Source: Nocardioides kribbensis (GTDB taxonomy: Bacteria; Actinomycetota; Actinomycetes; Propionibacteriales; Nocardioidaceae). Taken from it: 64,000 nt of DNA. A program made the position numbers and the translations under genes. A model generated the notes under the pieces. It made no database searches and had not been told where the DNA came from. It worked only from the letters and a program-made list of their open reading frames with translations. Shown here in pieces: positions 1-64,000 of this stretch. Location of the stretch: positions 62,001 to 126,000 of the forward strand of contig NZ_JADCLL010000008.1 in assembly GCF_015070375.1 (NCBI RefSeq), written 5' to 3'. The first letter of the stretch is position 1. Every line of letters begins with the position of its first letter.

Positions 1-1148
1 GCGAGCTCGCCGATGAGCAGCGAGACCGTGAAGCCGATCCCCGCGAGCATCGACATGCCGAGCACGTCGACCCAGGTCAGGTCGTCGTCGAGGTCGGCGC
101 GGGTGAAGGTCGACAGCAGCCAGGTCGAGCCGACGATGCCGACGGTCTTGCCCACCACCAGGCCGGTGACGATGCCGAGGGCGACCGGGTCGCCGAGGGA
201 GTCGACCAGCCCGCTGAGCCCGCCGACGGTCACGCCCGCGGCGAAGAAGGCGAAGACGGGCACGGCGACACCGGCGCTGATGGGGCGCACGAGGTGCTCG
301 AGGTGCTCGGCCAGGCCCGGGCCCTCCTGGCCGTCGCGGCGCAGCACCGGCACGGTGAAGCCGAGCAGCACGCCGGCGACCGTGGCGTGCACGCCCGACT
401 CGTGCACCAGGGCCCAGGCCACGACGGCGAGGGGGATGAGCAGCCAGCCCTTCCACACCCGCTTCTGCACCAGCAGGGCGAAGGCCGCGATCGGCACCAG
501 GGCGAGCGCGAGGAAGGTCAGGTCGAGCTCGCTGGTGTAGAAGATCGCGATGATGGTGATGGCCAGCAGGTCGTCGACGACCGCGAGGGTCAGCAGGAAG
601 GTGCGCAGGCCCGAGGGCAGGTGGGTGCTGATGACGGCCAGGATCGCCACGGCGAAGGCGATGTCGGTGGCGGTGGGGATGGCCCAGCCGCGCAGGTCGC
701 CGTCACCGCCGAGGTTCCACAGCACGAAGACCAGCGCCGGCACAGCCATGCCGCCGACCGCCGCCGCCACCGGGAGGGCGGCGCGGCGCGGGTCGCGGAG
801 GTCTCCCGCGACGAACTCGCGCTTGAGCTCCAGGCCGGCCACGAAGAAGAAGATCGCCAGCAGCCCGTCGGCCGCCCAGGTGCCGAGGGAGAGGTCGAGG
901 TGCAGCGCCGAGGGCCCGACGGTGTAGTCGCGGATCGACTCGTAGACCGAGGCCCAGGGGGTGTTGGCCCACACGATGGCGACCACGGCCCCCGCGATGA
1001 GCAGCATGCCGCCGGTGGTCTCGGCGCGCAGGATCTCCGCGACGCGGGAGTGCTCCAGGAAGGAGCCGCGGGCGAAGAGGCGCTGGCGACCCGGGGCCGG
1101 GTCGGGTGTCGGACCGGGCGGGGGAGTGGGCTGCTGGGCGTCGGGCAC
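1..1148 (-). CDS. nhaA: Na+/H+ antiporter NhaA (3' end outside window)
   Basis: Inner-membrane antiporter exchanging Na+ for protons, for pH and sodium homeostasis. Reading the minus strand from 1148 gives an NhaA protein: a Pro-rich cytoplasmic N-terminus, then [50 protein letters not shown], the TDIAFAVA segment with its paired acidic motif, and VVDDLLAI holding the two adjacent aspartates that bind the ion in NhaA. The last visible residues ([14 protein letters not shown]) are the family's late helix, so only the C-terminal end lies beyond base 1. The start is GTG with GAGGAG about 5 bases upstream. It is downstream of acs on the same strand, separated by a strong hairpin, so probably a separate transcript. 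Confidence 0.9.
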
Positions 1149-1259
1149 GGGGCTCCTCAGGGGTCGGCGGGGCGAGCGCCGACCAGACTTCCCGGCTCAC
1201 CTGTTCAACAGGCTACCGGCGGCAGGGCCCCGCCCGGACCACCCGTCCGGGGCCGGACA

Positions 1260-1301
1260 CGCACCGGCCGCCGTCGCCCGCGGGCGGCGGCGGCCGGTGC
1301 G
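1260..1301 (-). terminator. Hairpin terminator after acs
   Basis: A 42-base palindrome centred at 1280.5 in which every position pairs (one G-U). It lies between the acs stop and the nhaA start. No U-run follows, as is common in high-GC actinobacteria. Confidence 0.7.
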
Positions 1302-1353
1302 TCGTACGACGGGGTCGCTCGGGTGGGGCCGTGTCGGGCCTGGTCGGGCGGGG

Positions 1354-3333
<1,980 letters not shown>

Positions 3334-3432
3334 GGTTTCCTCCGGGTCGACGGGGTGGCGCTGGCCACACTAGGACGCGGGTCCCAGGGTGGCGAGGGCC
3401 GGTTGCCCCGCGGTTGCCCGCGGGTCGTGCCA

Positions 3433-3464
3433 CTCCGCCGGGCGCCTCGCGGCGCCCGGCGGAG
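3433..3464 (-). terminator. Hairpin terminator after actP
   Basis: Perfect 14-bp stem (3433-3446 with 3451-3464) and a TCGC tetraloop, just past the actP stop and before acs. Confidence 0.75.
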
Positions 3465-3475
3465 CGGTCGTGCGG

Positions 3476-5110
3476 TCAGTGCGAGATCGCCTTCTCCGAG
3501 CCGGCGCCGGTGAGGGCGCGCACCTCGAGCTCGGTGTAGCGCTCCTCCGCGGTGGGCTCCTTGGAGGTGATGGTGCCGATGTAGCCGAGCAGGAAGCCGA
3601 GCGGGATGGAGACGATGCCCGGGTTCTCCAGCGGGAACCACGAGATGTCGATGCTGGTGGGCAGCAGCGAGAGGTTCTTGCCCGTCGGGTCGAGTCCCTT
3701 GCCGGACACGACCGGGGAGAAGACCACCAGGCCGACGGCCGAGATGAGGCCGCCGTAGATGCTCCAGAGCGCGCCACGGGTGTTGAAGCGCTTCCAGAAC
3801 ATGTTGTAGATGATCGTCGGCAGGTTGGCCGACGCCGCGACGGCGAAGGCCAGGGCCACCAGGAACGCGATGTTGAGGCTCTGGGCAGGGATGGCCAGCA
3901 GGATCGACACCAGGCCGATGCCGGCGGCGGCCCAGCGGGTCACCTTGATCTCCTGGTCCTCGCTGGCGGTGCCCTTCTTGATCACGCTGTTGTAGATGTC
4001 GTGGGCCACCGACGCCGACGAGGTCAGCGTCAGGCCGGCCACGACGGCCAGGATGGTGGCGAAGGCGACGGCCGCGATGATGGCCAGCAGCACCGCACCG
4101 CCCGTGGAGCCGGCTCCACCGCCGACGGCCTCGGCCAGCAGCGGGGCGGCCAGGTTGCCCGAGGCGTCCAGCTCGCCGGACTCGCGCAGGCCGGGGATGT
4201 CGAGCAGGGCGGCGGCACCGAAGCCGAGCACGAGGGTGAAGAGGTAGAACACCCCGATGAGGCCGATGGCCCACAGCACCGACTTCCGCGCGTCGCGCGA
4301 GGTCGGCACGGTGTAGAAGCGGATGAGGATGTGGGGCAGGCCGGCCGTGCCGAGCACGAGCGCGATGCCGAGGCTGATGAAGTCGATCTTGCTGGTCGCG
4401 GTGGCGCCGTACTTCAGGCCGGGCTCGAGGAAGGCCGAGCCGGCACCGGAGTTGCTGGCGGCGGTGCCGAGCAGCTCGGAGAGGTTGAAGTCGAACTTCG
4501 CGAGCACGAGCACCACGATCAGCGCCGAGCCGGTCATGAGCAGCACGGCCTTGACGATCTGCACCCAGGTCGTGCCCTTCATGCCGCCGACGGTGACGTA
4601 GAAGATCATCAGCGCGCCGACGCCGAGGATGACGATGTTCTTGACCGCCTGGTCGTCGACGCCCAGCAGCAGCGCCACCAGGGCGCCCGCGCCGACCATC
4701 TGGGCCAGCAGGTAGAAGATCGACACGACCACGGTGGAGGTCGCCGCGGCCATGCGCACCGGGCGCTGGCGCATGCGGAAGGCCAGCTGGTCGGCCATCG
4801 TGTAGCGCCCCGAGTTGCGCAGCATCTCGGCCACGAGCAGCAGCGCGACCAGCCAGGCCACGAGGAAGCCGATGGAGTAGAGGAAGCCGTCGTAGCCCGA
4901 CAGCGCGATGGCCCCGGAGATGCCGAGGAAGGACGCCGCCGACATGTAGTCGCCGCCGATGGCCAGGCCGTTCTGCACCGGCGAGAACGAGCGGCCGCCG
5001 GCGTAGAAGTCGGCCGTGCCGGAGGTCTGCCGGCTGGCCCAGAAGGTGATCCCGATCGTCAGCGCGACGACGCTGAGGAACAGGATCGTGGTGAGCACCT
5101 GGTGGTCCAT
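3476..5110 (-). CDS. actP: Cation/acetate symporter ActP, SSS family
   Basis: Sodium:solute symporter of the acetate/glycolate/pyruvate group, moving short carboxylates inward across the cell membrane. The 544-residue protein has about 13 hydrophobic segments and the SSS landmarks FYAGGRSFSPVQNGLAIGG near residues 36-54, GDYMSAASFLGISGAIAL, the GGMKGTTWVQIVKA segment, LPHILIRFYTVP and TILAVVAGLTLTSSASVAHD. The start ATG is separated by one base from the stop of the upstream DUF485 gene, showing translational coupling. This DUF485-actP pair, followed by acs, is the usual bacterial acetate-uptake arrangement (yjcH-actP-acs in enterics, in a different order). Confidence 0.93.
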   Translation of the reverse strand: MDHQVLTTILFLSVVALTIGITFWASRQTSGTADFYAGGRSFSPVQNGLAIGGDYMSAASFLGISGAIALSGYDGFLYSIGFLVAWLVALLLVAEMLRNSGRYTMADQLAFRMRQRPVRMAAATSTVVVSIFYLLAQMVGAGALVALLLGVDDQAVKNIVILGVGALMIFYVTVGGMKGTTWVQIVKAVLLMTGSALIVVLVLAKFDFNLSELLGTAASNSGAGSAFLEPGLKYGATATSKIDFISLGIALVLGTAGLPHILIRFYTVPTSRDARKSVLWAIGLIGVFYLFTLVLGFGAAALLDIPGLRESGELDASGNLAAPLLAEAVGGGAGSTGGAVLLAIIAAVAFATILAVVAGLTLTSSASVAHDIYNSVIKKGTASEDQEIKVTRWAAAGIGLVSILLAIPAQSLNIAFLVALAFAVAASANLPTIIYNMFWKRFNTRGALWSIYGGLISAVGLVVFSPVVSGKGLDPTGKNLSLLPTSIDISWFPLENPGIVSIPLGFLLGYIGTITSKEPTAEERYTELEVRALTGAGSEKAISH

Positions 5111-5111
5111 G

Positions 5112-5510
5112 TCAGTGCCTCTTCCCGTCGGTGCCGGCCACGGTCGCGTCGTACTCGTCGTTGAGGGAGCGCGCCAGCGGGTCGAGGCGGCTCTCGGAGA
5201 AGCGGGCGTAGGCGAAGGCCAGCCCGAAGGTGGTGGCGAACTGCAGCAAGCCGAAGACCAGCGCGACGTTGATGTTGCCGACGAGCTTGGTGTTCATGAA
5301 GCCGCCGGCGTAGTTCGACATCAGGATGTAGAGCAGGTACCACGCCAGGAAGGCCACCGTGGCGGGGATGACGAAGCCCCGGTAGGCCTTGCGCAGCGCG
5401 GCGAAGTCGGGTGAGTCGTGCAGCCGGTCGTAGACCGGGTCGTGCCGGGAGGCCTGGGTGGCGGCCTGCGGCTGCTCCCCGGCTCCGGGCTGGCTCTCGT
5501 GGGTGCCCAC
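5112..5510 (-). CDS. DUF485 membrane protein, ActP partner
   Basis: A 132-residue YjcH-type membrane protein. After a polar N-terminus it has the DUF485 signature (DSPDFAALRKAYRGFVIP), a first helix around VAFLAWYLLYILM and a second around INVALVFGLLQFATTFGLAF, ending in YARFSESRLDPLA. Members of this family sit next to acetate symporters and are thought to assist them. GTG at 5510 was chosen because the homologous part begins soon after it and a GAGGGG lies about 9 bases upstream; the reading frame stays open much further upstream but shows no homology there. First gene of the acetate operon, beginning 45-80 bases from two CRP-like sites. Confidence 0.88.
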   Translation of the reverse strand: MGTHESQPGAGEQPQAATQASRHDPVYDRLHDSPDFAALRKAYRGFVIPATVAFLAWYLLYILMSNYAGGFMNTKLVGNINVALVFGLLQFATTFGLAFAYARFSESRLDPLARSLNDEYDATVAGTDGKRH

Positions 5511-5554
5511 GGCGGTGTCCCCTCTCGTGCGGATGCGGCCGCGCCGGCCGCAGG

Positions 5555-5570
5555 TGTGATCGCGGTCACC
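5555..5570. promoter_or_regulatory. CRP/GlxR-like operator 1
   Basis: TGTGA-N6-TCACC, matching the CRP/GlxR consensus TGTGA-N6-TCACA at 9 of 10 positions. Lies 45 bases upstream of the DUF485-actP start. Confidence 0.5.
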
Positions 5571-5575
5571 GTAGG

Positions 5576-5591
5576 AGTGACGGCGCTCACC
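5576..5591. promoter_or_regulatory. CRP/GlxR-like operator 2
   Basis: AGTGA-N6-TCACC; its GTGA-N6-TCAC core is centred exactly 21 bp (two helical turns) from operator 1, favouring cooperative binding on one DNA face. Confidence 0.45.
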
Positions 5592-5844
5592 CCGGCAGGG
5601 CCGACGCCCGGGTCGTCGGCGAGCGGCGCCTCGGAGTCGGTGAGCGGTCGGTCGGGCGCGGTGAGCGGCCGGGTGGGGGGTGGTGGTGCGGCGTGACGAG
5701 GACGGGCGGTGGGGCGGGCGGTGAGGTCGTGAGGGGTGTGAGGACGTGAGGAGAAGTTGACCTCGACGGTCACCCGGGGTCGACAGGTGCGAAATCTCGC
5801 GCGCCGAGGGTGGAGCCACCGACGAGCCCCTCAGGAGCAGCGCC

Positions 5845-7374
5845 ATGACCATGACCAGCCACTCGCGCAGCAACCCGCGCAGCGCCGCCGCCGCCGGGTC
5901 GGTGCCCGCGCGCCGCACCGGACGCTGGATCGAGGACTGGCGCCCCGAGGAGGAGGCGTTCTGGGAGGAGACCGGCCGCCCCGTCGCCCGGCGCAACCTG
6001 CTGTGGTCGATCTTCGCCGAGCACCTCGGTTTCTCGGTGTGGCTGATCTGGAGCGTCAGCTCGGCCTTCCTGGTCGCCCAGGGCTTCTCCTTCACCCCGC
6101 AGCAGCTCTTCGTGCTGGTGGCGCTGCCCAACCTCGTCGGCTCGCTGCTGCGCCTGCCCTACACCTTCGCGGTGCCGAGGTTCGGCGGGCGCAACTGGAC
6201 GATGGTGAGCGCGGCGCTGCTGCTGGTGCCGACGCTGCTCTTCGCCTGGGCGGTGCAGGACCCGGGCACGCCCTACTGGGCCTTCTGCCTCATCGCCGCG
6301 ACCGCCGGCCTCGGGGGCGGCAACTTCGCCAGCTCGATGGCCAACATCAACTTCTTCTACCCCGCGGCCAAGAAGGGCGCGGCGCTCGGCCTCAACGCCG
6401 CCGGCGGGAACCTCGGCGTCTCGCTGATCCAGCTCTTCCTGCCCGTGATCGTCGGCGGCGCCGGCATCTTCGGCCTGGTCAAGGCCAGTGAGGGCGGCAT
6501 CCACCTCGAGCGCGCCGCCTGGGTCTACGCCGGGCTCGCCGTGGTGGCGACGTTCGCGGCCTGGCGCTGGATGGACAACCTGGCCACCGCGACCTCCCGC
6601 CCGCGCGAGCAGATGCAGGTCGTGCGCAAGCCGCACACGTGGATCATGGCCTTCCTCTACATCGGCACCTTCGGCTCCTTCATCGGCTACTCCGCCGCCA
6701 TGCCGCTGCTCATCAAGCTCACCTTCTGGGTGCCGGAGCCGACCCCCCTCGGCACGGGCATCTACTTCGCCTACTTCGCCTTCCTCGGCGCCCTGGTGGG
6801 CTCCGCGACCCGCCCGCTCGGCGGGTGGCTGGCCGACCGCTTCGGCGGCGCCCGGGTCACCCTGGCCGCCTTCGGCGCCATGATCGTCTTCACCCTGGCG
6901 GTGCTGTGGACCCTCACGCGGCTGACCCCGAACCCGACCGCCGACCCGGCGATCGCCACCGACAACCAGTCGTGGTTCCCCTTCTTCCTCGGCTTCTTCC
7001 TCTGCGTCTTCGCCGCCACCGGCATCGGCAACGGCTCGACCTACAAGATGATCCCCGCCATCTGGCGCACCGAGGCCGAGCGCACCAGCGAGGCCGGCAC
7101 CCCCGCCCGCAGCGCCGCGCTGCTGCTGGCCACCAAGCAGGCCTCGGCCGCCATCGGCGTCATCGGTGCGGTGGGCGCGATCGGCGGCTTCCTCATCCCG
7201 ATCGCCTTCAGCTCGCCGTGGGTCGAGGACCCGCTCTCGGCCACGAAGGGCGCCTTCGTCGTCTTCACCGCCTTCTACGCCGTGTGCGCCCTGGTCACCT
7301 GGGCGGTCTACCTGCGCCGGCCCTCCGCGGCCGCCGCCGCGAGGCCCGGCACCATGGCGGGCGCGGGCATCTGA
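5845..7374 (+). CDS. narK: Nitrate/nitrite transporter, MFS (NarK/NasA type)
   Basis: A 509-residue major facilitator protein with 12 hydrophobic segments that brings nitrate in (or exchanges it for nitrite). The family's two glycine-rich nitrate signatures are visible: GLGGGNFASSMANINFFYP near residues 152-170, and GIGNGSTYKMIPAIW near residue 393. An arginine-bearing GSLLRLPYTF segment matches the nitrate-binding helix region. The start ATG has AGGAG 9 bases upstream and is followed by a second ATG (MTMT). It is first in an operon with the nitrate and nitrite reductase genes; the nasC GTG begins 2 bases after this stop. Confidence 0.92.
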   Translation: MTMTSHSRSNPRSAAAAGSVPARRTGRWIEDWRPEEEAFWEETGRPVARRNLLWSIFAEHLGFSVWLIWSVSSAFLVAQGFSFTPQQLFVLVALPNLVGSLLRLPYTFAVPRFGGRNWTMVSAALLLVPTLLFAWAVQDPGTPYWAFCLIAATAGLGGGNFASSMANINFFYPAAKKGAALGLNAAGGNLGVSLIQLFLPVIVGGAGIFGLVKASEGGIHLERAAWVYAGLAVVATFAAWRWMDNLATATSRPREQMQVVRKPHTWIMAFLYIGTFGSFIGYSAAMPLLIKLTFWVPEPTPLGTGIYFAYFAFLGALVGSATRPLGGWLADRFGGARVTLAAFGAMIVFTLAVLWTLTRLTPNPTADPAIATDNQSWFPFFLGFFLCVFAATGIGNGSTYKMIPAIWRTEAERTSEAGTPARSAALLLATKQASAAIGVIGAVGAIGGFLIPIAFSSPWVEDPLSATKGAFVVFTAFYAVCALVTWAVYLRRPSAAAAARPGTMAGAGI

Positions 7375-7375
7375 C

Positions 7376-9543
<2,168 letters not shown>

Positions 9544-9547
<4 letters not shown>

Positions 9548-11010
9548 GCGCACGCGTCGTGGTGGTCGGGTCGGGCATGGCCGCGACCCGGCTGGTCGAG
9601 GAGCTGCTCGCCCGCGACACCGGCGCCCGGATCACCGTGCTCGGCGACGAGCCCCACGCGCCCTACAACCGGATCCTGCTCTCCGCGCTGCTCGAGGGCA
9701 CCCACCGCGCCGACGCGCTCACCCTGCGCGGCCTGGAGTGGTACGCCGACCGGGGCGTCGACCTCCGCACGGGCGCGCGGGTGCTCGAGGTCGACCGCGA
9801 CGCCCGCGAGGTCGGCCTCGTCGACGGCACCCGCCTCGGCTACGACCGGCTGGTGCTGGCCACGGGCAGCATCCCCACGCTGCCGCCGGTGCGCGGGCTG
9901 GTCGGCATGGACGGACGCCTCGACGAGCGCGTGCATGCCTTCCGCAGCCTCGACGACGCCCTGCGGCTGAGCCGCGCCGCGGCGTCGGCGCGCCGCGCGG
10001 TCGTGGTCGGCGGCGGGCTGCTCGGCCTCCAGGTGGCCCGCGCCCTGGGCGTGCGCGGCCTCGACGTCGAGGTCGTCGAGGGCGGCGACCACCTGCTGCG
10101 CAGCCAGGTGGGCGCACCGGCGGGCGCGATCCTGGCCCGCGACCTGCGCCGGCTCGGCACGGCGGTCTACACCGGCACCCGCGCCGTGCGGCTGACCCCC
10201 GCGGGGCTCGTGCTCGACCACGGCTACACCCTCGGCACCGACCTCGTCGTGCTCACCGCCGGCGGCCGTCCCTCGGTCGCGCTGGCCCGGTCGGCCGGCC
10301 TCGCGGTGCGACGCGGGGTGGTCGTCGACGCGCGGCTGCGGACCAGCGACCCCCGCGTGCACGCGATCGGCGACTGCGCCCAGCGCGGCGATCGCACCAC
10401 CGGCTTCGTCGCCCCCGCCTGGGAGCAGGCCGGCGTGCTGGCCGAGGTCCTGGCCCACGAGCTGGCCGGGGCCGGTGGCGCGGCCGGGGGAGCCGACCCG
10501 CGCCCGGGCCGCACGCTCCCGGCGTACGAGGGGTCGCGGACGGTGGCGCGGCTGCGCGCGACCGACCTCGACGTCGCGGTGCTCGGCGAGCCCGAGACCG
10601 CCGAGGGCGAGGTCGTGGAGCTGACCAACCCCGTGGCGGGCTCGCACCGCCGCCTCGTCGTGCGCGACGGCGTGCTCGTGGCCGCGACCCTCGTCGGCGA
10701 CCTGAGCCGGATCGGCCTGCTCACGCAGTACTACGACCGCGGCACGGTGCTCTCGCCGGGCGAGCCCGGCGCGCTGCTGCGCGGCGAGCGACCCGGCGCG
10801 GGTGCGACCCCGAGCGCGGCCTCCCTGCCCGACGACGCCGAGGTGTGCGCGTGCGCCGGCGTCAGCGCCGGGCGCGTGCGCGCCTGCGGCTCCCTCGAGC
10901 AGGTCCGCGACACCACCCGCGCCACCGCCGGCTGCGGCGGCTGCGCGCCCGCCGTGCGACAGCTCCTCGCCACCCGACCCAGCACCACCCTGGAAGGAAC
11001 CCGAGCATGA
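9544..11010 (+). CDS. FAD-dependent NAD(P)H oxidoreductase with BFD [2Fe-2S] domain (NasB-like)
   Basis: Probable electron-transfer subunit taking electrons from NAD(P)H to nitrate reductase. The 488-residue protein has a pyridine-nucleotide-disulfide oxidoreductase fold: FAD motif VVVGSGMAATRLVEELL at the N-terminus, LATGSIPTLPPV, the NAD(P) motif VVVGGGLLGLQVARALG near residues 156-172, and the second FAD motif HAIGDCAQRG near 275. The last ~55 residues are a BFD-like [2Fe-2S] domain with Cys pairs CAC and CGGC near residues 436 and 468. It resembles the front half of NirB without the siroheme domain. ATGA overlap with nasC and a second ATGA overlap with nirB indicate coupled translation. 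Confidence 0.87.
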
Positions 11011-13610
11011 TGGCTCACCACCGCAGGACCCTCGTGGTCGTCGGCCACGGCATGGTCGGCCACCGCTTCGTGCAGGCCGCCGTCGAGCGGGGCCTCACCG
11101 AGACCCACGACGTGGTCGTGGTCGGGGAGGAGCTGCGCGCCGCCTACGACCGCGTCGCGCTGACCTCCTTCTTCGAGCGCGGCGCCGAGGAGCTCTCGCT
11201 GCTCCCGACCGGGGAGTACGACGACCCCCGGGTGCGGCTGCTGCTCGGCACCACCGTCGAGTCGGTCGACACCGGTGCCCGCACGCTCGTGCTCGGCGGT
11301 GCCGCCGCGGGCGAGGAGCTGGCCTACGACGAGCTGGTGCTCGCCACCGGCGCCGCCCCCTTCGTGCCGCCGATCCCCGGCACCGACCTCGACGGCGTCT
11401 TCGTCTACCGCACCATCGAGGACCTCGAGGCGATCCGTGACGCGGCCGCCACCGCCCGCGTGGGCGCGGTCGTCGGCGGCGGGCTGCTCGGGCTGGAGGC
11501 GGCCAACGCCCTGGCGCAGCTGGGCCTGGAGACCCACGTGGTGGAGATGGCGCCGCGGCTCATGGCCGTGCAGGTCGACGACGCCGGTGGCGCGGTGCTG
11601 ACCCGCCACGTCGAGGGCCTGGGGCTGGGCGTGCACACCGGCGCGATGACCACCGAGGTGCTCGGCCAGGACGGCCGCGTGGTCGGCCTCGGGCTGCGCG
11701 ACCGCGAGCCGCTGCCGGCCGAGGTCGTGGTCTTCTCGGCCGGGATCCGCCCGCGCGACGCCCTGGCCCGTGCGGCCGGTCTCGACGTCGCCGAGCGCGG
11801 CGGCGTGCTGGTCGACGAGCGGTGCCGCACCTCCGACCCCCACGTGTGGGCGGTGGGGGAGTGCGCGGCCCCGGCGGGACGGATGTACGGCCTGGTCGCG
11901 CCGGGCTACGCGATGGCCGAGGTCGTCGTCGACGCCCTGCTGGGCGGCCCGGGAGCCTTCACCGGCGCCGACATGTCGACCAAGCTCAAGCTGATGGGCG
12001 TCGACGTGGCCTCCTTCGGCGACGCCTTCGCGACCACCGAGGGCGCCCTCGAGCTGGTCTACGCCGATGCCGTGGCGGGGGTCTACAAGAAGCTCGTCGT
12101 CTCCGAGGACGGCCGGCGCCTGCTCGGCGGCGTGCTCGTGGGCGACGCCAGCGCCTACGGCGTGCTGCGCCCGATGGTGGCCACCGCCACCAACCCGGGC
12201 ATCGCGCTGCCCGACAACCCCGAGGACCTCATCCTGCCCAGCGGCCGCGGCAGCGCCGAGATCGGGCTGCCGCCCGAGGCGCAGGTCTGCTCCTGCAACG
12301 ACGTCACCCGCGCGCAGATCGAGGAGGCGGTCGGCGAGGGCGGCTCGTGCGACAGCCCGTCGTGCGTCACCGCCTGCACCCGCGCCGGCGCCACCTGCGG
12401 GTCGTGCAAGCCGCTGGTCAAGAAGGTCGTGGAGGACTTCTTCGCAGCCCGAGGGCGCAGCGTCGACCGCAGCCTGTGCGAGCACTTCCCGCTCTCGCGC
12501 CAGGAGCTCTTCGAGGTGATCGCCGTGCACGGGCACACCCGCTTCGACGACGTCGTCGCCGCCCACGGCACGGGCCGCGGCTGCGACGTCTGCAAGCCCA
12601 CGGTGGCCTCGATCCTGGCCAGCCTGCTCGGCGACCACGTGCTCGGCGCGGAGCGCCGCACGCTGCAGGACACCAACGACGCCTACCTCGCCAACATCCA
12701 GCGCAACGGCACCTACTCCGTCGTGCCCCGCATCCCCGGTGGCGAGATCACCCCGGAGAAGCTCATCGTGATCGGGGAGGTCGCCCGCGACTTCGGGCTC
12801 TACACCAAGATCACCGGGGGCCAGCGCATCGACCTCTTCGGCGCCCGCATGGAGCAGCTGCCGGCGATCTGGACCCGCCTGGTCGACGCCGGCTTCGAGT
12901 CCGGGCACGCCTACGGCAAGTCGCTGCGCACCGTGAAGTCCTGCGTGGGCTCGACCTGGTGCCGCTACGGCGTGCAGGACTCCACGACGCTGGCCATCAT
13001 GCTCGAGGAGCGCTACCGGGGCCTGCGCTCCCCGCACAAGCTCAAGGGCGGGGTGAGCGGCTGCGCCCGCGAGTGCGCCGAGGCCCGGTCGAAGGACTTC
13101 GGCGTCATCGCCACCGAGAAGGGGTGGAACCTCTACGTCGCGGGCAACGGCGGCGCCACCCCCGTGCACGCCCGGCTGCTCGCGGGCGACCTCGACACCG
13201 AGACGCTGGTGCGCTACCTCGACCGCTTCCTCATGTACTACATCCGCACCGCCGACCGGCTCCAGCGCACCGCCCCCTGGGTCGACGCCCTCGACGGCGG
13301 CCTCGACCGGGTGCGCGAGGTCGTCGTCGACGACGTGCTCGGGCTCGGCAGCGAGCTCGAGGCGGCGATGGCCACCCACGTCGAGGGCTACTCCGACGAG
13401 TGGCGCGCCACCCTGGAGGACCCCGACAAGCTGGCCCGCTTCGTCTCCTTCGTCAACGCCCCCGACACCCCCGACCCCCACATCACCTTCCGCAGCGAGC
13501 GCGACCAGGTCGCCCCGGCCGACAGCGAGGGCCCGGTGCTGCTCGGCGCGAGCATCCCCGTGGGACCGGGCGGCCCGGGCAGCCCCGAGACGGTCGGGGC
13601 CGGCCGGTGA
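11007..13610 (+). CDS. nirB: Assimilatory nitrite reductase [NAD(P)H], large subunit
   Basis: Reduces nitrite to ammonium with six electrons from NAD(P)H in the cytoplasm. Domains in the 867-residue protein: FAD/NAD oxidoreductase (VVVGHGMVGHRFVQA near residue 10; VGGGLLGLEAANAL near 155); a BFD [2Fe-2S] domain with CSCNDV near 429 and CGSCKP near 465; a second Cys segment (GRGCDVCKP) near 528; then the ferredoxin-like and catalytic siroheme/4Fe-4S domains. The cluster cysteines are in CVGSTWC near 646 and SGCARECAEARSKDFG near 684. The full domain set suggests an active enzyme. ATG at 11007 overlaps the upstream stop and is followed by a second Met. Confidence 0.95.
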   Translation: MMAHHRRTLVVVGHGMVGHRFVQAAVERGLTETHDVVVVGEELRAAYDRVALTSFFERGAEELSLLPTGEYDDPRVRLLLGTTVESVDTGARTLVLGGAAAGEELAYDELVLATGAAPFVPPIPGTDLDGVFVYRTIEDLEAIRDAAATARVGAVVGGGLLGLEAANALAQLGLETHVVEMAPRLMAVQVDDAGGAVLTRHVEGLGLGVHTGAMTTEVLGQDGRVVGLGLRDREPLPAEVVVFSAGIRPRDALARAAGLDVAERGGVLVDERCRTSDPHVWAVGECAAPAGRMYGLVAPGYAMAEVVVDALLGGPGAFTGADMSTKLKLMGVDVASFGDAFATTEGALELVYADAVAGVYKKLVVSEDGRRLLGGVLVGDASAYGVLRPMVATATNPGIALPDNPEDLILPSGRGSAEIGLPPEAQVCSCNDVTRAQIEEAVGEGGSCDSPSCVTACTRAGATCGSCKPLVKKVVEDFFAARGRSVDRSLCEHFPLSRQELFEVIAVHGHTRFDDVVAAHGTGRGCDVCKPTVASILASLLGDHVLGAERRTLQDTNDAYLANIQRNGTYSVVPRIPGGEITPEKLIVIGEVARDFGLYTKITGGQRIDLFGARMEQLPAIWTRLVDAGFESGHAYGKSLRTVKSCVGSTWCRYGVQDSTTLAIMLEERYRGLRSPHKLKGGVSGCARECAEARSKDFGVIATEKGWNLYVAGNGGATPVHARLLAGDLDTETLVRYLDRFLMYYIRTADRLQRTAPWVDALDGGLDRVREVVVDDVLGLGSELEAAMATHVEGYSDEWRATLEDPDKLARFVSFVNAPDTPDPHITFRSERDQVAPADSEGPVLLGASIPVGPGGPGSPETVGAGR

Positions 13611-13957
13611 GCGCGCCGGAGGCGACCTGGACGGCGGTCTGCCGCCTGGAGCAGATCGAGGTCGAGGGCGGCGTGGCGGCGCTGGTGGGGGGCGCGGCGG
13701 TCGCGGTCTTCCGCACCCACGACGACACGGTGCACGCGCTGGGCAACTACGATCCCCTCGGGCGGGCCTCCGTGCTCGCCCGCGGCATCGTCGGCACGCG
13801 GGGGGAGGTCCCGTGCGTCGCGTCGCCGCTGCACAAGCAGGCCTACGACCTGCGCACCGGGCAGTGCCTCGACGACGCGGCCGTCCGGGTCCCGACGTAC
13901 GACGTCAGGGTCGACCGCGGCGTGGTGCTGGTCGGCCCGCAGAGGGAGGGTCCGTGA
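13607..13957 (+). CDS. nirD: Nitrite reductase small subunit
   Basis: A 116-residue Rieske-fold subunit pairing with NirB. The fold pattern is clear (VCRLEQIEVEGGVAALVGG, VAVFRTHDDTVHALGNYDP, VASPLHKQAYDLRTGQC), but the Cys-His ligands of a true Rieske cluster are missing, which is normal for NirD and means it holds no iron-sulfur cluster. GTG start in a 4-base GTGA overlap with nirB, and a GTGA overlap with the next gene. Confidence 0.93.
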   Translation: MSAPEATWTAVCRLEQIEVEGGVAALVGGAAVAVFRTHDDTVHALGNYDPLGRASVLARGIVGTRGEVPCVASPLHKQAYDLRTGQCLDDAAVRVPTYDVRVDRGVVLVGPQREGP

Positions 13958-15129
13958 CACCCGAGCTGCCCGAGCCGCCCGAGCCGCCCGAGCCGGCCGA
14001 GCCGCCCGAGCCGCCCGATGCGGCCGCGCCGCTGGCCGGCTACCGGATCGGCGTGACCGCCGCCCGCAAGGTCGACGAGCAGGTCGCGCTGCTGGAGCGT
14101 CGCGGCGCCCGCGTGGAGTGGGCCCCGGCGCTCTCGCTGGAGCCCAACCAGGTCGACGACGCCGAGCTGCGGGCCCAGACCGCCGAGGTGCTCTCCCGCC
14201 CCGTCGACGTCTTCCTGGCCACCACCGGCATCGGCATGAAGGCGTGGTTCGAGGCCGCCGAGGGCTGGGGCCTGCTCGACGAGCTGCTCGCCGCCCTGAG
14301 GTCCTCCGAGATCCTCGCCCGCGGCCCCAAGAGCGTGGGCGCGCTGCGGCGCCGCGGGCTGCGCGAGCTGTGGGCCCCGGAGTCGGAGTGCTTCGAGGAC
14401 GTGCTCGAGCACCTGCGCGGACGCGACCTCGCCGGGCGCCGCATCGTGGTGCAGGAGCACGGCCAGTCGCTGTCGATGGTCGCCCACGCGCTGCGTCGCC
14501 AGGGCGCCGACGTCACCACCGTGACCGTCTACCGCGTGCTGGCCGCCGACGACCCCGGCCCGATGTTCAAGATGGTCGACCTCATCGCCGACCGCGCCCT
14601 CGACGCCGTCACCTTCACCTCCGCGCCCGCCGTGGCCGCCCTGATGGAGGCCGCGGGCGTCGTGGGCCGGCGCGACGAGGTCGTCACCGCCTTCCAGGCC
14701 GACGTCGTGGCCTCCTGCGTCGGCCCGGTCACCTCGGCCGCCTTCGAGATGTGGGGCGTGCCGACGCTCTTCCCCGAGCGCTCGCGGCTGGTCGCGATGG
14801 TCAAGCAGCTCGAGACCGAGCTGCCCTCGCGCTCCTCGGGCCTGGCCGTCGACCTGGTGGGTGGGCGCCAGCTGCTGCTGCACGGCGACGGCGTGCTCCT
14901 CGACGGGGTCGAGGTCAGGCTCTCGCCGGCGCCGACCGCGGTGCTGCACGCCCTGGTCGCCAACCCCGGCAACGTCGTCTCGCGCCAGGCGCTGCTGGCC
15001 ATGCTGCCCAGCGGCACCGCCGGCTCCGAGCACGCCGTGGAGATGGCCGTGGCCCGCCTGCGCGCCGGCATCGGCACCAAGGCCGTGCAGACCGTGGTCA
15101 AGCGCGGCTACCGGCTGGCCGTGGGCTGA
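13954..15129 (+). CDS. Uroporphyrinogen-III synthase domain fused to winged-helix DNA-binding domain
   Basis: 391 residues. After a Pro/Glu-rich leader of about 25 residues comes a HemD-type domain (GYRIGVTAARKVDEQVALLERRG; FLATTGIGMKAWFEAA near 89; VQEHGQSL near 170; VTFTSAPAVAALMEAAG near 212). From about residue 300 it changes to an OmpR/PhoB-like winged helix (VRLSPAPTAVLHALV, GNVVSRQALLAML, HAVEMAVARLRAGIG, VQTVVKRGYRLAV). HemD makes the siroheme precursor needed by NirB, but this fused architecture is known in actinobacterial nitrate clusters and may be regulatory (a NnaR-type regulator). Enzyme, sensor or both cannot be settled from sequence. GTGA overlap with nirD. Confidence 0.85.
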   Translation: MTPELPEPPEPPEPAEPPEPPDAAAPLAGYRIGVTAARKVDEQVALLERRGARVEWAPALSLEPNQVDDAELRAQTAEVLSRPVDVFLATTGIGMKAWFEAAEGWGLLDELLAALRSSEILARGPKSVGALRRRGLRELWAPESECFEDVLEHLRGRDLAGRRIVVQEHGQSLSMVAHALRRQGADVTTVTVYRVLAADDPGPMFKMVDLIADRALDAVTFTSAPAVAALMEAAGVVGRRDEVVTAFQADVVASCVGPVTSAAFEMWGVPTLFPERSRLVAMVKQLETELPSRSSGLAVDLVGGRQLLLHGDGVLLDGVEVRLSPAPTAVLHALVANPGNVVSRQALLAMLPSGTAGSEHAVEMAVARLRAGIGTKAVQTVVKRGYRLAVG

Positions 15130-16442
15130 CTGCGGGGCCTCCCTTCGCCGCCTGAGGGTGCCGGGCTGCGGCGGTCATGGCGCCGGCCTGGCGCGACACG
15201 TCGAACGCCGCGACGAGGCCGTGAAGCAGCTCGACCGTCCCGGACGCGCCACGCTTCGTCGTCGCGCCGAGCCCGACCCGATCGAGGCGGTCCGAGACGC
15301 GCGGGCGGCGCTGTCACGGGACGCCGGCACCCCGGGGTCCCCGGCTCTGTGCCCGGCCCTGTGCCTGGCGCGGTGACCGGCCCGGGGATCGACCTGCTGA
15401 CCCGCCCGCCGACTCGGCCGTGGGGCGGCCCGGTAGTCGGCGTCGGCAAGTGGCGGGAGACGACACCTGCGGCGGTCCTCGACTGGTCGTTCGCCGCCAT
15501 TTCTCGACGGGTCGGCGCCGGGGACGCGAGGCGGCCCCGCGTGGCGGGTCGGCAGGGCTCGCGGTGATCGATCGTGTGGGCACGCGCAGCAGGTGGTGGA
15601 CCCGGGCGCGGCGGCAAGTGGCGGGAGACGACACCTGCGGCGGTCCTCGACCTGTCGTTCGCCGCCACTTCTCGGGCGGGCCGGCCGGGGACGTGACGCG
15701 ACCCCCGCGTGGCGGGTCGGCAGCGCTCGCGGTGACTGATCGTGCGGAAGTGGCGGGAGACGACAGCTGCGGCAGTCCTCGACCGGTCGTTCACCGCCAC
15801 TTCTCGGGCGGGCCGGCCGGGACGTGACGCGGCCCCGCGTGGCGGGTCGGCAGCGCTCGCGGTGATCGATCGTGTGGGCACGCGCAGCAGGCGGTGGACC
15901 CGGGCGCGGCGGCAAGTGGCGGGAGACGACACCTGCGGGGGTCCTCGACTGGTCGTTCGCCGCCACTTCTCGGGCGGGTCGGCCGGGGACGCGAGGCGGC
16001 CCCGCGTGGCGGGTCGGCAGCGCTCGCGCTGACCGATCGTGCGGGCACGCGCAGCAGGCGGTGGACCCGGGCGCGGCGGCAAGTGGCGGGAGACGACACC
16101 TGCGGCGGTCCTCGACCTGTCGTACGCCGCCACTTCTCGGCCGAGCCGGCCGGGGACGTGACGCGACCCCCGCGTGGCGGGTCGGCAGCGCTCGCGGTGA
16201 CCGATCGTGCGGAAGTGGCGGGAGACGACAGCTGCGGCGGTCCTCGACCGGTCGTGTGCCGCCACTTCTCGGGCGGGCCGGCCGGGGGCGCGGGGCGGCC
16301 CCGCGTGGCGGGTCGGCAGGGCTCGCGGTGACCGACCGTCCGGGGCCGGGTGCGCCCGAGACCCCCGCCGACCACTCGCACCCCGACGGGTCACGACTCG
16401 ACGAGCCACAGGAGCGTCCCGGCTGCGGGGTCGGGTGGCACG
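15130..16442. other. Long non-coding gap dominated by a palindromic repeat array
   Basis: 1.3 kb without a credible gene. Very high GC leaves long open frames on both strands, but they translate the repeat into low-complexity Arg/Pro/Gly sequence with no fold. 15448-16345 is the repeat array annotated separately; 15130-15447 and 16346-16442 show nothing recognisable. Confidence 0.7.
15448..16345. repeat. Higher-order ABC-ABC array of six palindromic cassettes
   Basis: Six copies of a cassette starting AAGTGGCGG, at 15448, 15616, 15748, 15914, 16081 and 16213. Each first segment is exactly 55 bp and is bounded by an inverted repeat, AAGTGGCGG at the left and CCGCCACTT at the right (one base changed in copy 1). 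Nested inside are ACGAC/GTCGT arms and, in copies 3 and 6, CGGTC-CTC-GACCG. A shared segment containing GTGGCGGGTCGGCAG follows every cassette; a third ~35-bp segment containing GGCACGCGCAGCAGG follows copies 1, 3 and 4 only. Spacings are 168, 132, 166, 167 and 132. Base differences pair copy 1 with 4, 2 with 5 and 3 with 6, so a three-cassette block of about 466 bp was duplicated. Family not recognised; REP/BIME-like. Confidence 0.85.
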
Positions 16443-17174
16443 ATGAGCGGCATGGACGCCCGCCTCGTGACCGTCGCCCACGGCACCCGCAAGGGCGGCG
16501 GCAACGAGATCGCCCGCCTGCTGACCGACGCCGCCGGCGAGGAGCTCGGCCTCGAGGCCGTCTGCTCCTACGTCGAGCTGTGCGAGCCGCTCTTCGAGGA
16601 CGTCGTGGCGGCCTCGGCCACCCCGACGCTGGTCGTGCCGCTCCTGCTGTCGACCGGCTTCCACCTGCGCCAGGACCTGCCCCGCATGGCCCGCGCCGCC
16701 GGCGGTCCGCTGGTGCTCGGCCGCCCCTTCGGCCCGCACCGGCTGGTCGCGGCCGCACAGCTGGAGCGGCTGCGGGAGGCGGGCGCGCGGCCGGAGGAGC
16801 GGCAGGTCGGGCGGCTCGTGCTCGTCGCCGCGGGCTCCTCGGACCCGCTGGCCACCCGCGACCTGACCCGGGCCGCCGAGCTGCTCGGCGAGGCCTGGGC
16901 CGAGGCGGCCGGCGCGGCCGGGGCGCCCCCGCCCGTGGCGGTCGAGGTGGCCACCCTCACCGCGCTGGGCCGTCGCCCGGCCGAGGTCGTGCGGCCCGGC
17001 GACGTGGTGTCGCCGTACCTGCTCTCGCCGGGGTTCTTCGCCGACCGGGCCGCCCGCGAGTGCCGCGAGGCCGGAGCCGCGCTGGTCGCCGACGTCATCG
17101 GGCCCCACCCGCGGCTCGTCGAGCTGGTGGCCCGGCGCGCCCGCGCCCTGGCCCGCATCGAGCAGCCCGCCTAG
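16443..17174 (+). CDS. Sirohydrochlorin chelatase, CbiX/SirB family
   Basis: Probably inserts iron into sirohydrochlorin to make the siroheme used by NirB. The 243-residue protein has the duplicated CbiX half-domains: VTVAHGTRKGGGNEIARL at the N-terminus carries the metal-binding His, VPLLLSTGFHLRQDLP near residue 63 carries the second, and the C-terminal half repeats the pattern (LVLVAAGSSDP, VVSPYLLSPGFFADRAA). CbiX enzymes that insert cobalt look alike; the nitrite-reductase context favours iron. ATG at 16443 is preferred; an in-frame ATG three codons later is equally close to the conserved start. Isolated from the nitrate genes by the repeat array. It ends 10 bases from the convergent symporter gene. 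Confidence 0.88.
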   Translation: MSGMDARLVTVAHGTRKGGGNEIARLLTDAAGEELGLEAVCSYVELCEPLFEDVVAASATPTLVVPLLLSTGFHLRQDLPRMARAAGGPLVLGRPFGPHRLVAAAQLERLREAGARPEERQVGRLVLVAAGSSDPLATRDLTRAAELLGEAWAEAAGAAGAPPPVAVEVATLTALGRRPAEVVRPGDVVSPYLLSPGFFADRAARECREAGAALVADVIGPHPRLVELVARRARALARIEQPA

Positions 17175-17184
17175 CCCGACCCCC

Positions 17185-18741
17185 TCAGCCCCGGGGGTAC
17201 GCCGACTCCTCGGGCGTGTGCAGCCGCACGAGGAAGGCGCCGGCGTGGGCGGGGCGCGAGGCCCGGGTGAGCAGGCTGGTGCCGACCATGACGCCCACCG
17301 CCAGCGGCACCGACCAGGCGGCCGGCTGCTCGAGCAGCACCGCCCGCCAGCCGGGGTCGACGTCGACGAGCAGCGTCACCAGCGCGGCGGTGCCGGAGCC
17401 GAGGCCGCCGACGACCAGGCCGGCGACGGCGCCCGCGGCGGTGAGACCGGGCCACCAGATGCCGAGCACGAGCAGCGGGCAGAAGGTCGAGGCGGCCACC
17501 GCGAAGGCCAGGCCCACGGTGGAGGCGACGCCGACCTCGGGGCCGAGCAGGGCCACGGCGCACGGCACGGTGACGGCGACGACGGCCGCCACCCGGAAGG
17601 CGGTGACCCCGTCGAGGCGGCGCCCGCCCCAGGCCCGCCCGGTGACGTCCTGGCTGAGCACGCCGGCCACCGCGATCGACAGCCCCGAGGAGGTCGACAG
17701 GAAGGCCGCGAACGCCCCCGCCACCACCAGGCCGGTCAGGACGTCGCCGCCGAGTCCCGGCAGCACGATCCGCGGCAGCTCGAGCACCAGCGCGTCGGAG
17801 CGGCCTGCGGCGGCCAGCGCCGGGGCGTAGGCCCGGCCCAGGGCGCCGTACACCGGCGGGACGAGGTAGAAGGCGCTCAGCAGCACGAGCACGACCAGCG
17901 TCGTGCGGCGCGCGGCCCGGCCGTCGGGGTTGGTGTAGAAGCGCACCACCACGTGGGGCAGGCCCATCGTGCCGAGGAAGGTGGCCGCGATGAGGGAGTA
18001 GGTGACGTAGAGGCCCTGCCCGCCGCCCTCGGCCAGCGGCTGCGACCACGACACCAGGTCGGGGAAGGCCGGGCCCGCCCCGGCGTCCGCCCCGGCCGCA
18101 CCGCCGGAGGAGCCGCCCGTGGGCCGGCCGTCGCCGAGCCACACCACGACGAGCACGGCCGCGGGCACGAGCAGGGCGGTGAGCTTGAGCCAGTACTGGA
18201 AGGCCTGCACGAAGGTGATCGAGCGCATGCCGCCCGAGGAGACGTTGACCAGCACGACCGCGCCGACGATGACCGGGCCCACCCAGCCCGGGGCGCCGAC
18301 CGCGGAGGTCAGCGTGAGCCCGGCGCCCTGGAACTGCGGCAGCAGGTAGAGCCAGCCGATCACGACCACCAGCAGCGAGCAGGTCGAGCGCACCCGCCGC
18401 GAGCCCAGCCGGGCCTCGGCGAAGTCGGGCAGCGTGTAGGCCCCCGAGCGGCGCAGGGGGGCGGCGACGAGCACGAGCAGCACGAGGTAGCCCGCGGTCC
18501 AGCCGACGGGGTACCAGAGCATGTCGGCGCCGAAGGTCAGCAGCAGCCCGGCCACGCCGAGGAAGGAGGCGGCCGAGAGGTACTCCCCACCGATGGCCGA
18601 GGCGTTGAGCCCCGGGCGCACCGTGCGCGAGGCCACGAAGAAGTCGCTGGTCGTGCGGGAGAAGCGCAGCCCCCAGGTGCCGATGGCCAGGGTCGCCACC
18701 GTCACCAGGACGATCGCGACGATGCCGGGTGCGGCGTTCAC
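17185..18741 (-). CDS. Sodium:solute symporter (SSS family), last gene of LytS/LytTR operon
   Basis: A 518-residue SSS permease with about 13 membrane segments and the carboxylate-transporter landmarks: FFVASRTVRPGLNASAIGGE, YLSAASFLGVAGLLLTFG, SGGMRSITFVQAFQYW, GTMGLPHVVVRFYTNP and AAFLSTSSGLSIAVAGVLSQD. It parallels ActP at 3.5 kb, and a 139-residue membrane protein takes the place of DUF485. The cytoplasmic loop near residues 205-225 is Gly/Ala-rich. The GTG overlaps the upstream stop by 4 bases. The substrate is not visible; paralogy with ActP and control by a LytS/LytTR pair suggest acetate, pyruvate or another short carboxylate. Confidence 0.85.
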   Translation of the reverse strand: MNAAPGIVAIVLVTVATLAIGTWGLRFSRTTSDFFVASRTVRPGLNASAIGGEYLSAASFLGVAGLLLTFGADMLWYPVGWTAGYLVLLVLVAAPLRRSGAYTLPDFAEARLGSRRVRSTCSLLVVVIGWLYLLPQFQGAGLTLTSAVGAPGWVGPVIVGAVVLVNVSSGGMRSITFVQAFQYWLKLTALLVPAAVLVVVWLGDGRPTGGSSGGAAGADAGAGPAFPDLVSWSQPLAEGGGQGLYVTYSLIAATFLGTMGLPHVVVRFYTNPDGRAARRTTLVVLVLLSAFYLVPPVYGALGRAYAPALAAAGRSDALVLELPRIVLPGLGGDVLTGLVVAGAFAAFLSTSSGLSIAVAGVLSQDVTGRAWGGRRLDGVTAFRVAAVVAVTVPCAVALLGPEVGVASTVGLAFAVAASTFCPLLVLGIWWPGLTAAGAVAGLVVGGLGSGTAALVTLLVDVDPGWRAVLLEQPAAWSVPLAVGVMVGTSLLTRASRPAHAGAFLVRLHTPEESAYPRG

Positions 18742-19157
18742 CGCGGGTCCCCCTCGGGCCCGTCGGGGGACGGGGCGGCGGGCGCGGTGCCGCGCACGAG
18801 GTCGCCGTAGGCCACCTCGTTGCGCTCGGCGCGGCGCACGTAGAGCCAGGCGAGCCCGACGAGGAACGGGTAGGCCGCCACGCCGAGCAGCAGCCACGGC
18901 AGGGGCACGCCCAGCCAGCTGCGGTGGCCCAGCGAGGGTGCCAGGTGGAAGAGCAGCGGCAGCGACCCGAGCACCCCGACGAGCACCAGCAGGGTGCGCG
19001 CGGCCAGCCACAGCTGCTCGCGCAGCAGCGAGCGGAGGTAGAGTCCGGCCAGCCGCTCGTCGGGCCCGGGGTCGCGGCGGGCGCGCTCCGCCCCGCCCGT
19101 CGTACGCCGCCGCGGCGGCCCGGTGACCCGCACCCGCGGCGGGCGGGCCTCGCTCAC
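18738..19157 (-). CDS. Small two-helix membrane protein, symporter partner
   Basis: 139 residues: a basic N-terminal ~45 residues, then two hydrophobic helices (WLAARTLLVLVGVLGSLPLLF and VPLPWLLLGVAAYPFLVGLAW), then VRRAERNEVAYGDLV. The layout mimics DUF485/DUF4212-type partners of SSS symporters, but the sequence is too short for firm assignment. GTG at 19157 forms a GTGA overlap with the response-regulator stop, and its own stop overlaps the symporter start, so it is translated as part of the chain. Confidence 0.75.
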   Translation of the reverse strand: MSEARPPRVRVTGPPRRRTTGGAERARRDPGPDERLAGLYLRSLLREQLWLAARTLLVLVGVLGSLPLLFHLAPSLGHRSWLGVPLPWLLLGVAAYPFLVGLAWLYVRRAERNEVAYGDLVRGTAPAAPSPDGPEGDPR

Positions 19158-19954
19158 GAGCCGGCCCGCCGCAGCAGCAGGTCGCGAAGCTCGCGGGTGT
19201 GGCGTCGGCTGACCACCAGCTCGGGACCCGGCCCGGAGCCCTCGGCGCCACCGCCGGCGGGGCCGACCCGCACGGTGCAGCGGCCGGCCTCGGTGCGGAC
19301 CTCGGCCACGTGGGCCAGCGCCACCAGCAGCGAGCGGTGGATGCGCACGAAGCCGGCCTCGGCCCACTCCTCCTCCAGCGTCGACAGCGGGGTCCGCACG
19401 AGGTGGGAGCCGCCCGAGGTGGTGTGCAGGCGGGCGTAGTCGCCCTGGGCCTCGACGTGGGTGATCTCGGAGCGGGCCACGAAGCGGGTGACCCCGCCCA
19501 GCTCGACCGGCACCTGCAGGTCGGCGACGGTCCCGGTGCGGTCGGCGCCGTCCACGACGCGGCGCACGGCCTCGGCGAGTCGCTCGGCGCGCACGGGCTT
19601 GAGCACGTAGTCGACCGCGCGCAGGTCGAAGGCGTCGACGGCGTGGGCCTCGTGGGCGGTGACGAAGACGACCGGCGGCGGGGTGCGGAAGCGGCCGAGC
19701 ACCTGCGCGAGCTCCAGGCCGGTGAGGCCGGGCATCTGGATGTCGAGGAAGACCGCGTCGACCTCGGTCTCCTGCAGCACCTTCAGCCCGGCGGTGGCGG
19801 AGTCGCGGGTCAGCACCTCCCCGACGCGGGGGTCGCGCTCGAGGAGGTAGCGCAGCTCGTCGAGCGCGGGCCGCTCGTCGTCGACCACCAGCACCCGCGC
19901 CAGCGCCGGCGCCGCTCCCTGGCCGGTCACCTGGCCCGTCCCCTGGCCGGTCAC
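19154..19954 (-). CDS. LytTR-family response regulator
   Basis: 266-residue regulator. The receiver domain begins at RVLVVDDERPALDELRYLL; the acidic pair and the phospho-acceptor Asp in VFLDIQMPGLTGLEL (near residue 70), FVTAHEAHAVDAF and the Lys in DYVLKPV are all present. The C-terminal LytTR DNA-binding domain shows VPVELGGVTRFVARSEITHVEAQGDYARLHT and FVRIHRSLLVAL. A degenerate leader (VTGQGTGQVTGQG) gives two possible GTG starts; 19954 is chosen for its 4-base overlap with the kinase stop, while 19929 is the alternative. It likely controls the downstream symporter, by analogy to BtsR/YjiY and PyrR/PyrT circuits. Confidence 0.9.
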   Translation of the reverse strand: MTGQGTGQVTGQGAAPALARVLVVDDERPALDELRYLLERDPRVGEVLTRDSATAGLKVLQETEVDAVFLDIQMPGLTGLELAQVLGRFRTPPPVVFVTAHEAHAVDAFDLRAVDYVLKPVRAERLAEAVRRVVDGADRTGTVADLQVPVELGGVTRFVARSEITHVEAQGDYARLHTTSGGSHLVRTPLSTLEEEWAEAGFVRIHRSLLVALAHVAEVRTEAGRCTVRVGPAGGGAEGSGPGPELVVSRRHTRELRDLLLRRAGS

Positions 19955-21075
19955 CGGACGTGCACCCCGGGGGCGAACTTCGGCACCCGCACGGTGACCT
20001 TGGTGCCGGCGCCGGCGGCGGTCTCGACGACCAGGCCGTGGTCGTCGCCGTAGACCGCGCGCAGCCGGCCGTCGACGTTGCCCAGGCCCACCGAGTCGAG
20101 GCTGCCGTCGCCGGCCAGCGCCCGTCGCACCCGGGCGGGGTCCTCGCCGACGCCGTCGTCCTCCACCTCGATGACGCACTCCTGGCCGCGGTCGAGGGCC
20201 ACGATGCTGATGTGGCCGCCGCCCTCGCGGCCCTCGAGGCCGTGACGCACGGCGTTCTCGACCAGCGGCTGGATGCACAGGAACGGCACGGCCACCGGCA
20301 GCACCTCGGGCGCGATGCGCAGGGTCACCCGCAGCCGGTCGCCGAAGCGGGCCTGCTCGAGCAGCAGGTAGCGCTCGACCGAGCGCAGCTCCTCGGCCAG
20401 CGTCGTGAACTCGCCGTGGCGGCGGAAGGAGTAGCGGGTGAAGTCGGCGAACTCCAGCAGCAGCTCGCGCGCCCGGTCGGGGTCGGTGCGCACGAAGCTG
20501 GCGATAGCGCCGAGGGAGTTGTAGATGAAGTGGGGGCTGATCTGGGCCCGCAGCGCGCGCACCTCGGCCTCCATCAGCCGGGTGCGCGAGGCGTCGAGCT
20601 CGGCCAGCTCCAGCTGCCCCGAGACCCAGCGGGCGACCTCGTCGGTGGCCCGGGCCAGCCCGGCGGTGGGGTACGCCGTGAACGTCGCCAGCGTGCCGAC
20701 CACCCGCTCCTCGACCAGCAGCGGGCTGACCACCGCGTTGCGCACCGGGCAGCCGGGCTGGTCGCAGGGCAGGTCGGAGCGCTCGAAGACCCGGGTGGCG
20801 CCCCGCTCGACGGTCTCGGCGACCAGGGCCGGCAGCTGGCCCTGGTGGTGGGCGCCGCTGCCCTCCCAGGCCAGGACCTCGGCGGGCACGGCGGAGTCGG
20901 TGAGCGCGAGGGCGGGCGCGCCGAGCAGCGCGTGCAGGTGGCGGATGCTGCGCTCGGCGCTGGCGCGGTGCAGCCCCTCGCGCAGGGCGGGGCCGGCCAG
21001 CGACGCGGTGTGCAGGGTGCGGAAGGTCGTGCGGTCGGCGTCGGTGCCGAGGTGGCGCCGGCGTCGCAGCCTCAC
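19951..21075 (-). CDS. LytS-like sensor histidine kinase with GAF domain
   Basis: 374-residue cytoplasmic kinase with no membrane helices. Residues ~20-150 form a GAF-like sensor with a Cys-containing loop (CDQPGCPVRNAV near 108). The His_kinase (LytS-type) box ISPHFIYNSLGAIASF is near residue 180, and the ATPase domain follows with LVENAVRHGLE near 272 and VEDDGVGE and GLGNVDGRL later. Absence of the LytS membrane region means it senses something inside the cell. GTG start in a 4-base overlap with the methyltransferase gene; the first residues are Arg-rich. Confidence 0.88.
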   Translation of the reverse strand: MRLRRRRHLGTDADRTTFRTLHTASLAGPALREGLHRASAERSIRHLHALLGAPALALTDSAVPAEVLAWEGSGAHHQGQLPALVAETVERGATRVFERSDLPCDQPGCPVRNAVVSPLLVEERVVGTLATFTAYPTAGLARATDEVARWVSGQLELAELDASRTRLMEAEVRALRAQISPHFIYNSLGAIASFVRTDPDRARELLLEFADFTRYSFRRHGEFTTLAEELRSVERYLLLEQARFGDRLRVTLRIAPEVLPVAVPFLCIQPLVENAVRHGLEGREGGGHISIVALDRGQECVIEVEDDGVGEDPARVRRALAGDGSLDSVGLGNVDGRLRAVYGDDHGLVVETAAGAGTKVTVRVPKFAPGVHVR

Positions 21076-22100
21076 CGGAAGTCGAAGAGGAGCACGGTGT
21101 CCTCGTCGACCGTGACGGCCGAGTCGGGCGCCTTGGTCACGTCGGTCACGGCCGGGAAGCTCCCGGTGGTGACCACGAGGTGGCTCCCCATGGCGTCGGG
21201 GGTGGCGTCGGCGGTGGCGTGGTGGGTGGCGTGGTGGGTGGCGTCGGGCTCGGTGGGCCCGTCGGCGGCGCCGTGGGGGTCGGCTGTGCCGTGGCCGGTC
21301 GGGGGCGCGGCGTGCGCGGGCTCGTCGGCGACGACGACGCGGCGCTCGAGGACGCCGGCGCGGAAGCACTGCACCACGTAGGGCAGCTGCATGCCGTCCA
21401 TGCCGCGGCCGTAGTCGTCGTAGAAGGCGAGCACCTGGGCGCGCAGCTCCTCGCGCCCGGTGTCGTCGCGGGTGGCGACGTGGGAGCGGGAGAGGGCGAG
21501 GTCCTGCACCGTGCTGCGGTTGAGGGTCTGCCAGGAGCGGAAGGCGCGGTCCTCGACGAAGCCGAAGAGCGGGGAGTGCACGAGCGCCCGGTGGGACTCC
21601 CCGCGCTGCCCGCCGCCGAGCAGGCGGCCCAGCCGGCGCACCCACGGGATGCGCTCGTCGCGCTCGTTCCACACCAGGGCCAGGTGGCCGCCGGGGCGCA
21701 GCACCCGGGCGATCTCGGGCAGCGCGACCTCGGGGTCGAGCCAGTGGAAGGCCTGGGCGCACACCACGACGTCGACCGAGGCGTCGGGCAGGGGGAGGTC
21801 CTCGGCCGGGGCGACGGCGGTGCGCACGTCGGGCAGGCGCCGCCCCAGCACGGCGAGCATCTCCGGGTCGGGGTCGGTGGCCAGCACGTCGTGACCGAGC
21901 GCGACCAGCTGCTCGGTGAGCTTGCCGGTGCCGGCGCCGACCTCGAGCACGGTCACCGGGTCGCCGGCCCCCAGGTCGGTGAGCCACGCGGCGGCCTCGC
22001 GGGGGTAGCCGGGCCGGCCGCGGTCGTAGGCGTCGGCGACCGTGCCGAAGGCCCGGGCGGGCGTGCGGTCCGGGTGCGGGGCTGCGGGGTGGTCGGCCAT
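21072..22100 (-). CDS. Class I SAM-dependent methyltransferase
   Basis: 342 residues. Methyltransf_11-type domain: VTVLEVGAGTGKLTEQLVALG (SAM motif I) near residue 48, ATDPDPEML, PLPDASVDVVVCAQAFHW, IARVLRPGGHLALVWNERDER near 130. A low-complexity segment rich in His/Ala/Asp (ATHHATHHATADATPDA) interrupts the C-terminal region near residues 285-305 and looks like a recent simple-repeat insertion. Substrate unknown. ATG at 22100 follows a spacer shared with a divergent gene. Its place as first gene of a two-component/symporter chain, coupled by a GTGA overlap, is unusual. Confidence 0.82.
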   Translation of the reverse strand: MADHPAAPHPDRTPARAFGTVADAYDRGRPGYPREAAAWLTDLGAGDPVTVLEVGAGTGKLTEQLVALGHDVLATDPDPEMLAVLGRRLPDVRTAVAPAEDLPLPDASVDVVVCAQAFHWLDPEVALPEIARVLRPGGHLALVWNERDERIPWVRRLGRLLGGGQRGESHRALVHSPLFGFVEDRAFRSWQTLNRSTVQDLALSRSHVATRDDTGREELRAQVLAFYDDYGRGMDGMQLPYVVQCFRAGVLERRVVVADEPAHAAPPTGHGTADPHGAADGPTEPDATHHATHHATADATPDAMGSHLVVTTGSFPAVTDVTKAPDSAVTVDEDTVLLFDFR

Positions 22101-22193
22101 CGCAGCGACGATATCCCCTGCCGGCCCTCCGTGGTCCCCGCCGGCGTCCCCTGCGACGCGGCCGGGCCCGCGCGGGCCGGTAGCCTCGCGCCC

Positions 22194-22922
22194 GTGACCG
22201 ATGACCCGCTGGCCTGGCTGACCTCGCTCGAGGGCGTGCCCAGCGCCTACGTCGCCGCCCGCGACGGCATCGACGTGATGCTGCGCGACCGCGGGCTGCG
22301 GCGTACGTCCCCGGAGACGACGGCCGAGTCGCTGCTGCGCGGCGCCCACGCCAGTGCGGTGCTGGAGGGCTCGGGCTCCTCGCTCGCCGAGGTGCGTGCG
22401 GGGGAGGGCGACGCGGTGGCCGCCGACGCGGTGCGGGTCTCCTCCGAGCTGCTCGCGCTCGTGCCCGCGCTGGGCCGCACGCCGCTGCAGGCCCTGGCCC
22501 GGGTGCACACCCTGGCCTCCGCCGGCTCGCTGCCCGAGGACGAGCGGGGCCGCCCGCGCGACGCCGCGGCCGCCGAGCGGCTGCGGGCGCTGGCGACGCT
22601 GCTCACCGCCGAGACCGCGGCCCCGGCGCTGGTCGTGGCCGCGGTGGTGCACGCCGACCTCGCGACCTCCGCGCCCTTCGCCTCCCACAACGGGGTCGTG
22701 GCGCGGGCGGCCGAGCGGCTGGTGCTGGTGGCGCGCGGGGTCGACGAGAAGTCGCTGGTCGTGCCCGAGGCCGGCCACCTCGCCCTGCGCGAGGCCTACG
22801 AGTCCAACCTGCGCGGCTACCGCGACGGCGGCGAGGCCGGCGTCCACTCCTGGCTGCTCTACGCCGCCGAGGCCTACGCCGCGGGCGCCGAGGCGAGCCC
22901 GCTGCGCCGTGAGGCGACCTGA
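22194..22922 (+). CDS. Degenerate Fic-domain-like protein
   Basis: 242 residues, all-helical in appearance. The region AVVHADLATSAPFASHNGVVARAAERL (split here: HADLATSAPFASHNG and VVARAAERLVLV) is a Fic-like core in which the HPFxxGNGR motif is reduced to APFASHNGVVAR; the catalytic His is Ala and the nucleotide-binding GNGR is altered, so AMP-transfer activity is unlikely. The N-terminal LRGAHASAVLEGSGSSL resembles the Fic inhibitory helix region. Family members at this conserved position (next to the HAD phosphatase and ssd/tad genes; S. coelicolor SCO3559, M. tuberculosis Rv3662c by recollection) are often annotated vaguely as oxidoreductases. GTG start, convergent to the RNA gene and HAD gene. 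Confidence 0.7.
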   Translation: MTDDPLAWLTSLEGVPSAYVAARDGIDVMLRDRGLRRTSPETTAESLLRGAHASAVLEGSGSSLAEVRAGEGDAVAADAVRVSSELLALVPALGRTPLQALARVHTLASAGSLPEDERGRPRDAAAAERLRALATLLTAETAAPALVVAAVVHADLATSAPFASHNGVVARAAERLVLVARGVDEKSLVVPEAGHLALREAYESNLRGYRDGGEAGVHSWLLYAAEAYAAGAEASPLRREAT

Positions 22923-22970
22923 GGCGACCGGAGGCGACCGGAGGCGACCGGAGGCGACCGGAGGCGCAGC
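22911..22970. repeat. 10-bp minisatellite GAGGCGACCG
   Basis: Four exact tandem copies of GAGGCGACCG from 22921 to 22960, plus degenerate copies on each side, overlapping the stop codon of the Fic-like gene. Copy number probably varies between strains and could alter the last residues of the protein. Confidence 0.9.
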
Positions 22971-23009
22971 GTCGCGGGGCGCCCGGAGACGTGCCCGTCA
23001 GGGCCCGGA

Positions 23010-23243
23010 CATGCAGGTGGCACCCGGGCCATCGATCGACCTGGGTGCCACCGCTGACACGCGAGCCGCCGGCTACCAGGCGTGCATCACTACTGCTGCT
23101 GCGGGAGTGTCCCGCTGGCATGCGCCCATAAGAAGGGTGGATCGCCGCGTGGGTACCCCGGACCGCGTGTACGTCTCTGTTGAGGTGTCCCGACCCCGTC
23201 CTGCCGGGCCGGTGAGGCCTTCCCGCTCCTGCTGGCCTCGTGA
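23010..23243 (-). ncRNA. Probable Ms1/6S-like regulatory RNA
   Basis: The stretch lies between a HAD phosphatase gene and a convergent Fic-like/'oxidoreductase' gene, the position occupied in mycobacteria by Ms1/MTS2823 and in Streptomyces by scr3559 (recalled, not searched). On the minus strand a promoter, TTGTGC-N17-TACACA, precedes it, and a strong hairpin ends it about 230 bases later. In between, distant segments can pair (ACACGCG with CGCGTGT), with local hairpins GAGGCC/GGCCTC and GCGGG/CCCGC, suiting a long-stem RNA. Known relatives bind RNA polymerase core (Ms1) or holoenzyme (6S). The ends are estimates and primary sequence homology was not verified. Confidence 0.45.
23016..23052 (-). 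terminator. Bidirectional hairpin terminator
   Basis: Perfect 10-bp arms GGTGGCACCC and GGGTGCCACC with a 17-base loop; can end both the minus-strand RNA and the plus-strand Fic-like gene. Confidence 0.75.
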
Positions 23244-23248
23244 CTCCA

Positions 23249-23277
23249 TGTGTACGCCGGTGTGACCTGGAGCACAA
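23249..23277 (-). promoter_or_regulatory. Sigma-A-like promoter for the putative RNA
   Basis: Minus strand: TTGTGC (23277-23272), 17-base spacer, TACACA (23254-23249). It lies just after the HAD gene stop, pointing into the structured gap. Confidence 0.5.
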
Positions 23278-23280
23278 GAC

Positions 23281-24069
23281 CTACCCGGCGGTAGGTCGCC
23301 GACGGCGTGTGCCGGCCCAGACCGCGCCGCCCACCGCGACGACCCCGGTGACAGCCAGCGCGGCGAGCGTCGAGCGACCGCCGGGCAGCCGCGAGCGCAG
23401 GGCCACGGGTCGGGTGAAGACGAGCACGGGCCAGTCGCGGGCGACCGCGATGCGGCGCAGGTCCTTGTCGGGGTTGACGGCGTGCGGGTGGCCCACGGCC
23501 TCGAGCATCGCGGTGTCGGTGATCGAGTCGCTGTAGGCGTAGCTGGCCGCGAGGTCGTAGCCGCGCTCCTCGGCCAGCGCGCGGATGGCGGCGGCCTTCT
23601 CCTCGGCGTAGGCGTAGTAGGCGATCTCGCCGGTGTAGCGGCCGTCGACCTCCTCCAGCCGGGTGGCCACCACGAGGTCGGCGCCCAGCATGGCCCCGAT
23701 CGGCTCGACGACCTCGCTGCCGGAGGTGGAGACGATGACCACGTCGCGCCCGGCGGCGTGGTGCTCCTCGATGAGGCCGACCGCCTCCTCGTAGACCAAC
23801 GGGTCGACGATGGTGTGGAGGGTCTCCGCGACGATCTCGCGCACCGTGGCGACGTCCCACCCCGCGACCAGCTGCGACATGAAGTGCCGCATCTTCTCCA
23901 TCTGGTCGTGGTCGGCGCCGCCGGTCAGGTAGACGAACTGGCCGTAGGCCGAGCGCACGACGGCGCGCCGGGAGATCAGGCCCCCGGCCTGGAAGGGCTT
24001 GGTGAAGGCCATGGCGCTCGACTTGGCGATGATCGTCTTGTCGAGGTCGAAGAAGGCCGCTCCCGGCAT
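23281..24069 (-). CDS. HAD-IB family phosphatase (SerB/CicA-like) with C-terminal membrane helix
   Basis: 262-residue HAD hydrolase. Motif I FFDLDKTIIAKSS sits at residues 6-18, motif II VIVSTSGSEVVEP near 112-124, and the motif III/IV region (EEKAAAIRAL; YSDSITDTAMLEAVGHPHAVNPD) near 165-205. The end of the protein has one hydrophobic helix (STLAALAVTGVVAVGGAVWAG, given in parts: LAALAVTGVV and AVGGAVWAG) and a basic tail, suggesting membrane anchoring. It is the Rv3661-type protein that stands next to ssd in actinobacteria. The substrate is unknown; phosphoserine and lysophosphatidate are options known in the subfamily. ATG chosen because motif I follows directly. Confidence 0.87.
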   Translation of the reverse strand: MPGAAFFDLDKTIIAKSSAMAFTKPFQAGGLISRRAVVRSAYGQFVYLTGGADHDQMEKMRHFMSQLVAGWDVATVREIVAETLHTIVDPLVYEEAVGLIEEHHAAGRDVVIVSTSGSEVVEPIGAMLGADLVVATRLEEVDGRYTGEIAYYAYAEEKAAAIRALAEERGYDLAASYAYSDSITDTAMLEAVGHPHAVNPDKDLRRIAVARDWPVLVFTRPVALRSRLPGGRSTLAALAVTGVVAVGGAVWAGTRRRRPTAG

Positions 24070-24217
24070 GGCTCCAGCATAGGGACCCCGCGGGCGGCGC
24101 GCGGGCGAGTGCCACGGGTGACCACGAGTCGTCCCCAGGGCGGCCGGCGCGCGGCCCTGTCCACAGCGGTGGCCGCAGGCGCGGCGTACGGCGTGACGGC
24201 GGGCGAGGCTCGCCGGC

Positions 24218-25303
24218 ATGGACGCACCCCTGCTGCTCACCCGCGACCCGCTGCTGCTCGACGAGGTCGCCCGGCTCGCGGCCGCGGCGGGCGCGCGGCC
24301 CCACACGACCGACGACGTGGCCGGCGCCCTGCGGGCCTGGTCGACCGCCCCGGTCGTGCTGGTGGGCGTCGACCTGGCTCCGCAGCTGGCCCGGCTCGGG
24401 CCCGACCGGCGGGGGCAGGTGCACGTGCTCGCCCTCGACGACGTCGGACCTGCCGGTCTGCGCACCGCCCTCGAGCTGGGGGCGGAGTCGGTGCTCGCGG
24501 TCGGCGCCGCCCCGGGGCGGCTCACCGAGGTGCTGACCGACCTGGGGGAGGGGCGGGCCTCGCCGGGGCGCACGATCGCGGTGGTCGGCGGCTCGGGTGG
24601 GGCGGGCGCCACGACGGTGGCCTGCGCGCTGGGTCAGGTGGCGGCCGCGGCCGGCACGTCGCTCGTGGTCGACCTCGACCCGCTGGGTCCCGGCGCCGAC
24701 CGGGTGCTGGGCCTCGAGCGGGCGGCCGGGGTCCGCTGGGGCTCCGTGGCCGAGACCACGGGCCGGCTGAGCTCGCGGGCGCTGCGCGAGGCGCTGCCGC
24801 GGCGCGAGGGCCTCGGGGTGCTCGGCTGGGCCGCCGGCCGGGCCGAGTCGCTCGATCCCGGCGCGGTGCGCGAGGTGGTCTCGGCGGCGCGTCGCGGGCA
24901 CGACACCGTCGTCGTCGACCTGCCGCGCGTCCTCGACGCCACCACCGGCGAGGTCAGGGCCCGCAGCGACCTCGTCGTGGTGGTCGTGAGCGCCACCGTG
25001 CCCGGGGTCACCGCCGCGGCGCGGCTGTGCGACCGGTTGGCCGCGGAGGCCGGCGGTGGGGGTGTGACGGGCGAGGCCGGTGGGGTGGCCCTGGTCGTGC
25101 GGGGCCGGGCCCTGACGGCGTCGGAGGTGACCCGCGCGACCGGCCTGCCCGTGCTCGCCGTGGTGCCGGAGGTGCGCCGGCTGCGCGAGTGGTGCGACCT
25201 GGGCCTGGGGCCGGTCCACGGGCGGCGCAGCCCGCTGGCCCGGCCGATGGGGGAGGTCCTCGGCGCCGTGCCCGCCCCGCTGCGGACGAGGGCCACGCCA
25301 TGA
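24218..25303 (+). CDS. ssd: Septum-site-determining protein Ssd (CpaE/MinD-like ATPase)
   Basis: 361 residues. N-terminal receiver-like domain (LLLTRDPLLLDEVARLAAAAG through ~110; no phospho-acceptor apparent), then a MinD/ParA-type ATPase with the deviant P-loop VVGGSGGAGATTVACALGQ near residue 125, LVVDLDPLGPGADRVLGLE, VVVDLPR near 230. CpaE-like proteins place Tad pilus machines; the mycobacterial homologue (Rv3660c) alters septation when overproduced. First gene of the tad operon; its stop overlaps the tadA ATG. Confidence 0.86.
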   Translation: MDAPLLLTRDPLLLDEVARLAAAAGARPHTTDDVAGALRAWSTAPVVLVGVDLAPQLARLGPDRRGQVHVLALDDVGPAGLRTALELGAESVLAVGAAPGRLTEVLTDLGEGRASPGRTIAVVGGSGGAGATTVACALGQVAAAAGTSLVVDLDPLGPGADRVLGLERAAGVRWGSVAETTGRLSSRALREALPRREGLGVLGWAAGRAESLDPGAVREVVSAARRGHDTVVVDLPRVLDATTGEVRARSDLVVVVVSATVPGVTAAARLCDRLAAEAGGGGVTGEAGGVALVVRGRALTASEVTRATGLPVLAVVPEVRRLREWCDLGLGPVHGRRSPLARPMGEVLGAVPAPLRTRATP

Positions 25304-26577
25304 CCGGCATGACCGGCACGACCGGAGTGACCGGGCTCCAGGCCCCGCAGGTGGGCGCGCCACCGGCCGAGACGGTGGAGGCGGTGCGCGAGCGGCTGGC
25401 CGCCGAGCCCGGCGAGCTGACCCCGCACCGCGTGGCCCAGGCGCTGCGGGCCACGGGGCGCCCGGTCGGCGACGCCACGGTCCTCGCCGTGCACGACGCG
25501 CTGCGCCGCGACGTCGTCGGTGCCGGGCCGCTCGAGCCCCTGCTGCGCGTCCCGGGCGTCACCGACGTGCTGGTCAACGGCCCCGACCAGGTGTTCCTCG
25601 ACCGCGGGGCCGGTCTCGAGCCCGCCGGGGTGCGCTTCCCCGACGACCAGGCGGTGCGACGCCTCGCCCAGCGCCTGGCCGCGCTGGCCGGTCGCCGTCT
25701 CGACGACGCCAGCCCCTGCGCCGACCTGCGGCTGCTCGACGGCACCCGCTTCCACGCCGTGCTCTCCCCGGTGGCCCGCCCCGGCACCACCATCTCCCTG
25801 CGCGTGCCCTCCCGCCGGGCCCTCGACCTCGACGCCCTGCAGGCCGCCGGCGCGGTCGGTCCCGACGCCGCCCACCTGCTGCGGGCCGTGGTGGCCTCGC
25901 GTCGGGCGTTCCTCGTCACCGGCGGCACCGGCTCGGGCAAGACCACGCTGCTGGCCGCCCTGCTGGCCCTCGTCGACCCCGCCGAGCGGCTGCTCGTGGT
26001 CGAGGACTCCTCCGAGCTGCGTCCCGTCCATCCCCACGTCGTGGGGCTCGAGGCGCGCACTCCCAACATCGAGGGCGTCGGAGGCATCGAGGTGCGCGAG
26101 CTGGTCCGTCAGGCCCTGCGCATGCGGCCCGACCGGCTGGTGGTCGGCGAGGTCCGGGGCGCCGAGGTCGTCGACCTCCTGGCGGCCCTCAACACCGGCC
26201 ACGAGGGCGGCTGCGGCACGCTGCACGCCAACTCCGCGACCGACGTGCCGGCGCGGGTCGAGGCGCTGGCCCTCGCGGCCGGGCTCGGCCGCGAGGCGGC
26301 CCACAGCCAGCTGGCCTCGGGCATCGACCTGGTCCTCCACCTGCGCCGCGGTGGCGACGGGGTGCGCCGGCTGGTCGAGGTGGCGGTGCCCGACCGCGGC
26401 GCCGACGGCATCGTGCGGATGCAGGTCGCGGCCCGGCTGGGGCCACCTGCGCCGCACGGCGACCGCGACCTGGTGGAGGGTCCTGCGGCCGACCGTCTCG
26501 CCGCCCTGCTCACCGACCCTGACGCCGACCCTGACGCCGACCCCGGCGCGGGGTCCGCGCCCGGGTCGCGGCCGTGA
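25300..26577 (+). CDS. tadA: Tad pilus assembly ATPase TadA (CpaF)
   Basis: Hexameric secretion ATPase powering Tad/Flp pilus assembly at the inner membrane face. 425 residues: an N-terminal domain with GAGPLEPLLRVPGVTDVLVNG, then Walker A FLVTGGTGSGKTTLLAALLA near residue 205, LLVVEDSSEL, the Asp-box VRQALRMRPDRLVVGEVRG near 270 and the His-box GHEGGCGTLHANS near 303. The N-terminus contains MTGMTGTTGVTG, so internal ATG starts at codon 4 are possible. The C-terminus ends in a short Asp-Ala-Asp-Pro repeat. ATGA overlap with ssd, GTGA overlap with tadB. Confidence 0.94.
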   Translation: MTGMTGTTGVTGLQAPQVGAPPAETVEAVRERLAAEPGELTPHRVAQALRATGRPVGDATVLAVHDALRRDVVGAGPLEPLLRVPGVTDVLVNGPDQVFLDRGAGLEPAGVRFPDDQAVRRLAQRLAALAGRRLDDASPCADLRLLDGTRFHAVLSPVARPGTTISLRVPSRRALDLDALQAAGAVGPDAAHLLRAVVASRRAFLVTGGTGSGKTTLLAALLALVDPAERLLVVEDSSELRPVHPHVVGLEARTPNIEGVGGIEVRELVRQALRMRPDRLVVGEVRGAEVVDLLAALNTGHEGGCGTLHANSATDVPARVEALALAAGLGREAAHSQLASGIDLVLHLRRGGDGVRRLVEVAVPDRGADGIVRMQVAARLGPPAPHGDRDLVEGPAADRLAALLTDPDADPDADPGAGSAPGSRP

Positions 26578-27416
26578 CGAGCGCCGGCCCCGCCACCTGG
26601 GTGGCGCACGGTGCGCCGGCGGCCGCGGTGGCGTGCCTCGCCGCCGTGTCCGCCGCGCTCGCCGTCGCCCTCCTGCTGCCTCCGCGGCCCCGGGTCGCGA
26701 CCGCGCGGGGCGGGGCGGGGCGGGCGACGCCCGGGCGGGTCGTGCCGGCCTGCGTCGGCGTCGTGGCGCTGCTCCTCCTCGCCGCCTCGCTGGGCCCCGC
26801 GGCCGTCGCGCTGGCCGTGGTGCTCGCCGGCGCCGCGGGCGCCACGGCCCGGCTCTGGGCCGCCCGCCGCGCCGCCCGCGAGGCGCACCGCACCTCCACC
26901 CGGGTGCTGGAGACCTGCGAGCGGCTCGCCGCCGAGCTCGCGGCCGGGCGGCCGCCGGTGCTGGCCCTCGGCCACGCCGCCCAGGAGTGGTCGGCCCTCT
27001 CCCCGGTCGCCGAGAGCCTGCGCCTGGGCACCGACGTCGCCGAGGCGTGGCGCACGGTCGCGCGGCAGCCGGGCGCCGGTGACCTGCGCCTGTTGGCCGC
27101 GGCGTGGCAGGTCGCCCACCGCACCGGTGTGGGTCTGGCCGCCGCCGTCGACCGGGTCGCGGTCGACCTGCGCGCCGTGCGCTCCACCGAGCGGGTGGTC
27201 CGCGGCGAGCTCGCCTCGGTGCGGGCCACCGTCAAGCTCGTCGCCGCACTGCCGCTCCTCGCGCTCGCCATGGGGTCGGGTGCCGGCGGCGACCCCTGGG
27301 GCTTCCTGCTCGGCGAGCCGGTCGGCCTGGCCTGCCTGGCCGCCGGCGTGACCTGCGCCCTGGCCGGTGTGGCCTGGGTCGAGACCATCGCCCGGTCGGT
27401 GGAGCAGGGCCGGTGA
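26574..27416 (+). CDS. tadB: Tad secretion system membrane protein TadB
   Basis: T2SS-F-family inner-membrane platform protein, 280 residues. Two hydrophobic segments near the N-terminus, the cytoplasmic F domain (TCERLAAELAAGRPPVLAL ... LAAAWQVAHRTGVGLAAAVDRV ... ELASVRATVKLVAALPLLAL) and a C-terminal helix pair. GTGA overlaps both neighbours, so expression is locked to the tad operon. Confidence 0.88.
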   Translation: MTSAGPATWVAHGAPAAAVACLAAVSAALAVALLLPPRPRVATARGGAGRATPGRVVPACVGVVALLLLAASLGPAAVALAVVLAGAAGATARLWAARRAAREAHRTSTRVLETCERLAAELAAGRPPVLALGHAAQEWSALSPVAESLRLGTDVAEAWRTVARQPGAGDLRLLAAAWQVAHRTGVGLAAAVDRVAVDLRAVRSTERVVRGELASVRATVKLVAALPLLALAMGSGAGGDPWGFLLGEPVGLACLAAGVTCALAGVAWVETIARSVEQGR

Positions 27417-28165
27417 CGCCCGGGCTCCTCGCGGCCCTCGCCGCAGCGGCGGCGGTGGCGCTGCTGCTGCCGAGCCCGGCGCGGCCTCCCGACCCGTGCT
27501 CCGGCGACGCGTGGGGCGGCCCCGCGGGGACCGCTGCTGCCGCCGGCGGCGCGTCGGGTGTGGGCTGGCTGCACCGTCACCGTCTGCTCTGGTCGCTCCT
27601 CGGCGCCGTCGGGGCCTGGTCCTTCGTGTCCGGCACGGCCGGCGCGGTGCTGGCCCCGGCCGTGGGCGCGGCGGTGTGGGTCGGCGTCGGGCGCGCCGAG
27701 CCGGCGCCCGCCCGACTCGAGCGCGAGGCGGTGAGGCGCGAGCTGCCCCACCTCGTGGCGCTCGTGGGCTCCGCGCTGGGGGCCGGTGCCTCGCCGGGGG
27801 CCGCCGTGGAGCTCGCGACCGCTGCGCTCCCGGGGCCCGCCGCCCAGCGTCTGGAGCCGGCGGTGCACCGCCTGCGCCTGGGCCTCGACCCGGGCGAGGT
27901 CTGGCGCCTCGTCACCGCCGACGCCGACCTGGCCCCTCTGGGCAGGGCCCTGGGTCGGGCCCACGAGACGGGCGCCCCGGTGGTCGCCGCCGTCGAGCGG
28001 CTCGCGGAGGAGCTGGCGCGCTCCGCCCGGGCCGACGTGGAGGACCGCGCCCGGGCCGTCGGCGTCCGGGCGGCGGCCCCGCTGGGCCTGTGCCTGCTGC
28101 CGGCCTTCCTCCTCGTCGGGATCGTGCCGGTCGTCGCGGGCCTGCTCGAGAGCCTCGCCTGGTGA
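27413..28165 (+). CDS. tadC: Tad secretion system membrane protein TadC
   Basis: Second T2SS-F protein, 250 residues, partner of TadB. Helix at the N-terminus, two helices around LLWSLLGAVGAWSFVSG and VLAPAVGAAVWVG, the F domain (RRELPHLVALVGSALGAGASPGAAVELA, given in parts; VWRLVTADADLAPLGRALGRAH) and the final helix LCLLPAFLLVGIVPVVAGLL. GTG start in a 4-base overlap with tadB. After it comes a ~140-base spacer before the pilin-like gene. Confidence 0.87.
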   Translation: MTPGLLAALAAAAAVALLLPSPARPPDPCSGDAWGGPAGTAAAAGGASGVGWLHRHRLLWSLLGAVGAWSFVSGTAGAVLAPAVGAAVWVGVGRAEPAPARLEREAVRRELPHLVALVGSALGAGASPGAAVELATAALPGPAAQRLEPAVHRLRLGLDPGEVWRLVTADADLAPLGRALGRAHETGAPVVAAVERLAEELARSARADVEDRARAVGVRAAAPLGLCLLPAFLLVGIVPVVAGLLESLAW

Positions 28166-28308
28166 GCGACCTGACCACCAACTCTGCACACGACCACCCT
28201 GCGGCCGGGCCCTCCACAGCCTCGGCCGCGGGCCGCACCGCCAGGCGTCGGCGGCGGCAGGGTCGAGACACGGCGCCGCGCCCGCGGCGCCACGACGCGA
28301 GGAGAGAG

Positions 28309-28881
28309 ATGACCACGACCGCCGAGCACCACACGGCCCCTGCCGGCCCCGTCCCCGGATCCAGCACCGCCGCCAGCCCCGCCGCCGGCACCGCAGCCAG
28401 CACCGCCGTCGGCAACGCGGCCCCCGTCTCCGGCACCGCCGTCGGCAACGCGGCCCCCGTCTCCGGCACCGCCGTCGGCGACGCGGCCCCCGTCTCCGGC
28501 ACCGCCCCCGCGTCGGCGCCTCGGCCGCCCCGGGCCCTCCGCCTGGCGCGCCCGGGCGTCGACCGCCCCGGCCCGTGGCCGGTCTCGCGGACCGGCCGCC
28601 GTCGCCGGCCGGCGCTCTACGCCGTGCCCGGCACCCGTCCGGACGCCGCGTCCACGGAAGCGTCCGCGAAAGCGTCCCCGGCGGGGTCCCCGGCAGCGTC
28701 GCCGGCCGGCACCCGCGTTGCGGCCCCCGAGGCGGGCATCACCACCGCGGAGTACGCCGTCGGCACCGCTGCGGGCGCCGGCCTGGCCGGGCTGCTCTAC
28801 AAGATGCTGACCGGTGGCTTCGGCGACCAGCTCCTCACCCGGCTCTTCGACCACGTGCTCGGGCTGCTGGGCATCGGATGA
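28309..28881 (+). CDS. DUF4244 Flp-pilin-like protein with repeat-containing N-terminus
   Basis: 190 residues. The last ~50 are the DUF4244 core (GITTAEYAVGTAAGAGLAG then LLYKMLTGGF), an Flp-pilin-like segment with the prepilin-style Glu five residues into a hydrophobic helix; it is the likely pilus subunit. The first ~135 residues are far longer than in usual Flp pilins, rich in Ala/Pro/Ser, and include three tandem copies of an 11-residue unit (TAVGNAAPVSG). ATG at 28309 has a GAGGAGAGAG site; a GTG at 28162 overlapping tadC would add 49 Arg-rich residues and is less likely. ATGA overlap with the next gene. Confidence 0.8.
   Translation: MTTTAEHHTAPAGPVPGSSTAASPAAGTAASTAVGNAAPVSGTAVGNAAPVSGTAVGDAAPVSGTAPASAPRPPRALRLARPGVDRPGPWPVSRTGRRRRPALYAVPGTRPDAASTEASAKASPAGSPAASPAGTRVAAPEAGITTAEYAVGTAAGAGLAGLLYKMLTGGFGDQLLTRLFDHVLGLLGIG
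28402..28500 (+). repeat. Three in-frame 33-bp tandem repeats in the DUF4244 gene
   Basis: 28402-28434, 28435-28467 and 28468-28500: near-identical units encoding TAVGNAAPVSG (Asn to Asp in the third). Recent slippage-type expansion. Confidence 0.92.
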
Positions 28882-29252
28882 GCCGGGAGCCGTCGCCCCG
28901 ACGCGGCGAGCGCGGCGCCGTGACCGCCGAGGCCGCGATGGTCCTGCCGGCGATGGTGGCCGTGACCGCGGCCCTCGTGTGGGTGCTCTCGCTGGTGCTG
29001 GGCCAGGTCCGCGTGGTCGACGCGGCCCGGGAGGGAGCGCGGGTGGCGGCGCGGGGCGACGGCGAGGCGGCCGCGGTGGCAGCGGCGCGCCGGGTGGCTC
29101 CGAGCGGCGCCACCGTCTCGGTGGTCCGCTCGGGTGACACCGTCACCGTCACCGTCACCGCGCGACTCGACGGCCCGGGGGGAGTCGTCGGGTCGCTGCC
29201 GGGCGCGGAGGTGGCCGCCGATGCGGTCGCCGCGGTGGAGGTGGGCGTGTGA
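28878..29252 (+). CDS. tadE: TadE-family minor pilin
   Basis: 124 residues: short basic leader [18 protein letters not shown] with the TadE/TadG Glu after the processing site, one membrane helix ([16 protein letters not shown]), then an extracytoplasmic segment beginning [18 protein letters not shown], typical of TadE. Overlaps its neighbours by ATGA and GTGA. Confidence 0.87.
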
Positions 29253-29641
29253 CCGTCCCGGTCACGAGGCCCGCCGGCGGGCCGGTCGCGCCCGAACGGG
29301 GGGATCGGGGTCAGCGCGGTGCGGCCACGGTGCTCGGCGTCGCCCTGCTCGGGGTGCTGCTCCTGGTGGCGGCGGCGCTGGGCACGGTGGGGGCGGTGTT
29401 CGCCGCGCACCGCTCGGCCCAGGCCGCCGCCGACCTCGCTGCGCTCGCCGGGGCCGGCGCCCTGCAGCAGGGCGCGGACGCCTGCTCCGCGGCGGCCCGG
29501 GTGGCGGGCGACAACGGCGCCGAGGCCGTGCGGTGCACGGTCACGGGCGCCGAGGTGGAGGTCGAGGCGCTGGTGCGCGGGCCGCGGTGGCTGGGCCGGT
29601 CCGCCGATCCCGTGGGCGTCGCCCGCGCGGGCCCGGCCTGA
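29249..29641 (+). CDS. TadE/TadG-like helper protein (Rv3654c-like)
   Basis: 130 residues: [21 protein letters not shown] prepilin-like N-terminus with one helix, then [22 protein letters not shown], the signature of actinobacterial TadG-like helpers, and two cysteines (CSAAAR, VRCTV) that may form a disulfide outside the cell. Last gene of the tad operon; 26 bases separate it from the convergent helicase gene. Confidence 0.83.
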
Positions 29642-29667
29642 CGCGGGCGCGACGGTCGTGGCCGGTC

Positions 29668-32016
29668 TCAGGCCCCGGCGGCGGGCCCGTCGGGGTCGGC
29701 GCCGGTGAGCAGCAGGTCGAGCAGCCGGCCCGCGGCGGCCTTGTCGAGCGGGTTGTTCTGGTTGCCGCACTTGGGCGACTGCACGCAGGAGGGGCAGCCG
29801 TCGGCGCACTCGCAGGTCGCGATGGTCTCGCGGGTCGCGGTCAGCCACGCCCGGGCGGCGTGGAAGCCCCGCTCGGCGAAACCGGCCCCGCCCGGGTGGC
29901 CGTCGTGCACGAAGACCGTCAGCTCGCCGGTGTCGGGGTGCATCGCGGTCGACACGCCGCCGATGTCCCAGCGGTCGCACGTCGCGAAGAGCGGCAGCAG
30001 GCCGATCGAGCAGTGCTCGGCGGCGTGGGCGGCCCCGGGCAGGTCGTCGGCGGCCAGGCCCGCCGCGGCCAGGGTGGCGGCGGGCACGGTCCACCACACC
30101 GCGGTGGTGCGCAGCGCCCGCTCCGGCAGGTCGAGCAGCTCCTCCCCGACGACGTCGCCCCCGGGCTGGCGTCGCTTGAGGAAGGAGACCACCTGCTGCG
30201 ACACGTCGACCTCGCCCACGCTGAGGCGGCACGGCCCCCAGGTGCGGTGCGCCCGCTCGGCGACGATCGAGATGTCGGTGACCTCACGCGCGGAGGTGGA
30301 GTAGTCGGGGTCGGCGCGGTGGATGACGGCGACGTGCTCCTCGAGGTCGAGGGAGTCGACCAGCCAGGTCTCGCCGCGGTGCACGTAGACCGCTCCGGGG
30401 TGGGCGGTGCCGTGGGCGCTGGAGGCGTCGACGGTGCCGATCACGCGACCGGTGCCGGCCTCGACGAGCGAGACCGGCGCGCCGCCGGTGGAGCGGATGT
30501 CGGCCAGGTCGGCCGCGCGGCGGGCGTCGGTCCAGTACCAGCCGCGGGGTCGGCGACGCAGCAGCCCGCCGGCGACCAGCTGGTCGAGCACGCCGCGCGT
30601 GGTGGGGCCGAAGAGGTCCAGCTCGTCGGCGGTGAGCGGGGCCTCCTGGGCGGCCGCGCACAGGTGGGGGGCCAGGACGTACGGGTTGCCGGGGTCGAAG
30701 ACGCTGGCCTCGACGGGAGGCCCGAAGAGGGCGTCGGGGTGGTGCACGAGGTAGGTGTCGAGCGGGTCGTCACGGGCCACGAGCACCCCGACGGCGTCCT
30801 GGGCGCCGCGCCCGGCCCGGCCCACCTGCTGCCACAGGGCGGCGCGGGTGCCGGGGAAGCCGGCCATCAGCACCGCGTCGAGGCCGCTGACGTCGATGCC
30901 GAGCTCGAGGGCGTTGGTAGCGGCCAGCCCGCACAGCGACCCGTCGCGCAGCGCGGTCTCGATCGCGCGGCGCTCCTCGGGAAGGTAGCCGCCGCGGTAG
31001 GCCGCGACCCGGCGGGCCAGGGACGGCTCGACCTCGCCGACCAGGGCGGCCGCGGTCATCGCCACCTGCTCCGACCCCCGTCGCGAGCGCACGAAGGCCA
31101 GCGTGCGCACGTCGTCGACCACCAGGTCGGCGAGCAGGTCGGCGACCTCCGAGGAGGCGGCGCGGCGCACCGGGGCGCCGTTCTCGCCGGTGTGGGAGGT
31201 CAGCGGCGGCTCCCACAGCGCCACCGACACCCGGCCCCGCGGCGACCCGTCGTCGGTGACCGGCTCCACGTCGAGCCCGGTGAGGCGGTGAGCGGCGGCC
31301 GCCGGGTCGGCCACCGTGGCCGAGGCCAGCACGAAGGTCGGGTCGGCGCCGTGCAGGGCGCACACGCGTCGCAGCCGGCGCAGCACGTGGGACACGTGGG
31401 CGCCGAAGACGCCGCGGTAGTGGTGGCACTCGTCGACCACGACGTAGCGCAGCGAGCCGAGGAATCCGGCCCAGCGGGCGTGGCCCGGGAGCATCGAGCG
31501 GTGCAGCATGTCGGGGTTGGTGAGGAGGTACTCCCCGTGCTCGCGGGCCCAGTCGCGCTGGTCGCGACCGCTGTCGCCGTCGTGGGTCGTGGCGCGCACG
31601 TCGAGGCCCAGCGAGCGCAGCGAGGTCAGCTGGTCCTGGGCGAGCGCTTTGGTCGGGGCGACGTAGAGCACCCCCGCGCCGCGCTGTCCCCGGCTGCCCC
31701 GCGACTCGCGCACCGCGGTCAGCGCCGGCAGTTGGTAGGCCAACGACTTGCCCGACGCCGTGCCGGTGGCGACGACCACGTGCCGCCCGGCCCGCACGGC
31801 CTCGGCGGCCTCGACCTGGTGGCTCCACAGCCGCTCGACCCCGCGCGCCTCGAGCGCCCCCCGCACGTCGGACGCGACCCAGGTCGGCCACGGGGCGTGG
31901 CGCGGATCGCGCGCGGCGAGCTCCTCGACGTGGGTCAGGCGGTCCTCGCGGCCCGGCACCGCGGCGAGGCGGTCGATCAGACCGGCTCGGGGGCGCAGGG
32001 GGAGGGCGGCGGTCAT
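29668..32016 (-). CDS. DEAD/DEAH-box helicase with DUF1998 zinc domain (MrfA-like)
   Basis: 782-residue superfamily-2 helicase, relative of B. subtilis MrfA (mitomycin-lesion repair) and M. tuberculosis Rv3649. Q-like region [17 protein letters not shown], Walker [21 protein letters not shown] near residue 80, Walker [16 protein letters not shown] near 190 (DECH), motif [12 protein letters not shown], motif [14 protein letters not shown] near 400. The C-terminal Cys cluster [17 protein letters not shown] near 740 is the MrfA/DUF1998 metal site. A 27-residue spacer upstream of the chosen ATG shows no homology. Divergent from bldG, as in Streptomyces. Confidence 0.9.
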
Positions 32017-32292
32017 GGATCCGAGTGTCCCAGGGTCCACCGACAGCCCCGCAGGGCCGGGCGGCGCGGACCGGTGGCGGCCGTCGCGGGGGCCTTCGTG
32101 CCACTGTCCGGGAGCGGCCAGGGCGCTGCGTCGGGGCGCAGCGCGGCGCGGGCGTCCGACCTTTACCCTTTTTGTGCGCCGGGGCCGCGAGCGTGGTTTC
32201 ATATGGCTGGCCGAGTGTCATGGCGTCGCCCGCCCTCACGAGGTCCGCCAGCTCGACTGGCACGGATTCCGCAGGCCGACATGGGAGTAGAC

Positions 32293-32631
32293 GTGGACCT
32301 CACTCTTGCGACGCGCGACGTCGATGGGAAGACCATCGTTGCCGTCGGTGGCGAGATCGACGTCTACACCGCCCCCAAGCTGCGCGACAAGATCACCGAG
32401 CTGGTCGCCGCCGGCACCTACGACCTCGTGGTCGACATGGAGGCCGTCGAGTTCCTCGACTCCACGGGCCTCGGCGTGCTCGTCGGCGGGCTGAAGAAGG
32501 TCCGGGCCCACGACGGCTCGCTGCACCTGGTCTGCACCCAGGACCGCCTGCTGAAGATCTTCCGGATCACCGGGCTGGCCAAGGTCTTCATGATCCACGA
32601 CAGCGCCGACGCCGCGCTGGCCGCCAGCTGA
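32293..32631 (+). CDS. bldG: STAS-domain anti-sigma factor antagonist (BldG-like)
   Basis: 112 residues, full STAS domain: [38 protein letters not shown] with the phosphorylatable Ser in DSTGLG near residue 57, then [12 protein letters not shown] and [14 protein letters not shown]. The last parts match Streptomyces BldG closely as I recall it. GTG at 32293 is preferred over ATG at 32281 because the protein then begins VDLTLATR like BldG (MDLSLSTR) and GGGAG sits 5 bases upstream, inside the alternative start. BldG relatives bind anti-sigma factors when unphosphorylated. No anti-sigma gene follows here. Confidence 0.9.
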
Positions 32632-32872
32632 CCCGTCCTCAGGACCGACCGCCGGCCCCTCCCCCTCCTCGCTGAGGAGCACCGGACCCGACCGCCGTCG
32701 GGGCCGGCCGCGACCCGTGCCCACGCCCGACACGTGTGACCCACGCCACATCGTCGTGCACTGACGGGCGTCGGCGTGCGTAGACTCCGGCTCGTCCGTG
32801 AGACGCAGATCACGTTCTTGCGCCTGATCGTTCACTCCACCGCTCGCTCAACCAGCACGTAGGAGGAATCAG

Positions 32873-35224
<2,352 letters not shown>

Positions 35225-35229
35225 GCACC

Positions 35230-35258
35230 GACCCGCCCGGTCCCCGACCGGGCGGGTC
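35230..35258 (+). terminator. Hairpin terminator after hppA
   Basis: Perfect 12-bp stem (35230-35241 with 35247-35258), loop CCCCG, 6 bases past the hppA stop. Confidence 0.8.
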
Positions 35259-35286
35259 GCTCTCGTCGGGGCCTACGCTCGCCTGC

Positions 35287-36777
35287 GTGAGCGACCTTCC
35301 CCACCTCCTGCGCGAGGCCCTCGTCAGGGCCGACTTCACCTACGACGCCGTGGCCGGCCTGCTGGGTCGCCAGGCCCACGACGCCTTGGCCCGCAACGAG
35401 ACGACGCCGGGGCTGCTCGCGACGGGCGACGGCTCGCCGCTGGCGACCCTGGTGCGCCTCTTCCTGCTCCAGACCGCCGTCTCGCGCGACGCCGCGGAGC
35501 GCGCGCTGCCGGGGCTGCTCGACGCGATGGCCGCGCAGGGTCTGGTCGAGCAGTCGGTGGGCGAGGTCGCGGCGCGCCTCGACGTGCGCCCCTACGCCAC
35601 CGACCACGCCGACGAGACCGCCCACCTGTGGGTCGTCAGCGACCTCACCCCGGGCCTCGACGGGCTGCCGCAGCGCGTCGGCGGCGACCACGTGCTCGGG
35701 ATCAGCCCCGCCTCGACCTCCCTGGCCCAGCTCACCCTGCGCGAGGAGGTCGACCGCAGCCTCGACCTCGGCACCGGGTGCGGGGTGCAGGCGCTGCACC
35801 TCGCGCGCCACAGCGGCCGCGTCGTCGCCACCGACGTCAACGCCAAGGCCCTTCGCCTGACCCGCTTCAACGCCGCGCTCAACGACGTCGCCGACCGCGT
35901 CGACGTGCGCGACGGGTCCTTCTTCGAGCCCGTCGCGGGGGAGCGCTTCGACCTGATCGCCACCAACCCGCCCTTCGTCATCAGCCCCGCCACCGGCGAG
36001 CGGCTGGTCTACCGCGACTCCGGTCTGCCCGGTGACCGGGTGGTCGAGGACATCGTGCGGGCCGCCCCCGACCACCTCACCGAGGGCGGCTGGTGCCAGG
36101 TGCTGGCCAACTGGGTCATCGCCCGCGACACGCCGTGGGACGAGCGCCTCGCCGGCTGGGTGGGCGACGACTGCGACGCGCTGGTGGTGCAGCGCGAGGT
36201 CCTCGACCCCGCGGCCTACGTCGAGCTGTGGCTCAAGGACGCCGGGCAGCACCCGAGCACCGGCGGCGCGAGCGCCGAGGACTACCGGCGCCGTTACGAC
36301 ACCTGGCTGTCGTGGTTCGACGAGCAGGGGGTCGAGGCCGTCGGCTTCGGCTGGATCAACCTGCGCCGCGGGGCGTCGGCCGCGCCGGACACCGCCGCGC
36401 GGACGCTGCTGGACTGGCCCTACGAGGTCGAGCAGCCGGTGGCGCCCGCCGTACGCGACTGGGGCCGGGCCGCCGACGTCGTCGTCGAGGCCGGCAGCCG
36501 ACTCGTGCTGCGCGTCGACGTCCTCCAGGAGACCGTCGGCGCGCCGGGCGCGGAGGATCCCGAGACCATCGTGCTGCGCCAGCAGCGCGGGCTGCGTCGC
36601 GCGCGCAAGGTCGACACCGTCGAGGCCGCCCTGGCGGGAGCCTGCGACGGCGAGCTGAGCATCGGCCAGATCCTCGACGCGGTCGCCGACCTGCTCGACC
36701 GCGACGCCGCCGACCTGCGCGCGCAGTACCTCCCCGTCGTCGCCGAGCTCGTCCGCGAGGGGTTCCTGGTCGCCTGA
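35287..36777 (+). CDS. SAM-dependent methyltransferase with N-terminal DUF7059-type domain
   Basis: 496 residues. N-terminal helical domain (VSDLPHLLREALVRADFTY ... GRQAHDALARNET), then a class I methyltransferase domain: VDRSLDLGTGCGVQALHLAR near residue 155, VVATDVNAKALRLTRFNAAL, and LIATNPPFVISPATG near 225. NPPF is typical of N-methyltransferases acting on amide or base nitrogens (PrmC and RsmC groups). The C-terminal ~150 residues are a winged-helix-like extension. The GTG at 35287 follows the hppA terminator; an upstream GTG at 35221 would place the terminator inside the gene. Target unknown. Confidence 0.83.
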   Translation: MSDLPHLLREALVRADFTYDAVAGLLGRQAHDALARNETTPGLLATGDGSPLATLVRLFLLQTAVSRDAAERALPGLLDAMAAQGLVEQSVGEVAARLDVRPYATDHADETAHLWVVSDLTPGLDGLPQRVGGDHVLGISPASTSLAQLTLREEVDRSLDLGTGCGVQALHLARHSGRVVATDVNAKALRLTRFNAALNDVADRVDVRDGSFFEPVAGERFDLIATNPPFVISPATGERLVYRDSGLPGDRVVEDIVRAAPDHLTEGGWCQVLANWVIARDTPWDERLAGWVGDDCDALVVQREVLDPAAYVELWLKDAGQHPSTGGASAEDYRRRYDTWLSWFDEQGVEAVGFGWINLRRGASAAPDTAARTLLDWPYEVEQPVAPAVRDWGRAADVVVEAGSRLVLRVDVLQETVGAPGAEDPETIVLRQQRGLRRARKVDTVEAALAGACDGELSIGQILDAVADLLDRDAADLRAQYLPVVAELVREGFLVA

Positions 36778-36785
36778 GCGCCCGG

Positions 36786-37607
36786 TCAGGCGACCTCGCG
36801 CGCCTCCCGGGCCCGCTCGCGCAGCCGCGTCAGACGGACCCGGGTCGCGGCCGTGAGCAGGTCGGGCCTGCCCAGCGGCAGCAGGTCGGGTGCCTCCCGT
36901 GGTCGTTCGCGGCCCTCCAGGTCGCCCCACCGCAGACCGACGAGGGCCCGCCGGACCAGTCCGCCGACCGCGGCGGGCGAGCCGGGCAGGGCGAGGGCGT
37001 CCTGGACCATCGTCAGGCGCAGCGACCCGTGGGGGTGGAACCACCCGTTGGCCCGGCCCACGGCCCAGCACAGACCTCCGGCGAGGTGCGCGGCCGACCG
37101 CGCGCCCGTGACGACCTCCGGCTCCAGGACGCTCAGCGCCACCAGGGCCCGTCGCAGGGCGTAAGACGACTCGACGTCGAGGTGCGCGGCGGCCACGGCG
37201 TCGAGGAGCTCCCCGACTCCCTCGGCGCGGCGCCGGAGGGGCAGGTCCTCGAGGGTGTCGGGCAGGTCGGTGCCGTCGTCGTCCAGCGGGAGGTCGTCGA
37301 GGGTCTCCAGGGCCTCGCGTCCCCCGCAGACCCGCTCCAACCAGGCCTGGACCTGCTCGTGCGCCGGCGGGGGTGGGGGAGGCGGTGGCGGCAGGGGCCG
37401 CCGCTCCTGGTCGTGCCGCCGCGCGACGTGCTCCCAGTCGGTGTGCTCCACCGGCTCGCTCCAGGCGTCGACCAGGCGGCCGTCGACGAGCACCAGGTGG
37501 GTCAGGCGGTGCTCACCGACCCCTCCGGGCCGCGGGTGGCGCGGCGCCGCGGACGGCTCGAACCAGCCCTGCCGTCGGTCGCTCTCCCAGATGTCGGGGT
37601 CCTGCAC
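36786..37607 (-). CDS. Uncharacterised protein with polyproline hinge
   Basis: 273 residues; family not recognised. N-terminal ~70 residues are rich in Trp/His/Arg (DPDIWESDRRQGWFEPS; AWSEPVEHTDWEHVARRHDQE), followed by a run of ten prolines near 73-82, then a helical domain (ESSYALRRALVALSVLEPE ... HLAGGLCWAVGRANGWFHP). No signal peptide, membrane segment or metal site seen. GTG with GGGAGG 5 bases before. Convergent to the methyltransferase gene (8-base gap) and divergent from topA across ~250 bases. Confidence 0.7.
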   Translation of the reverse strand: MQDPDIWESDRRQGWFEPSAAPRHPRPGGVGEHRLTHLVLVDGRLVDAWSEPVEHTDWEHVARRHDQERRPLPPPPPPPPPAHEQVQAWLERVCGGREALETLDDLPLDDDGTDLPDTLEDLPLRRRAEGVGELLDAVAAAHLDVESSYALRRALVALSVLEPEVVTGARSAAHLAGGLCWAVGRANGWFHPHGSLRLTMVQDALALPGSPAAVGGLVRRALVGLRWGDLEGRERPREAPDLLPLGRPDLLTAATRVRLTRLRERAREAREVA

Positions 37608-37858
37608 GGGGTCCTCCCAGGCTGTCGTCGGTGTCGGGGGACCACGCTGGCACGCCGCGCCGACCCTCCGCGGCGCTCGTCCACAGGGACCCGGCGTACG
37701 GGGCCGGGAGCTATGGAGGAGGGCGGGGCGTGGCGGCGGGGCGGCGGGGGCTCGTGCGGACCGCGGCGGGGATCGTGGGGGTCACGCGCTACCGTGAGCC
37801 GCCGTGGGCCCCGTCTGGTGGCCCTCGTGCATCCCCCGAGCTCAGAACGGCTGGTCGC

Positions 37859-40660
37859 GTGGCACACAAGTTGGTGATCGTCGAGTCCCCGGCGAAGGCC
37901 CAGAAGATTGGTGGCTTCCTCGGCCGGGGCTACGTCGTGGAGTCCTCGGTCGGTCACATCCGCGACCTGCCCCAGAGCGCCGCCGACACCCCGGCGAAGA
38001 TCAAGGACAAGCCCTGGGGCCGTCTCGCCGTCGACGTCGAGAACGGCTTCGAGCCGCACTACGTCGTGCCGCAGCGCCAGCGCGAGCAGGTGCGCAAGCT
38101 CAAGGGCCTGCTCAAGGAGGCCGACGAGCTCTACCTCGCCACCGATGAGGACCGCGAGGGCGAGGCCATCGCGTGGCACCTGCTCGACGAGCTGAAGCCG
38201 AAGAACATCCCCGTCAAGCGCATGGTCTTCCACGAGATCACCGAGCCGGCCATCCTCGCGGCCGCCGAGAACCCCCGCGACCTCGACATGGACCTCGTCG
38301 AGGCCCAGGAGGCCCGCCGCATCCTCGACCGGCTCTACGGCTACGAGGTCTCGCCGGTGCTGTGGAAGAAGGTCATGTCGGGCCTGTCGGCCGGGCGGGT
38401 GCAGTCGGTGGCGACCCGGCTGGTCGTCGACAAGGAGCGCGAGCGGATGGCCTTCCGCGTCGCGTCGTACTGGGACCTCGAGGGCACCTTCGACGCCGGC
38501 AGCAAGCACGAGCAGCGGATGTTCCCGGCCAAGGTGCACTCCGTCGACGGCTCCCGGGTGGCCCGCGGCTCCGACTTCGGCCAGGACGGCGTGCTGAAGT
38601 CGAGCGCGCAGGGCAAGGTCGTCCACCTCGACCGCGCCGCCGCCGAGGCCCTGTCCTCGGCGCTGCAGGAGACCTCCTTCGAGGTCCGCTCGGTCGAGTC
38701 CAAGCCCTACCGCCGCTCTCCCTACGCGCCCTTCCGCACCACCACGCTGCAGCAGGAGGCCAGCCGCAAGCTGGGCTTCAGCGCCTCCTCGACGATGTCG
38801 GTGGCCCAGCGGCTCTACGAGAACGGCTTCATCACCTACATGCGCACCGACTCCTCGACCCTCTCGGGCGGGGCGATCGACGCGGCGCGGGCCCAGGTGC
38901 GCGAGCTCTACGGCACCGACTACCTCCCCGACGCCCCCCGGGTCTACGCCGGCAAGGTGAAGAACGCCCAGGAGGCGCACGAGGCGATCCGCCCGGCGGG
39001 CGACACCTTCCGCACCCCGGCCCAGACCGGTCTGACCGGCGACCAGTTCCGCCTCTACGAGCTGATCTGGATGCGCACCGTCGCCTCGCAGATGAAGGAC
39101 GCCGTCGGCAACACCGTCACGGTGCGCCTGGGCGGCGCGGCCGACACCGGCCAGGACGTCGTCTTCTCCGCCTCCGGTCGCACCATCACCTTCCACGGCT
39201 TCCTCAAGGCCTACGTCGAGGGCACCGACGAGGGCGCGGCCAAGGACGACGCCGAGACCCGCCTGCCCAACCTCAGCGAGGGCGACGCGCTCAGCGCCGC
39301 CTCGCTCTCCGCCTCCGGCCACGAGACCAAGCCCCCGGCCCGCTACACCGAGGCCACGCTGGTCAAGGAGCTGGAGGAGCGGGAGATCGGGCGCCCCTCG
39401 ACCTACGCCGCGATCATCAAGACCATCACCGACCGCGGCTACGTCTACAAGAAGGGCACCGCACTGGTGCCGGCGTGGCTGGCCTTCTCGGTCGTGCGGC
39501 TGCTGGTGGAGCACTTCCCCCGCCAGATCTCCTACGAGTTCACCGCCGAGATGGAGGACGTGCTCGACGAGATCGCGGCGGGCCGCAAGGACCGCAAGAG
39601 CGAGCTCGGCGAGTTCTACTACGGCAGCGGCGACGTGGTCGGTCTCAAGCGGCTCGTCGACGAGCTCGGCGACATCGACGCCAGGGAGCTGGCGACCTTC
39701 CCCGTGGGCGGGCCCGACTCGGGCATCCACCTGCGCGTGGGCCGCTACGGGCCCTACCTCGAGGGCCCCGACGACGAGGGCAACCCGGTCGGCAAGCGCG
39801 CCAACGTGCCCGACGACCTCCCGCCCGACGAGCTGACCCTGGAGAAGGCCACCGAGCTCTTCGCCAACCCCGCCGGCGAGGAGATCCAGCTCGGCGTGCA
39901 CCCCGAGACCGGTCTCCAGGTCGTGGCCAAGAACGGCCGCTTCGGCCCCTACGTCACCGAGGCGCTGCCCGAGGACGCCAAGAAGAGCGCCAAGCCCCGC
40001 ACGGGCTCGCTGTTCAAGACCATGTCGCTCGACACGATCACCCTCGACGACGCCGTGCGCCTGCTCTCGCTGCCCCGCGTGGTGGGCGTGGGCGAGGACG
40101 GCGAGGAGATCACGGCGCAGAACGGCCGCTACGGGCCCTACCTGAAGAAGGGCAGCGACTCGCGCTCGCTGACCGCGGAGGAGCAGCTCTTCACCGTCAC
40201 CCTCGACGAGGCGCTGAAGATCTACGCCCAGCCCAAGCAGCGCGGACGTGCCGCCGCGGCCCCGCCGCTCAAGGAGCTCGGCGACGACCCGGTCTCGGGC
40301 CAGCCGGTCGTGGTGAAGTCGGGCCGCTTCGGGGAGTACGTCACTGACGGGGAGTACAACGCCACCCTGCGCAAGGACGACTCGGTGGAGGCCATCACCC
40401 TCGAGCGCGCCGCCGAGCTGCTGGCCGAGCGCCGCGAGCGGGGTCCGGCCAAGAAGGCGGCCAAGAAGGGCGCGAAGAAGGCCCCGGCGAAGAAGACGGC
40501 GGCCAAGACCGCCGCCAAGAAGACGACCGCCAAGAAGACCGCGACCAAGACCGCCGCCAAGAAGACGGCGACCAAGACCGCCGCCAAGAAGACCACGAAG
40601 TCGACCGCGACGACCACCGCGAAGAAGGCGGCGACGAAGGCGACGGCCGAGAAGGCCTGA
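37859..40660 (+). CDS. topA: DNA topoisomerase I
   Basis: 933 residues. Relaxes negative supercoils. TOPRIM domain at the N-terminus (LVIVESPAKAQKIGGFLGRG), acidic triad in TDEDREGEAIAWHLLDE near residue 95, and the catalytic Tyr in FITYMRTDSSTLS near 327. The C-terminus has no zinc fingers; instead it has several repeats around NGRFGPYV/NGRYGPYLKKG (actinobacterial C-terminal repeats), then a ~70-residue Lys/Ala tail (AKKAPAKKTAAKTAAKK pattern) that binds DNA. GTG at 37859 gives the standard AHKLVIVESPAKA start. Confidence 0.96.
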   Translation: MAHKLVIVESPAKAQKIGGFLGRGYVVESSVGHIRDLPQSAADTPAKIKDKPWGRLAVDVENGFEPHYVVPQRQREQVRKLKGLLKEADELYLATDEDREGEAIAWHLLDELKPKNIPVKRMVFHEITEPAILAAAENPRDLDMDLVEAQEARRILDRLYGYEVSPVLWKKVMSGLSAGRVQSVATRLVVDKERERMAFRVASYWDLEGTFDAGSKHEQRMFPAKVHSVDGSRVARGSDFGQDGVLKSSAQGKVVHLDRAAAEALSSALQETSFEVRSVESKPYRRSPYAPFRTTTLQQEASRKLGFSASSTMSVAQRLYENGFITYMRTDSSTLSGGAIDAARAQVRELYGTDYLPDAPRVYAGKVKNAQEAHEAIRPAGDTFRTPAQTGLTGDQFRLYELIWMRTVASQMKDAVGNTVTVRLGGAADTGQDVVFSASGRTITFHGFLKAYVEGTDEGAAKDDAETRLPNLSEGDALSAASLSASGHETKPPARYTEATLVKELEEREIGRPSTYAAIIKTITDRGYVYKKGTALVPAWLAFSVVRLLVEHFPRQISYEFTAEMEDVLDEIAAGRKDRKSELGEFYYGSGDVVGLKRLVDELGDIDARELATFPVGGPDSGIHLRVGRYGPYLEGPDDEGNPVGKRANVPDDLPPDELTLEKATELFANPAGEEIQLGVHPETGLQVVAKNGRFGPYVTEALPEDAKKSAKPRTGSLFKTMSLDTITLDDAVRLLSLPRVVGVGEDGEEITAQNGRYGPYLKKGSDSRSLTAEEQLFTVTLDEALKIYAQPKQRGRAAAAPPLKELGDDPVSGQPVVVKSGRFGEYVTDGEYNATLRKDDSVEAITLERAAELLAERRERGPAKKAAKKGAKKAPAKKTAAKTAAKKTTAKKTATKTAAKKTATKTAAKKTTKSTATTTAKKAATKATAEKA

Positions 40661-40712
40661 TCGGCGTGGACCGGCGTCGGCGGCTGTCGGCCCGGCCACG
40701 TAGGTTCCTCGC

Positions 40713-41363
40713 GTGAGCTCTCCCGGCGTCTTCTCCCCGCGCGGCGTCTTCGTCTGCCTCGAGGGCGGCGAGGGGTCGGGCAAGTCGACCCAGTCGACGC
40801 TCCTGCGCGCCTGGCTGGAGGAGGCCGGCCACACCGTGGTGTCGACGTTCGAGCCCGGTGACACCCCGGTCGGGCGCGAGCTGCGCCGCATCGTGCTCAG
40901 CCCCGAGACCGGTGCCGTCTCCGACCGCACCGAGGCCCTGCTCTACGCCGCCGACAAGGCCGAGCACGTCGACACCGTGGTGCTGCCGGCCCTCGAGCGC
41001 GGCGAGGTCGTCGTCACCGACCGGTACGTCGACTCCACGCTGGCCTACCAGGGTGCGGGGCGCACCCTGCCGGTCGCGGAGGTGGAGCGGGTCGCGCGGT
41101 GGGCCACCAGCGACCTGCGGCCCCACCTGACCGTGGTGCTCGACCTCGAGCCGGCCGCGGGACTGGGACGCTTCGAGGGCCGCGACCGCATCGAGGGCGA
41201 GTCGCTGGACTTCCACGAGCGGGTGCGCGCGGCGTTCACGACGATGGCCGCGGCCGACCCCGAGCACTACCTCGTCCTCGACGCGCGCGCCGACCGCCAC
41301 GAGATCGCCGCCGCGGTGCGCCGGCGCGTCGAGCCGCTGCTGGTGCAGGCGGTGCGGTCATGA
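40713..41363 (+). CDS. tmk: Thymidylate kinase
   Basis: Converts dTMP to dTDP. 216 residues: P-loop FVCLEGGEGSGKSTQS near residue 13, FEPGDTPVGRELR (DR-motif region is EP here), VVTDRYVDSTLAYQGAGR near 97 (the DRY motif), and the LID region GRDRIEGESLDFHERV near 153. Usual length. The stop overlaps the holB ATG, a conserved tmk-holB pairing. Confidence 0.95.
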   Translation: MSSPGVFSPRGVFVCLEGGEGSGKSTQSTLLRAWLEEAGHTVVSTFEPGDTPVGRELRRIVLSPETGAVSDRTEALLYAADKAEHVDTVVLPALERGEVVVTDRYVDSTLAYQGAGRTLPVAEVERVARWATSDLRPHLTVVLDLEPAAGLGRFEGRDRIEGESLDFHERVRAAFTTMAAADPEHYLVLDARADRHEIAAAVRRRVEPLLVQAVRS

Positions 41364-42520
41364 CCGTCTGGGAGCAGCTGGTCGGCCAGGCCCGTGCGGT
41401 CGAGGCCCTGCAGACCGCGGCCGCGGGTCACGGCATGAGCCACGCCTGGCTCTTCACCGGCCCGCCGGGGTCGGGTCGCTCCAACGCCGCCGTCGCCTTC
41501 GCCGCGGCTCTGCAGTGCGACCGCGCCCCGGAGCAGGCCGGCTGCGGGCAGTGCCACCAGTGCCACACGGTGCTGGCCGGGTCGCACGCCGACGTGGCGG
41601 TCATCCGCACCCAGAAGCTGTCGATCGGGGTCGACGAGGTCCGCGACCTGGTGCGCCGGGCCGCGCTGTCGCCGGTGGGCCGGCGCTGGCAGATCCTGGT
41701 GGTCGAGGACGCCGACCGCCTCACCGACCAGGCGTGCAACGCGCTGCTCAAGGCGATCGAGGAGCCCACCGACCGCACGGTGTGGATGCTGTGCGCCCCC
41801 ACCGTCGACGATGTGCTGCCGACCATCCGCTCGCGCTGCCGGCTGCTGACCCTCACCACCCCGACGGCCCGCGACGTCGCGGCCTTCCTCGAGCGCACCG
41901 ACGGCGTCGCCCCCGACCTCGCGGCCTACGCCGCCCGCGCCAGCCAGGGCCACATCGGCCGGGCCCGAGCGCTGGCGCGCGACGAGGGCACCCGCGCCCG
42001 CCGCCACGAGGTGGTCTCCCTGGCGCGCCGGGTCACGTCGCTGGGCGCGGCCATGCGGGCCGCCGGCGAGCTCGCCCAGGTCGCCAAGGACGAGGCGGAG
42101 GTGCAGACCGGCGACCTCGACGCCCGCGAGCGCAGCGATCTCGACGCCTCCTACGGCGTGGTCGAGCGCGGCCGCCGCCCGCGCGAGTACGGGCCCGCCC
42201 TCGCCGCCCTGGAGAAGGGGCAGAAGACCCGGGCCAAGCGGCGTCACCTCGACGTCGTCGACCGGGGCCTCATGGACCTCGTCTCGGTCTACCGCGACGC
42301 GATCGCGCTCGCCTCGGGTGCGCCCGGCGACCTGGTCAACGAGGACATCCGCGCCGACGTGGAGGAGATCGTGCGCACCTCCAGCCCCGAGCACAACCTG
42401 CGCCGGATCGCCGCGATCTTCGAGGCGCGCGAGCAGATGCTGGAGTTCAACGTGCCGCCTGCCTTGGCGCTGGAGGCCATGATGGTCGCCCTGCAGGCGC
42501 CCGAGGGGAGCAGTCGATGA
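41360..42520 (+). CDS. holB: DNA polymerase III delta-prime subunit
   Basis: Clamp-loader subunit, 386 residues. AAA+ fold with a degenerate P-loop (TGPPGSGRSNAA, Arg for the catalytic Lys, as in non-hydrolysing delta-prime), zinc cysteines in CDRAPEQAGCGQCHQC near residues 53-68, sensor region LVVEDADRLTDQACNALLKA near 113, and the SRC motif IRSRCRLL near 156. ATGA overlap with tmk and with the downstream peptidase. Confidence 0.93.
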   Translation: MTVWEQLVGQARAVEALQTAAAGHGMSHAWLFTGPPGSGRSNAAVAFAAALQCDRAPEQAGCGQCHQCHTVLAGSHADVAVIRTQKLSIGVDEVRDLVRRAALSPVGRRWQILVVEDADRLTDQACNALLKAIEEPTDRTVWMLCAPTVDDVLPTIRSRCRLLTLTTPTARDVAAFLERTDGVAPDLAAYAARASQGHIGRARALARDEGTRARRHEVVSLARRVTSLGAAMRAAGELAQVAKDEAEVQTGDLDARERSDLDASYGVVERGRRPREYGPALAALEKGQKTRAKRRHLDVVDRGLMDLVSVYRDAIALASGAPGDLVNEDIRADVEEIVRTSSPEHNLRRIAAIFEAREQMLEFNVPPALALEAMMVALQAPEGSSR

Positions 42521-44106
42521 GCCCGTCCACCACCCGCATCGTCGCGATCGTGCTGGCGGTGGTGCTCGTGCTGGGCGCGGCCGGCGTCGCGATCGGCTAC
42601 GGCCTCTCGGCCCGCGACAGCGACGACTCCGCCGACGGGCCCGAGCGCGCGGGCCCTGCGCCTACGTCGACCCCGTCGGCCGGCGCCACCGAGCCGCCCG
42701 ACCCCGCGCTCGCGGCGTACTACGGGCAGAGCATCGACTGGGCGGCCTGCGAGGACGACGACGACATGGAGTGCGCCACGCTCACCGTGCCCGTCGACTA
42801 CGCCGAGCCCGACGGCGAGACCATCGACCTGCGGCTGCTGCGCGACCCCGCCGACGAGCCCGGCCAGCGGGTCGGCTCGCTCGTGGTCAACCCCGGTGGA
42901 CCCGGCTCGCCCGGCACCTCCTACGCCGCGGCCGGCACCCAGGCCTTCCGCCAGCCGCTGCTCGACGCCTTCGACATCGTCGGCTTCGACCCGCGCGGCA
43001 CCGGCGGCTCCGACCCGGTCGACTGCCTCTCCGACGAGGAGCTCGACGCCTTCCTCGCCGCCGACCCCGACCCCGACGACGCGGCCGAGGAGCAGGCGCT
43101 GGTCGAGGACCTCGACGGCTTCTTCGCCGGCTGCGTCGAGCGCTCCGACGCCCTGGTGGGCCACGTGACGACCGTCGAGGCCGCTCGCGACATGGACGTG
43201 CTGCGCGCCGCGCTGGGCGAGACCACGCTGACCTACCTCGGCGCCTCCTACGGCACCAAGCTCGGCGCGACCTACGCCGAGCTCTTCCCCCAGCGGGTGG
43301 GCCGCCTGCTGCTCGACGGCGCCGTCGACGTCTCGCTGAGCACCCGCGAGTCCTCGTTGGGCCAGGCGCGCGGCTTCGAGACCGCTCTGCGCGCCTACGT
43401 CGAGGACTGCGTGTCCGGCGACGACTGCCCGCTCGGCGGCTCGGTCGAGGAGGGCCTCACCACGATCACCGACCTGCTCGACGACATCGACGCCCAGCCG
43501 CTGCCGACCTCCGACGACCGCGAGCTCACCGTCGGCAGCGCCTTCTACGGCGTCGTGACCCCGCTCTACGTCCGCGACTACTGGCCGCTGCTGACCCAGG
43601 GCCTCGAGCAGGCCCTCGACGGCGACGGCACGACCCTGATGCTGCTCGCCGACGCCTACGCCTCGCGCGACTCCTTCAGCGGCGACTACCTCAACAACTC
43701 CGCCGAGGCCATCTACGCCATCAACTGCCTCGACGACCCCACCGCCCTGGCCCCCGAGGACGTCCCGGCGCAGTACGCCGACTTCGAGGAGGCCTCGCCG
43801 ACCTTCGGGAGGGTGTTCGCGTGGGGCCTGGTGGGCTGCGCGGGCATCGAGGTCGAGGCCTCCGAGCCCGCCCCGCAGATCGACGGGGCGGGCGCGGCGC
43901 CCATCGTGGTCGTCGGCACGACCCGCGACCCGGCCACGCCCTACGAGTGGGCGCAGGCGCTGGCCGAGCAGCTCGACTCGGGGGTGCTCGTCACCCGCGA
44001 CGGCGACGGCCACACCGGCTACAACTCCGGCAACGAGTGCGTTGACACCGCGGTCGAGGACTACCTGGTCGAGGGGACCGTGCCCGACGACGGGCTCGAG
44101 TGCTGA
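42517..44106 (+). CDS. Secreted/anchored alpha/beta-hydrolase, tripeptidyl aminopeptidase (SlpD/TAP-like)
   Basis: 529 residues. N-terminal signal anchor (IVAIVLAVVLVLGAAGVAIG) and a Ser/Pro/Thr linker, then an S33-type hydrolase: oxyanion loop VVNPGGPGSPGTSYAA, FDPRGTGGSDPV, nucleophile Ser in TYLGASYGTKLGATYAE near residue 243, Asp in VVGTTRDPATPYEWA near 469, His in RDGDGHTGY near 498. Six or more cysteines in the mature part suggest disulfides outside the cell. It likely trims peptides externally. ATGA overlap with holB. Confidence 0.9.
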   Translation: MSPSTTRIVAIVLAVVLVLGAAGVAIGYGLSARDSDDSADGPERAGPAPTSTPSAGATEPPDPALAAYYGQSIDWAACEDDDDMECATLTVPVDYAEPDGETIDLRLLRDPADEPGQRVGSLVVNPGGPGSPGTSYAAAGTQAFRQPLLDAFDIVGFDPRGTGGSDPVDCLSDEELDAFLAADPDPDDAAEEQALVEDLDGFFAGCVERSDALVGHVTTVEAARDMDVLRAALGETTLTYLGASYGTKLGATYAELFPQRVGRLLLDGAVDVSLSTRESSLGQARGFETALRAYVEDCVSGDDCPLGGSVEEGLTTITDLLDDIDAQPLPTSDDRELTVGSAFYGVVTPLYVRDYWPLLTQGLEQALDGDGTTLMLLADAYASRDSFSGDYLNNSAEAIYAINCLDDPTALAPEDVPAQYADFEEASPTFGRVFAWGLVGCAGIEVEASEPAPQIDGAGAAPIVVVGTTRDPATPYEWAQALAEQLDSGVLVTRDGDGHTGYNSGNECVDTAVEDYLVEGTVPDDGLEC

Positions 44107-44122
44107 GGCGGCCCTGCTGACC

Positions 44123-45049
44123 TCAGCGGCGGTGGATGGGCTCGGCCACGGCGCGGATGCGCGCCGTGGCCAGCTCGATCATCAGTCGCGCGGCCGGTGA
44201 CAGCACGGCGTCGGCGCGGTGCACCACGGCGAAGGTGTCGAACTGGCGCGGGCGCAGCGAGACCCACCCGGCGTCGGGCGCGAGGCGGGGGAGCAGCTGC
44301 TCGGCGGCGCCGCGCGGGATGACGGTGTCGGCCAGGCCCATCCCGACCAGCTCGACGGCGGTCTCGATGTCCTCGACCTCGATGCGGGTCTGCGGGTTGC
44401 GGCCGGTCTCGTGCAGCATCTGGCGCAGGGTCTGCCGGGTGGAGTCGACGGCGCGGTAGGTCGTCTCGGGCATGACCAGGGAGGCCTGCGACAGGCGGTG
44501 GGCCGTGACCGGGGTGGTGAGCCGCTCGGGGTCGGCGCTGACGTAGACCAGCTCCTCGCGCGCCACCGGGGTCACGCTCATGCCCTCGCTGGAGACGTTG
44601 TGCACCGCGAGCATCGCGGCCTCCAGCCGGCCGCGGCGCAGGTCCTCCTGCACCTCGGTGGAGTTCTGCCCGATGAGCTCGACGCGCACCCCGGGGTAGC
44701 GGGCCAGGACGTCGGCGACCAGGCCGGCCCCGGCGTAGAGGCGGGCGATGCCGAACATGCCGAAGCGGATGGTGCCGGTCTCGAAGGACTTCACCCCCTG
44801 CACGGCCTTCTGGGTCTCGTCGAGGGCCGCGAGCACGCGCTCGGCGTGGGGCCGCATCTCGTCGGCCACGGTCGTGGGCACGACGCCGCGCCCGACGCGC
44901 CGGAACAGCTGCACCCCCAGCGACCTCTCCAGGGTGCGGATCTGCTCGGAGACCGACGGCTGGGCGTAGCCGAGGCGCTCGGCGGCGCGGGTCAGCGAGC
45001 CCTCCTCGTAGGCGGCGAGGAAGCATGTGAGCTGGTGCACACTGAGCAC
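44123..45049 (-). CDS. LysR-family transcriptional regulator
   Basis: 308 residues. Winged HTH at the N-terminus (GSLTRAAERLGYAQPSVSEQ; IRTLERSLGVQLFRRVGRG) and a periplasmic-binding-type sensor domain (GTIRFGMFGIARLYAG, VELIGQNSTEVQEDLRRGRLEAAM, VELVGMGLADTVIPRG). Ligand and targets unknown. GTG start 45049. Divergent from the small gene at 45155 over ~105 bases, the classic LysR arrangement, so that gene or its own promoter may be a target. Confidence 0.9.
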   Translation of the reverse strand: MLSVHQLTCFLAAYEEGSLTRAAERLGYAQPSVSEQIRTLERSLGVQLFRRVGRGVVPTTVADEMRPHAERVLAALDETQKAVQGVKSFETGTIRFGMFGIARLYAGAGLVADVLARYPGVRVELIGQNSTEVQEDLRRGRLEAAMLAVHNVSSEGMSVTPVAREELVYVSADPERLTTPVTAHRLSQASLVMPETTYRAVDSTRQTLRQMLHETGRNPQTRIEVEDIETAVELVGMGLADTVIPRGAAEQLLPRLAPDAGWVSLRPRQFDTFAVVHRADAVLSPAARLMIELATARIRAVAEPIHRR

Positions 45050-45154
45050 AAGGTGGAGCCTATGGCATCTGACGGCAGGTGGTCCTAGCCCTATGGCCAG
45101 GTGGCCCCGAGACTTGAGTCACCACCTCACCCGATGCCTCAGGAAGGACCCGCC

Positions 45155-45340
45155 GTGCTCACCCACCTCTGCAGCGCCTGCGACAAGCGCCAGCTCATCT
45201 TCCCCTCCCAGATCACCGCGGTCGCCGACTCCGACCACGGCGTCCTGGCCACCTTCACCTGCTGGTGCGGCGCCGAGCAGACCGCCCCGCTCGACCTCGT
45301 GCCGAGCCGTGCGCGCGGCGAGAAGGTCCTCGCCGCCTGA
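45155..45340 (+). CDS. Small Cys-pair (zinc-ribbon-like) protein
   Basis: 61 residues: VLTHLCSACDKRQLIFPSQI with CxxC near residues 6-9, then FTCWCGAEQTAPLDLV with CxC near 33-35. The two pairs suggest one zinc site. GTG at 45155 has AGGAAGG 7 bases upstream; an in-frame ATG at 45134 would place the site inside the gene. Such small proteins are common in Nocardioides-type genomes; function unknown. Confidence 0.75.
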   Translation: MLTHLCSACDKRQLIFPSQITAVADSDHGVLATFTCWCGAEQTAPLDLVPSRARGEKVLAA

Positions 45341-45370
45341 GGCGATTTCGGCGCCTGCCGGGTCCGTCCG

Positions 45371-45376
45371 TATACT
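45371..45376 (+). promoter_or_regulatory. -10 box of tRNA-Thr
   Basis: TATACT, 45 bases before the mature tRNA. No convincing -35 box was identified. Confidence 0.5.
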
Positions 45377-45420
45377 TCGGCGGGTTGTCCGGCCTCGGTC
45401 CCTGACCGATCCGGCAGCGC

Positions 45421-45496
45421 GCCGCCTTAGCTCAGTCGGTAGAGCGTCTCACTCGTAATGAGAAGGTCGTCGGTTCGATTCCGACAGGCGGCTCCA
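45421..45496 (+). tRNA. tRNA-Thr (anticodon CGT)
   Basis: 76 bases with encoded CCA. Acceptor GCCGCCT pairs with AGGCGGC, D-loop AGCTCAGTCGGTAGAGC, anticodon stem-loop TCTCA-CTCGTAA-TGAGA with CGT, T-loop GGTTCGATTCC. Reads the ACG codon. Borders the accessory region; tRNA 3' ends are common integration sites. Confidence 0.96.
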
Positions 45497-45500
45497 CCTC

Positions 45501-45535
45501 AAGCCCCTGACCTGCAGTGATGCGGTCGGGGGCTT
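45501..45535 (+). terminator. Hairpin terminator after tRNA-Thr
   Basis: 12-bp stem (45501-45512 with 45524-45535, one G-U pair), 11-base loop, ending GGGGGCTT. Confidence 0.75.
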
Positions 45536-45563
45536 CGTCGTTCCCGGCCCGCGAGGGGTCAAG

Positions 45564-45585
45564 TCAACAGAAACTCAACAGAAAC
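45564..45585. repeat. Tandem 11-mer TCAACAGAAAC x2
   Basis: Two exact adjacent copies (45564-45574, 45575-45585), AT-rich in a GC-rich setting, 68 bases after the tRNA. Could be arm-type integrase sites or a remnant of an integrase gene end; not proven. Confidence 0.7.
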
Positions 45586-45655
45586 TGCGCGGAGTCCCTG
45601 CCCGCCACGTGTCCGTGCGGTCGACCGGCTGCAGGACCGTCGGATCTGTGGTGGT

Positions 45656-45675
45656 GTGTCCTGGGTAAAGGACAC
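45656..45675. promoter_or_regulatory. Operator-like palindrome
   Basis: GTGTCC-N8-GGACAC, just upstream of the DUF2510-DUF4041 gene; a third GGACAC half-site follows 9 bases later. Possible repressor site. Confidence 0.4.
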
Positions 45676-45692
45676 GGCGACAGGACACCCAG

Positions 45693-47105
45693 ATGATGGC
45701 GACCCCACCAGGTTGGTATCCCGACCCCCAGGACCAGAGCATCGTGCGGTGGTGGGACGGCCAGCAGTGGACCGGCCACACCCAGCCCCGTGTGACCTCA
45801 CCGCCGTCGCAGGGGCCGGCCGCTGAACCGGTCACGGCTGTACGGCGCGCGAAGCCCAAGTTGTTCGGCAAGGGCCAGGCCCTCGAGGAGGCCCAGGCCG
45901 AGAACGACCGCCTGCGCGCGGAGCTCGCGCGTCTGGGCGCCATGGAGATCGCCGACCTCCGAGCGGAGCGCGACCGGCTCCAGACGGAGGTCGAGACGAC
46001 TCGCGCCGGCATCGACGAGGCTGCGCGTGAGGCCGAGCAGCAGCGCGCCCGCGCCGCCGCCGAGCTCGCGGCGCTACGCGACCGCGTGGTGGAGACCAAT
46101 GAGACCGCGATCCTGCAGGAGGTCGGGGTCTACCGCTACCAGCACCCGCTCGACGACGCCGTGGCCTATCGCTCGGAGCTGTCGCGGCTTCAGGCTCAGA
46201 TCAAGGCGATGGCGCGCAAGGACGGGGGCGCGATCTCTGCGACGACGACGTGGCAGGTCAACGGCTCAGCCGCGCAGGGGCGCAAGCTCGTCTCCGACAT
46301 CAGCAAGCTCATGCTGCGGGCCTACAACGCCGAGGCCGACAACCTGGTGCGGGGGATGAAGCCCTACAAGCTGGAGTCGGCCAAGGCGCGTCTGGACAAG
46401 GTGGTGGCCACCATCGAGCGCCTGGGTGCCTCCATGAGCATCAAGATCTCCATCCCCTACCACCTGCTGCGCTGGCGTGAGCTCGAGCTGACCGCGGACT
46501 ACCTGGAGAAGGTGGCTGAGGAGAAGGAGTGCGACCGCGAGGAGCGAGAGCGGCTGCGCGAGGAGCGCAAGGTCGAGCAAGAGATCGAGCGCGAACGCCA
46601 ACGTCTGCGCAAGGAGGAGCAGCACTTCCGCCAAGCCATCGCGCAACTGCAGGCCAAGGGCGACACCGACGGCGTCGAGCGCCTGCGCGCCCAGCTCGCC
46701 GCTGTGGTGGGGGAGATCGAAGCCGTCGACTTCCGCGCACGGACCCTCACCGCTGGCCACGTCTACGTCATCTCCAACATCGGATCCTTCGGGGAAGGGG
46801 TGCTCAAGATCGGCATGACCCGCCGCTTGGAGCCGACGGACCGGGTGAAGGAGCTCGGCGACGCCTCGGTGCCCTTCATCTTCGACGTCCACGCCCTGTA
46901 CTTCGCCGAGAACGCCGTGAAGATCGAGCGCGAGATGCACCAGCGCTTCGCCGACCGCAGGGTCAACCGCGTCAACAACCGCAAGGAGTTCTTCCGCGTC
47001 ACCGCAGCCGAGGCCCGCGACGCACTTGCAGACCTCTCAGGGGAGCTCATGACGTTCGTCGAGGAACCCGAAGCGGTCGAGTATCGGCAAGGTCTCGTGA
47101 GCTAG
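45693..47105 (+). CDS. DUF2510-coiled coil-DUF4041-GIY-YIG (T5orf172/MUG113) protein
   Basis: 470 residues. N-terminal DUF2510 (GWYPDPQDQSIVRWWDGQQW), Pro-rich linker, coiled coil ~60-130 (EEAQAENDRLRAELARL), a DUF4041-like helical domain with YNAEADNLVRGMKPYKLESA near 210, a long charged coiled coil (EREREERKVEQEIERE type), and a C-terminal T5orf172/GIY-YIG domain starting HVYVISNIGSFGEGVLKIGM near 352, with TRRLEPTDRVKELGDASVPF and EREMHQRFADRRVNRVNNRK. The catalytic Arg (RR.EP.DRV) and Glu are present, so nuclease activity is plausible. DUF4041-T5orf172 proteins are phage- and island-associated; DUF2510 fusion is the actinobacterial variant. First gene after the tRNA. Confidence 0.82.
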   Translation: MMATPPGWYPDPQDQSIVRWWDGQQWTGHTQPRVTSPPSQGPAAEPVTAVRRAKPKLFGKGQALEEAQAENDRLRAELARLGAMEIADLRAERDRLQTEVETTRAGIDEAAREAEQQRARAAAELAALRDRVVETNETAILQEVGVYRYQHPLDDAVAYRSELSRLQAQIKAMARKDGGAISATTTWQVNGSAAQGRKLVSDISKLMLRAYNAEADNLVRGMKPYKLESAKARLDKVVATIERLGASMSIKISIPYHLLRWRELELTADYLEKVAEEKECDREERERLREERKVEQEIERERQRLRKEEQHFRQAIAQLQAKGDTDGVERLRAQLAAVVGEIEAVDFRARTLTAGHVYVISNIGSFGEGVLKIGMTRRLEPTDRVKELGDASVPFIFDVHALYFAENAVKIEREMHQRFADRRVNRVNNRKEFFRVTAAEARDALADLSGELMTFVEEPEAVEYRQGLVS

Positions 47106-47189
47106 CGCAGCGTGAAGTCTCGCTGGTTTGGTCCGGCGTAGGGCCGCAGAGCAGGGAGCGCTCCATGGCATGAGCGCGCGGCGGCCCGT

Positions 47190-47696
47190 CTAGGTAAGTG
47201 GAATCTTCCAGTCCGGACCGCCGGGCGGCACGGTGGAGGGTGCGCACCCTGCGGCGACTTGGCGGACCGCGAGGTCTGAGAAGACCAGATTGATGTTGTG
47301 GCCGTTCATTTTGATGGAGACCTCATAGAACGGAACCCCGAGTGCACTCTCCCAGTGGGACGCATCCGAGGAGGGGGACACGAACTGCATCCCTGGGTAA
47401 AGTTCTTGCGACTTGACGCCCCAGACATAGCCGTCGAGTTCCACGCCCGTTTCGTAGTCCATCAGCCGATCGTCGAGTGATCGGGCCCAGACCTCTGGCG
47501 GCACCGCTGAAGTCACGGTGGCTCTGACGCAATGCTTGAACGTGTACACCAGGCGCTCGGGGGCGATGTCTGATCGCGGATCAGCCGTAGCCCACATAAC
47601 GACGTCGTAGTCGCGCATGTAGTCGGCGAACCCGTGAAAGACGACAGCTTGATCGAAGACGTCGTCCATCGCCTGCTTCATCTCGTCCCTGTTCAC
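47190..47696 (-). CDS. Uncharacterised island protein
   Basis: 168 residues from GTG 47696 (NRDEMKQAMDDVFDQAVVFHG). No family recognised. Contains FADYMRDYDVVMWATADPR, VYTFKHCVRATVTSAVP, YETGVELDGYVWGVKSQELYPG and a C-terminal FYEVSIKMNGHNINLVFSDL. No signal or membrane segment. The frame stays open to 47867 but the extra N-terminal part is Arg/Ser-rich with no fold. Isolated on the minus strand between the GIY-YIG gene and the GHKL-nuclease cassette; may be a small immunity or antitoxin-like protein, which is a guess. Confidence 0.6.
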   Translation of the reverse strand: MNRDEMKQAMDDVFDQAVVFHGFADYMRDYDVVMWATADPRSDIAPERLVYTFKHCVRATVTSAVPPEVWARSLDDRLMDYETGVELDGYVWGVKSQELYPGMQFVSPSSDASHWESALGVPFYEVSIKMNGHNINLVFSDLAVRQVAAGCAPSTVPPGGPDWKIPLT

Positions 47697-47941
47697 GCCC
47701 CGAGCATGAAGCACACCGTGCAAGCCCGCAGGCTCATCGGCATCCCAACTGCCCTCGTCGTGCACCGGCAGGCGGCGGAATGGGCTAGCCCCGCTGACAC
47801 CGATTCGTGCAGCAGACCCCACTGCACGGGATGAGGTGCGGCGGCAACCCACCCGCCTGAGGCCCACAGAGCGACGAGATCTCTTGCCGTCGTTGGTGCG
47901 AAAGGGACGGTTTTGCCGTCGTCCTCCGACAGAATCAGGCC

Positions 47942-50077
47942 GTGAGCACGATGACCGTCACCGTCACCCCCGAGCACCTGCGGCAACTGCGTCGCACTCC
48001 GGTCACTGGCCTTCTTGAGCTCGTCAAGAACTCCCTTGATGCTGACGCCGCGCACGTGAGCGTCACCTACGAGTTGGAACCGATGGAGCGTGTGGGCGCC
48101 GTAGTCATTACCGACGACGGCAATGGCATGACGTATGAGGACGTGGGTCGCTACTTCCAGCCGTTGGGACGGTCGTGGAAGCAGAGGCTGGCATCGACGA
48201 CCCCGTCGGGTCGGCCGTTCTTCGGCAGAAGGGGCCGCGGGCGGTTCACCGCGTTCGCGATCGGTGAGCAGGTGCGCTGGGAGAGTTGGGCTGTGCCGGC
48301 TGCTGGGTCGACGACGTCGCCCGCTGAGGCGGACGCGGCGCCGCAGTGTGAGCGCGTCATTGTCGACTGGCACGTCGATAGCAACACGTTCGCCGTCGCC
48401 CGCGAGCCGGCACCGGAGGGCATGCCGAGCCACAATCTGGCCGATGCGGTCTTCGGCGTCGACGAGCGGTCGGAGTCTCGACCGCGGACGGGCACCCTGG
48501 TGACGGTGAGCGGCATCGGGGTCAAGGGGCAGCAGGTGCGTTCGTCGAAGGCCCGCAGCGCCGTCACTGAAGCACTCGCGGAGTACCTGTGGCGCCATTC
48601 CCAAGTGTCGGTGTCGGTGGACGGTGAGGCCGTCGACCCTGCGCAGGTGCAGGTCGATACGACCCCGCTCAAAGTCGACCTCAGCGGTGTCGTCGAACTC
48701 CTCCGCACCTCGGAGCCGATGGGGTCGCCCATGCTGGTTGGCGGGGAGACCGGCAAGGGCCCAGGCGAGGAGGTCAGTGGACGATCGAGCGTCTCGACAG
48801 AAGCAGCCCTCGTGGTCACCGAGTGGGAGCACAACGTGCTGGCGTCTGTGGGCCTGGCCCGCCTTGACGGGACCTTCGTAGCACTGGTGCCCGTTCGTGT
48901 GCCAGCCGCTGGTATCGCGTACAGCGCGAAGGTCGTGTGGGACGGAGCCGATGCCGTCGGTGGGCTATTGGCTACGGGCGACATGTCGCCGGTGGTCGTG
49001 GAGTTCAACCGGGTCGTCCGTACGCGACTTCGGGACTTCCTCGCCGTTCGCGCCGACGAGGCGCGGGCGCTGCTACTCGCGACGTGGCGCGATGAGGGCA
49101 GCTACCCGTACACAGCGCCTGCTCGTGACGATGCGGAGGAGGCGGAACGCGACCTCTTCGACATCGTCGCCGTCACCGCCGCTCCGGCGGTCAAGGGATC
49201 CGATGCTGCGGGACGCACTTTCGCGTTTCAGCTTCTACGGCAGGCCCTCCGCACGGACGGCGACGAGCTGCAGCGCGTTCTCGAGCAGGTCCTCGGCCTC
49301 AGTGGCGAAGACCTCGCGGGCCTCGATGAGCTCCTGACGAAGTCGTCGCTGCCGGCGATGATCGCCATCGGGAAGACGGCGACGGACCGGATCGGGTTTT
49401 GTGCCTGGCTGAAAACGGTCCTCAACGACGACGCGTGGGTCCGTTCACTGACCGAACGTGGCGGACTGCAGGACATTATCGAACGCAACGCGTGGATCTT
49501 CGGTGACGACTGGCAGACCGTCGTCGCGGACCGTGGGCTCGCAGCAGGGCTGCACCGTCTGCGCGAGGAGGGCCTTCCCGGTGTTGGCCCCGCCGAGACG
49601 GTCCGAGATGCCAATGGCCGCATCGTGCGGGTCGACCTGCTCCTCTCACGGGCGCGTGAGGCGTTCGGTCGCCGTCAGCACTTGGTCGTCGAGCTGAAGC
49701 GCCCGAGCCAACTGCTGCGTAAGCAGGAACTCGACCAGCTGGAGAACTACGTGACGACGGTCGTTGACAACTCTCAGTTCAACGACGGGGCGATTGACTG
49801 GACGTTCCTTCTCGTCGGCCGCGAGACCGACGGGTATGTCAACCGCAGACGCACGTCTGACGACCGGCCAGCAGGGGTAGTCGACCGGAAACGCCTGGAG
49901 AACGGTGCGACATACCAGGTGGTGGTGCGCCCCTGGTCGGAGATCCTCCGCGAGGCAGAGAGCCGGCTGCGATTCCTGTCGGTTCACCTTCCGGACTTCC
50001 CCGACAAGGACGAGGTCGCGCGTCTGTCACAGGCGCACACCGACCTGGGCATGGGGCCCGCTGCTGAGGACGTCTGA
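47942..50077 (+). CDS. GHKL ATPase fused to Shedu-like (DUF4263) nuclease domain
   Basis: 711 residues. N-terminal GHKL ATPase: LLELVKNSLDADAAHVSV near residue 24 with the Asn/Asp N-box, VVITDDGNGMTYEDV near 56 (DxGxG box), FFGRRGRGRFTAFAIG near 90 (the G2-type loop). A ~300-residue middle part has no recognised fold. The C-terminus has a PD-(D/E)XK core matching the Shedu SduA/DUF4263 pattern: IIERNAWIFGDDWQTVV near 512, VDLLLSR near 563, HLVVELKRPSQ near 579 (ExK), then ELDQLENYVTTVV. An ATP-switched nuclease is inferred. GTG start. Followed by a second nuclease-fold gene after 146 bases. Confidence 0.8.
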   Translation: MSTMTVTVTPEHLRQLRRTPVTGLLELVKNSLDADAAHVSVTYELEPMERVGAVVITDDGNGMTYEDVGRYFQPLGRSWKQRLASTTPSGRPFFGRRGRGRFTAFAIGEQVRWESWAVPAAGSTTSPAEADAAPQCERVIVDWHVDSNTFAVAREPAPEGMPSHNLADAVFGVDERSESRPRTGTLVTVSGIGVKGQQVRSSKARSAVTEALAEYLWRHSQVSVSVDGEAVDPAQVQVDTTPLKVDLSGVVELLRTSEPMGSPMLVGGETGKGPGEEVSGRSSVSTEAALVVTEWEHNVLASVGLARLDGTFVALVPVRVPAAGIAYSAKVVWDGADAVGGLLATGDMSPVVVEFNRVVRTRLRDFLAVRADEARALLLATWRDEGSYPYTAPARDDAEEAERDLFDIVAVTAAPAVKGSDAAGRTFAFQLLRQALRTDGDELQRVLEQVLGLSGEDLAGLDELLTKSSLPAMIAIGKTATDRIGFCAWLKTVLNDDAWVRSLTERGGLQDIIERNAWIFGDDWQTVVADRGLAAGLHRLREEGLPGVGPAETVRDANGRIVRVDLLLSRAREAFGRRQHLVVELKRPSQLLRKQELDQLENYVTTVVDNSQFNDGAIDWTFLLVGRETDGYVNRRRTSDDRPAGVVDRKRLENGATYQVVVRPWSEILREAESRLRFLSVHLPDFPDKDEVARLSQAHTDLGMGPAAEDV

Positions 50078-50223
50078 CGCACGTCGAGTGCGGTCTTCGA
50101 GCTGGACACGCAGAGCCCGAAGCGGCGAGGTGGGAGCGTCGCAGCGGCGTCTGACTGAGGTTCGTGCGAGGCGGGACCCGCGTTCCGTGTCCGGGGCGGA
50201 GCAGGTTGTGACACGGTCTACGG

Positions 50224-50934
50224 GTGTCGGTCGAACTTGTTGAGCCATGGCGAGGGCGTCACCTAACACTTCGCGCCCGCTGGGACGTCATCGAGCGAGC
50301 CGACCGGTCTCGTGACCATACGGACGTCGCAGCGTGGACTCAGCGCCATCAGCGGATGAGAGCCGTCCAAGAGCAGCTTGTAGACCGCGGTGCCTGGCGA
50401 GGAGGCCCACGCACTCTCCTGGCTGCCATCGGCGTCCAGTATCTGGAGCTGCCGCTGACTGCCGGTCTGGCGTGGCTGCTGCGTCCGGACGGGCATCACG
50501 GTCTGGGCTCATCAATGCTCGTCGACCTGCTCGACCACCTTTGCCCCGAGGCGCCACGGCGTGTTGATGCCAGCCGGGTACGGGTCGTGAGGGAGGAGAC
50601 AAGGGCCGATGAGCGCGGTAAAACGCGAGCGGACCTGGTCATCTACGGCACCGGCTGGACCCTCGTCGTCGAGGCCAAGACGTTCGCAGTCGAGCAGCCC
50701 GAACAACTCGATCGGCTCTACCGGCTTTGGACCGATGACCCGGACCCCCAGTTCGTGTTCCTCACCCGCGGCGAACGAGACCAGAAGACGGCCGAGGTCA
50801 GCGCCGGCCGCTGGACGCCGTTGACCTGGGAACAGGTCGCCGACATCGCATCGTCCGCTGCCACGTCCCGCGCCGGCGTAGCTCCCGGAGTCTTCGATTA
50901 CCTCGCAACCTTGAAGGGCTTCCACCGTGTCTGA
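50224..50934 (+). CDS. PD-(D/E)XK nuclease-superfamily protein
   Basis: 236 residues. A helical N-terminal part, then the nuclease core: RADLVIYGTGWTLVVEAKT with Asp near residue 136 and ExK near 149, followed by EQPEQLDRLYRLWTDDP and QFVFLTRGERDQKTAE. No DNA-binding domain seen. GTG start without a strong ribosome site. Its last 8 bases overlap the next gene, and it lies behind the GHKL-Shedu gene on the same strand, suggesting one operon. Confidence 0.75.
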   Translation: MSVELVEPWRGRHLTLRARWDVIERADRSRDHTDVAAWTQRHQRMRAVQEQLVDRGAWRGGPRTLLAAIGVQYLELPLTAGLAWLLRPDGHHGLGSSMLVDLLDHLCPEAPRRVDASRVRVVREETRADERGKTRADLVIYGTGWTLVVEAKTFAVEQPEQLDRLYRLWTDDPDPQFVFLTRGERDQKTAEVSAGRWTPLTWEQVADIASSAATSRAGVAPGVFDYLATLKGFHRV

Positions 50935-51547
50935 ACCTTCCGCCCCCGACAGCGGCGTTAGCCCCGTCAGCCCTGACGGGCTCGAGCGTTCTGGTGCTTC
51001 GAGTCGTGATGAGGCGGACGCGAAGGCTTGGTTCTACCTCGACCACCGAGAGGACATTGAGGCGTGGGCGTCGCTGCGCAGCGAGGGTCGGGCTCTCCTT
51101 GAGAAGTCCCTCGTCGGCATCGCGACCGACCTTGACGAGTTCGCCGAGGAGGTAAGTGCCGCAAGGGAGACGACCGAACTGGCCGACGGGTCCTGGCCGA
51201 CCGTGGGCCTGTACCGGACTCGGTGGGCCACTGGCGGGATCGCAGACGCCGACGTCGTCGTCCAGTGGGAGCGGTCCCGTCTCCTCGTGCGAGGAGCCGG
51301 CACCGAGTGGCCGTACGTCGGAGTACGAATCCGAACCGACCTGGACGACACGGCCCGGCGCAGCCAGATCTGCGAGGCGGTGCGACCGTTCAGGTCGCAG
51401 TTCACCGGCAAGCCGTCACGGAACTTCCCCTGCTGGGGCCACGTCCGTGCGAGCGGTCCACTCGACCCGGAGGCGTACGTCGCTGACGTGCTCGCGGCCT
51501 ACCGGCGCCTCTGGGCGGCGGTTGCGCCAGCACTCGACGCACTGTGA
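50927..51547 (+). CDS. Uncharacterised partner protein of the nuclease cassette
   Basis: 206 residues. Not recognised. A polar N-terminus of ~28 residues precedes DEADAKAWFYLDHREDIEAWASL, LLEKSLVGIATDLDEFAEEV, VGLYRTRWATGGIADADVVV, WPYVGVRIRTDLDDT and the C-terminal YVADVLAAYRRLWAAV. Alpha/beta composition, no cysteine clusters or catalytic motif. An 8-base overlap with the PD-(D/E)XK gene means coupled translation, so a complex partner or modulator is likely. Confidence 0.7.
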   Translation: MSEPSAPDSGVSPVSPDGLERSGASSRDEADAKAWFYLDHREDIEAWASLRSEGRALLEKSLVGIATDLDEFAEEVSAARETTELADGSWPTVGLYRTRWATGGIADADVVVQWERSRLLVRGAGTEWPYVGVRIRTDLDDTARRSQICEAVRPFRSQFTGKPSRNFPCWGHVRASGPLDPEAYVADVLAAYRRLWAAVAPALDAL

Positions 51548-51731
51548 GGGCCGACCCTCAGGGGACCGCGGGCCCGTCAGAGTCGACCCCGGGCGCGGGC
51601 TACCGCGGCTACCGCGAACTACGTGAACGATGAGATCCCTACTCCACCCCCGCCGGGGGCCGGGAGACTGATGAACGGATCTGTCACATCTGAGATCGCT
51701 TGACGAGTTGTCTGGCTGGAAGGATGTTGCT

Positions 51732-52022
51732 GTGCCCTAGTCCTACGCCCGCGAGGTCCGTGAGGACGTCGTCCGGGTCGCCCGTAACCGTGGGTCTGGG
51801 GTGACGCTGGCTCAGAGCGCAACCGGCTTCGGAGTCCATGAGATGACGATCTCGAAGTGGCTCCGTCAAGCTGATCTCGAGGACGGCGTGAAGCCCGGTG
51901 TCACTACCGATGAGTCGCGTTAGCTCCGCGAGTTGAAATCCCGTAACTGGTTGCTGAAGCAAAGGGACGAGGTCCTACGGCGGGCTGCGGCTTAACTGTC
52001 GCAGGCCCAACTACAGCGAAAA
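51732..52022 (+). pseudogene. IS3-type transposase OrfA, broken
   Basis: Frame from GTG 51732 reads like a typical IS3 OrfA (YAREVREDVVRVARNRG, GVHEMTISKWLRQADLEDG, LRELKSRNWLLKQ, LRRAAA) but is interrupted by in-frame stops at 51738 (TAG), 51921 (TAG) and 51993 (TAA), replacing ordinary codons. OrfB is absent. Inactive relic. Confidence 0.85.
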
Positions 52023-52054
52023 AGGCTCAAGTCGCTCGTGAGAGCTCGCCGCGG

Positions 52055-52078
52055 CCGGCACCCCGCTTCGGGTGCCGG
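52055..52078. terminator. Perfect hairpin after the IS relic
   Basis: CCGGCACCC and GGGTGCCGG arms with loop CGCTTC; terminator-like. Confidence 0.5.
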
Positions 52079-52176
52079 TCGCGGTGGGGTCTAGCGATCG
52101 GAGACCTGTGACTGCCCGCTGACGCGGCACACCCGCCCGGATCCGAGTCCGACGTTGCGTCTTCTTCTGCGGATCC

Positions 52177-54042
52177 GTGCGCCTTGACCAGGACGGCGAG
52201 GCGTCAAAGGAGAAGTCGCACCCATCATTTACGTTTCGGAGCATGTTGCGCATGTTCACCAGGGGAGAGGACCGCGAGCCGACACCAGAGGAGGTCGACC
52301 AACACCCCGCTCTTGTGGATGCGTGGCAGCAATCTGAATATTTGCGCTGGCCGCACGGGATCGGCGTCGGGGTCCTGTGCATCCTAATACTTGTCCCTGC
52401 GCCCATATGGGCGATGCCGGTCTTAGAGTTCAGTGAACAACACTGGGCGTGGATTGTGTTGATTCCGTTGGGTTTTGCGTTGTGGTGGGTAGGGCTTGAG
52501 TTCTTCGAGGCAGAATTTTTTTGGACCTGTTGCGCGGTCGCAATGACACTCGGAACTGCCCTGCAGGTGGACGGCATTGTTGACGTCGTCGGAATCCTGC
52601 GAACAGAAATTGGAGGATTTCGACTATGGTTCTTTTTGGCCATTATTTTTGCGAGTGGATTGATGGCGTGGGGTGTTACTCATATTCACGAAAGTGAGAT
52701 CGTTGTCGTATTGATCGGGATCGCTGGCGTGACGTGGGTGGCGCTCGTGCTTTACATCGCTTGGAATGCCGCTATTGCGCGCGTCGAATTGACTGACTTT
52801 CGGATGTTGCTCAGCGGATTACGACAGCACTGGGCTCCAGTAGGTCTCGTCTTCGCGGCCGCTGTCACGTTCATTCGTCTTCGGTCGGGATTGAATGCTA
52901 TGAATCTGGGTCGTTACGATGACGGATGGGATTATCTGCCGCCGCCTCAACCTCTGAGGGGGGAAGAGGTTGGTGGGCCTGATCAAGGACGATGGGCGCG
53001 AAAAATGGTAGAGGTTCTACGGCGCTCCGGCATTGGCATCTTCGACGGAACTTTAATCTTACTTACTGCCTCGTTGTTCGCTCTAACCGTACTTTATTAC
53101 GTGCCGGATCAACTGGTTGCTAACAGCAACCTCACCGCGGCCGATGCCGCGACCGCTCGAACAAACGAACGACGGACGGTTCTGGCCCTGCTTGCGTCCA
53201 TTGGCGCTGCAATCACCTTGGTTTATACCCACCTTCGTCATCAACTCGATCGAGAGTCGGCCTCCAACGCGCGATTTGCCGACGGCGTCGCACAACTCGC
53301 TACAGAGACATTGAGCACTCGGCTTGGCGGGCTCTATGCGCTTGCCCAGATCGCGCGCGAGTCCCCGCGAGACGCGAATAACGTTGTACAGATCCTCGCT
53401 GCTTATGCGCAGGAATCGACCCGAGTGCGAGCTGAGGCCCCTGAGGAGACGCCTCTTACGCAAGTCACGACAGCCGCGCTAGCCGTGTTGAGCGAGACGC
53501 CATCGACGGCGATGGGGCCAAATCTTCGTGGGCTGATTCTCAGTCAGTTAGTAATGGACGAGACCCTCCGCTTTCGGCCGTGGACCGACCTGCAGGACTC
53601 AGATTTTCGGGGCAGCACGCTAACCCGCGGTGTCTTGCGTCGAGTGTCCCTTGTTCGGGCCAAACTCCAAGAGAGCCATTGGTTGGACTCCGACCTATCC
53701 GACTCTGATATGCGTTTGGCGGATTGCTCGCACGCGACATTTCGCGACAGCGTCTTGCGTAATACCTCGTTTAGCGACAGTAATTGCGAGTGGTCGCGAT
53801 TCCGAAACGTCACCTTCGATGGTGCGACATTTGACGGTTCGAGCCTGAGGGGGGCTCAATTTGTTGACTGCAGTTTCCGCGGTGCGTCCTTTTTCCGATG
53901 CGACCTCCGAGGTGCTGATCTGTCATCGTCCGACCTGTCTGAGGTAAACTTCATCGACGTAGGTTTCGACGCAGGCACCCGATGGCCGCGTGGCTTTGAT
54001 CCGTCGAGCATTGGCCGAACGAGAAGGCGACCTAGGCAATAG
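52177..54042 (+). CDS. Membrane protein with C-terminal pentapeptide repeats
   Basis: 621 residues, GTG start (ATG 52243 is an alternative). Several membrane segments: GIGVGVLCILILVPAPIWAM, WIVLIPLGFALWWVG, LWFFLAIIFASGLMAWG, VVVLIGIAGVTWVALVLY, WAPVGLVFAAAVTF, and two near 280-340. Then the conserved pentapeptide-family linker FADGVAQLATETLSTRLGGLYALAQIARESP near 370 (given here in motif form), and pentapeptide repeats (A/C(D/N)LXX) over about 460-600, e.g. FRGSTLTRGVL, FRGASFFRCDLRGADLSSSD. A 60-base sample (52621-52680) is 45% GC against ~70% outside, strong evidence of transfer. Some relatives act in abortive infection or drug protection; function here unknown. Confidence 0.82.
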   Translation: MRLDQDGEASKEKSHPSFTFRSMLRMFTRGEDREPTPEEVDQHPALVDAWQQSEYLRWPHGIGVGVLCILILVPAPIWAMPVLEFSEQHWAWIVLIPLGFALWWVGLEFFEAEFFWTCCAVAMTLGTALQVDGIVDVVGILRTEIGGFRLWFFLAIIFASGLMAWGVTHIHESEIVVVLIGIAGVTWVALVLYIAWNAAIARVELTDFRMLLSGLRQHWAPVGLVFAAAVTFIRLRSGLNAMNLGRYDDGWDYLPPPQPLRGEEVGGPDQGRWARKMVEVLRRSGIGIFDGTLILLTASLFALTVLYYVPDQLVANSNLTAADAATARTNERRTVLALLASIGAAITLVYTHLRHQLDRESASNARFADGVAQLATETLSTRLGGLYALAQIARESPRDANNVVQILAAYAQESTRVRAEAPEETPLTQVTTAALAVLSETPSTAMGPNLRGLILSQLVMDETLRFRPWTDLQDSDFRGSTLTRGVLRRVSLVRAKLQESHWLDSDLSDSDMRLADCSHATFRDSVLRNTSFSDSNCEWSRFRNVTFDGATFDGSSLRGAQFVDCSFRGASFFRCDLRGADLSSSDLSEVNFIDVGFDAGTRWPRGFDPSSIGRTRRRPRQ

Positions 54043-54751
54043 CGAAGTGATGTACAAGAAATCCCGAACTCCTGCTTAGGCGTCCTGCCGACCTTCAGTT
54101 AACGGGATGAACTGAGTGCCTGAACCGTGTTCGAGCAGACGTCCAGTTTTCGGTGGGCCAACTAGGGGCGTAGGCGCCGGCGGTGCGCGACTCTTTGCCT
54201 ATGAGTGGAGGCGACTTCGCCCGAGTATTGACAGCGTGTTCGGTCACGATCGCGTTGACGTCGCTCGCGTGGGCGGTGACGTCCTGGTGTTGGGCCGGAT
54301 CGTCGCTGCGTTTCCACTGCGTCATGTATCGAGACGCTCTGGTGATCCGTGTCTTCGACGCGGGGCGGGTCGCGGTTACAGTGGAGTAATTTGAGCTTGG
54401 GCACAGTGATCGGTCGCCGCTGACCCAACTTGCGAAGGATGTCGCGTTCGACCTTGAGATCGGCGACTTCCTTGCGCAGCCGCTTCAACTCGAGACGCTC
54501 ATGCCCGCTGGGCCGCTCGGCAGGGCGTCGAGCGTCTTCTGCTCGCGTTCCCTGCGGACCCAGGCACCGAGGATCTTGTAGTTGATGCCGAGGTCGCGAG
54601 CGACCTCGGCCACCGGCTCTCTCGGAGGCTCTCATGTGTCCTGCCGATCGTGGCAACGACCGCGCGACGTGTTCCCGGTCGTCTTGCTTGATGGAGTCGG
54701 CGGATCAGCGAACTGTCAAGGAGTCTTGGGAACACAGGTGGAACACGCGGC
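54043..54751. other. Gap with a second dead transposase fragment
   Basis: 709 bases. Low-complexity spacer at the left; 54400-54660 carries a frameshifted OrfA on the minus strand; nothing else recognised. Confidence 0.65.
54400..54660 (-). pseudogene. Transposase OrfA fragment, frameshifted
   Basis: Minus strand reads EVARDLGINYKILGAWVRRE, the HTH region of an IS3-type OrfA, then after a frameshift near 54500-54530 continues as HERLELKRLRKEVADLKVE and RDILRKLGQ, the coiled-coil zipper of the same protein. No OrfB. Different subfamily from the relic at 51.7 kb. Confidence 0.75.
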
Positions 54752-54787
54752 GTGCTAGCAGGGTCGTCGATCGCGGACAATGAAGGC

Positions 54788-57100
54788 GTGACGACGACCT
54801 GGGCGGACGAACCACTGATCTCATCGTGTGCGGACACTCTTGACCGCAAGCAGTACGCCGGACAGGCCGCAGAACTCATCGCCTCGACCCACTCGCCCGA
54901 CTCGAGCGTCGTCTTCGGCCTGGCTGGCGCATGGGGTAGTGGCAAGACTTCCGTGGTCAACATGCTGGTTGAGCACTTGAAGAAGCACCACAAGCAATGG
55001 GTGGTCGCCCGGTTCACGCCGTGGGCGACCAGCGACATCACCGGCCTACTGTCCGAGTTCCACGCGGCCGTTTCCGAAGCACTTCCGAAGAAGCGCGGCA
55101 AAGCGTTCACCAGAGCACTCGCGACCACCGCAGGGCTGGCTGCGCCGGTAGCGAACGTCATCCCCGTCGCTGGTGCGGCGGCGGCCGACGTAGTCAAAGC
55201 CGGTGCTGAACGCCTAACGCGGGACCCGTCATGGCAAAAGGCCTTCAACGACGCCGCGAGCGAACTGCGCAAGCTCCGCATCCCGGTCCTGGTCGTAGTC
55301 GACGACATCGACCGCCTGCACGGCGACGAACTCGCGGCACTCCTCAAGGTCGTCCGGTTGCTGGGCCGGTTCGACGGGATGTCCTACCTGCTGGCCTACG
55401 ACGAAGACACCCTCCTGCGGACGGTCGTCGGCGGCCACTTCGCCGGACCAGGGGCAGGGGTGGCCGGACCGGTCGCCGGATCAGTGACCTGGGGCGGCTC
55501 TCGGGCAGAAAGCGACGCAGCCGCCACATTGTTCCTCGAAAAGATCGTCCAGTACCCCCTAACAGTGCCGCCACTTCTGAAGCACCAAGCAGTCGTACGC
55601 CTCAACGCCGGTCTGGCGCCGATCCTCACTGCGCGTGGCGGAACGAGACGGTCGAGCGACCCCGGACGTTTGCCTGCGATGGTTGAGTGCTTCACCGACC
55701 TGTTGCGCACACCCCGAGCGATCGATAGGTACGTCGCGCAAGTCCGCCATCACCTGCCGCTGCTCGACGTCGGCGAGATCGACGACGACGACGTCCAACT
55801 GCTTCTGCTACTCCGTGTCGCCGTACCGCAGCTCTACCACCAACTACCCCGATACAAAGACCGGCTCGTCTCCGGCGGCACCGGGCAACTAGAATTTGAA
55901 TCACCTGACCTCGCGATGCAGAAGTTCAACCCGGCCCCTTTGCTGGAACGCGTGCCCGCGGACCAACAGCAATCGGCGCGACTCGTCCTCGGATCACTGT
56001 TCCCGAAGGTCACGTTCACCGGCCACTACGGCACCTACGCCTCCGAGACGGGCGTCGGTGTTCGTGTGGAGGATTACTTCGACCGGTACTTCGCCATGGG
56101 GATCGTGACCCATGATGTGCGGGACTCCGACGCGCGCGAGGCGGTGCAGGCTGCTGCGGCCGGCGACGCGAGTCCGCTGGTGCGGTTGCTGACGGGGCAG
56201 GCCCCAGATGCGACTCCGTCGCCGGGCGGTCCAGCGATAACAACTACGCCCCCAAGCGGGCCAATTGACCCGAGCCGGCAGATGCTCGCCCTGAGAAAGT
56301 GCATGCACCGCGCGAATCAACCGTCCACCGACCCCGGTCAGGTCCTCGACAAAGCCAGGATACGGCTCGCTTCATCGATCGTCACGACGATAGCGCTGGT
56401 CCCCGAGGAACACGGATCCATGTTCAGCGCACACTCGCAACTGCTGCGTTGGCTGGCCTCGACAATCGCAGGCCTAGACGACAATCAACCGGCCGTCGAC
56501 ATCATCGCGCTGGCCGAGCCTTTGGACGTCAGCACTCGCATGCGCCTGTGGCGCGATACCGAGCAGGCCATGCCTGAAGTCAGGCGCAATAACACCGCCC
56601 CATCATGGGCCGGCGCCGTCGAGACTGACATCCTCGACCGCGCCGTCGCCGCAATTATCGACAACCTCACCGACGGCGACTACGCCCCGGAGGCCCTCGG
56701 CATCGGATTCGTCCTCCACTCTGCCCTGTCCAGGAACCGCGTGGGTGAGCTCCGTCAGAAGATCCAGGCGGTCATCGCGACGGGCGCAGTCACGTTGGAG
56801 ACCCTCGCGTCACGACTGGTCGGGATCCACGGCTCCGTCGGGGTCACGACCACCTGGTACCTCGCGACCGACGAATTCGACCAGAGCATCTACGACCAGC
56901 TTGCACCGCCAGGAGACGACCCCTGGTACCACCAAGAAGTGGTCGACGTCGACGCGTCCGACCTGACCTGGTCAAATCGTCGCGCCTTCGTGCGAGGAAG
57001 AGTCACGCCACCGCCGAACGCCACCACCGCGCCTGAGAGCGAACCTGATGACGGCCAGCGCGTCGAGCCGTCAGGACCGGCCCAAGGCGATGAGGGCTGA
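54788..57100 (+). CDS. KAP-family P-loop NTPase
   Basis: 770 residues from GTG 54788; an in-frame GTG at 54752 would add 12 residues. KAP motifs: Walker A FGLAGAWGSGKTSVVNML near residue 44, WVVARFTPWATSDIT near 76 (the KAP PW motif), a hydrophobic insert (TTAGLAAPVANVIPVAGAAA) near 118, typical of the membrane-associated KAP helices, Walker B PVLVVVDDIDRLHGDEL near 162, and SYLLAYDEDTLLR near 200. A ~400-residue C-terminal region has no recognised domain. KAP NTPases occur in defence islands and with toxin or nuclease partners; no obvious partner is adjacent. Confidence 0.85.
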   Translation: MTTTWADEPLISSCADTLDRKQYAGQAAELIASTHSPDSSVVFGLAGAWGSGKTSVVNMLVEHLKKHHKQWVVARFTPWATSDITGLLSEFHAAVSEALPKKRGKAFTRALATTAGLAAPVANVIPVAGAAAADVVKAGAERLTRDPSWQKAFNDAASELRKLRIPVLVVVDDIDRLHGDELAALLKVVRLLGRFDGMSYLLAYDEDTLLRTVVGGHFAGPGAGVAGPVAGSVTWGGSRAESDAAATLFLEKIVQYPLTVPPLLKHQAVVRLNAGLAPILTARGGTRRSSDPGRLPAMVECFTDLLRTPRAIDRYVAQVRHHLPLLDVGEIDDDDVQLLLLLRVAVPQLYHQLPRYKDRLVSGGTGQLEFESPDLAMQKFNPAPLLERVPADQQQSARLVLGSLFPKVTFTGHYGTYASETGVGVRVEDYFDRYFAMGIVTHDVRDSDAREAVQAAAAGDASPLVRLLTGQAPDATPSPGGPAITTTPPSGPIDPSRQMLALRKCMHRANQPSTDPGQVLDKARIRLASSIVTTIALVPEEHGSMFSAHSQLLRWLASTIAGLDDNQPAVDIIALAEPLDVSTRMRLWRDTEQAMPEVRRNNTAPSWAGAVETDILDRAVAAIIDNLTDGDYAPEALGIGFVLHSALSRNRVGELRQKIQAVIATGAVTLETLASRLVGIHGSVGVTTTWYLATDEFDQSIYDQLAPPGDDPWYHQEVVDVDASDLTWSNRRAFVRGRVTPPPNATTAPESEPDDGQRVEPSGPAQGDEG

Positions 57101-57685
57101 CGAACCCGACTTCCGATGGTGGGTGCGGCGACCCTCATCCGAAGAATTCGTCGAGTGTCGGGCGAAGGTCGGGGGCGTCTTGGCTGGAGCACCGCTGCCC
57201 GCGGGGTCGCCGGTGGTGGCCCGGGACCGGGCGGGGTGCGCGTCAGCGCGACGACTCCGGCTCGTATGTAAGGAGGCCTCGCTTCGCTCGGCTGGTCCGG
57301 ATCGGGTCTGCTCGTCGTCGGAATCGTGGGGTCTGCGTCGTGACCGGATCGTCCCTGCTCGTGTGCGTCATGGTGCTTGTCGCAGTGGTCTTGCAGTTGG
57401 GGGGTCCGACTTCAACGTTGGCTGTGACTGAACCACTGCATGACCTGCGACGTAGGAGCAGGCCCCCCACCTCCGAGTGGCTCCTACAAGGTGACAAAGC
57501 AGCCGTGTGTCCTGGGGGGAGTGCGCGTCAGGGGCTATGTCATGCCGATTTCCCAAGGGACATAGGCGTGCGGGACAAGGCGACATTGGCGCCGAATTTC
57601 GGCGGGGTCGTCGATTTTCGCCCCGCAGATCCACCCCCGGAATCTGCGAAGTCGGCCCTCCCTGACGCAGCGGCACAGCCCCTGC
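57101..57685. other. Gap without a recognised gene
   Basis: 585 bases. One plus-strand frame at 57340 begins with a helix-like stretch (SLLVCVMVLVAVVLQL) but continues as low-complexity sequence overlapping the next gene, so it is not called. No repeats or RNA recognised. Confidence 0.5.
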
Positions 57686-59755
57686 ATGACCCAGCCCTTC
57701 GGCAACGCCATCCACGACCCCCACATGATCCGACCTCGCGCAGCTCGCACGGTGGCGGCTCGACAACGGGCCGAGACCCTCGCCGACATCGAGGCTGACC
57801 CCGCCCACCTGCACAACGTCGTCCGGAACGTGTGCGAGCGCCGGGAGTTCCGGTATCTGACGAGCCTCACCCTCGTCGACGTGCTCCGTGCGTCAGGGGT
57901 GAGCCCGAGCCGAAGTCGCAGGCTCGTCCGCAAGCTCTGCCGCATTCTCGGAGAGCCGGAAGCAGCGGTGGAGACCCTCACCCTGGGCTGGCTGCGGGAC
58001 GGTCGTTCACGAGGCCGCCGGCTCCAGATCTGGAACGAGCTCCACGCGACCCTCGACGACATCCCCACCACCTTTCCGTTCTCGCATCACCCCCATCACG
58101 AACCGCCAACGAGCCCGCTCTCGCACGAGCCCCTAGCGGAAGGAAGGTGGATGGCCAACGCAGTCGGGCCAGGAACTGCAGCGGGCATGAGTCGTTCCCA
58201 GGCCCTCGGCCTGTTGAGGGAGAGCGAGGTCTGCGACCTCGCGATAGCCGGGGCTCAGTGGAGCGAGATCGAGTGGTCGCCCGCCGCTTCTCGCCGCGAC
58301 CCGTACTACCGATTCGGCCTGCTCCGCGGCTCCTCGACGTCCGTGCGACCGCACCCCCCTCTGCCGAGCCGGGACCGTCGCCGCCCCACAGCGGAGGGTG
58401 AGCTCGGCACGCCGCAGGACCGCCGCATGCTGCTTGGTTCGCTCGAGCTCATGCAGCGCGTGCTCGGTGTCGTGCACTCCTTCCGCGCTGTCACGGAGGA
58501 GCAGTTGCTGGCGCTGGTCGGGCCCGGCACCGAACCCCGCGCCCTGCGTGAGGTTTTGCAGGCCGCCTGGAGCGCAGGTGTGCTTGCCCTCAGCGTCGAT
58601 GACGGCATCTATCTCGGACCCCGCATCATCGCTCCGGGGCAGAACGGAGCGGAGTTCATCGCCTCGTTCTGCACGCCGGCCGCCGAGCTGGCCATCCTCG
58701 GCAAGACCCCCTGGACGGGCGACGCCCGGCACCACCACCACAGCATCCTGGCCGCCGAGCTCCTGCTCCGCATCGGAGAGCTCTGCGACGCCGTCGCGCT
58801 CATCGGCGAGCAGCACTGCGCCCTGGGCAACCTGACTCGGAGGTCTCCGTCGCCTCTCGACGCACGGTGGGCCGAGAAGAGGGCCGACGGCGCCGTCGTG
58901 CGAAGCGACGGACTCCCCATCGCCATCGAGATGACCCGTAACGTCAACCGCAACGTCATCGACAAAGTCGACGCGTGGGTCGACTACCTCGAGAGAGTCC
59001 AGCCCTCGGCGGGCGGAGCCACCGTCCTCTTCGTGGCAGCACCTGATCCGTACCACGGGCATCGACAGCGCTCGCACGACATGACCAAGCGTCTGCAGAG
59101 GATCATCGCCGGAAAGGCGCGTGCGCTGTCGCCGAGCAATGCCGCACGCCTGTGCGTCGTCTCCTGGGCCGACTGGTTCCCGACAGCGGACCAATGCCGG
59201 TGGGAAGCCTTCGAAGGACTTCGGGCCCTCTGCCCTGATGGCGAGGGGAGGTGGAACGTCGTCGAGCTCCTCGAGCAGACCTACTCCTGGCCGTCCGATA
59301 ACGCAGCGGCCTACGACATCGTCGCCAACGCCAGCATGCTCGGCCAGACCCCTCCCGCCCTCGCTCGGCGCGGCTTTGAGAGAACCAGCGTCCCGCGCGA
59401 CACCGCCCCAGGGAGTGACCCGTTGAACCGTCCCTGGCGCAGCGTCCCCGTCGTGCTGGCCGGCCGCACCGACCGACCCACTCTCGGGGCGGGAGCCGTG
59501 GTACAGCGCAACGTCACCGTCCCTGGAGCCGCCGGCATCGCGTGCGGTGCGGAGCTCTGCGGCGGCCCCGCCCTACCACGCAAGCCCGCGCCCGCGGACA
59601 ACAGACTCGGCCCTCCCGATGCTCCGAACGTACAGGCGCGAATCACCCCGGTCGCGCGGTCGGTGGGGGCTCCCCCGAGAACCGGAGCACCGGCGACCTC
59701 GCCGGTTCCTGTGGTCGCGCGCCGACGACCGGCTGCTGCCGGCCGGGAGAGCTAG
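57686..59755 (+). CDS. Replication-relaxation-like mobile-element protein
   Basis: 689 residues. N-terminal basic helical part (TVAARQRAETLADIEADP ... NVCERREFRYLTSLTLVDVL), a winged-helix region near 255-310 (LGVVHSFRAVTEEQLLALVG ... LREVLQAAWSAGVLALSVD), then an alpha/beta core with WAEKRADGAVVRSDGLPIAIE near 390 and KVDAWVDYLERVQPSAGGATVLFV, the pattern of actinobacterial replication-relaxation proteins, nuclease-fold-like DNA factors of integrative elements. The last ~100 residues are Pro/Ala/Arg-rich. Assignment is by pattern only. Last gene of the accessory region. Confidence 0.6.
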   Translation: MTQPFGNAIHDPHMIRPRAARTVAARQRAETLADIEADPAHLHNVVRNVCERREFRYLTSLTLVDVLRASGVSPSRSRRLVRKLCRILGEPEAAVETLTLGWLRDGRSRGRRLQIWNELHATLDDIPTTFPFSHHPHHEPPTSPLSHEPLAEGRWMANAVGPGTAAGMSRSQALGLLRESEVCDLAIAGAQWSEIEWSPAASRRDPYYRFGLLRGSSTSVRPHPPLPSRDRRRPTAEGELGTPQDRRMLLGSLELMQRVLGVVHSFRAVTEEQLLALVGPGTEPRALREVLQAAWSAGVLALSVDDGIYLGPRIIAPGQNGAEFIASFCTPAAELAILGKTPWTGDARHHHHSILAAELLLRIGELCDAVALIGEQHCALGNLTRRSPSPLDARWAEKRADGAVVRSDGLPIAIEMTRNVNRNVIDKVDAWVDYLERVQPSAGGATVLFVAAPDPYHGHRQRSHDMTKRLQRIIAGKARALSPSNAARLCVVSWADWFPTADQCRWEAFEGLRALCPDGEGRWNVVELLEQTYSWPSDNAAAYDIVANASMLGQTPPALARRGFERTSVPRDTAPGSDPLNRPWRSVPVVLAGRTDRPTLGAGAVVQRNVTVPGAAGIACGAELCGGPALPRKPAPADNRLGPPDAPNVQARITPVARSVGAPPRTGAPATSPVPVVARRRPAAAGRES

Positions 59756-60080
59756 GTCGACATCGGTGACCCAGCCGACTGGTTCGACCGCACAAGCTGT
59801 GGACGGTCTGTAAACGTCCAGCCAGCCGCTGCTTCGGGGGAGGCCGCTCGCACGTCCTGATTCTGCGCGGTCAGTGGATGTGCCATATGGACTATTCCGG
59901 AGCGGGTCGGCCTAGTCCGTCGTGACTACGTCCTTTGCTTCCTGATGGCCTGTTGGGTGAAGCCAGCCCGGGCGTTCCCAGATCGTTCACTCAAGTCGCC
60001 GTTCCTCGTTCCCGTGGCCTCCCGATGCTTACGTCGCTCCGCCACCCCGGGGCCCTGACCAGTGAGGAAACGGCTCGACG
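59756..60080. other. Right edge of island / pst promoter region
   Basis: 325 bases. Left part looks foreign and empty; 59974-59995 holds PHO-box-like repeats in front of pstC. A search by eye for a copy of the tRNA-Thr 3' end found only a GGTTCGA match near 59781. Confidence 0.55.
59974..59995 (+). promoter_or_regulatory. PHO-box-like direct repeats
   Basis: GTTCCCA at 59974 and GTTCACT at 59985: two units with 11-bp period, matching the PhoP box of actinobacteria (GTTCACC units). Further GTTCC motifs follow at 60001 and 60008. About 90 bases before pstC. Confidence 0.5.
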
Positions 60081-61100
60081 GTGACTACCCTGCCCACGTT
60101 CGACCGCCCGACCATCGAGGGCGACGTCAGACCACGACGTGTTTCCCGCACACCTCGCGGGGCCGACGCCGTCTTCGCCCACGCGATGCGGGCCGTGGGG
60201 GCCTCCGTGCTGGTGATCACCGGTGGCGTCGGACTGTTCCTGGGCTGGCAGGCCTTCCCGACCCTCCAGCGCTACGGCCTGTCCTTCTTCACCACCGAGG
60301 TCTGGGAGCCTGACACCGACGTGGTCGGCATCGCCGGCATCCTCGCCGGCACGGTCTCGGTGGCCGCGGTGGCGATGGTGATCGCCTTCCCGCTGTCGCT
60401 GCTGACCGCGCTCTACATCAGCGAGTACGCCCCCGCCCGCATCAGGCCCACGCTGGTGTCGCTGGTCGACCTGATGGCGGCCGTCCCCTCGATCGTCTAC
60501 GGCCTGTGGGGGTTCTTCCTGGTCATGCCCCACGCCGCCGAGCTCGCGTTGTGGCTGCAGCGCAACCTCGGTTGGCTGCCGTTCTTCCAGGTCCGCGACA
60601 CCGACCCCGACGCCGCGGTCTGGGACACCAGCCGCTACGTCGGCAGCGCCTTCTGCGCCGGGATCGCGGTCTCGATGATGGTGATGCCGATGGCGTGCGC
60701 GGTGATGCGTCAGGTCTTCTCGCAGACCCCGGTGGGGGAGAAGGAGGCGGCGCTGGCCCTCGGGGCGACCCGCTGGGGCGTGGTGCGGTCGGTCGTGCTC
60801 CCCTTCGGACGCGGCGGCATCATCGGCGGCACCATGCTCGGCCTGGGGCGCGCCCTGGGCGAGACCATCGCCGTCGTCCTCATCATCTCGGTGGCTTTCG
60901 AGGTCAAGCCCAACCTCGTCGAGATCGGCACCGCCACCGTGAGCTCGACCATCGCCGGCCGCTTCGGCGAGGCCGGCCCGGCCCAGCTCTCTGCGCTGCT
61001 GGCCGCCGGCTTCGTCCTGTTCCTCATCACCCTGGCCGTCAACACCGTGGCCGCGGTGGTGGTCAACCGCGGGCGGTCCGGCGCCGGGGTGGAGGCCTGA
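60081..61100 (+). CDS. pstC: Phosphate ABC transporter permease PstC
   Basis: 339 residues, six membrane segments. PstC landmarks: GIAGILAGTVSVAAVAMVIA, PLSLLTALYISEYAP, LVDLMAAVPSIVYGLWGF (the EAA-type loop VGEKEAALALGATRWGVVR near 213) and GLGRALGETIAVVLIISV near 252. GTG start with GAGGAAAC upstream. The stop overlaps the pstA ATG by one base. Imports phosphate with PstA and an ATPase not in the window. Confidence 0.94.
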   Translation: MTTLPTFDRPTIEGDVRPRRVSRTPRGADAVFAHAMRAVGASVLVITGGVGLFLGWQAFPTLQRYGLSFFTTEVWEPDTDVVGIAGILAGTVSVAAVAMVIAFPLSLLTALYISEYAPARIRPTLVSLVDLMAAVPSIVYGLWGFFLVMPHAAELALWLQRNLGWLPFFQVRDTDPDAAVWDTSRYVGSAFCAGIAVSMMVMPMACAVMRQVFSQTPVGEKEAALALGATRWGVVRSVVLPFGRGGIIGGTMLGLGRALGETIAVVLIISVAFEVKPNLVEIGTATVSSTIAGRFGEAGPAQLSALLAAGFVLFLITLAVNTVAAVVVNRGRSGAGVEA

Positions 61101-62353
61101 TGACGACGACCCACGACACCGCGCCCGCCCACGACGTCACGGTGCGCCTCACCGCGGTCGGCACGACCCGGTTGCCGGGAGAGCGCGCCGACCTCGACGC
61201 CGCGCCCGCGCTCCCGCGACCCGGTCTCGGACGTCCTACGCCTGCGGAGCGCTTCCTGCGCTGGGCGCCGTGGCTCTCCGGGCTCGGGGCGGCGTGGCTG
61301 GTGACGCAGCGCCTCCTGCCGCTCTCGGGCGTCCCGTGGTTCCTGATCGCCTGGTTCGTGGCCGGGGTGCTCCTCACCGCCGTGGTGACCGCGATGACCA
61401 CGGGTGTCACCGACATGCGCGACCGCGTCGCGGAGTCTGTCGTCACCGGTGCGGCCCTCCTCGTGGGCGCGGCCCTGCTGAGCACGGTGCTCTTCGTGGT
61501 CGTCCGGGGCTGGCAGCCCCTCACGCACCTCAATTTCTTCGTCGACGACATGAGCGGCGTCGGCCCGAAGGAGTCCCTCGACCGGGGTGGGGTGCTGCAC
61601 GCGATCGTCGGCTCGTTGATCCAGCTCGGGATCGCGCTGCTGATCACCCTGCCGCTGGGCATCGGCACGGCGGTCTTCATGACCGAGGTGGGTGGTCGCT
61701 TCGCCCGCGTGGTGCGCACGGTGGTGGAGGCGATGACGGCGCTGCCCTCGATCGTGGCCGGACTCTTCGTCTACACCGTGTGGATCGTGGCGCTGGGCCG
61801 CGACCGCTCGGGACTCGCCGCAGCCTTCGCCATCGCGGTGATGATGCTGCCCATCATCGCCCGTGCCGCCGACGTCGTGCTGCGGGTGGTGCCCGGGGGG
61901 CTCCGCGAGGCAAGCCTCGCCCTCGGCGCCAGCCGGTGGCGCACCGTGTGGCACGTCGTCCTGCCGACCGCTCGTCCCGGCCTGGCCACGGCGGTCATCC
62001 TCGGAGTCGCTCGCGGCGTCGGTGAGACCAGCCCCGTGCTGCTGACCTCGGGCGCGGCTCCGTTCTTGGTGAAGGGGCCGACCGACGGGGTGATGAACTC
62101 GCTCCCGCTCTTTATCTACACCAATGTGCGCAGCGGCGAGCCCACCGCGATCAACCGCGCCTTCGGGGCCGCCACGGTCCTGCTCCTGCTCGTGCTGCTC
62201 CTCTTCGTCCTCGCCCGCCTTCTGGCGCGCCCCAAGCGGGCCCGCTCGCGCCCCGGCCTGCGCCGCTCGATGGGCGCGTCGGTGCGCGCCCTGGTGCCCA
62301 GGCGCACCCCCGCCCCGCCTGCCCCGCCCGTCCCGTCCGAGGAGAACCGGTGA
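61100..62353 (+). CDS. pstA: Phosphate ABC transporter permease PstA
   Basis: 417 residues, longer than usual PstA (~300) because of a ~100-residue N-terminal extension with extra helices and a Pro/Arg-rich C-terminal tail. Core motifs: GVLHAIVGSLIQLGIALL, LPLGIGTAVFMTEVGG, VVEAMTALPSIVAGLFVY, the ABC loop GLREASLALGASRWRTVWHV near 268 and GVARGVGETSPVLLTSG near 300. GTGA overlap with the next gene. Confidence 0.92.
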   Translation: MTTTHDTAPAHDVTVRLTAVGTTRLPGERADLDAAPALPRPGLGRPTPAERFLRWAPWLSGLGAAWLVTQRLLPLSGVPWFLIAWFVAGVLLTAVVTAMTTGVTDMRDRVAESVVTGAALLVGAALLSTVLFVVVRGWQPLTHLNFFVDDMSGVGPKESLDRGGVLHAIVGSLIQLGIALLITLPLGIGTAVFMTEVGGRFARVVRTVVEAMTALPSIVAGLFVYTVWIVALGRDRSGLAAAFAIAVMMLPIIARAADVVLRVVPGGLREASLALGASRWRTVWHVVLPTARPGLATAVILGVARGVGETSPVLLTSGAAPFLVKGPTDGVMNSLPLFIYTNVRSGEPTAINRAFGAATVLLLLVLLLFVLARLLARPKRARSRPGLRRSMGASVRALVPRRTPAPPAPPVPSEENR

Positions 62354-64000
62354 TCCCCGCCGCCCGCCCGTCCCGCCCCGCCGTCCGAGGCCTCCGTCGT
62401 ACGCCGCACCGGGCTCCGCTCGGCCTCGTCATGCTGGTCGCAGCGGCGCTCGCCGCCGTGCTCGCTCCGGCCACGACGTCCTCCGCCGCCGGTGGCGATC
62501 TCGGCGACCCTGCCGCGCGCGTGGCCTATGCCCAGATCGAGGGCACCGGCTCCACGTGGTCGGAGCTGATCGTGCAGCAGTGGATCGCCGACGTCGACGC
62601 CAACGGACTCAAGGTCGTCTACACCGGAGGCGGGTCCTCGAAGGGTCGCAAGGACTTCGCCCAGGGCTCCACCGACTTCGCCATCTCCGAGATCCCCTAC
62701 CAGGGCACCGACGAGACCGGTCAGGCCGACACCAGCAACGGTCGCGACTTCGCCTACCTGCCGATCGTGGCCGGAGGCACGGCCTTCACCTACCAGCTCA
62801 AGGTGGGTGACGAGCTCGTGCGCAACCTGAGGCTCTCGGGCGAGACGCTGACCAGGATCTTCACCAACCAGATCACCAACTGGAACGACCCGGCCATCAC
62901 GAAGGACAACAACGGGCGCGCCTTCCCGTCGCTGCCCATCACGCCCGTGGTGCGCTCCGACGGCTCCGGCACGACGGCCCAGCTGACGTCGTGGATGGAC
63001 CGGGAGTACCCCTCGATCTGGCGTCCGTTCTTCGGTCGGTCAGGGCTGACGTCCTACTACCCGCGAGAAGGTCGGGCGATCAGCCAGGCGGGCTCCGACC
63101 AGGTCATGAACACCATCGCCAGCTTCGCCGGCAACGGGACCATCGGCTATGTCGAGTACTCCTACCCCGTCAACAAGGACTACCCGGTGGTCAAGGTGCT
63201 GAACCGGGCCGGCTACTTCGTGGAGCCGACGCAGTACAACGTGGCGGTCGCCCTGACGAAGGCGTCGATCAACCCGCAGACCCTCACCCAGGAGCTCGGC
63301 GGGGTCTACGCCAACAGCGACCCGCGCGCCTACCCGATCTCGTCGTACTCCTACATGATCCTGCCGACCGGCGCGAAGGACCCGCGCATGACCACCGCCA
63401 AGCGGCAGACGGTGGCCGACTTCCTCTACTACTCCTTGTGCGCCGGACAGGCCAAGGCCGGTCCCTACGGCTACTCGCCGCTGCCGCTCAACCTCGTCCA
63501 GGCCGGCTTCGACCAGGTAGCCAAGCTCAAGAAGGCCGATCCCGCCGTCGACCTCACCGACCGCGACGTGCGCTCGTGCAACAACCCCACCTTCGACGGC
63601 AAGAACCTCAGCAAGAACAAGCTGGCCGAGATCGCCCCGCAGCCCGCGTCCTGCGACAAGGTCGGCGAGGGTCCGTGCGGCACCGCCACCGGCACCAACC
63701 AGCCCTCCACCGACGAGGCGACCGACGGTGGCGCCGGAGCGGCGCCGGCGAGCACGTCGGGTAACGGCGCCGACGGCGGGGGAGGCGGTGAGGGTGCAGG
63801 CGCTGGTGTGCCGAGCTCCGGGGGCGTCCCCGGTGCGGGAGCGGGGGGTCTCGACCCGGTGACCGGTGAGCCGGTCTCTGCCGCGGCGGCGACCACCGGC
63901 GACGCGCTTTACGCCGATCCGAGCACCGTGCTCAGCGCTGACCGCCCCGGTGACCGACGCGCCTTCGGGTGGCTCTCGGGGCTGCTCCTACTCGCCCTGG
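62350..64000 (+). CDS. pstS: PstS-like phosphate-binding protein, possibly wall- or membrane-anchored (partial)
   Basis: At least 550 residues, running off the window. N-terminal signal peptide (LGLVMLVAAALAAVLAP then Ala-rich site), then a PBP-like domain: AQIEGTGSTWSELIVQQW, YTGGGSSKGRKDFAQGSTDF near residue 92, ITPVVRSDGSGTTAQLTSW near 197, GNGTIGYVEYSYPV near 258. After ~residue 440 comes a low-complexity Gly/Ala/Ser linker and a new hydrophobic stretch at the window edge (FGWLSGLLLLAL), so a C-terminal membrane anchor is likely. GTG in a 4-base overlap with pstA. Being last rather than first in the operon, and anchored at the C-terminus instead of as a lipoprotein, is atypical for PstS. 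Confidence 0.85.
   Translation, partial: MIPAARPSRPAVRGLRRTPHRAPLGLVMLVAAALAAVLAPATTSSAAGGDLGDPAARVAYAQIEGTGSTWSELIVQQWIADVDANGLKVVYTGGGSSKGRKDFAQGSTDFAISEIPYQGTDETGQADTSNGRDFAYLPIVAGGTAFTYQLKVGDELVRNLRLSGETLTRIFTNQITNWNDPAITKDNNGRAFPSLPITPVVRSDGSGTTAQLTSWMDREYPSIWRPFFGRSGLTSYYPREGRAISQAGSDQVMNTIASFAGNGTIGYVEYSYPVNKDYPVVKVLNRAGYFVEPTQYNVAVALTKASINPQTLTQELGGVYANSDPRAYPISSYSYMILPTGAKDPRMTTAKRQTVADFLYYSLCAGQAKAGPYGYSPLPLNLVQAGFDQVAKLKKADPAVDLTDRDVRSCNNPTFDGKNLSKNKLAEIAPQPASCDKVGEGPCGTATGTNQPSTDEATDGGAGAAPASTSGNGADGGGGGEGAGAGVPSSGGVPGAGAGGLDPVTGEPVSAAAATTGDALYADPSTVLSADRPGDRRAFGWLSGLLLLAL

What the first reader, a model, noticed from the sequence alone, without database searches (positions are those of the whole stretch)
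47942..51547. Candidate defence cassette: GHKL ATPase-Shedu fusion + PD-(D/E)XK protein + unknown protein
Seen: three same-strand genes; the first combines a GHKL ATP-binding site (NSLDAD, DDGNGM) with a C-terminal ExK nuclease core (VVELKRPSQ, ELDQLENY) of Shedu/DUF4263 type; the second has its own D-ExK core; the third overlaps the second by 8 bases and has no known fold. Known: Shedu nucleases and GHKL ATPases each occur in anti-phage systems. Inference: an ATP-gated two-nuclease system. It lies in a tRNA-linked, patchy-GC region with a GIY-YIG fusion and a KAP NTPase.
Basis: partly seen in the sequence, partly recalled or inferred. Interest (0 to 1): 0.82.

Follow-up and report, generated by a model that had tools for sequence, protein, structure and literature searches.

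The report
Shedu ATPase-nuclease beside restriction-linked nuclease pair
The three genes are not one machine but two: a stand-alone bacterial anti-virus protein of a kind already tested in another bacterium, and next to it an unnamed pair of genes that in other bacteria usually sits beside restriction systems and so is probably a helper nuclease against viruses.

Summary
In detail: gene 1 (47942-50077) is a GHKL ATPase fused to an E-D-ExK nuclease, gene 2 (50224-50934) carries a PDDEXK_4 core, and gene 3 (50927-51547) overlaps gene 2 by 8 bases and matches no family searched. The three-gene system does not hold. Gene 1 looks like the stand-alone GHKL-Shedu proteins (paraMORC3 / VcSduA, shown to stop phage by Adams et al. 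2025): none of 80 relatives has gene 2 or 3 beside it (64 of 80 with at least 3 kb on both sides). Genes 2 and 3 are a unit of their own: 10 of 112 genomes of another family of the same class carry both side by side, with no gene 1 relative in about 20 kb around them. In 9 of these 10 a modification-based restriction system lies within about 10 kb: type I R-M (6, one a remnant), Hma, Ssp or Dnd/Pbe; 0 of 19 control stretches have one. My searches found no description of this pair. Best reading: two neighbouring defence units, the second a portable accessory nuclease of restriction systems, here behind a Shedu gene. How the pair senses its target is open; a fold hint for gene 3 (McrB reader domain) is weak.

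The parts
47942..50077 (+). Gene 1: GHKL ATPase (about residues 1-230), middle domain, C-terminal PD-(D/E)XK nuclease (E505, D565, E584-x-K586, Q599); GHKL-Shedu / paraMORC3-like, 711 aa
   Evidence: Pfam, alignments of 43 and 39 proteins, AlphaFold2 model and fold comparison
50224..50934 (+). Gene 2: PDDEXK_4-type nuclease, 236 aa, with D137, E150-x-K152 and Q158
   Evidence: Pfam PF14281 E 7.3e-10, alignment of 10, hhalign with PDDEXK_4 proteins E 3.3e-7
50927..51547 (+). Gene 3: partner of gene 2, 206 aa, acidic, no family match; overlaps gene 2 by 8 bases
   Evidence: Alignment of 10, coupling in relatives, AlphaFold2 model, pI
50078..50223 (+). 146-base gap between genes 1 and 2; no terminator-like or promoter-like match and no unusual RNA fold

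Best explanation
Two separate defence units lie side by side in a low-GC stretch behind tRNA-Thr. Unit A is gene 1, a stand-alone GHKL-Shedu protein: two subunits probably close on ATP through their GHKL domains, the middle domain clamps DNA, and the C-terminal E-D-ExK nuclease cuts phage DNA. Unit B is genes 2-3, a translationally coupled pair: gene 2 is a PD-(D/E)XK nuclease and gene 3 its dedicated partner. Unit B is an accessory of restriction systems; in other genomes of the class it rides with type I R-M, Hma, Ssp or Dnd/Pbe loci. It most likely acts as a second line against phages those systems cannot stop, with gene 3 either sensing the trigger (modified or unmarked phage DNA, or inhibition of the main system) or holding the nuclease in check. 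Shown here: the genes, the conserved catalytic residues, the separateness of A and B, the pairing of genes 2 and 3, and the restriction linkage in relatives. Inferred: every mechanistic step of both units, and that unit B works here without a modification system beside it.
For: Gene 1 alone: none of 80 relatives has genes 2-3 nearby. Same build as VcSduA, whose ATPase and nuclease residues are both needed against phage (PMC12137116). Genes 2-3 as a unit: side by side in 10 of 112 genomes of one family, overlapping by 8 bases in 4, by 4 bases in 4, and by 11 bases or with a 1-base gap in 1 of the 9 intact pairs. Restriction linkage: 9 of 10 pairs against 0 of 19 control stretches, identified by Pfam and PADLOC. 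Catalytic residues invariant in both nucleases.
Against: In the window the pair has no modification system beside it: six Hsd-type queries find nothing in the 64 kb, and one of the ten relatives, G775, also lacks one by 17 queries. The 17 queries of the linkage test come from the test loci themselves, and four of the nine linked loci share one HsdR type, so there are about five independent contexts. All ten pairs come from one family. Gene 1's C-terminal domain itself does not match Pfam SduA_C and found no Shedu chain in the PDB by sequence profile. Genes 1 and 2 are only 146 bases apart with no terminator found, so co-transcription is possible.
Confidence: 0.6

Rival explanations
1. One three-gene system: the GHKL-Shedu protein is the ATP-driven sensor that licenses the gene 2 nuclease through gene 3.
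For: Same strand, 146 bases apart, no terminator-like match between.
Against: No co-occurrence in 80 gene 1 loci, 3 same-genus loci or ten gene 2-3 loci; G775 lacks gene 1 altogether.
Confidence: 0.08
2. Type IV-like restriction pair: gene 3 reads modified phage DNA and brings in the gene 2 nuclease, covering phages whose modified DNA escapes the neighbouring R-M system.
For: The first ten entries in the VIA-align list for gene 3 are all the McrB DNA-binding domain (Z 7.0-6.5, 113-120 aligned, rmsd 3.6-3.9); linkage to modification-based systems.
Against: Those ten rows are one protein, and Z 7 is what the tool reports for models without a clear match; Foldseek gave nothing below E 0.1 in the PDB. 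All ten gene 3 proteins are acidic, pI 4.7-5.8. No motor protein in the pair.
Confidence: 0.25
3. Guard of restriction: the pair stays silent while the main system works and is released when a phage disables it, as PrrC is by T4 in the EcoprrI type I locus.
For: The pair accompanies systems with chemically different marks (methylation and phosphorothioation), so the common factor may be restriction failure rather than one mark; PrrC precedent (PMC3874165, passage).
Against: Linkage is not universal (window and G775); no interaction with Hsd, Ssp, Hma or Dnd proteins was tested.
Confidence: 0.22
4. Split two-domain nuclease: gene 3 is the detached C-terminal half of a PDDEXK_4 / PDC-S26 protein.
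For: Gene 2 matches only the N-terminal part of roughly 350-415-position PDC-S26 profiles; the two genes are coupled.
Against: hhalign of gene 3 with three full-length PDDEXK_4 proteins found nothing, while the same thin profile found gene 2.
Confidence: 0.15
5. Toxin-antitoxin-like pair: gene 2 is a self-acting nuclease and acidic gene 3 its inhibitor, kept near restriction loci as an addiction module.
For: Tight coupling; acidic partner.
Against: No toxicity data; the order nuclease then partner and linkage to restriction do not single this out.
Confidence: 0.15

Closest known systems
VcSduA, GHKL-Shedu (type I-D) of Vibrio cholerae (Adams et al. 2025, PMC12137116)
   Same: Single protein with N-terminal GHKL ATPase, middle domain and C-terminal PD-(D/E)xK nuclease; the glutamate and lysine tested there (E27, K557) answer by motif position to E26 and K586 here
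paraMORC3 (Iyer et al. 2008, PMC2292703)
   Same: GHKL ATPase plus C-terminal restriction-fold domain with E-D-ExK, patchy spread, some standing alone
   Different: The paraMORC3 sequences of that paper were not compared directly
PDDEXK_4 (PF14281) / PADLOC PDC-S26
   Same: Gene 2 carries the profile's nuclease core
   Different: 236 aa against roughly 350-415; a separate coupled partner (gene 3) follows
PrrC of the EcoprrI type I R-M locus
   Same: Accessory nuclease encoded with a type I R-M operon
   Different: PrrC is an anticodon nuclease inside the operon; no sequence relation tested; genes 2-3 also go with Hma, Ssp and Dnd/Pbe
Nucleases linked to Dnd loci (Rakesh et al. 2024, PMC10853773)
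   Same: Varied nucleases downstream of or at the edge of phosphorothioation loci, sometimes on the other strand
   Different: The passages seen do not describe this two-gene pair
McrBC (type IV)
   Same: Weak fold resemblance of gene 3 to the McrB DNA-binding domain; PD-(D/E)XK partner (that McrC has one is recalled)
   Different: No GTPase motor; the resemblance is at noise level

Membership tests
GHKL-Shedu (VcSduA-like) / paraMORC3, gene 1 | N-terminal GHKL ATPase with intact motifs | tested here: met
   HATPase_c_3 E 4.4e-16; N30, D58, G60, G62, G98, G100 invariant in 43; TRAP1 Z 19.6 over 174 residues
GHKL-Shedu (VcSduA-like) / paraMORC3, gene 1 | Middle (S5-like) domain after the ATPase | tested here: inconclusive
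   MORC2 and Hsp90 chains align to about residue 375 but with rmsd about 7-8; pTM of the model 0.60
GHKL-Shedu (VcSduA-like) / paraMORC3, gene 1 | C-terminal restriction-fold domain with E-D-ExK | tested here: met
   E505, D565, E584, K586 invariant in 43 and 39 proteins; core order of helix and strands in the model; the domain was not folded or searched alone
GHKL-Shedu (VcSduA-like) / paraMORC3, gene 1 | Homology of that domain to DUF4263 / SduA_C | tested here: inconclusive
   Window protein no match; 4 of 39 relatives match SduA_C, best 3.7e-4; 31 of 39 match HSDR_N_2, best 7.9e-5; no PDB chain by profile
GHKL-Shedu (VcSduA-like) / paraMORC3, gene 1 | Works as a single gene | tested here: inconclusive
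   Genomic test only: no constant gene 2 or 3 partner in 80 loci; other partners were not searched for
GHKL-Shedu (VcSduA-like) / paraMORC3, gene 1 | Protects against phage | not testable with these tools
   -
PDDEXK_4 (PF14281), gene 2 | Profile match over the cut-off with D-ExK residues | tested here: met
   39.5 bits against 22.3; D137, E150, K152, Q158 invariant in 10
PDC-S26 (PADLOC), gene 2 | Full-length match to the 350-415-position profiles | tested here: not met
   Best matches cover profile positions 34-186 of 400 and the like
Type I R-M-linked accessory, genes 2-3 | Encoded next to a type I R-M operon | tested here: not met
   Met in 6 of 10 relatives, one of them a remnant, but not in the window: no Hsd relative in 64 kb
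McrBC (type IV) | McrB-type DNA-reading domain | tested here: inconclusive
   Z 7.0-6.5, at the tool's noise level
McrBC (type IV) | AAA+ GTPase motor in the system | tested here: not met
   Gene 2 and gene 3 have no NTPase match in Pfam
McrBC (type IV) | Cuts modified DNA only | not testable with these tools
   -

The most novel reading that the evidence does not exclude
Genes 2-3 are an undescribed portable guard: one nuclease-partner pair that plugs into chemically different self-marking systems (type I and Hma methylation, Ssp and Dnd phosphorothioation, and here a GHKL-Shedu) and fires when any of them is defeated, so that gene 3 senses something common to restriction failure rather than a particular DNA mark.
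Probability: 0.22. Interest if true: 0.78.

Novelty: new variant of a known kind. Interest (0 to 1): 0.5.

Why it matters
Gene 1 extends a recently tested Shedu type to this genus. Genes 2-3 are a compact conserved pair that goes with several kinds of self-marking restriction system. If it is a second-line nuclease, it would show how bacteria patch the blind spots of restriction with one interchangeable module, and the linkage gives direct experiments.

Tried and rejected
Three-gene cassette: rejected as a conserved unit. Island borders: among repeats of 16 bases or more in 45300-62500 no direct repeat includes the tRNA gene, so no att sites were shown; empty sites in relatives were not looked at. 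RNA structure, terminator or promoter between genes 1 and 2: none. Gene 3 against PDDEXK_4 C-termini: nothing. Gene 2-3 relatives on viral contigs: none. On plasmids: none for gene 3; for gene 2 two Proteus records at 28% over 69% of the query, not followed up beyond fetching one, which had no annotated features. Solved structures by sequence for genes 2 and 3: chance-level rows only.

Rows dropped: G839 (gene 3 match at E 5.9e-4, no gene 2); 13 of the 14 genomes (weak gene 3 matches, E 6.9e-5 to 0.0097, 391 genomes searched, some with stops inside), taken as chance after a second look at the ORFs; G903 (part of gene 2 at E 3e-7, not followed up). The frameshifted pair of G793 was left out of alignments A4 and A5 but kept in the neighbourhood count. 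A7 holds 43 sequences: the window, the relative in G013 and 41 of the 66 full-length ORFs. One search kept the best 80 of 103 relatives. Neighbour proteins for the Pfam and PADLOC scans were hand-picked, not all genes of the stretches; that G775 has no modification system rests on 17 queries and one scanned neighbour, a UvrD-like helicase. Shedu chains do not appear in the fold lists shown for gene 1, which test mainly residues 6-375.

Literature: the searches showed nothing on the gene 2-3 pair (the family name was a guess of mine for the unnamed family). The library lacks most subscription papers, among them the Shedu classification paper. Papers seen as passages: PMC2292703, PMC12839542, PMC10853773, PMC12904381, PMC9519451, PMC3874165; as outline, passages and one section: PMC12137116; the rest as listings only.
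Full report
What is there. Gene 1 matches HATPase_c_3 at E 4.4e-16 over residues 24-117, gene 2 matches PDDEXK_4 at E 7.3e-10, and gene 3 matches nothing up to E 1 in Pfam, PADLOC or NCBIfam. The surroundings are as described: a tRNA-Thr at 45421-45496, GC of 0.57-0.69 per kb from 45 to 60 kb, a T5orf172/DUF4041 protein that PADLOC calls PD-Lambda-1 (E 1.1e-110) and a KAP NTPase that matches PifA (E 4.9e-44). The host is probably a Nocardioides: two same-genus genomes have contigs of exactly the lengths of named records, one of them N. albidus (inference).

Gene 1. A search of 145 related genomes found full-length relatives in three same-genus genomes. An alignment of these with the window protein found 103 relatives in one-per-species genomes, of which the best 80 were kept, from many phyla of bacteria and some archaea; 66 of the matching ORFs are full-length. 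In 43 aligned proteins the ATPase residues N30, D58, G60, G62, G98 and G100 and the nuclease residues E505, D565, E584, K586 and Q599 are invariant, as are the latter in 39 C-terminal halves. The AlphaFold2 model (pLDDT 84.3, pTM 0.60) matches TRAP1/Hsp90 (Z 19.6, 174 aligned, rmsd 2.4) and MORC2 (Z about 17, 260-291 aligned, rmsd about 7-8 over two domains) in its first half. Its second half shows helix 533-542, strands 563-572 and 577-585, helix 594-609 and strand 618-626, the order expected of a PD-(D/E)XK core, with D565 on the first of these strands and E584-x-K586 at the end of the second. Against a simple Shedu label: no PDB chain was found with the C-terminal profile, and the window protein does not match Pfam's SduA_C, which 4 of 39 relatives match weakly.

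This build is in print. Iyer et al. 2008 (PMC2292703, passages) called it paraMORC3: GHKL and S5 domains with a C-terminal restriction-fold domain carrying E-D-ExK, some standing alone. Adams et al. 2025 (PMC12137116, passages and one section) showed that VcSduA, a single protein of this build, protects against phage, that changing the ATPase residue or the nuclease residue abolishes protection, and placed it in Shedu type I-D. A 2026 review (PMC12904381, passages) describes end binding and nicking at a fixed distance from DNA ends by an E. coli Shedu with another N-terminal clamp. The most likely mechanism of gene 1 is ATP-dependent clamping of DNA by a GHKL dimer that positions the C-terminal nuclease on phage DNA; this is inference from relatives.

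Are the three genes one system? No relative of gene 2 or 3 was found in the loci of the 80 gene 1 relatives (102 loci scanned, hits only in loci of the window's own genome; 64 of the 80 have at least 3 kb on both sides), nor in 16-18 kb around the three same-genus relatives. In the same 145 genomes gene 2 and gene 3 each occur only in the window's own genome, and a draw of 391 genomes of the order added only chance-level gene 3 matches. A draw of 394 genomes of the class gave one further gene 3, in G775; another draw of 296, not checked for overlap with the first and searched with the profile, gave none beyond the window's own. In the family of G775, 11 of 112 genomes match gene 3. One, G839, has only a weak match and no gene 2 and was dropped. 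The other ten all have a gene 2 relative directly upstream. In nine of them both genes are intact and overlap by 8 bases (4), by 4 bases (4), or by 11 bases or with a 1-base gap depending on the start chosen (1). In the tenth, G793, the matches to both genes are split between frames. No gene 1 relative lies in these stretches, and G775 has none at all. So genes 2 and 3 are a conserved unit and gene 1 is not part of it.

What genes 2-3 go with. Around the ten pairs (L152-L161, about 20 kb each) Pfam, PADLOC and comparison with proteins so identified give: HsdM-HsdS-HsdR on the same strand directly upstream in G834 and G857, and with one extra gene of 273-277 aa between in G886 and G865; HsdS-HsdR upstream with two signalling-type genes between in G793; a 164-aa remnant carrying HsdM and HsdR sequence and overlapping gene 2 by 4 bases in G831; HmaA-HmaB-HmaC divergent from the pair in G817; SspA-B-C-D-E divergent in G823; a PbeC-like gene close upstream, with DndB, C and D on the other strand further up, in G822; and nothing of the kind found in G775. 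In G857 hsdR overlaps gene 2 by 4 bases. Scanned in one way with 17 query proteins, 9 of 10 test stretches and 0 of 19 control stretches from the same contigs hold a match at E up to 1e-10. Caveats: the queries come from the test loci, and four of the nine share one HsdR type, so there are about five independent contexts (two HsdR types, Hma, Ssp, Dnd/Pbe). The window's genome has two type I loci on other contigs; the HsdR of one matches the linked type with 1637 bits, but six Hsd-type queries find nothing in the window.

What gene 3 may be. Its model is fair (pLDDT 81.4, pTM 0.72, ten sequences): helices 24-63 and 65-75, a group of strands, and further helices. Foldseek found nothing below E 0.1 in the PDB or below 0.05 among viral models. 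The second look by VIA-align lists ten entries of the McrB DNA-binding domain first, Z 7.0-6.5, with the next, unrelated rows at 6.3 and below; the tool says models without a clear match often reach such values. All ten gene 3 proteins are acidic, pI 4.7-5.8. A reader of modified DNA, a sensor of restriction failure and an inhibitor of gene 2 all remain open. A tie to the C-terminal half of PDDEXK_4 proteins was not found, though the comparison was thin.

Verdict. Gene 1 looks like a new member of a known, tested kind. Genes 2-3 are a two-gene, restriction-linked nuclease unit for which I found no description in the searches named under Tried and rejected. Accessory nucleases of restriction systems are a known kind (PrrC, PMC3874165, passage; Dnd-linked nucleases, PMC10853773, passages), so I rate the whole a new variant of a known kind. 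Its spread over chemically different self-marking systems is the interesting part.

Noticed in passing
window 45693-47105 (+): 470-aa protein with DUF2510, DUF4041 and a T5orf172/MUG113 (GIY-YIG-type) domain, 197 bases behind tRNA-Thr; matches PADLOC PD-Lambda-1 over residues 66-467 (E 1.1e-110), a candidate third defence gene of the stretch.
   Followed up: partly
window 54752-57100 (+): 782-aa KAP-family NTPase matching PADLOC PifA at E 4.9e-44.
   Followed up: no
window 52177-54042 (+) and 57686-59755 (+): A 621-aa protein with a pentapeptide-repeat C-terminus, and a 689-aa protein without any match in Pfam, PADLOC or NCBIfam up to E 1.
   Followed up: no
window 47190-47867 (-): YxiG-like protein (PF24712, E 6.1e-66) between the PD-Lambda-1-like gene and gene 1, on the other strand.
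   Followed up: no
Pasteurella phages Pmp3 and Pmp14 (OR544134.1, OR544131.1): Gene 1 relatives about 26% identical over 97% of the query lie in two phage records, 45 plasmid records hold relatives, and PHROG 6203 matches gene 1 at E 3.2e-53: GHKL-Shedu genes travel on phages and plasmids.
   Followed up: no
L152 11073-11906 (-) and L154 10774-11595 (-): A 273-277-aa protein without a match in Pfam (E up to 0.001) or PADLOC lies between hsdR and gene 2 in two genomes, overlapping gene 2 by 4 bases; possibly a further accessory.
   Followed up: partly
L157 8503-8997 (+): A 164-aa ORF carrying HsdM N-terminal and HsdR sequence: it looks like what a deletion inside a type I operon left behind, with the gene 2-3 pair kept.
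   Followed up: no
L153 11103-13913 (+): A second methylase-like gene (HsdM_b match, E 3.6e-31) about 1 kb downstream of the gene 2-3 pair in G834.
   Followed up: no
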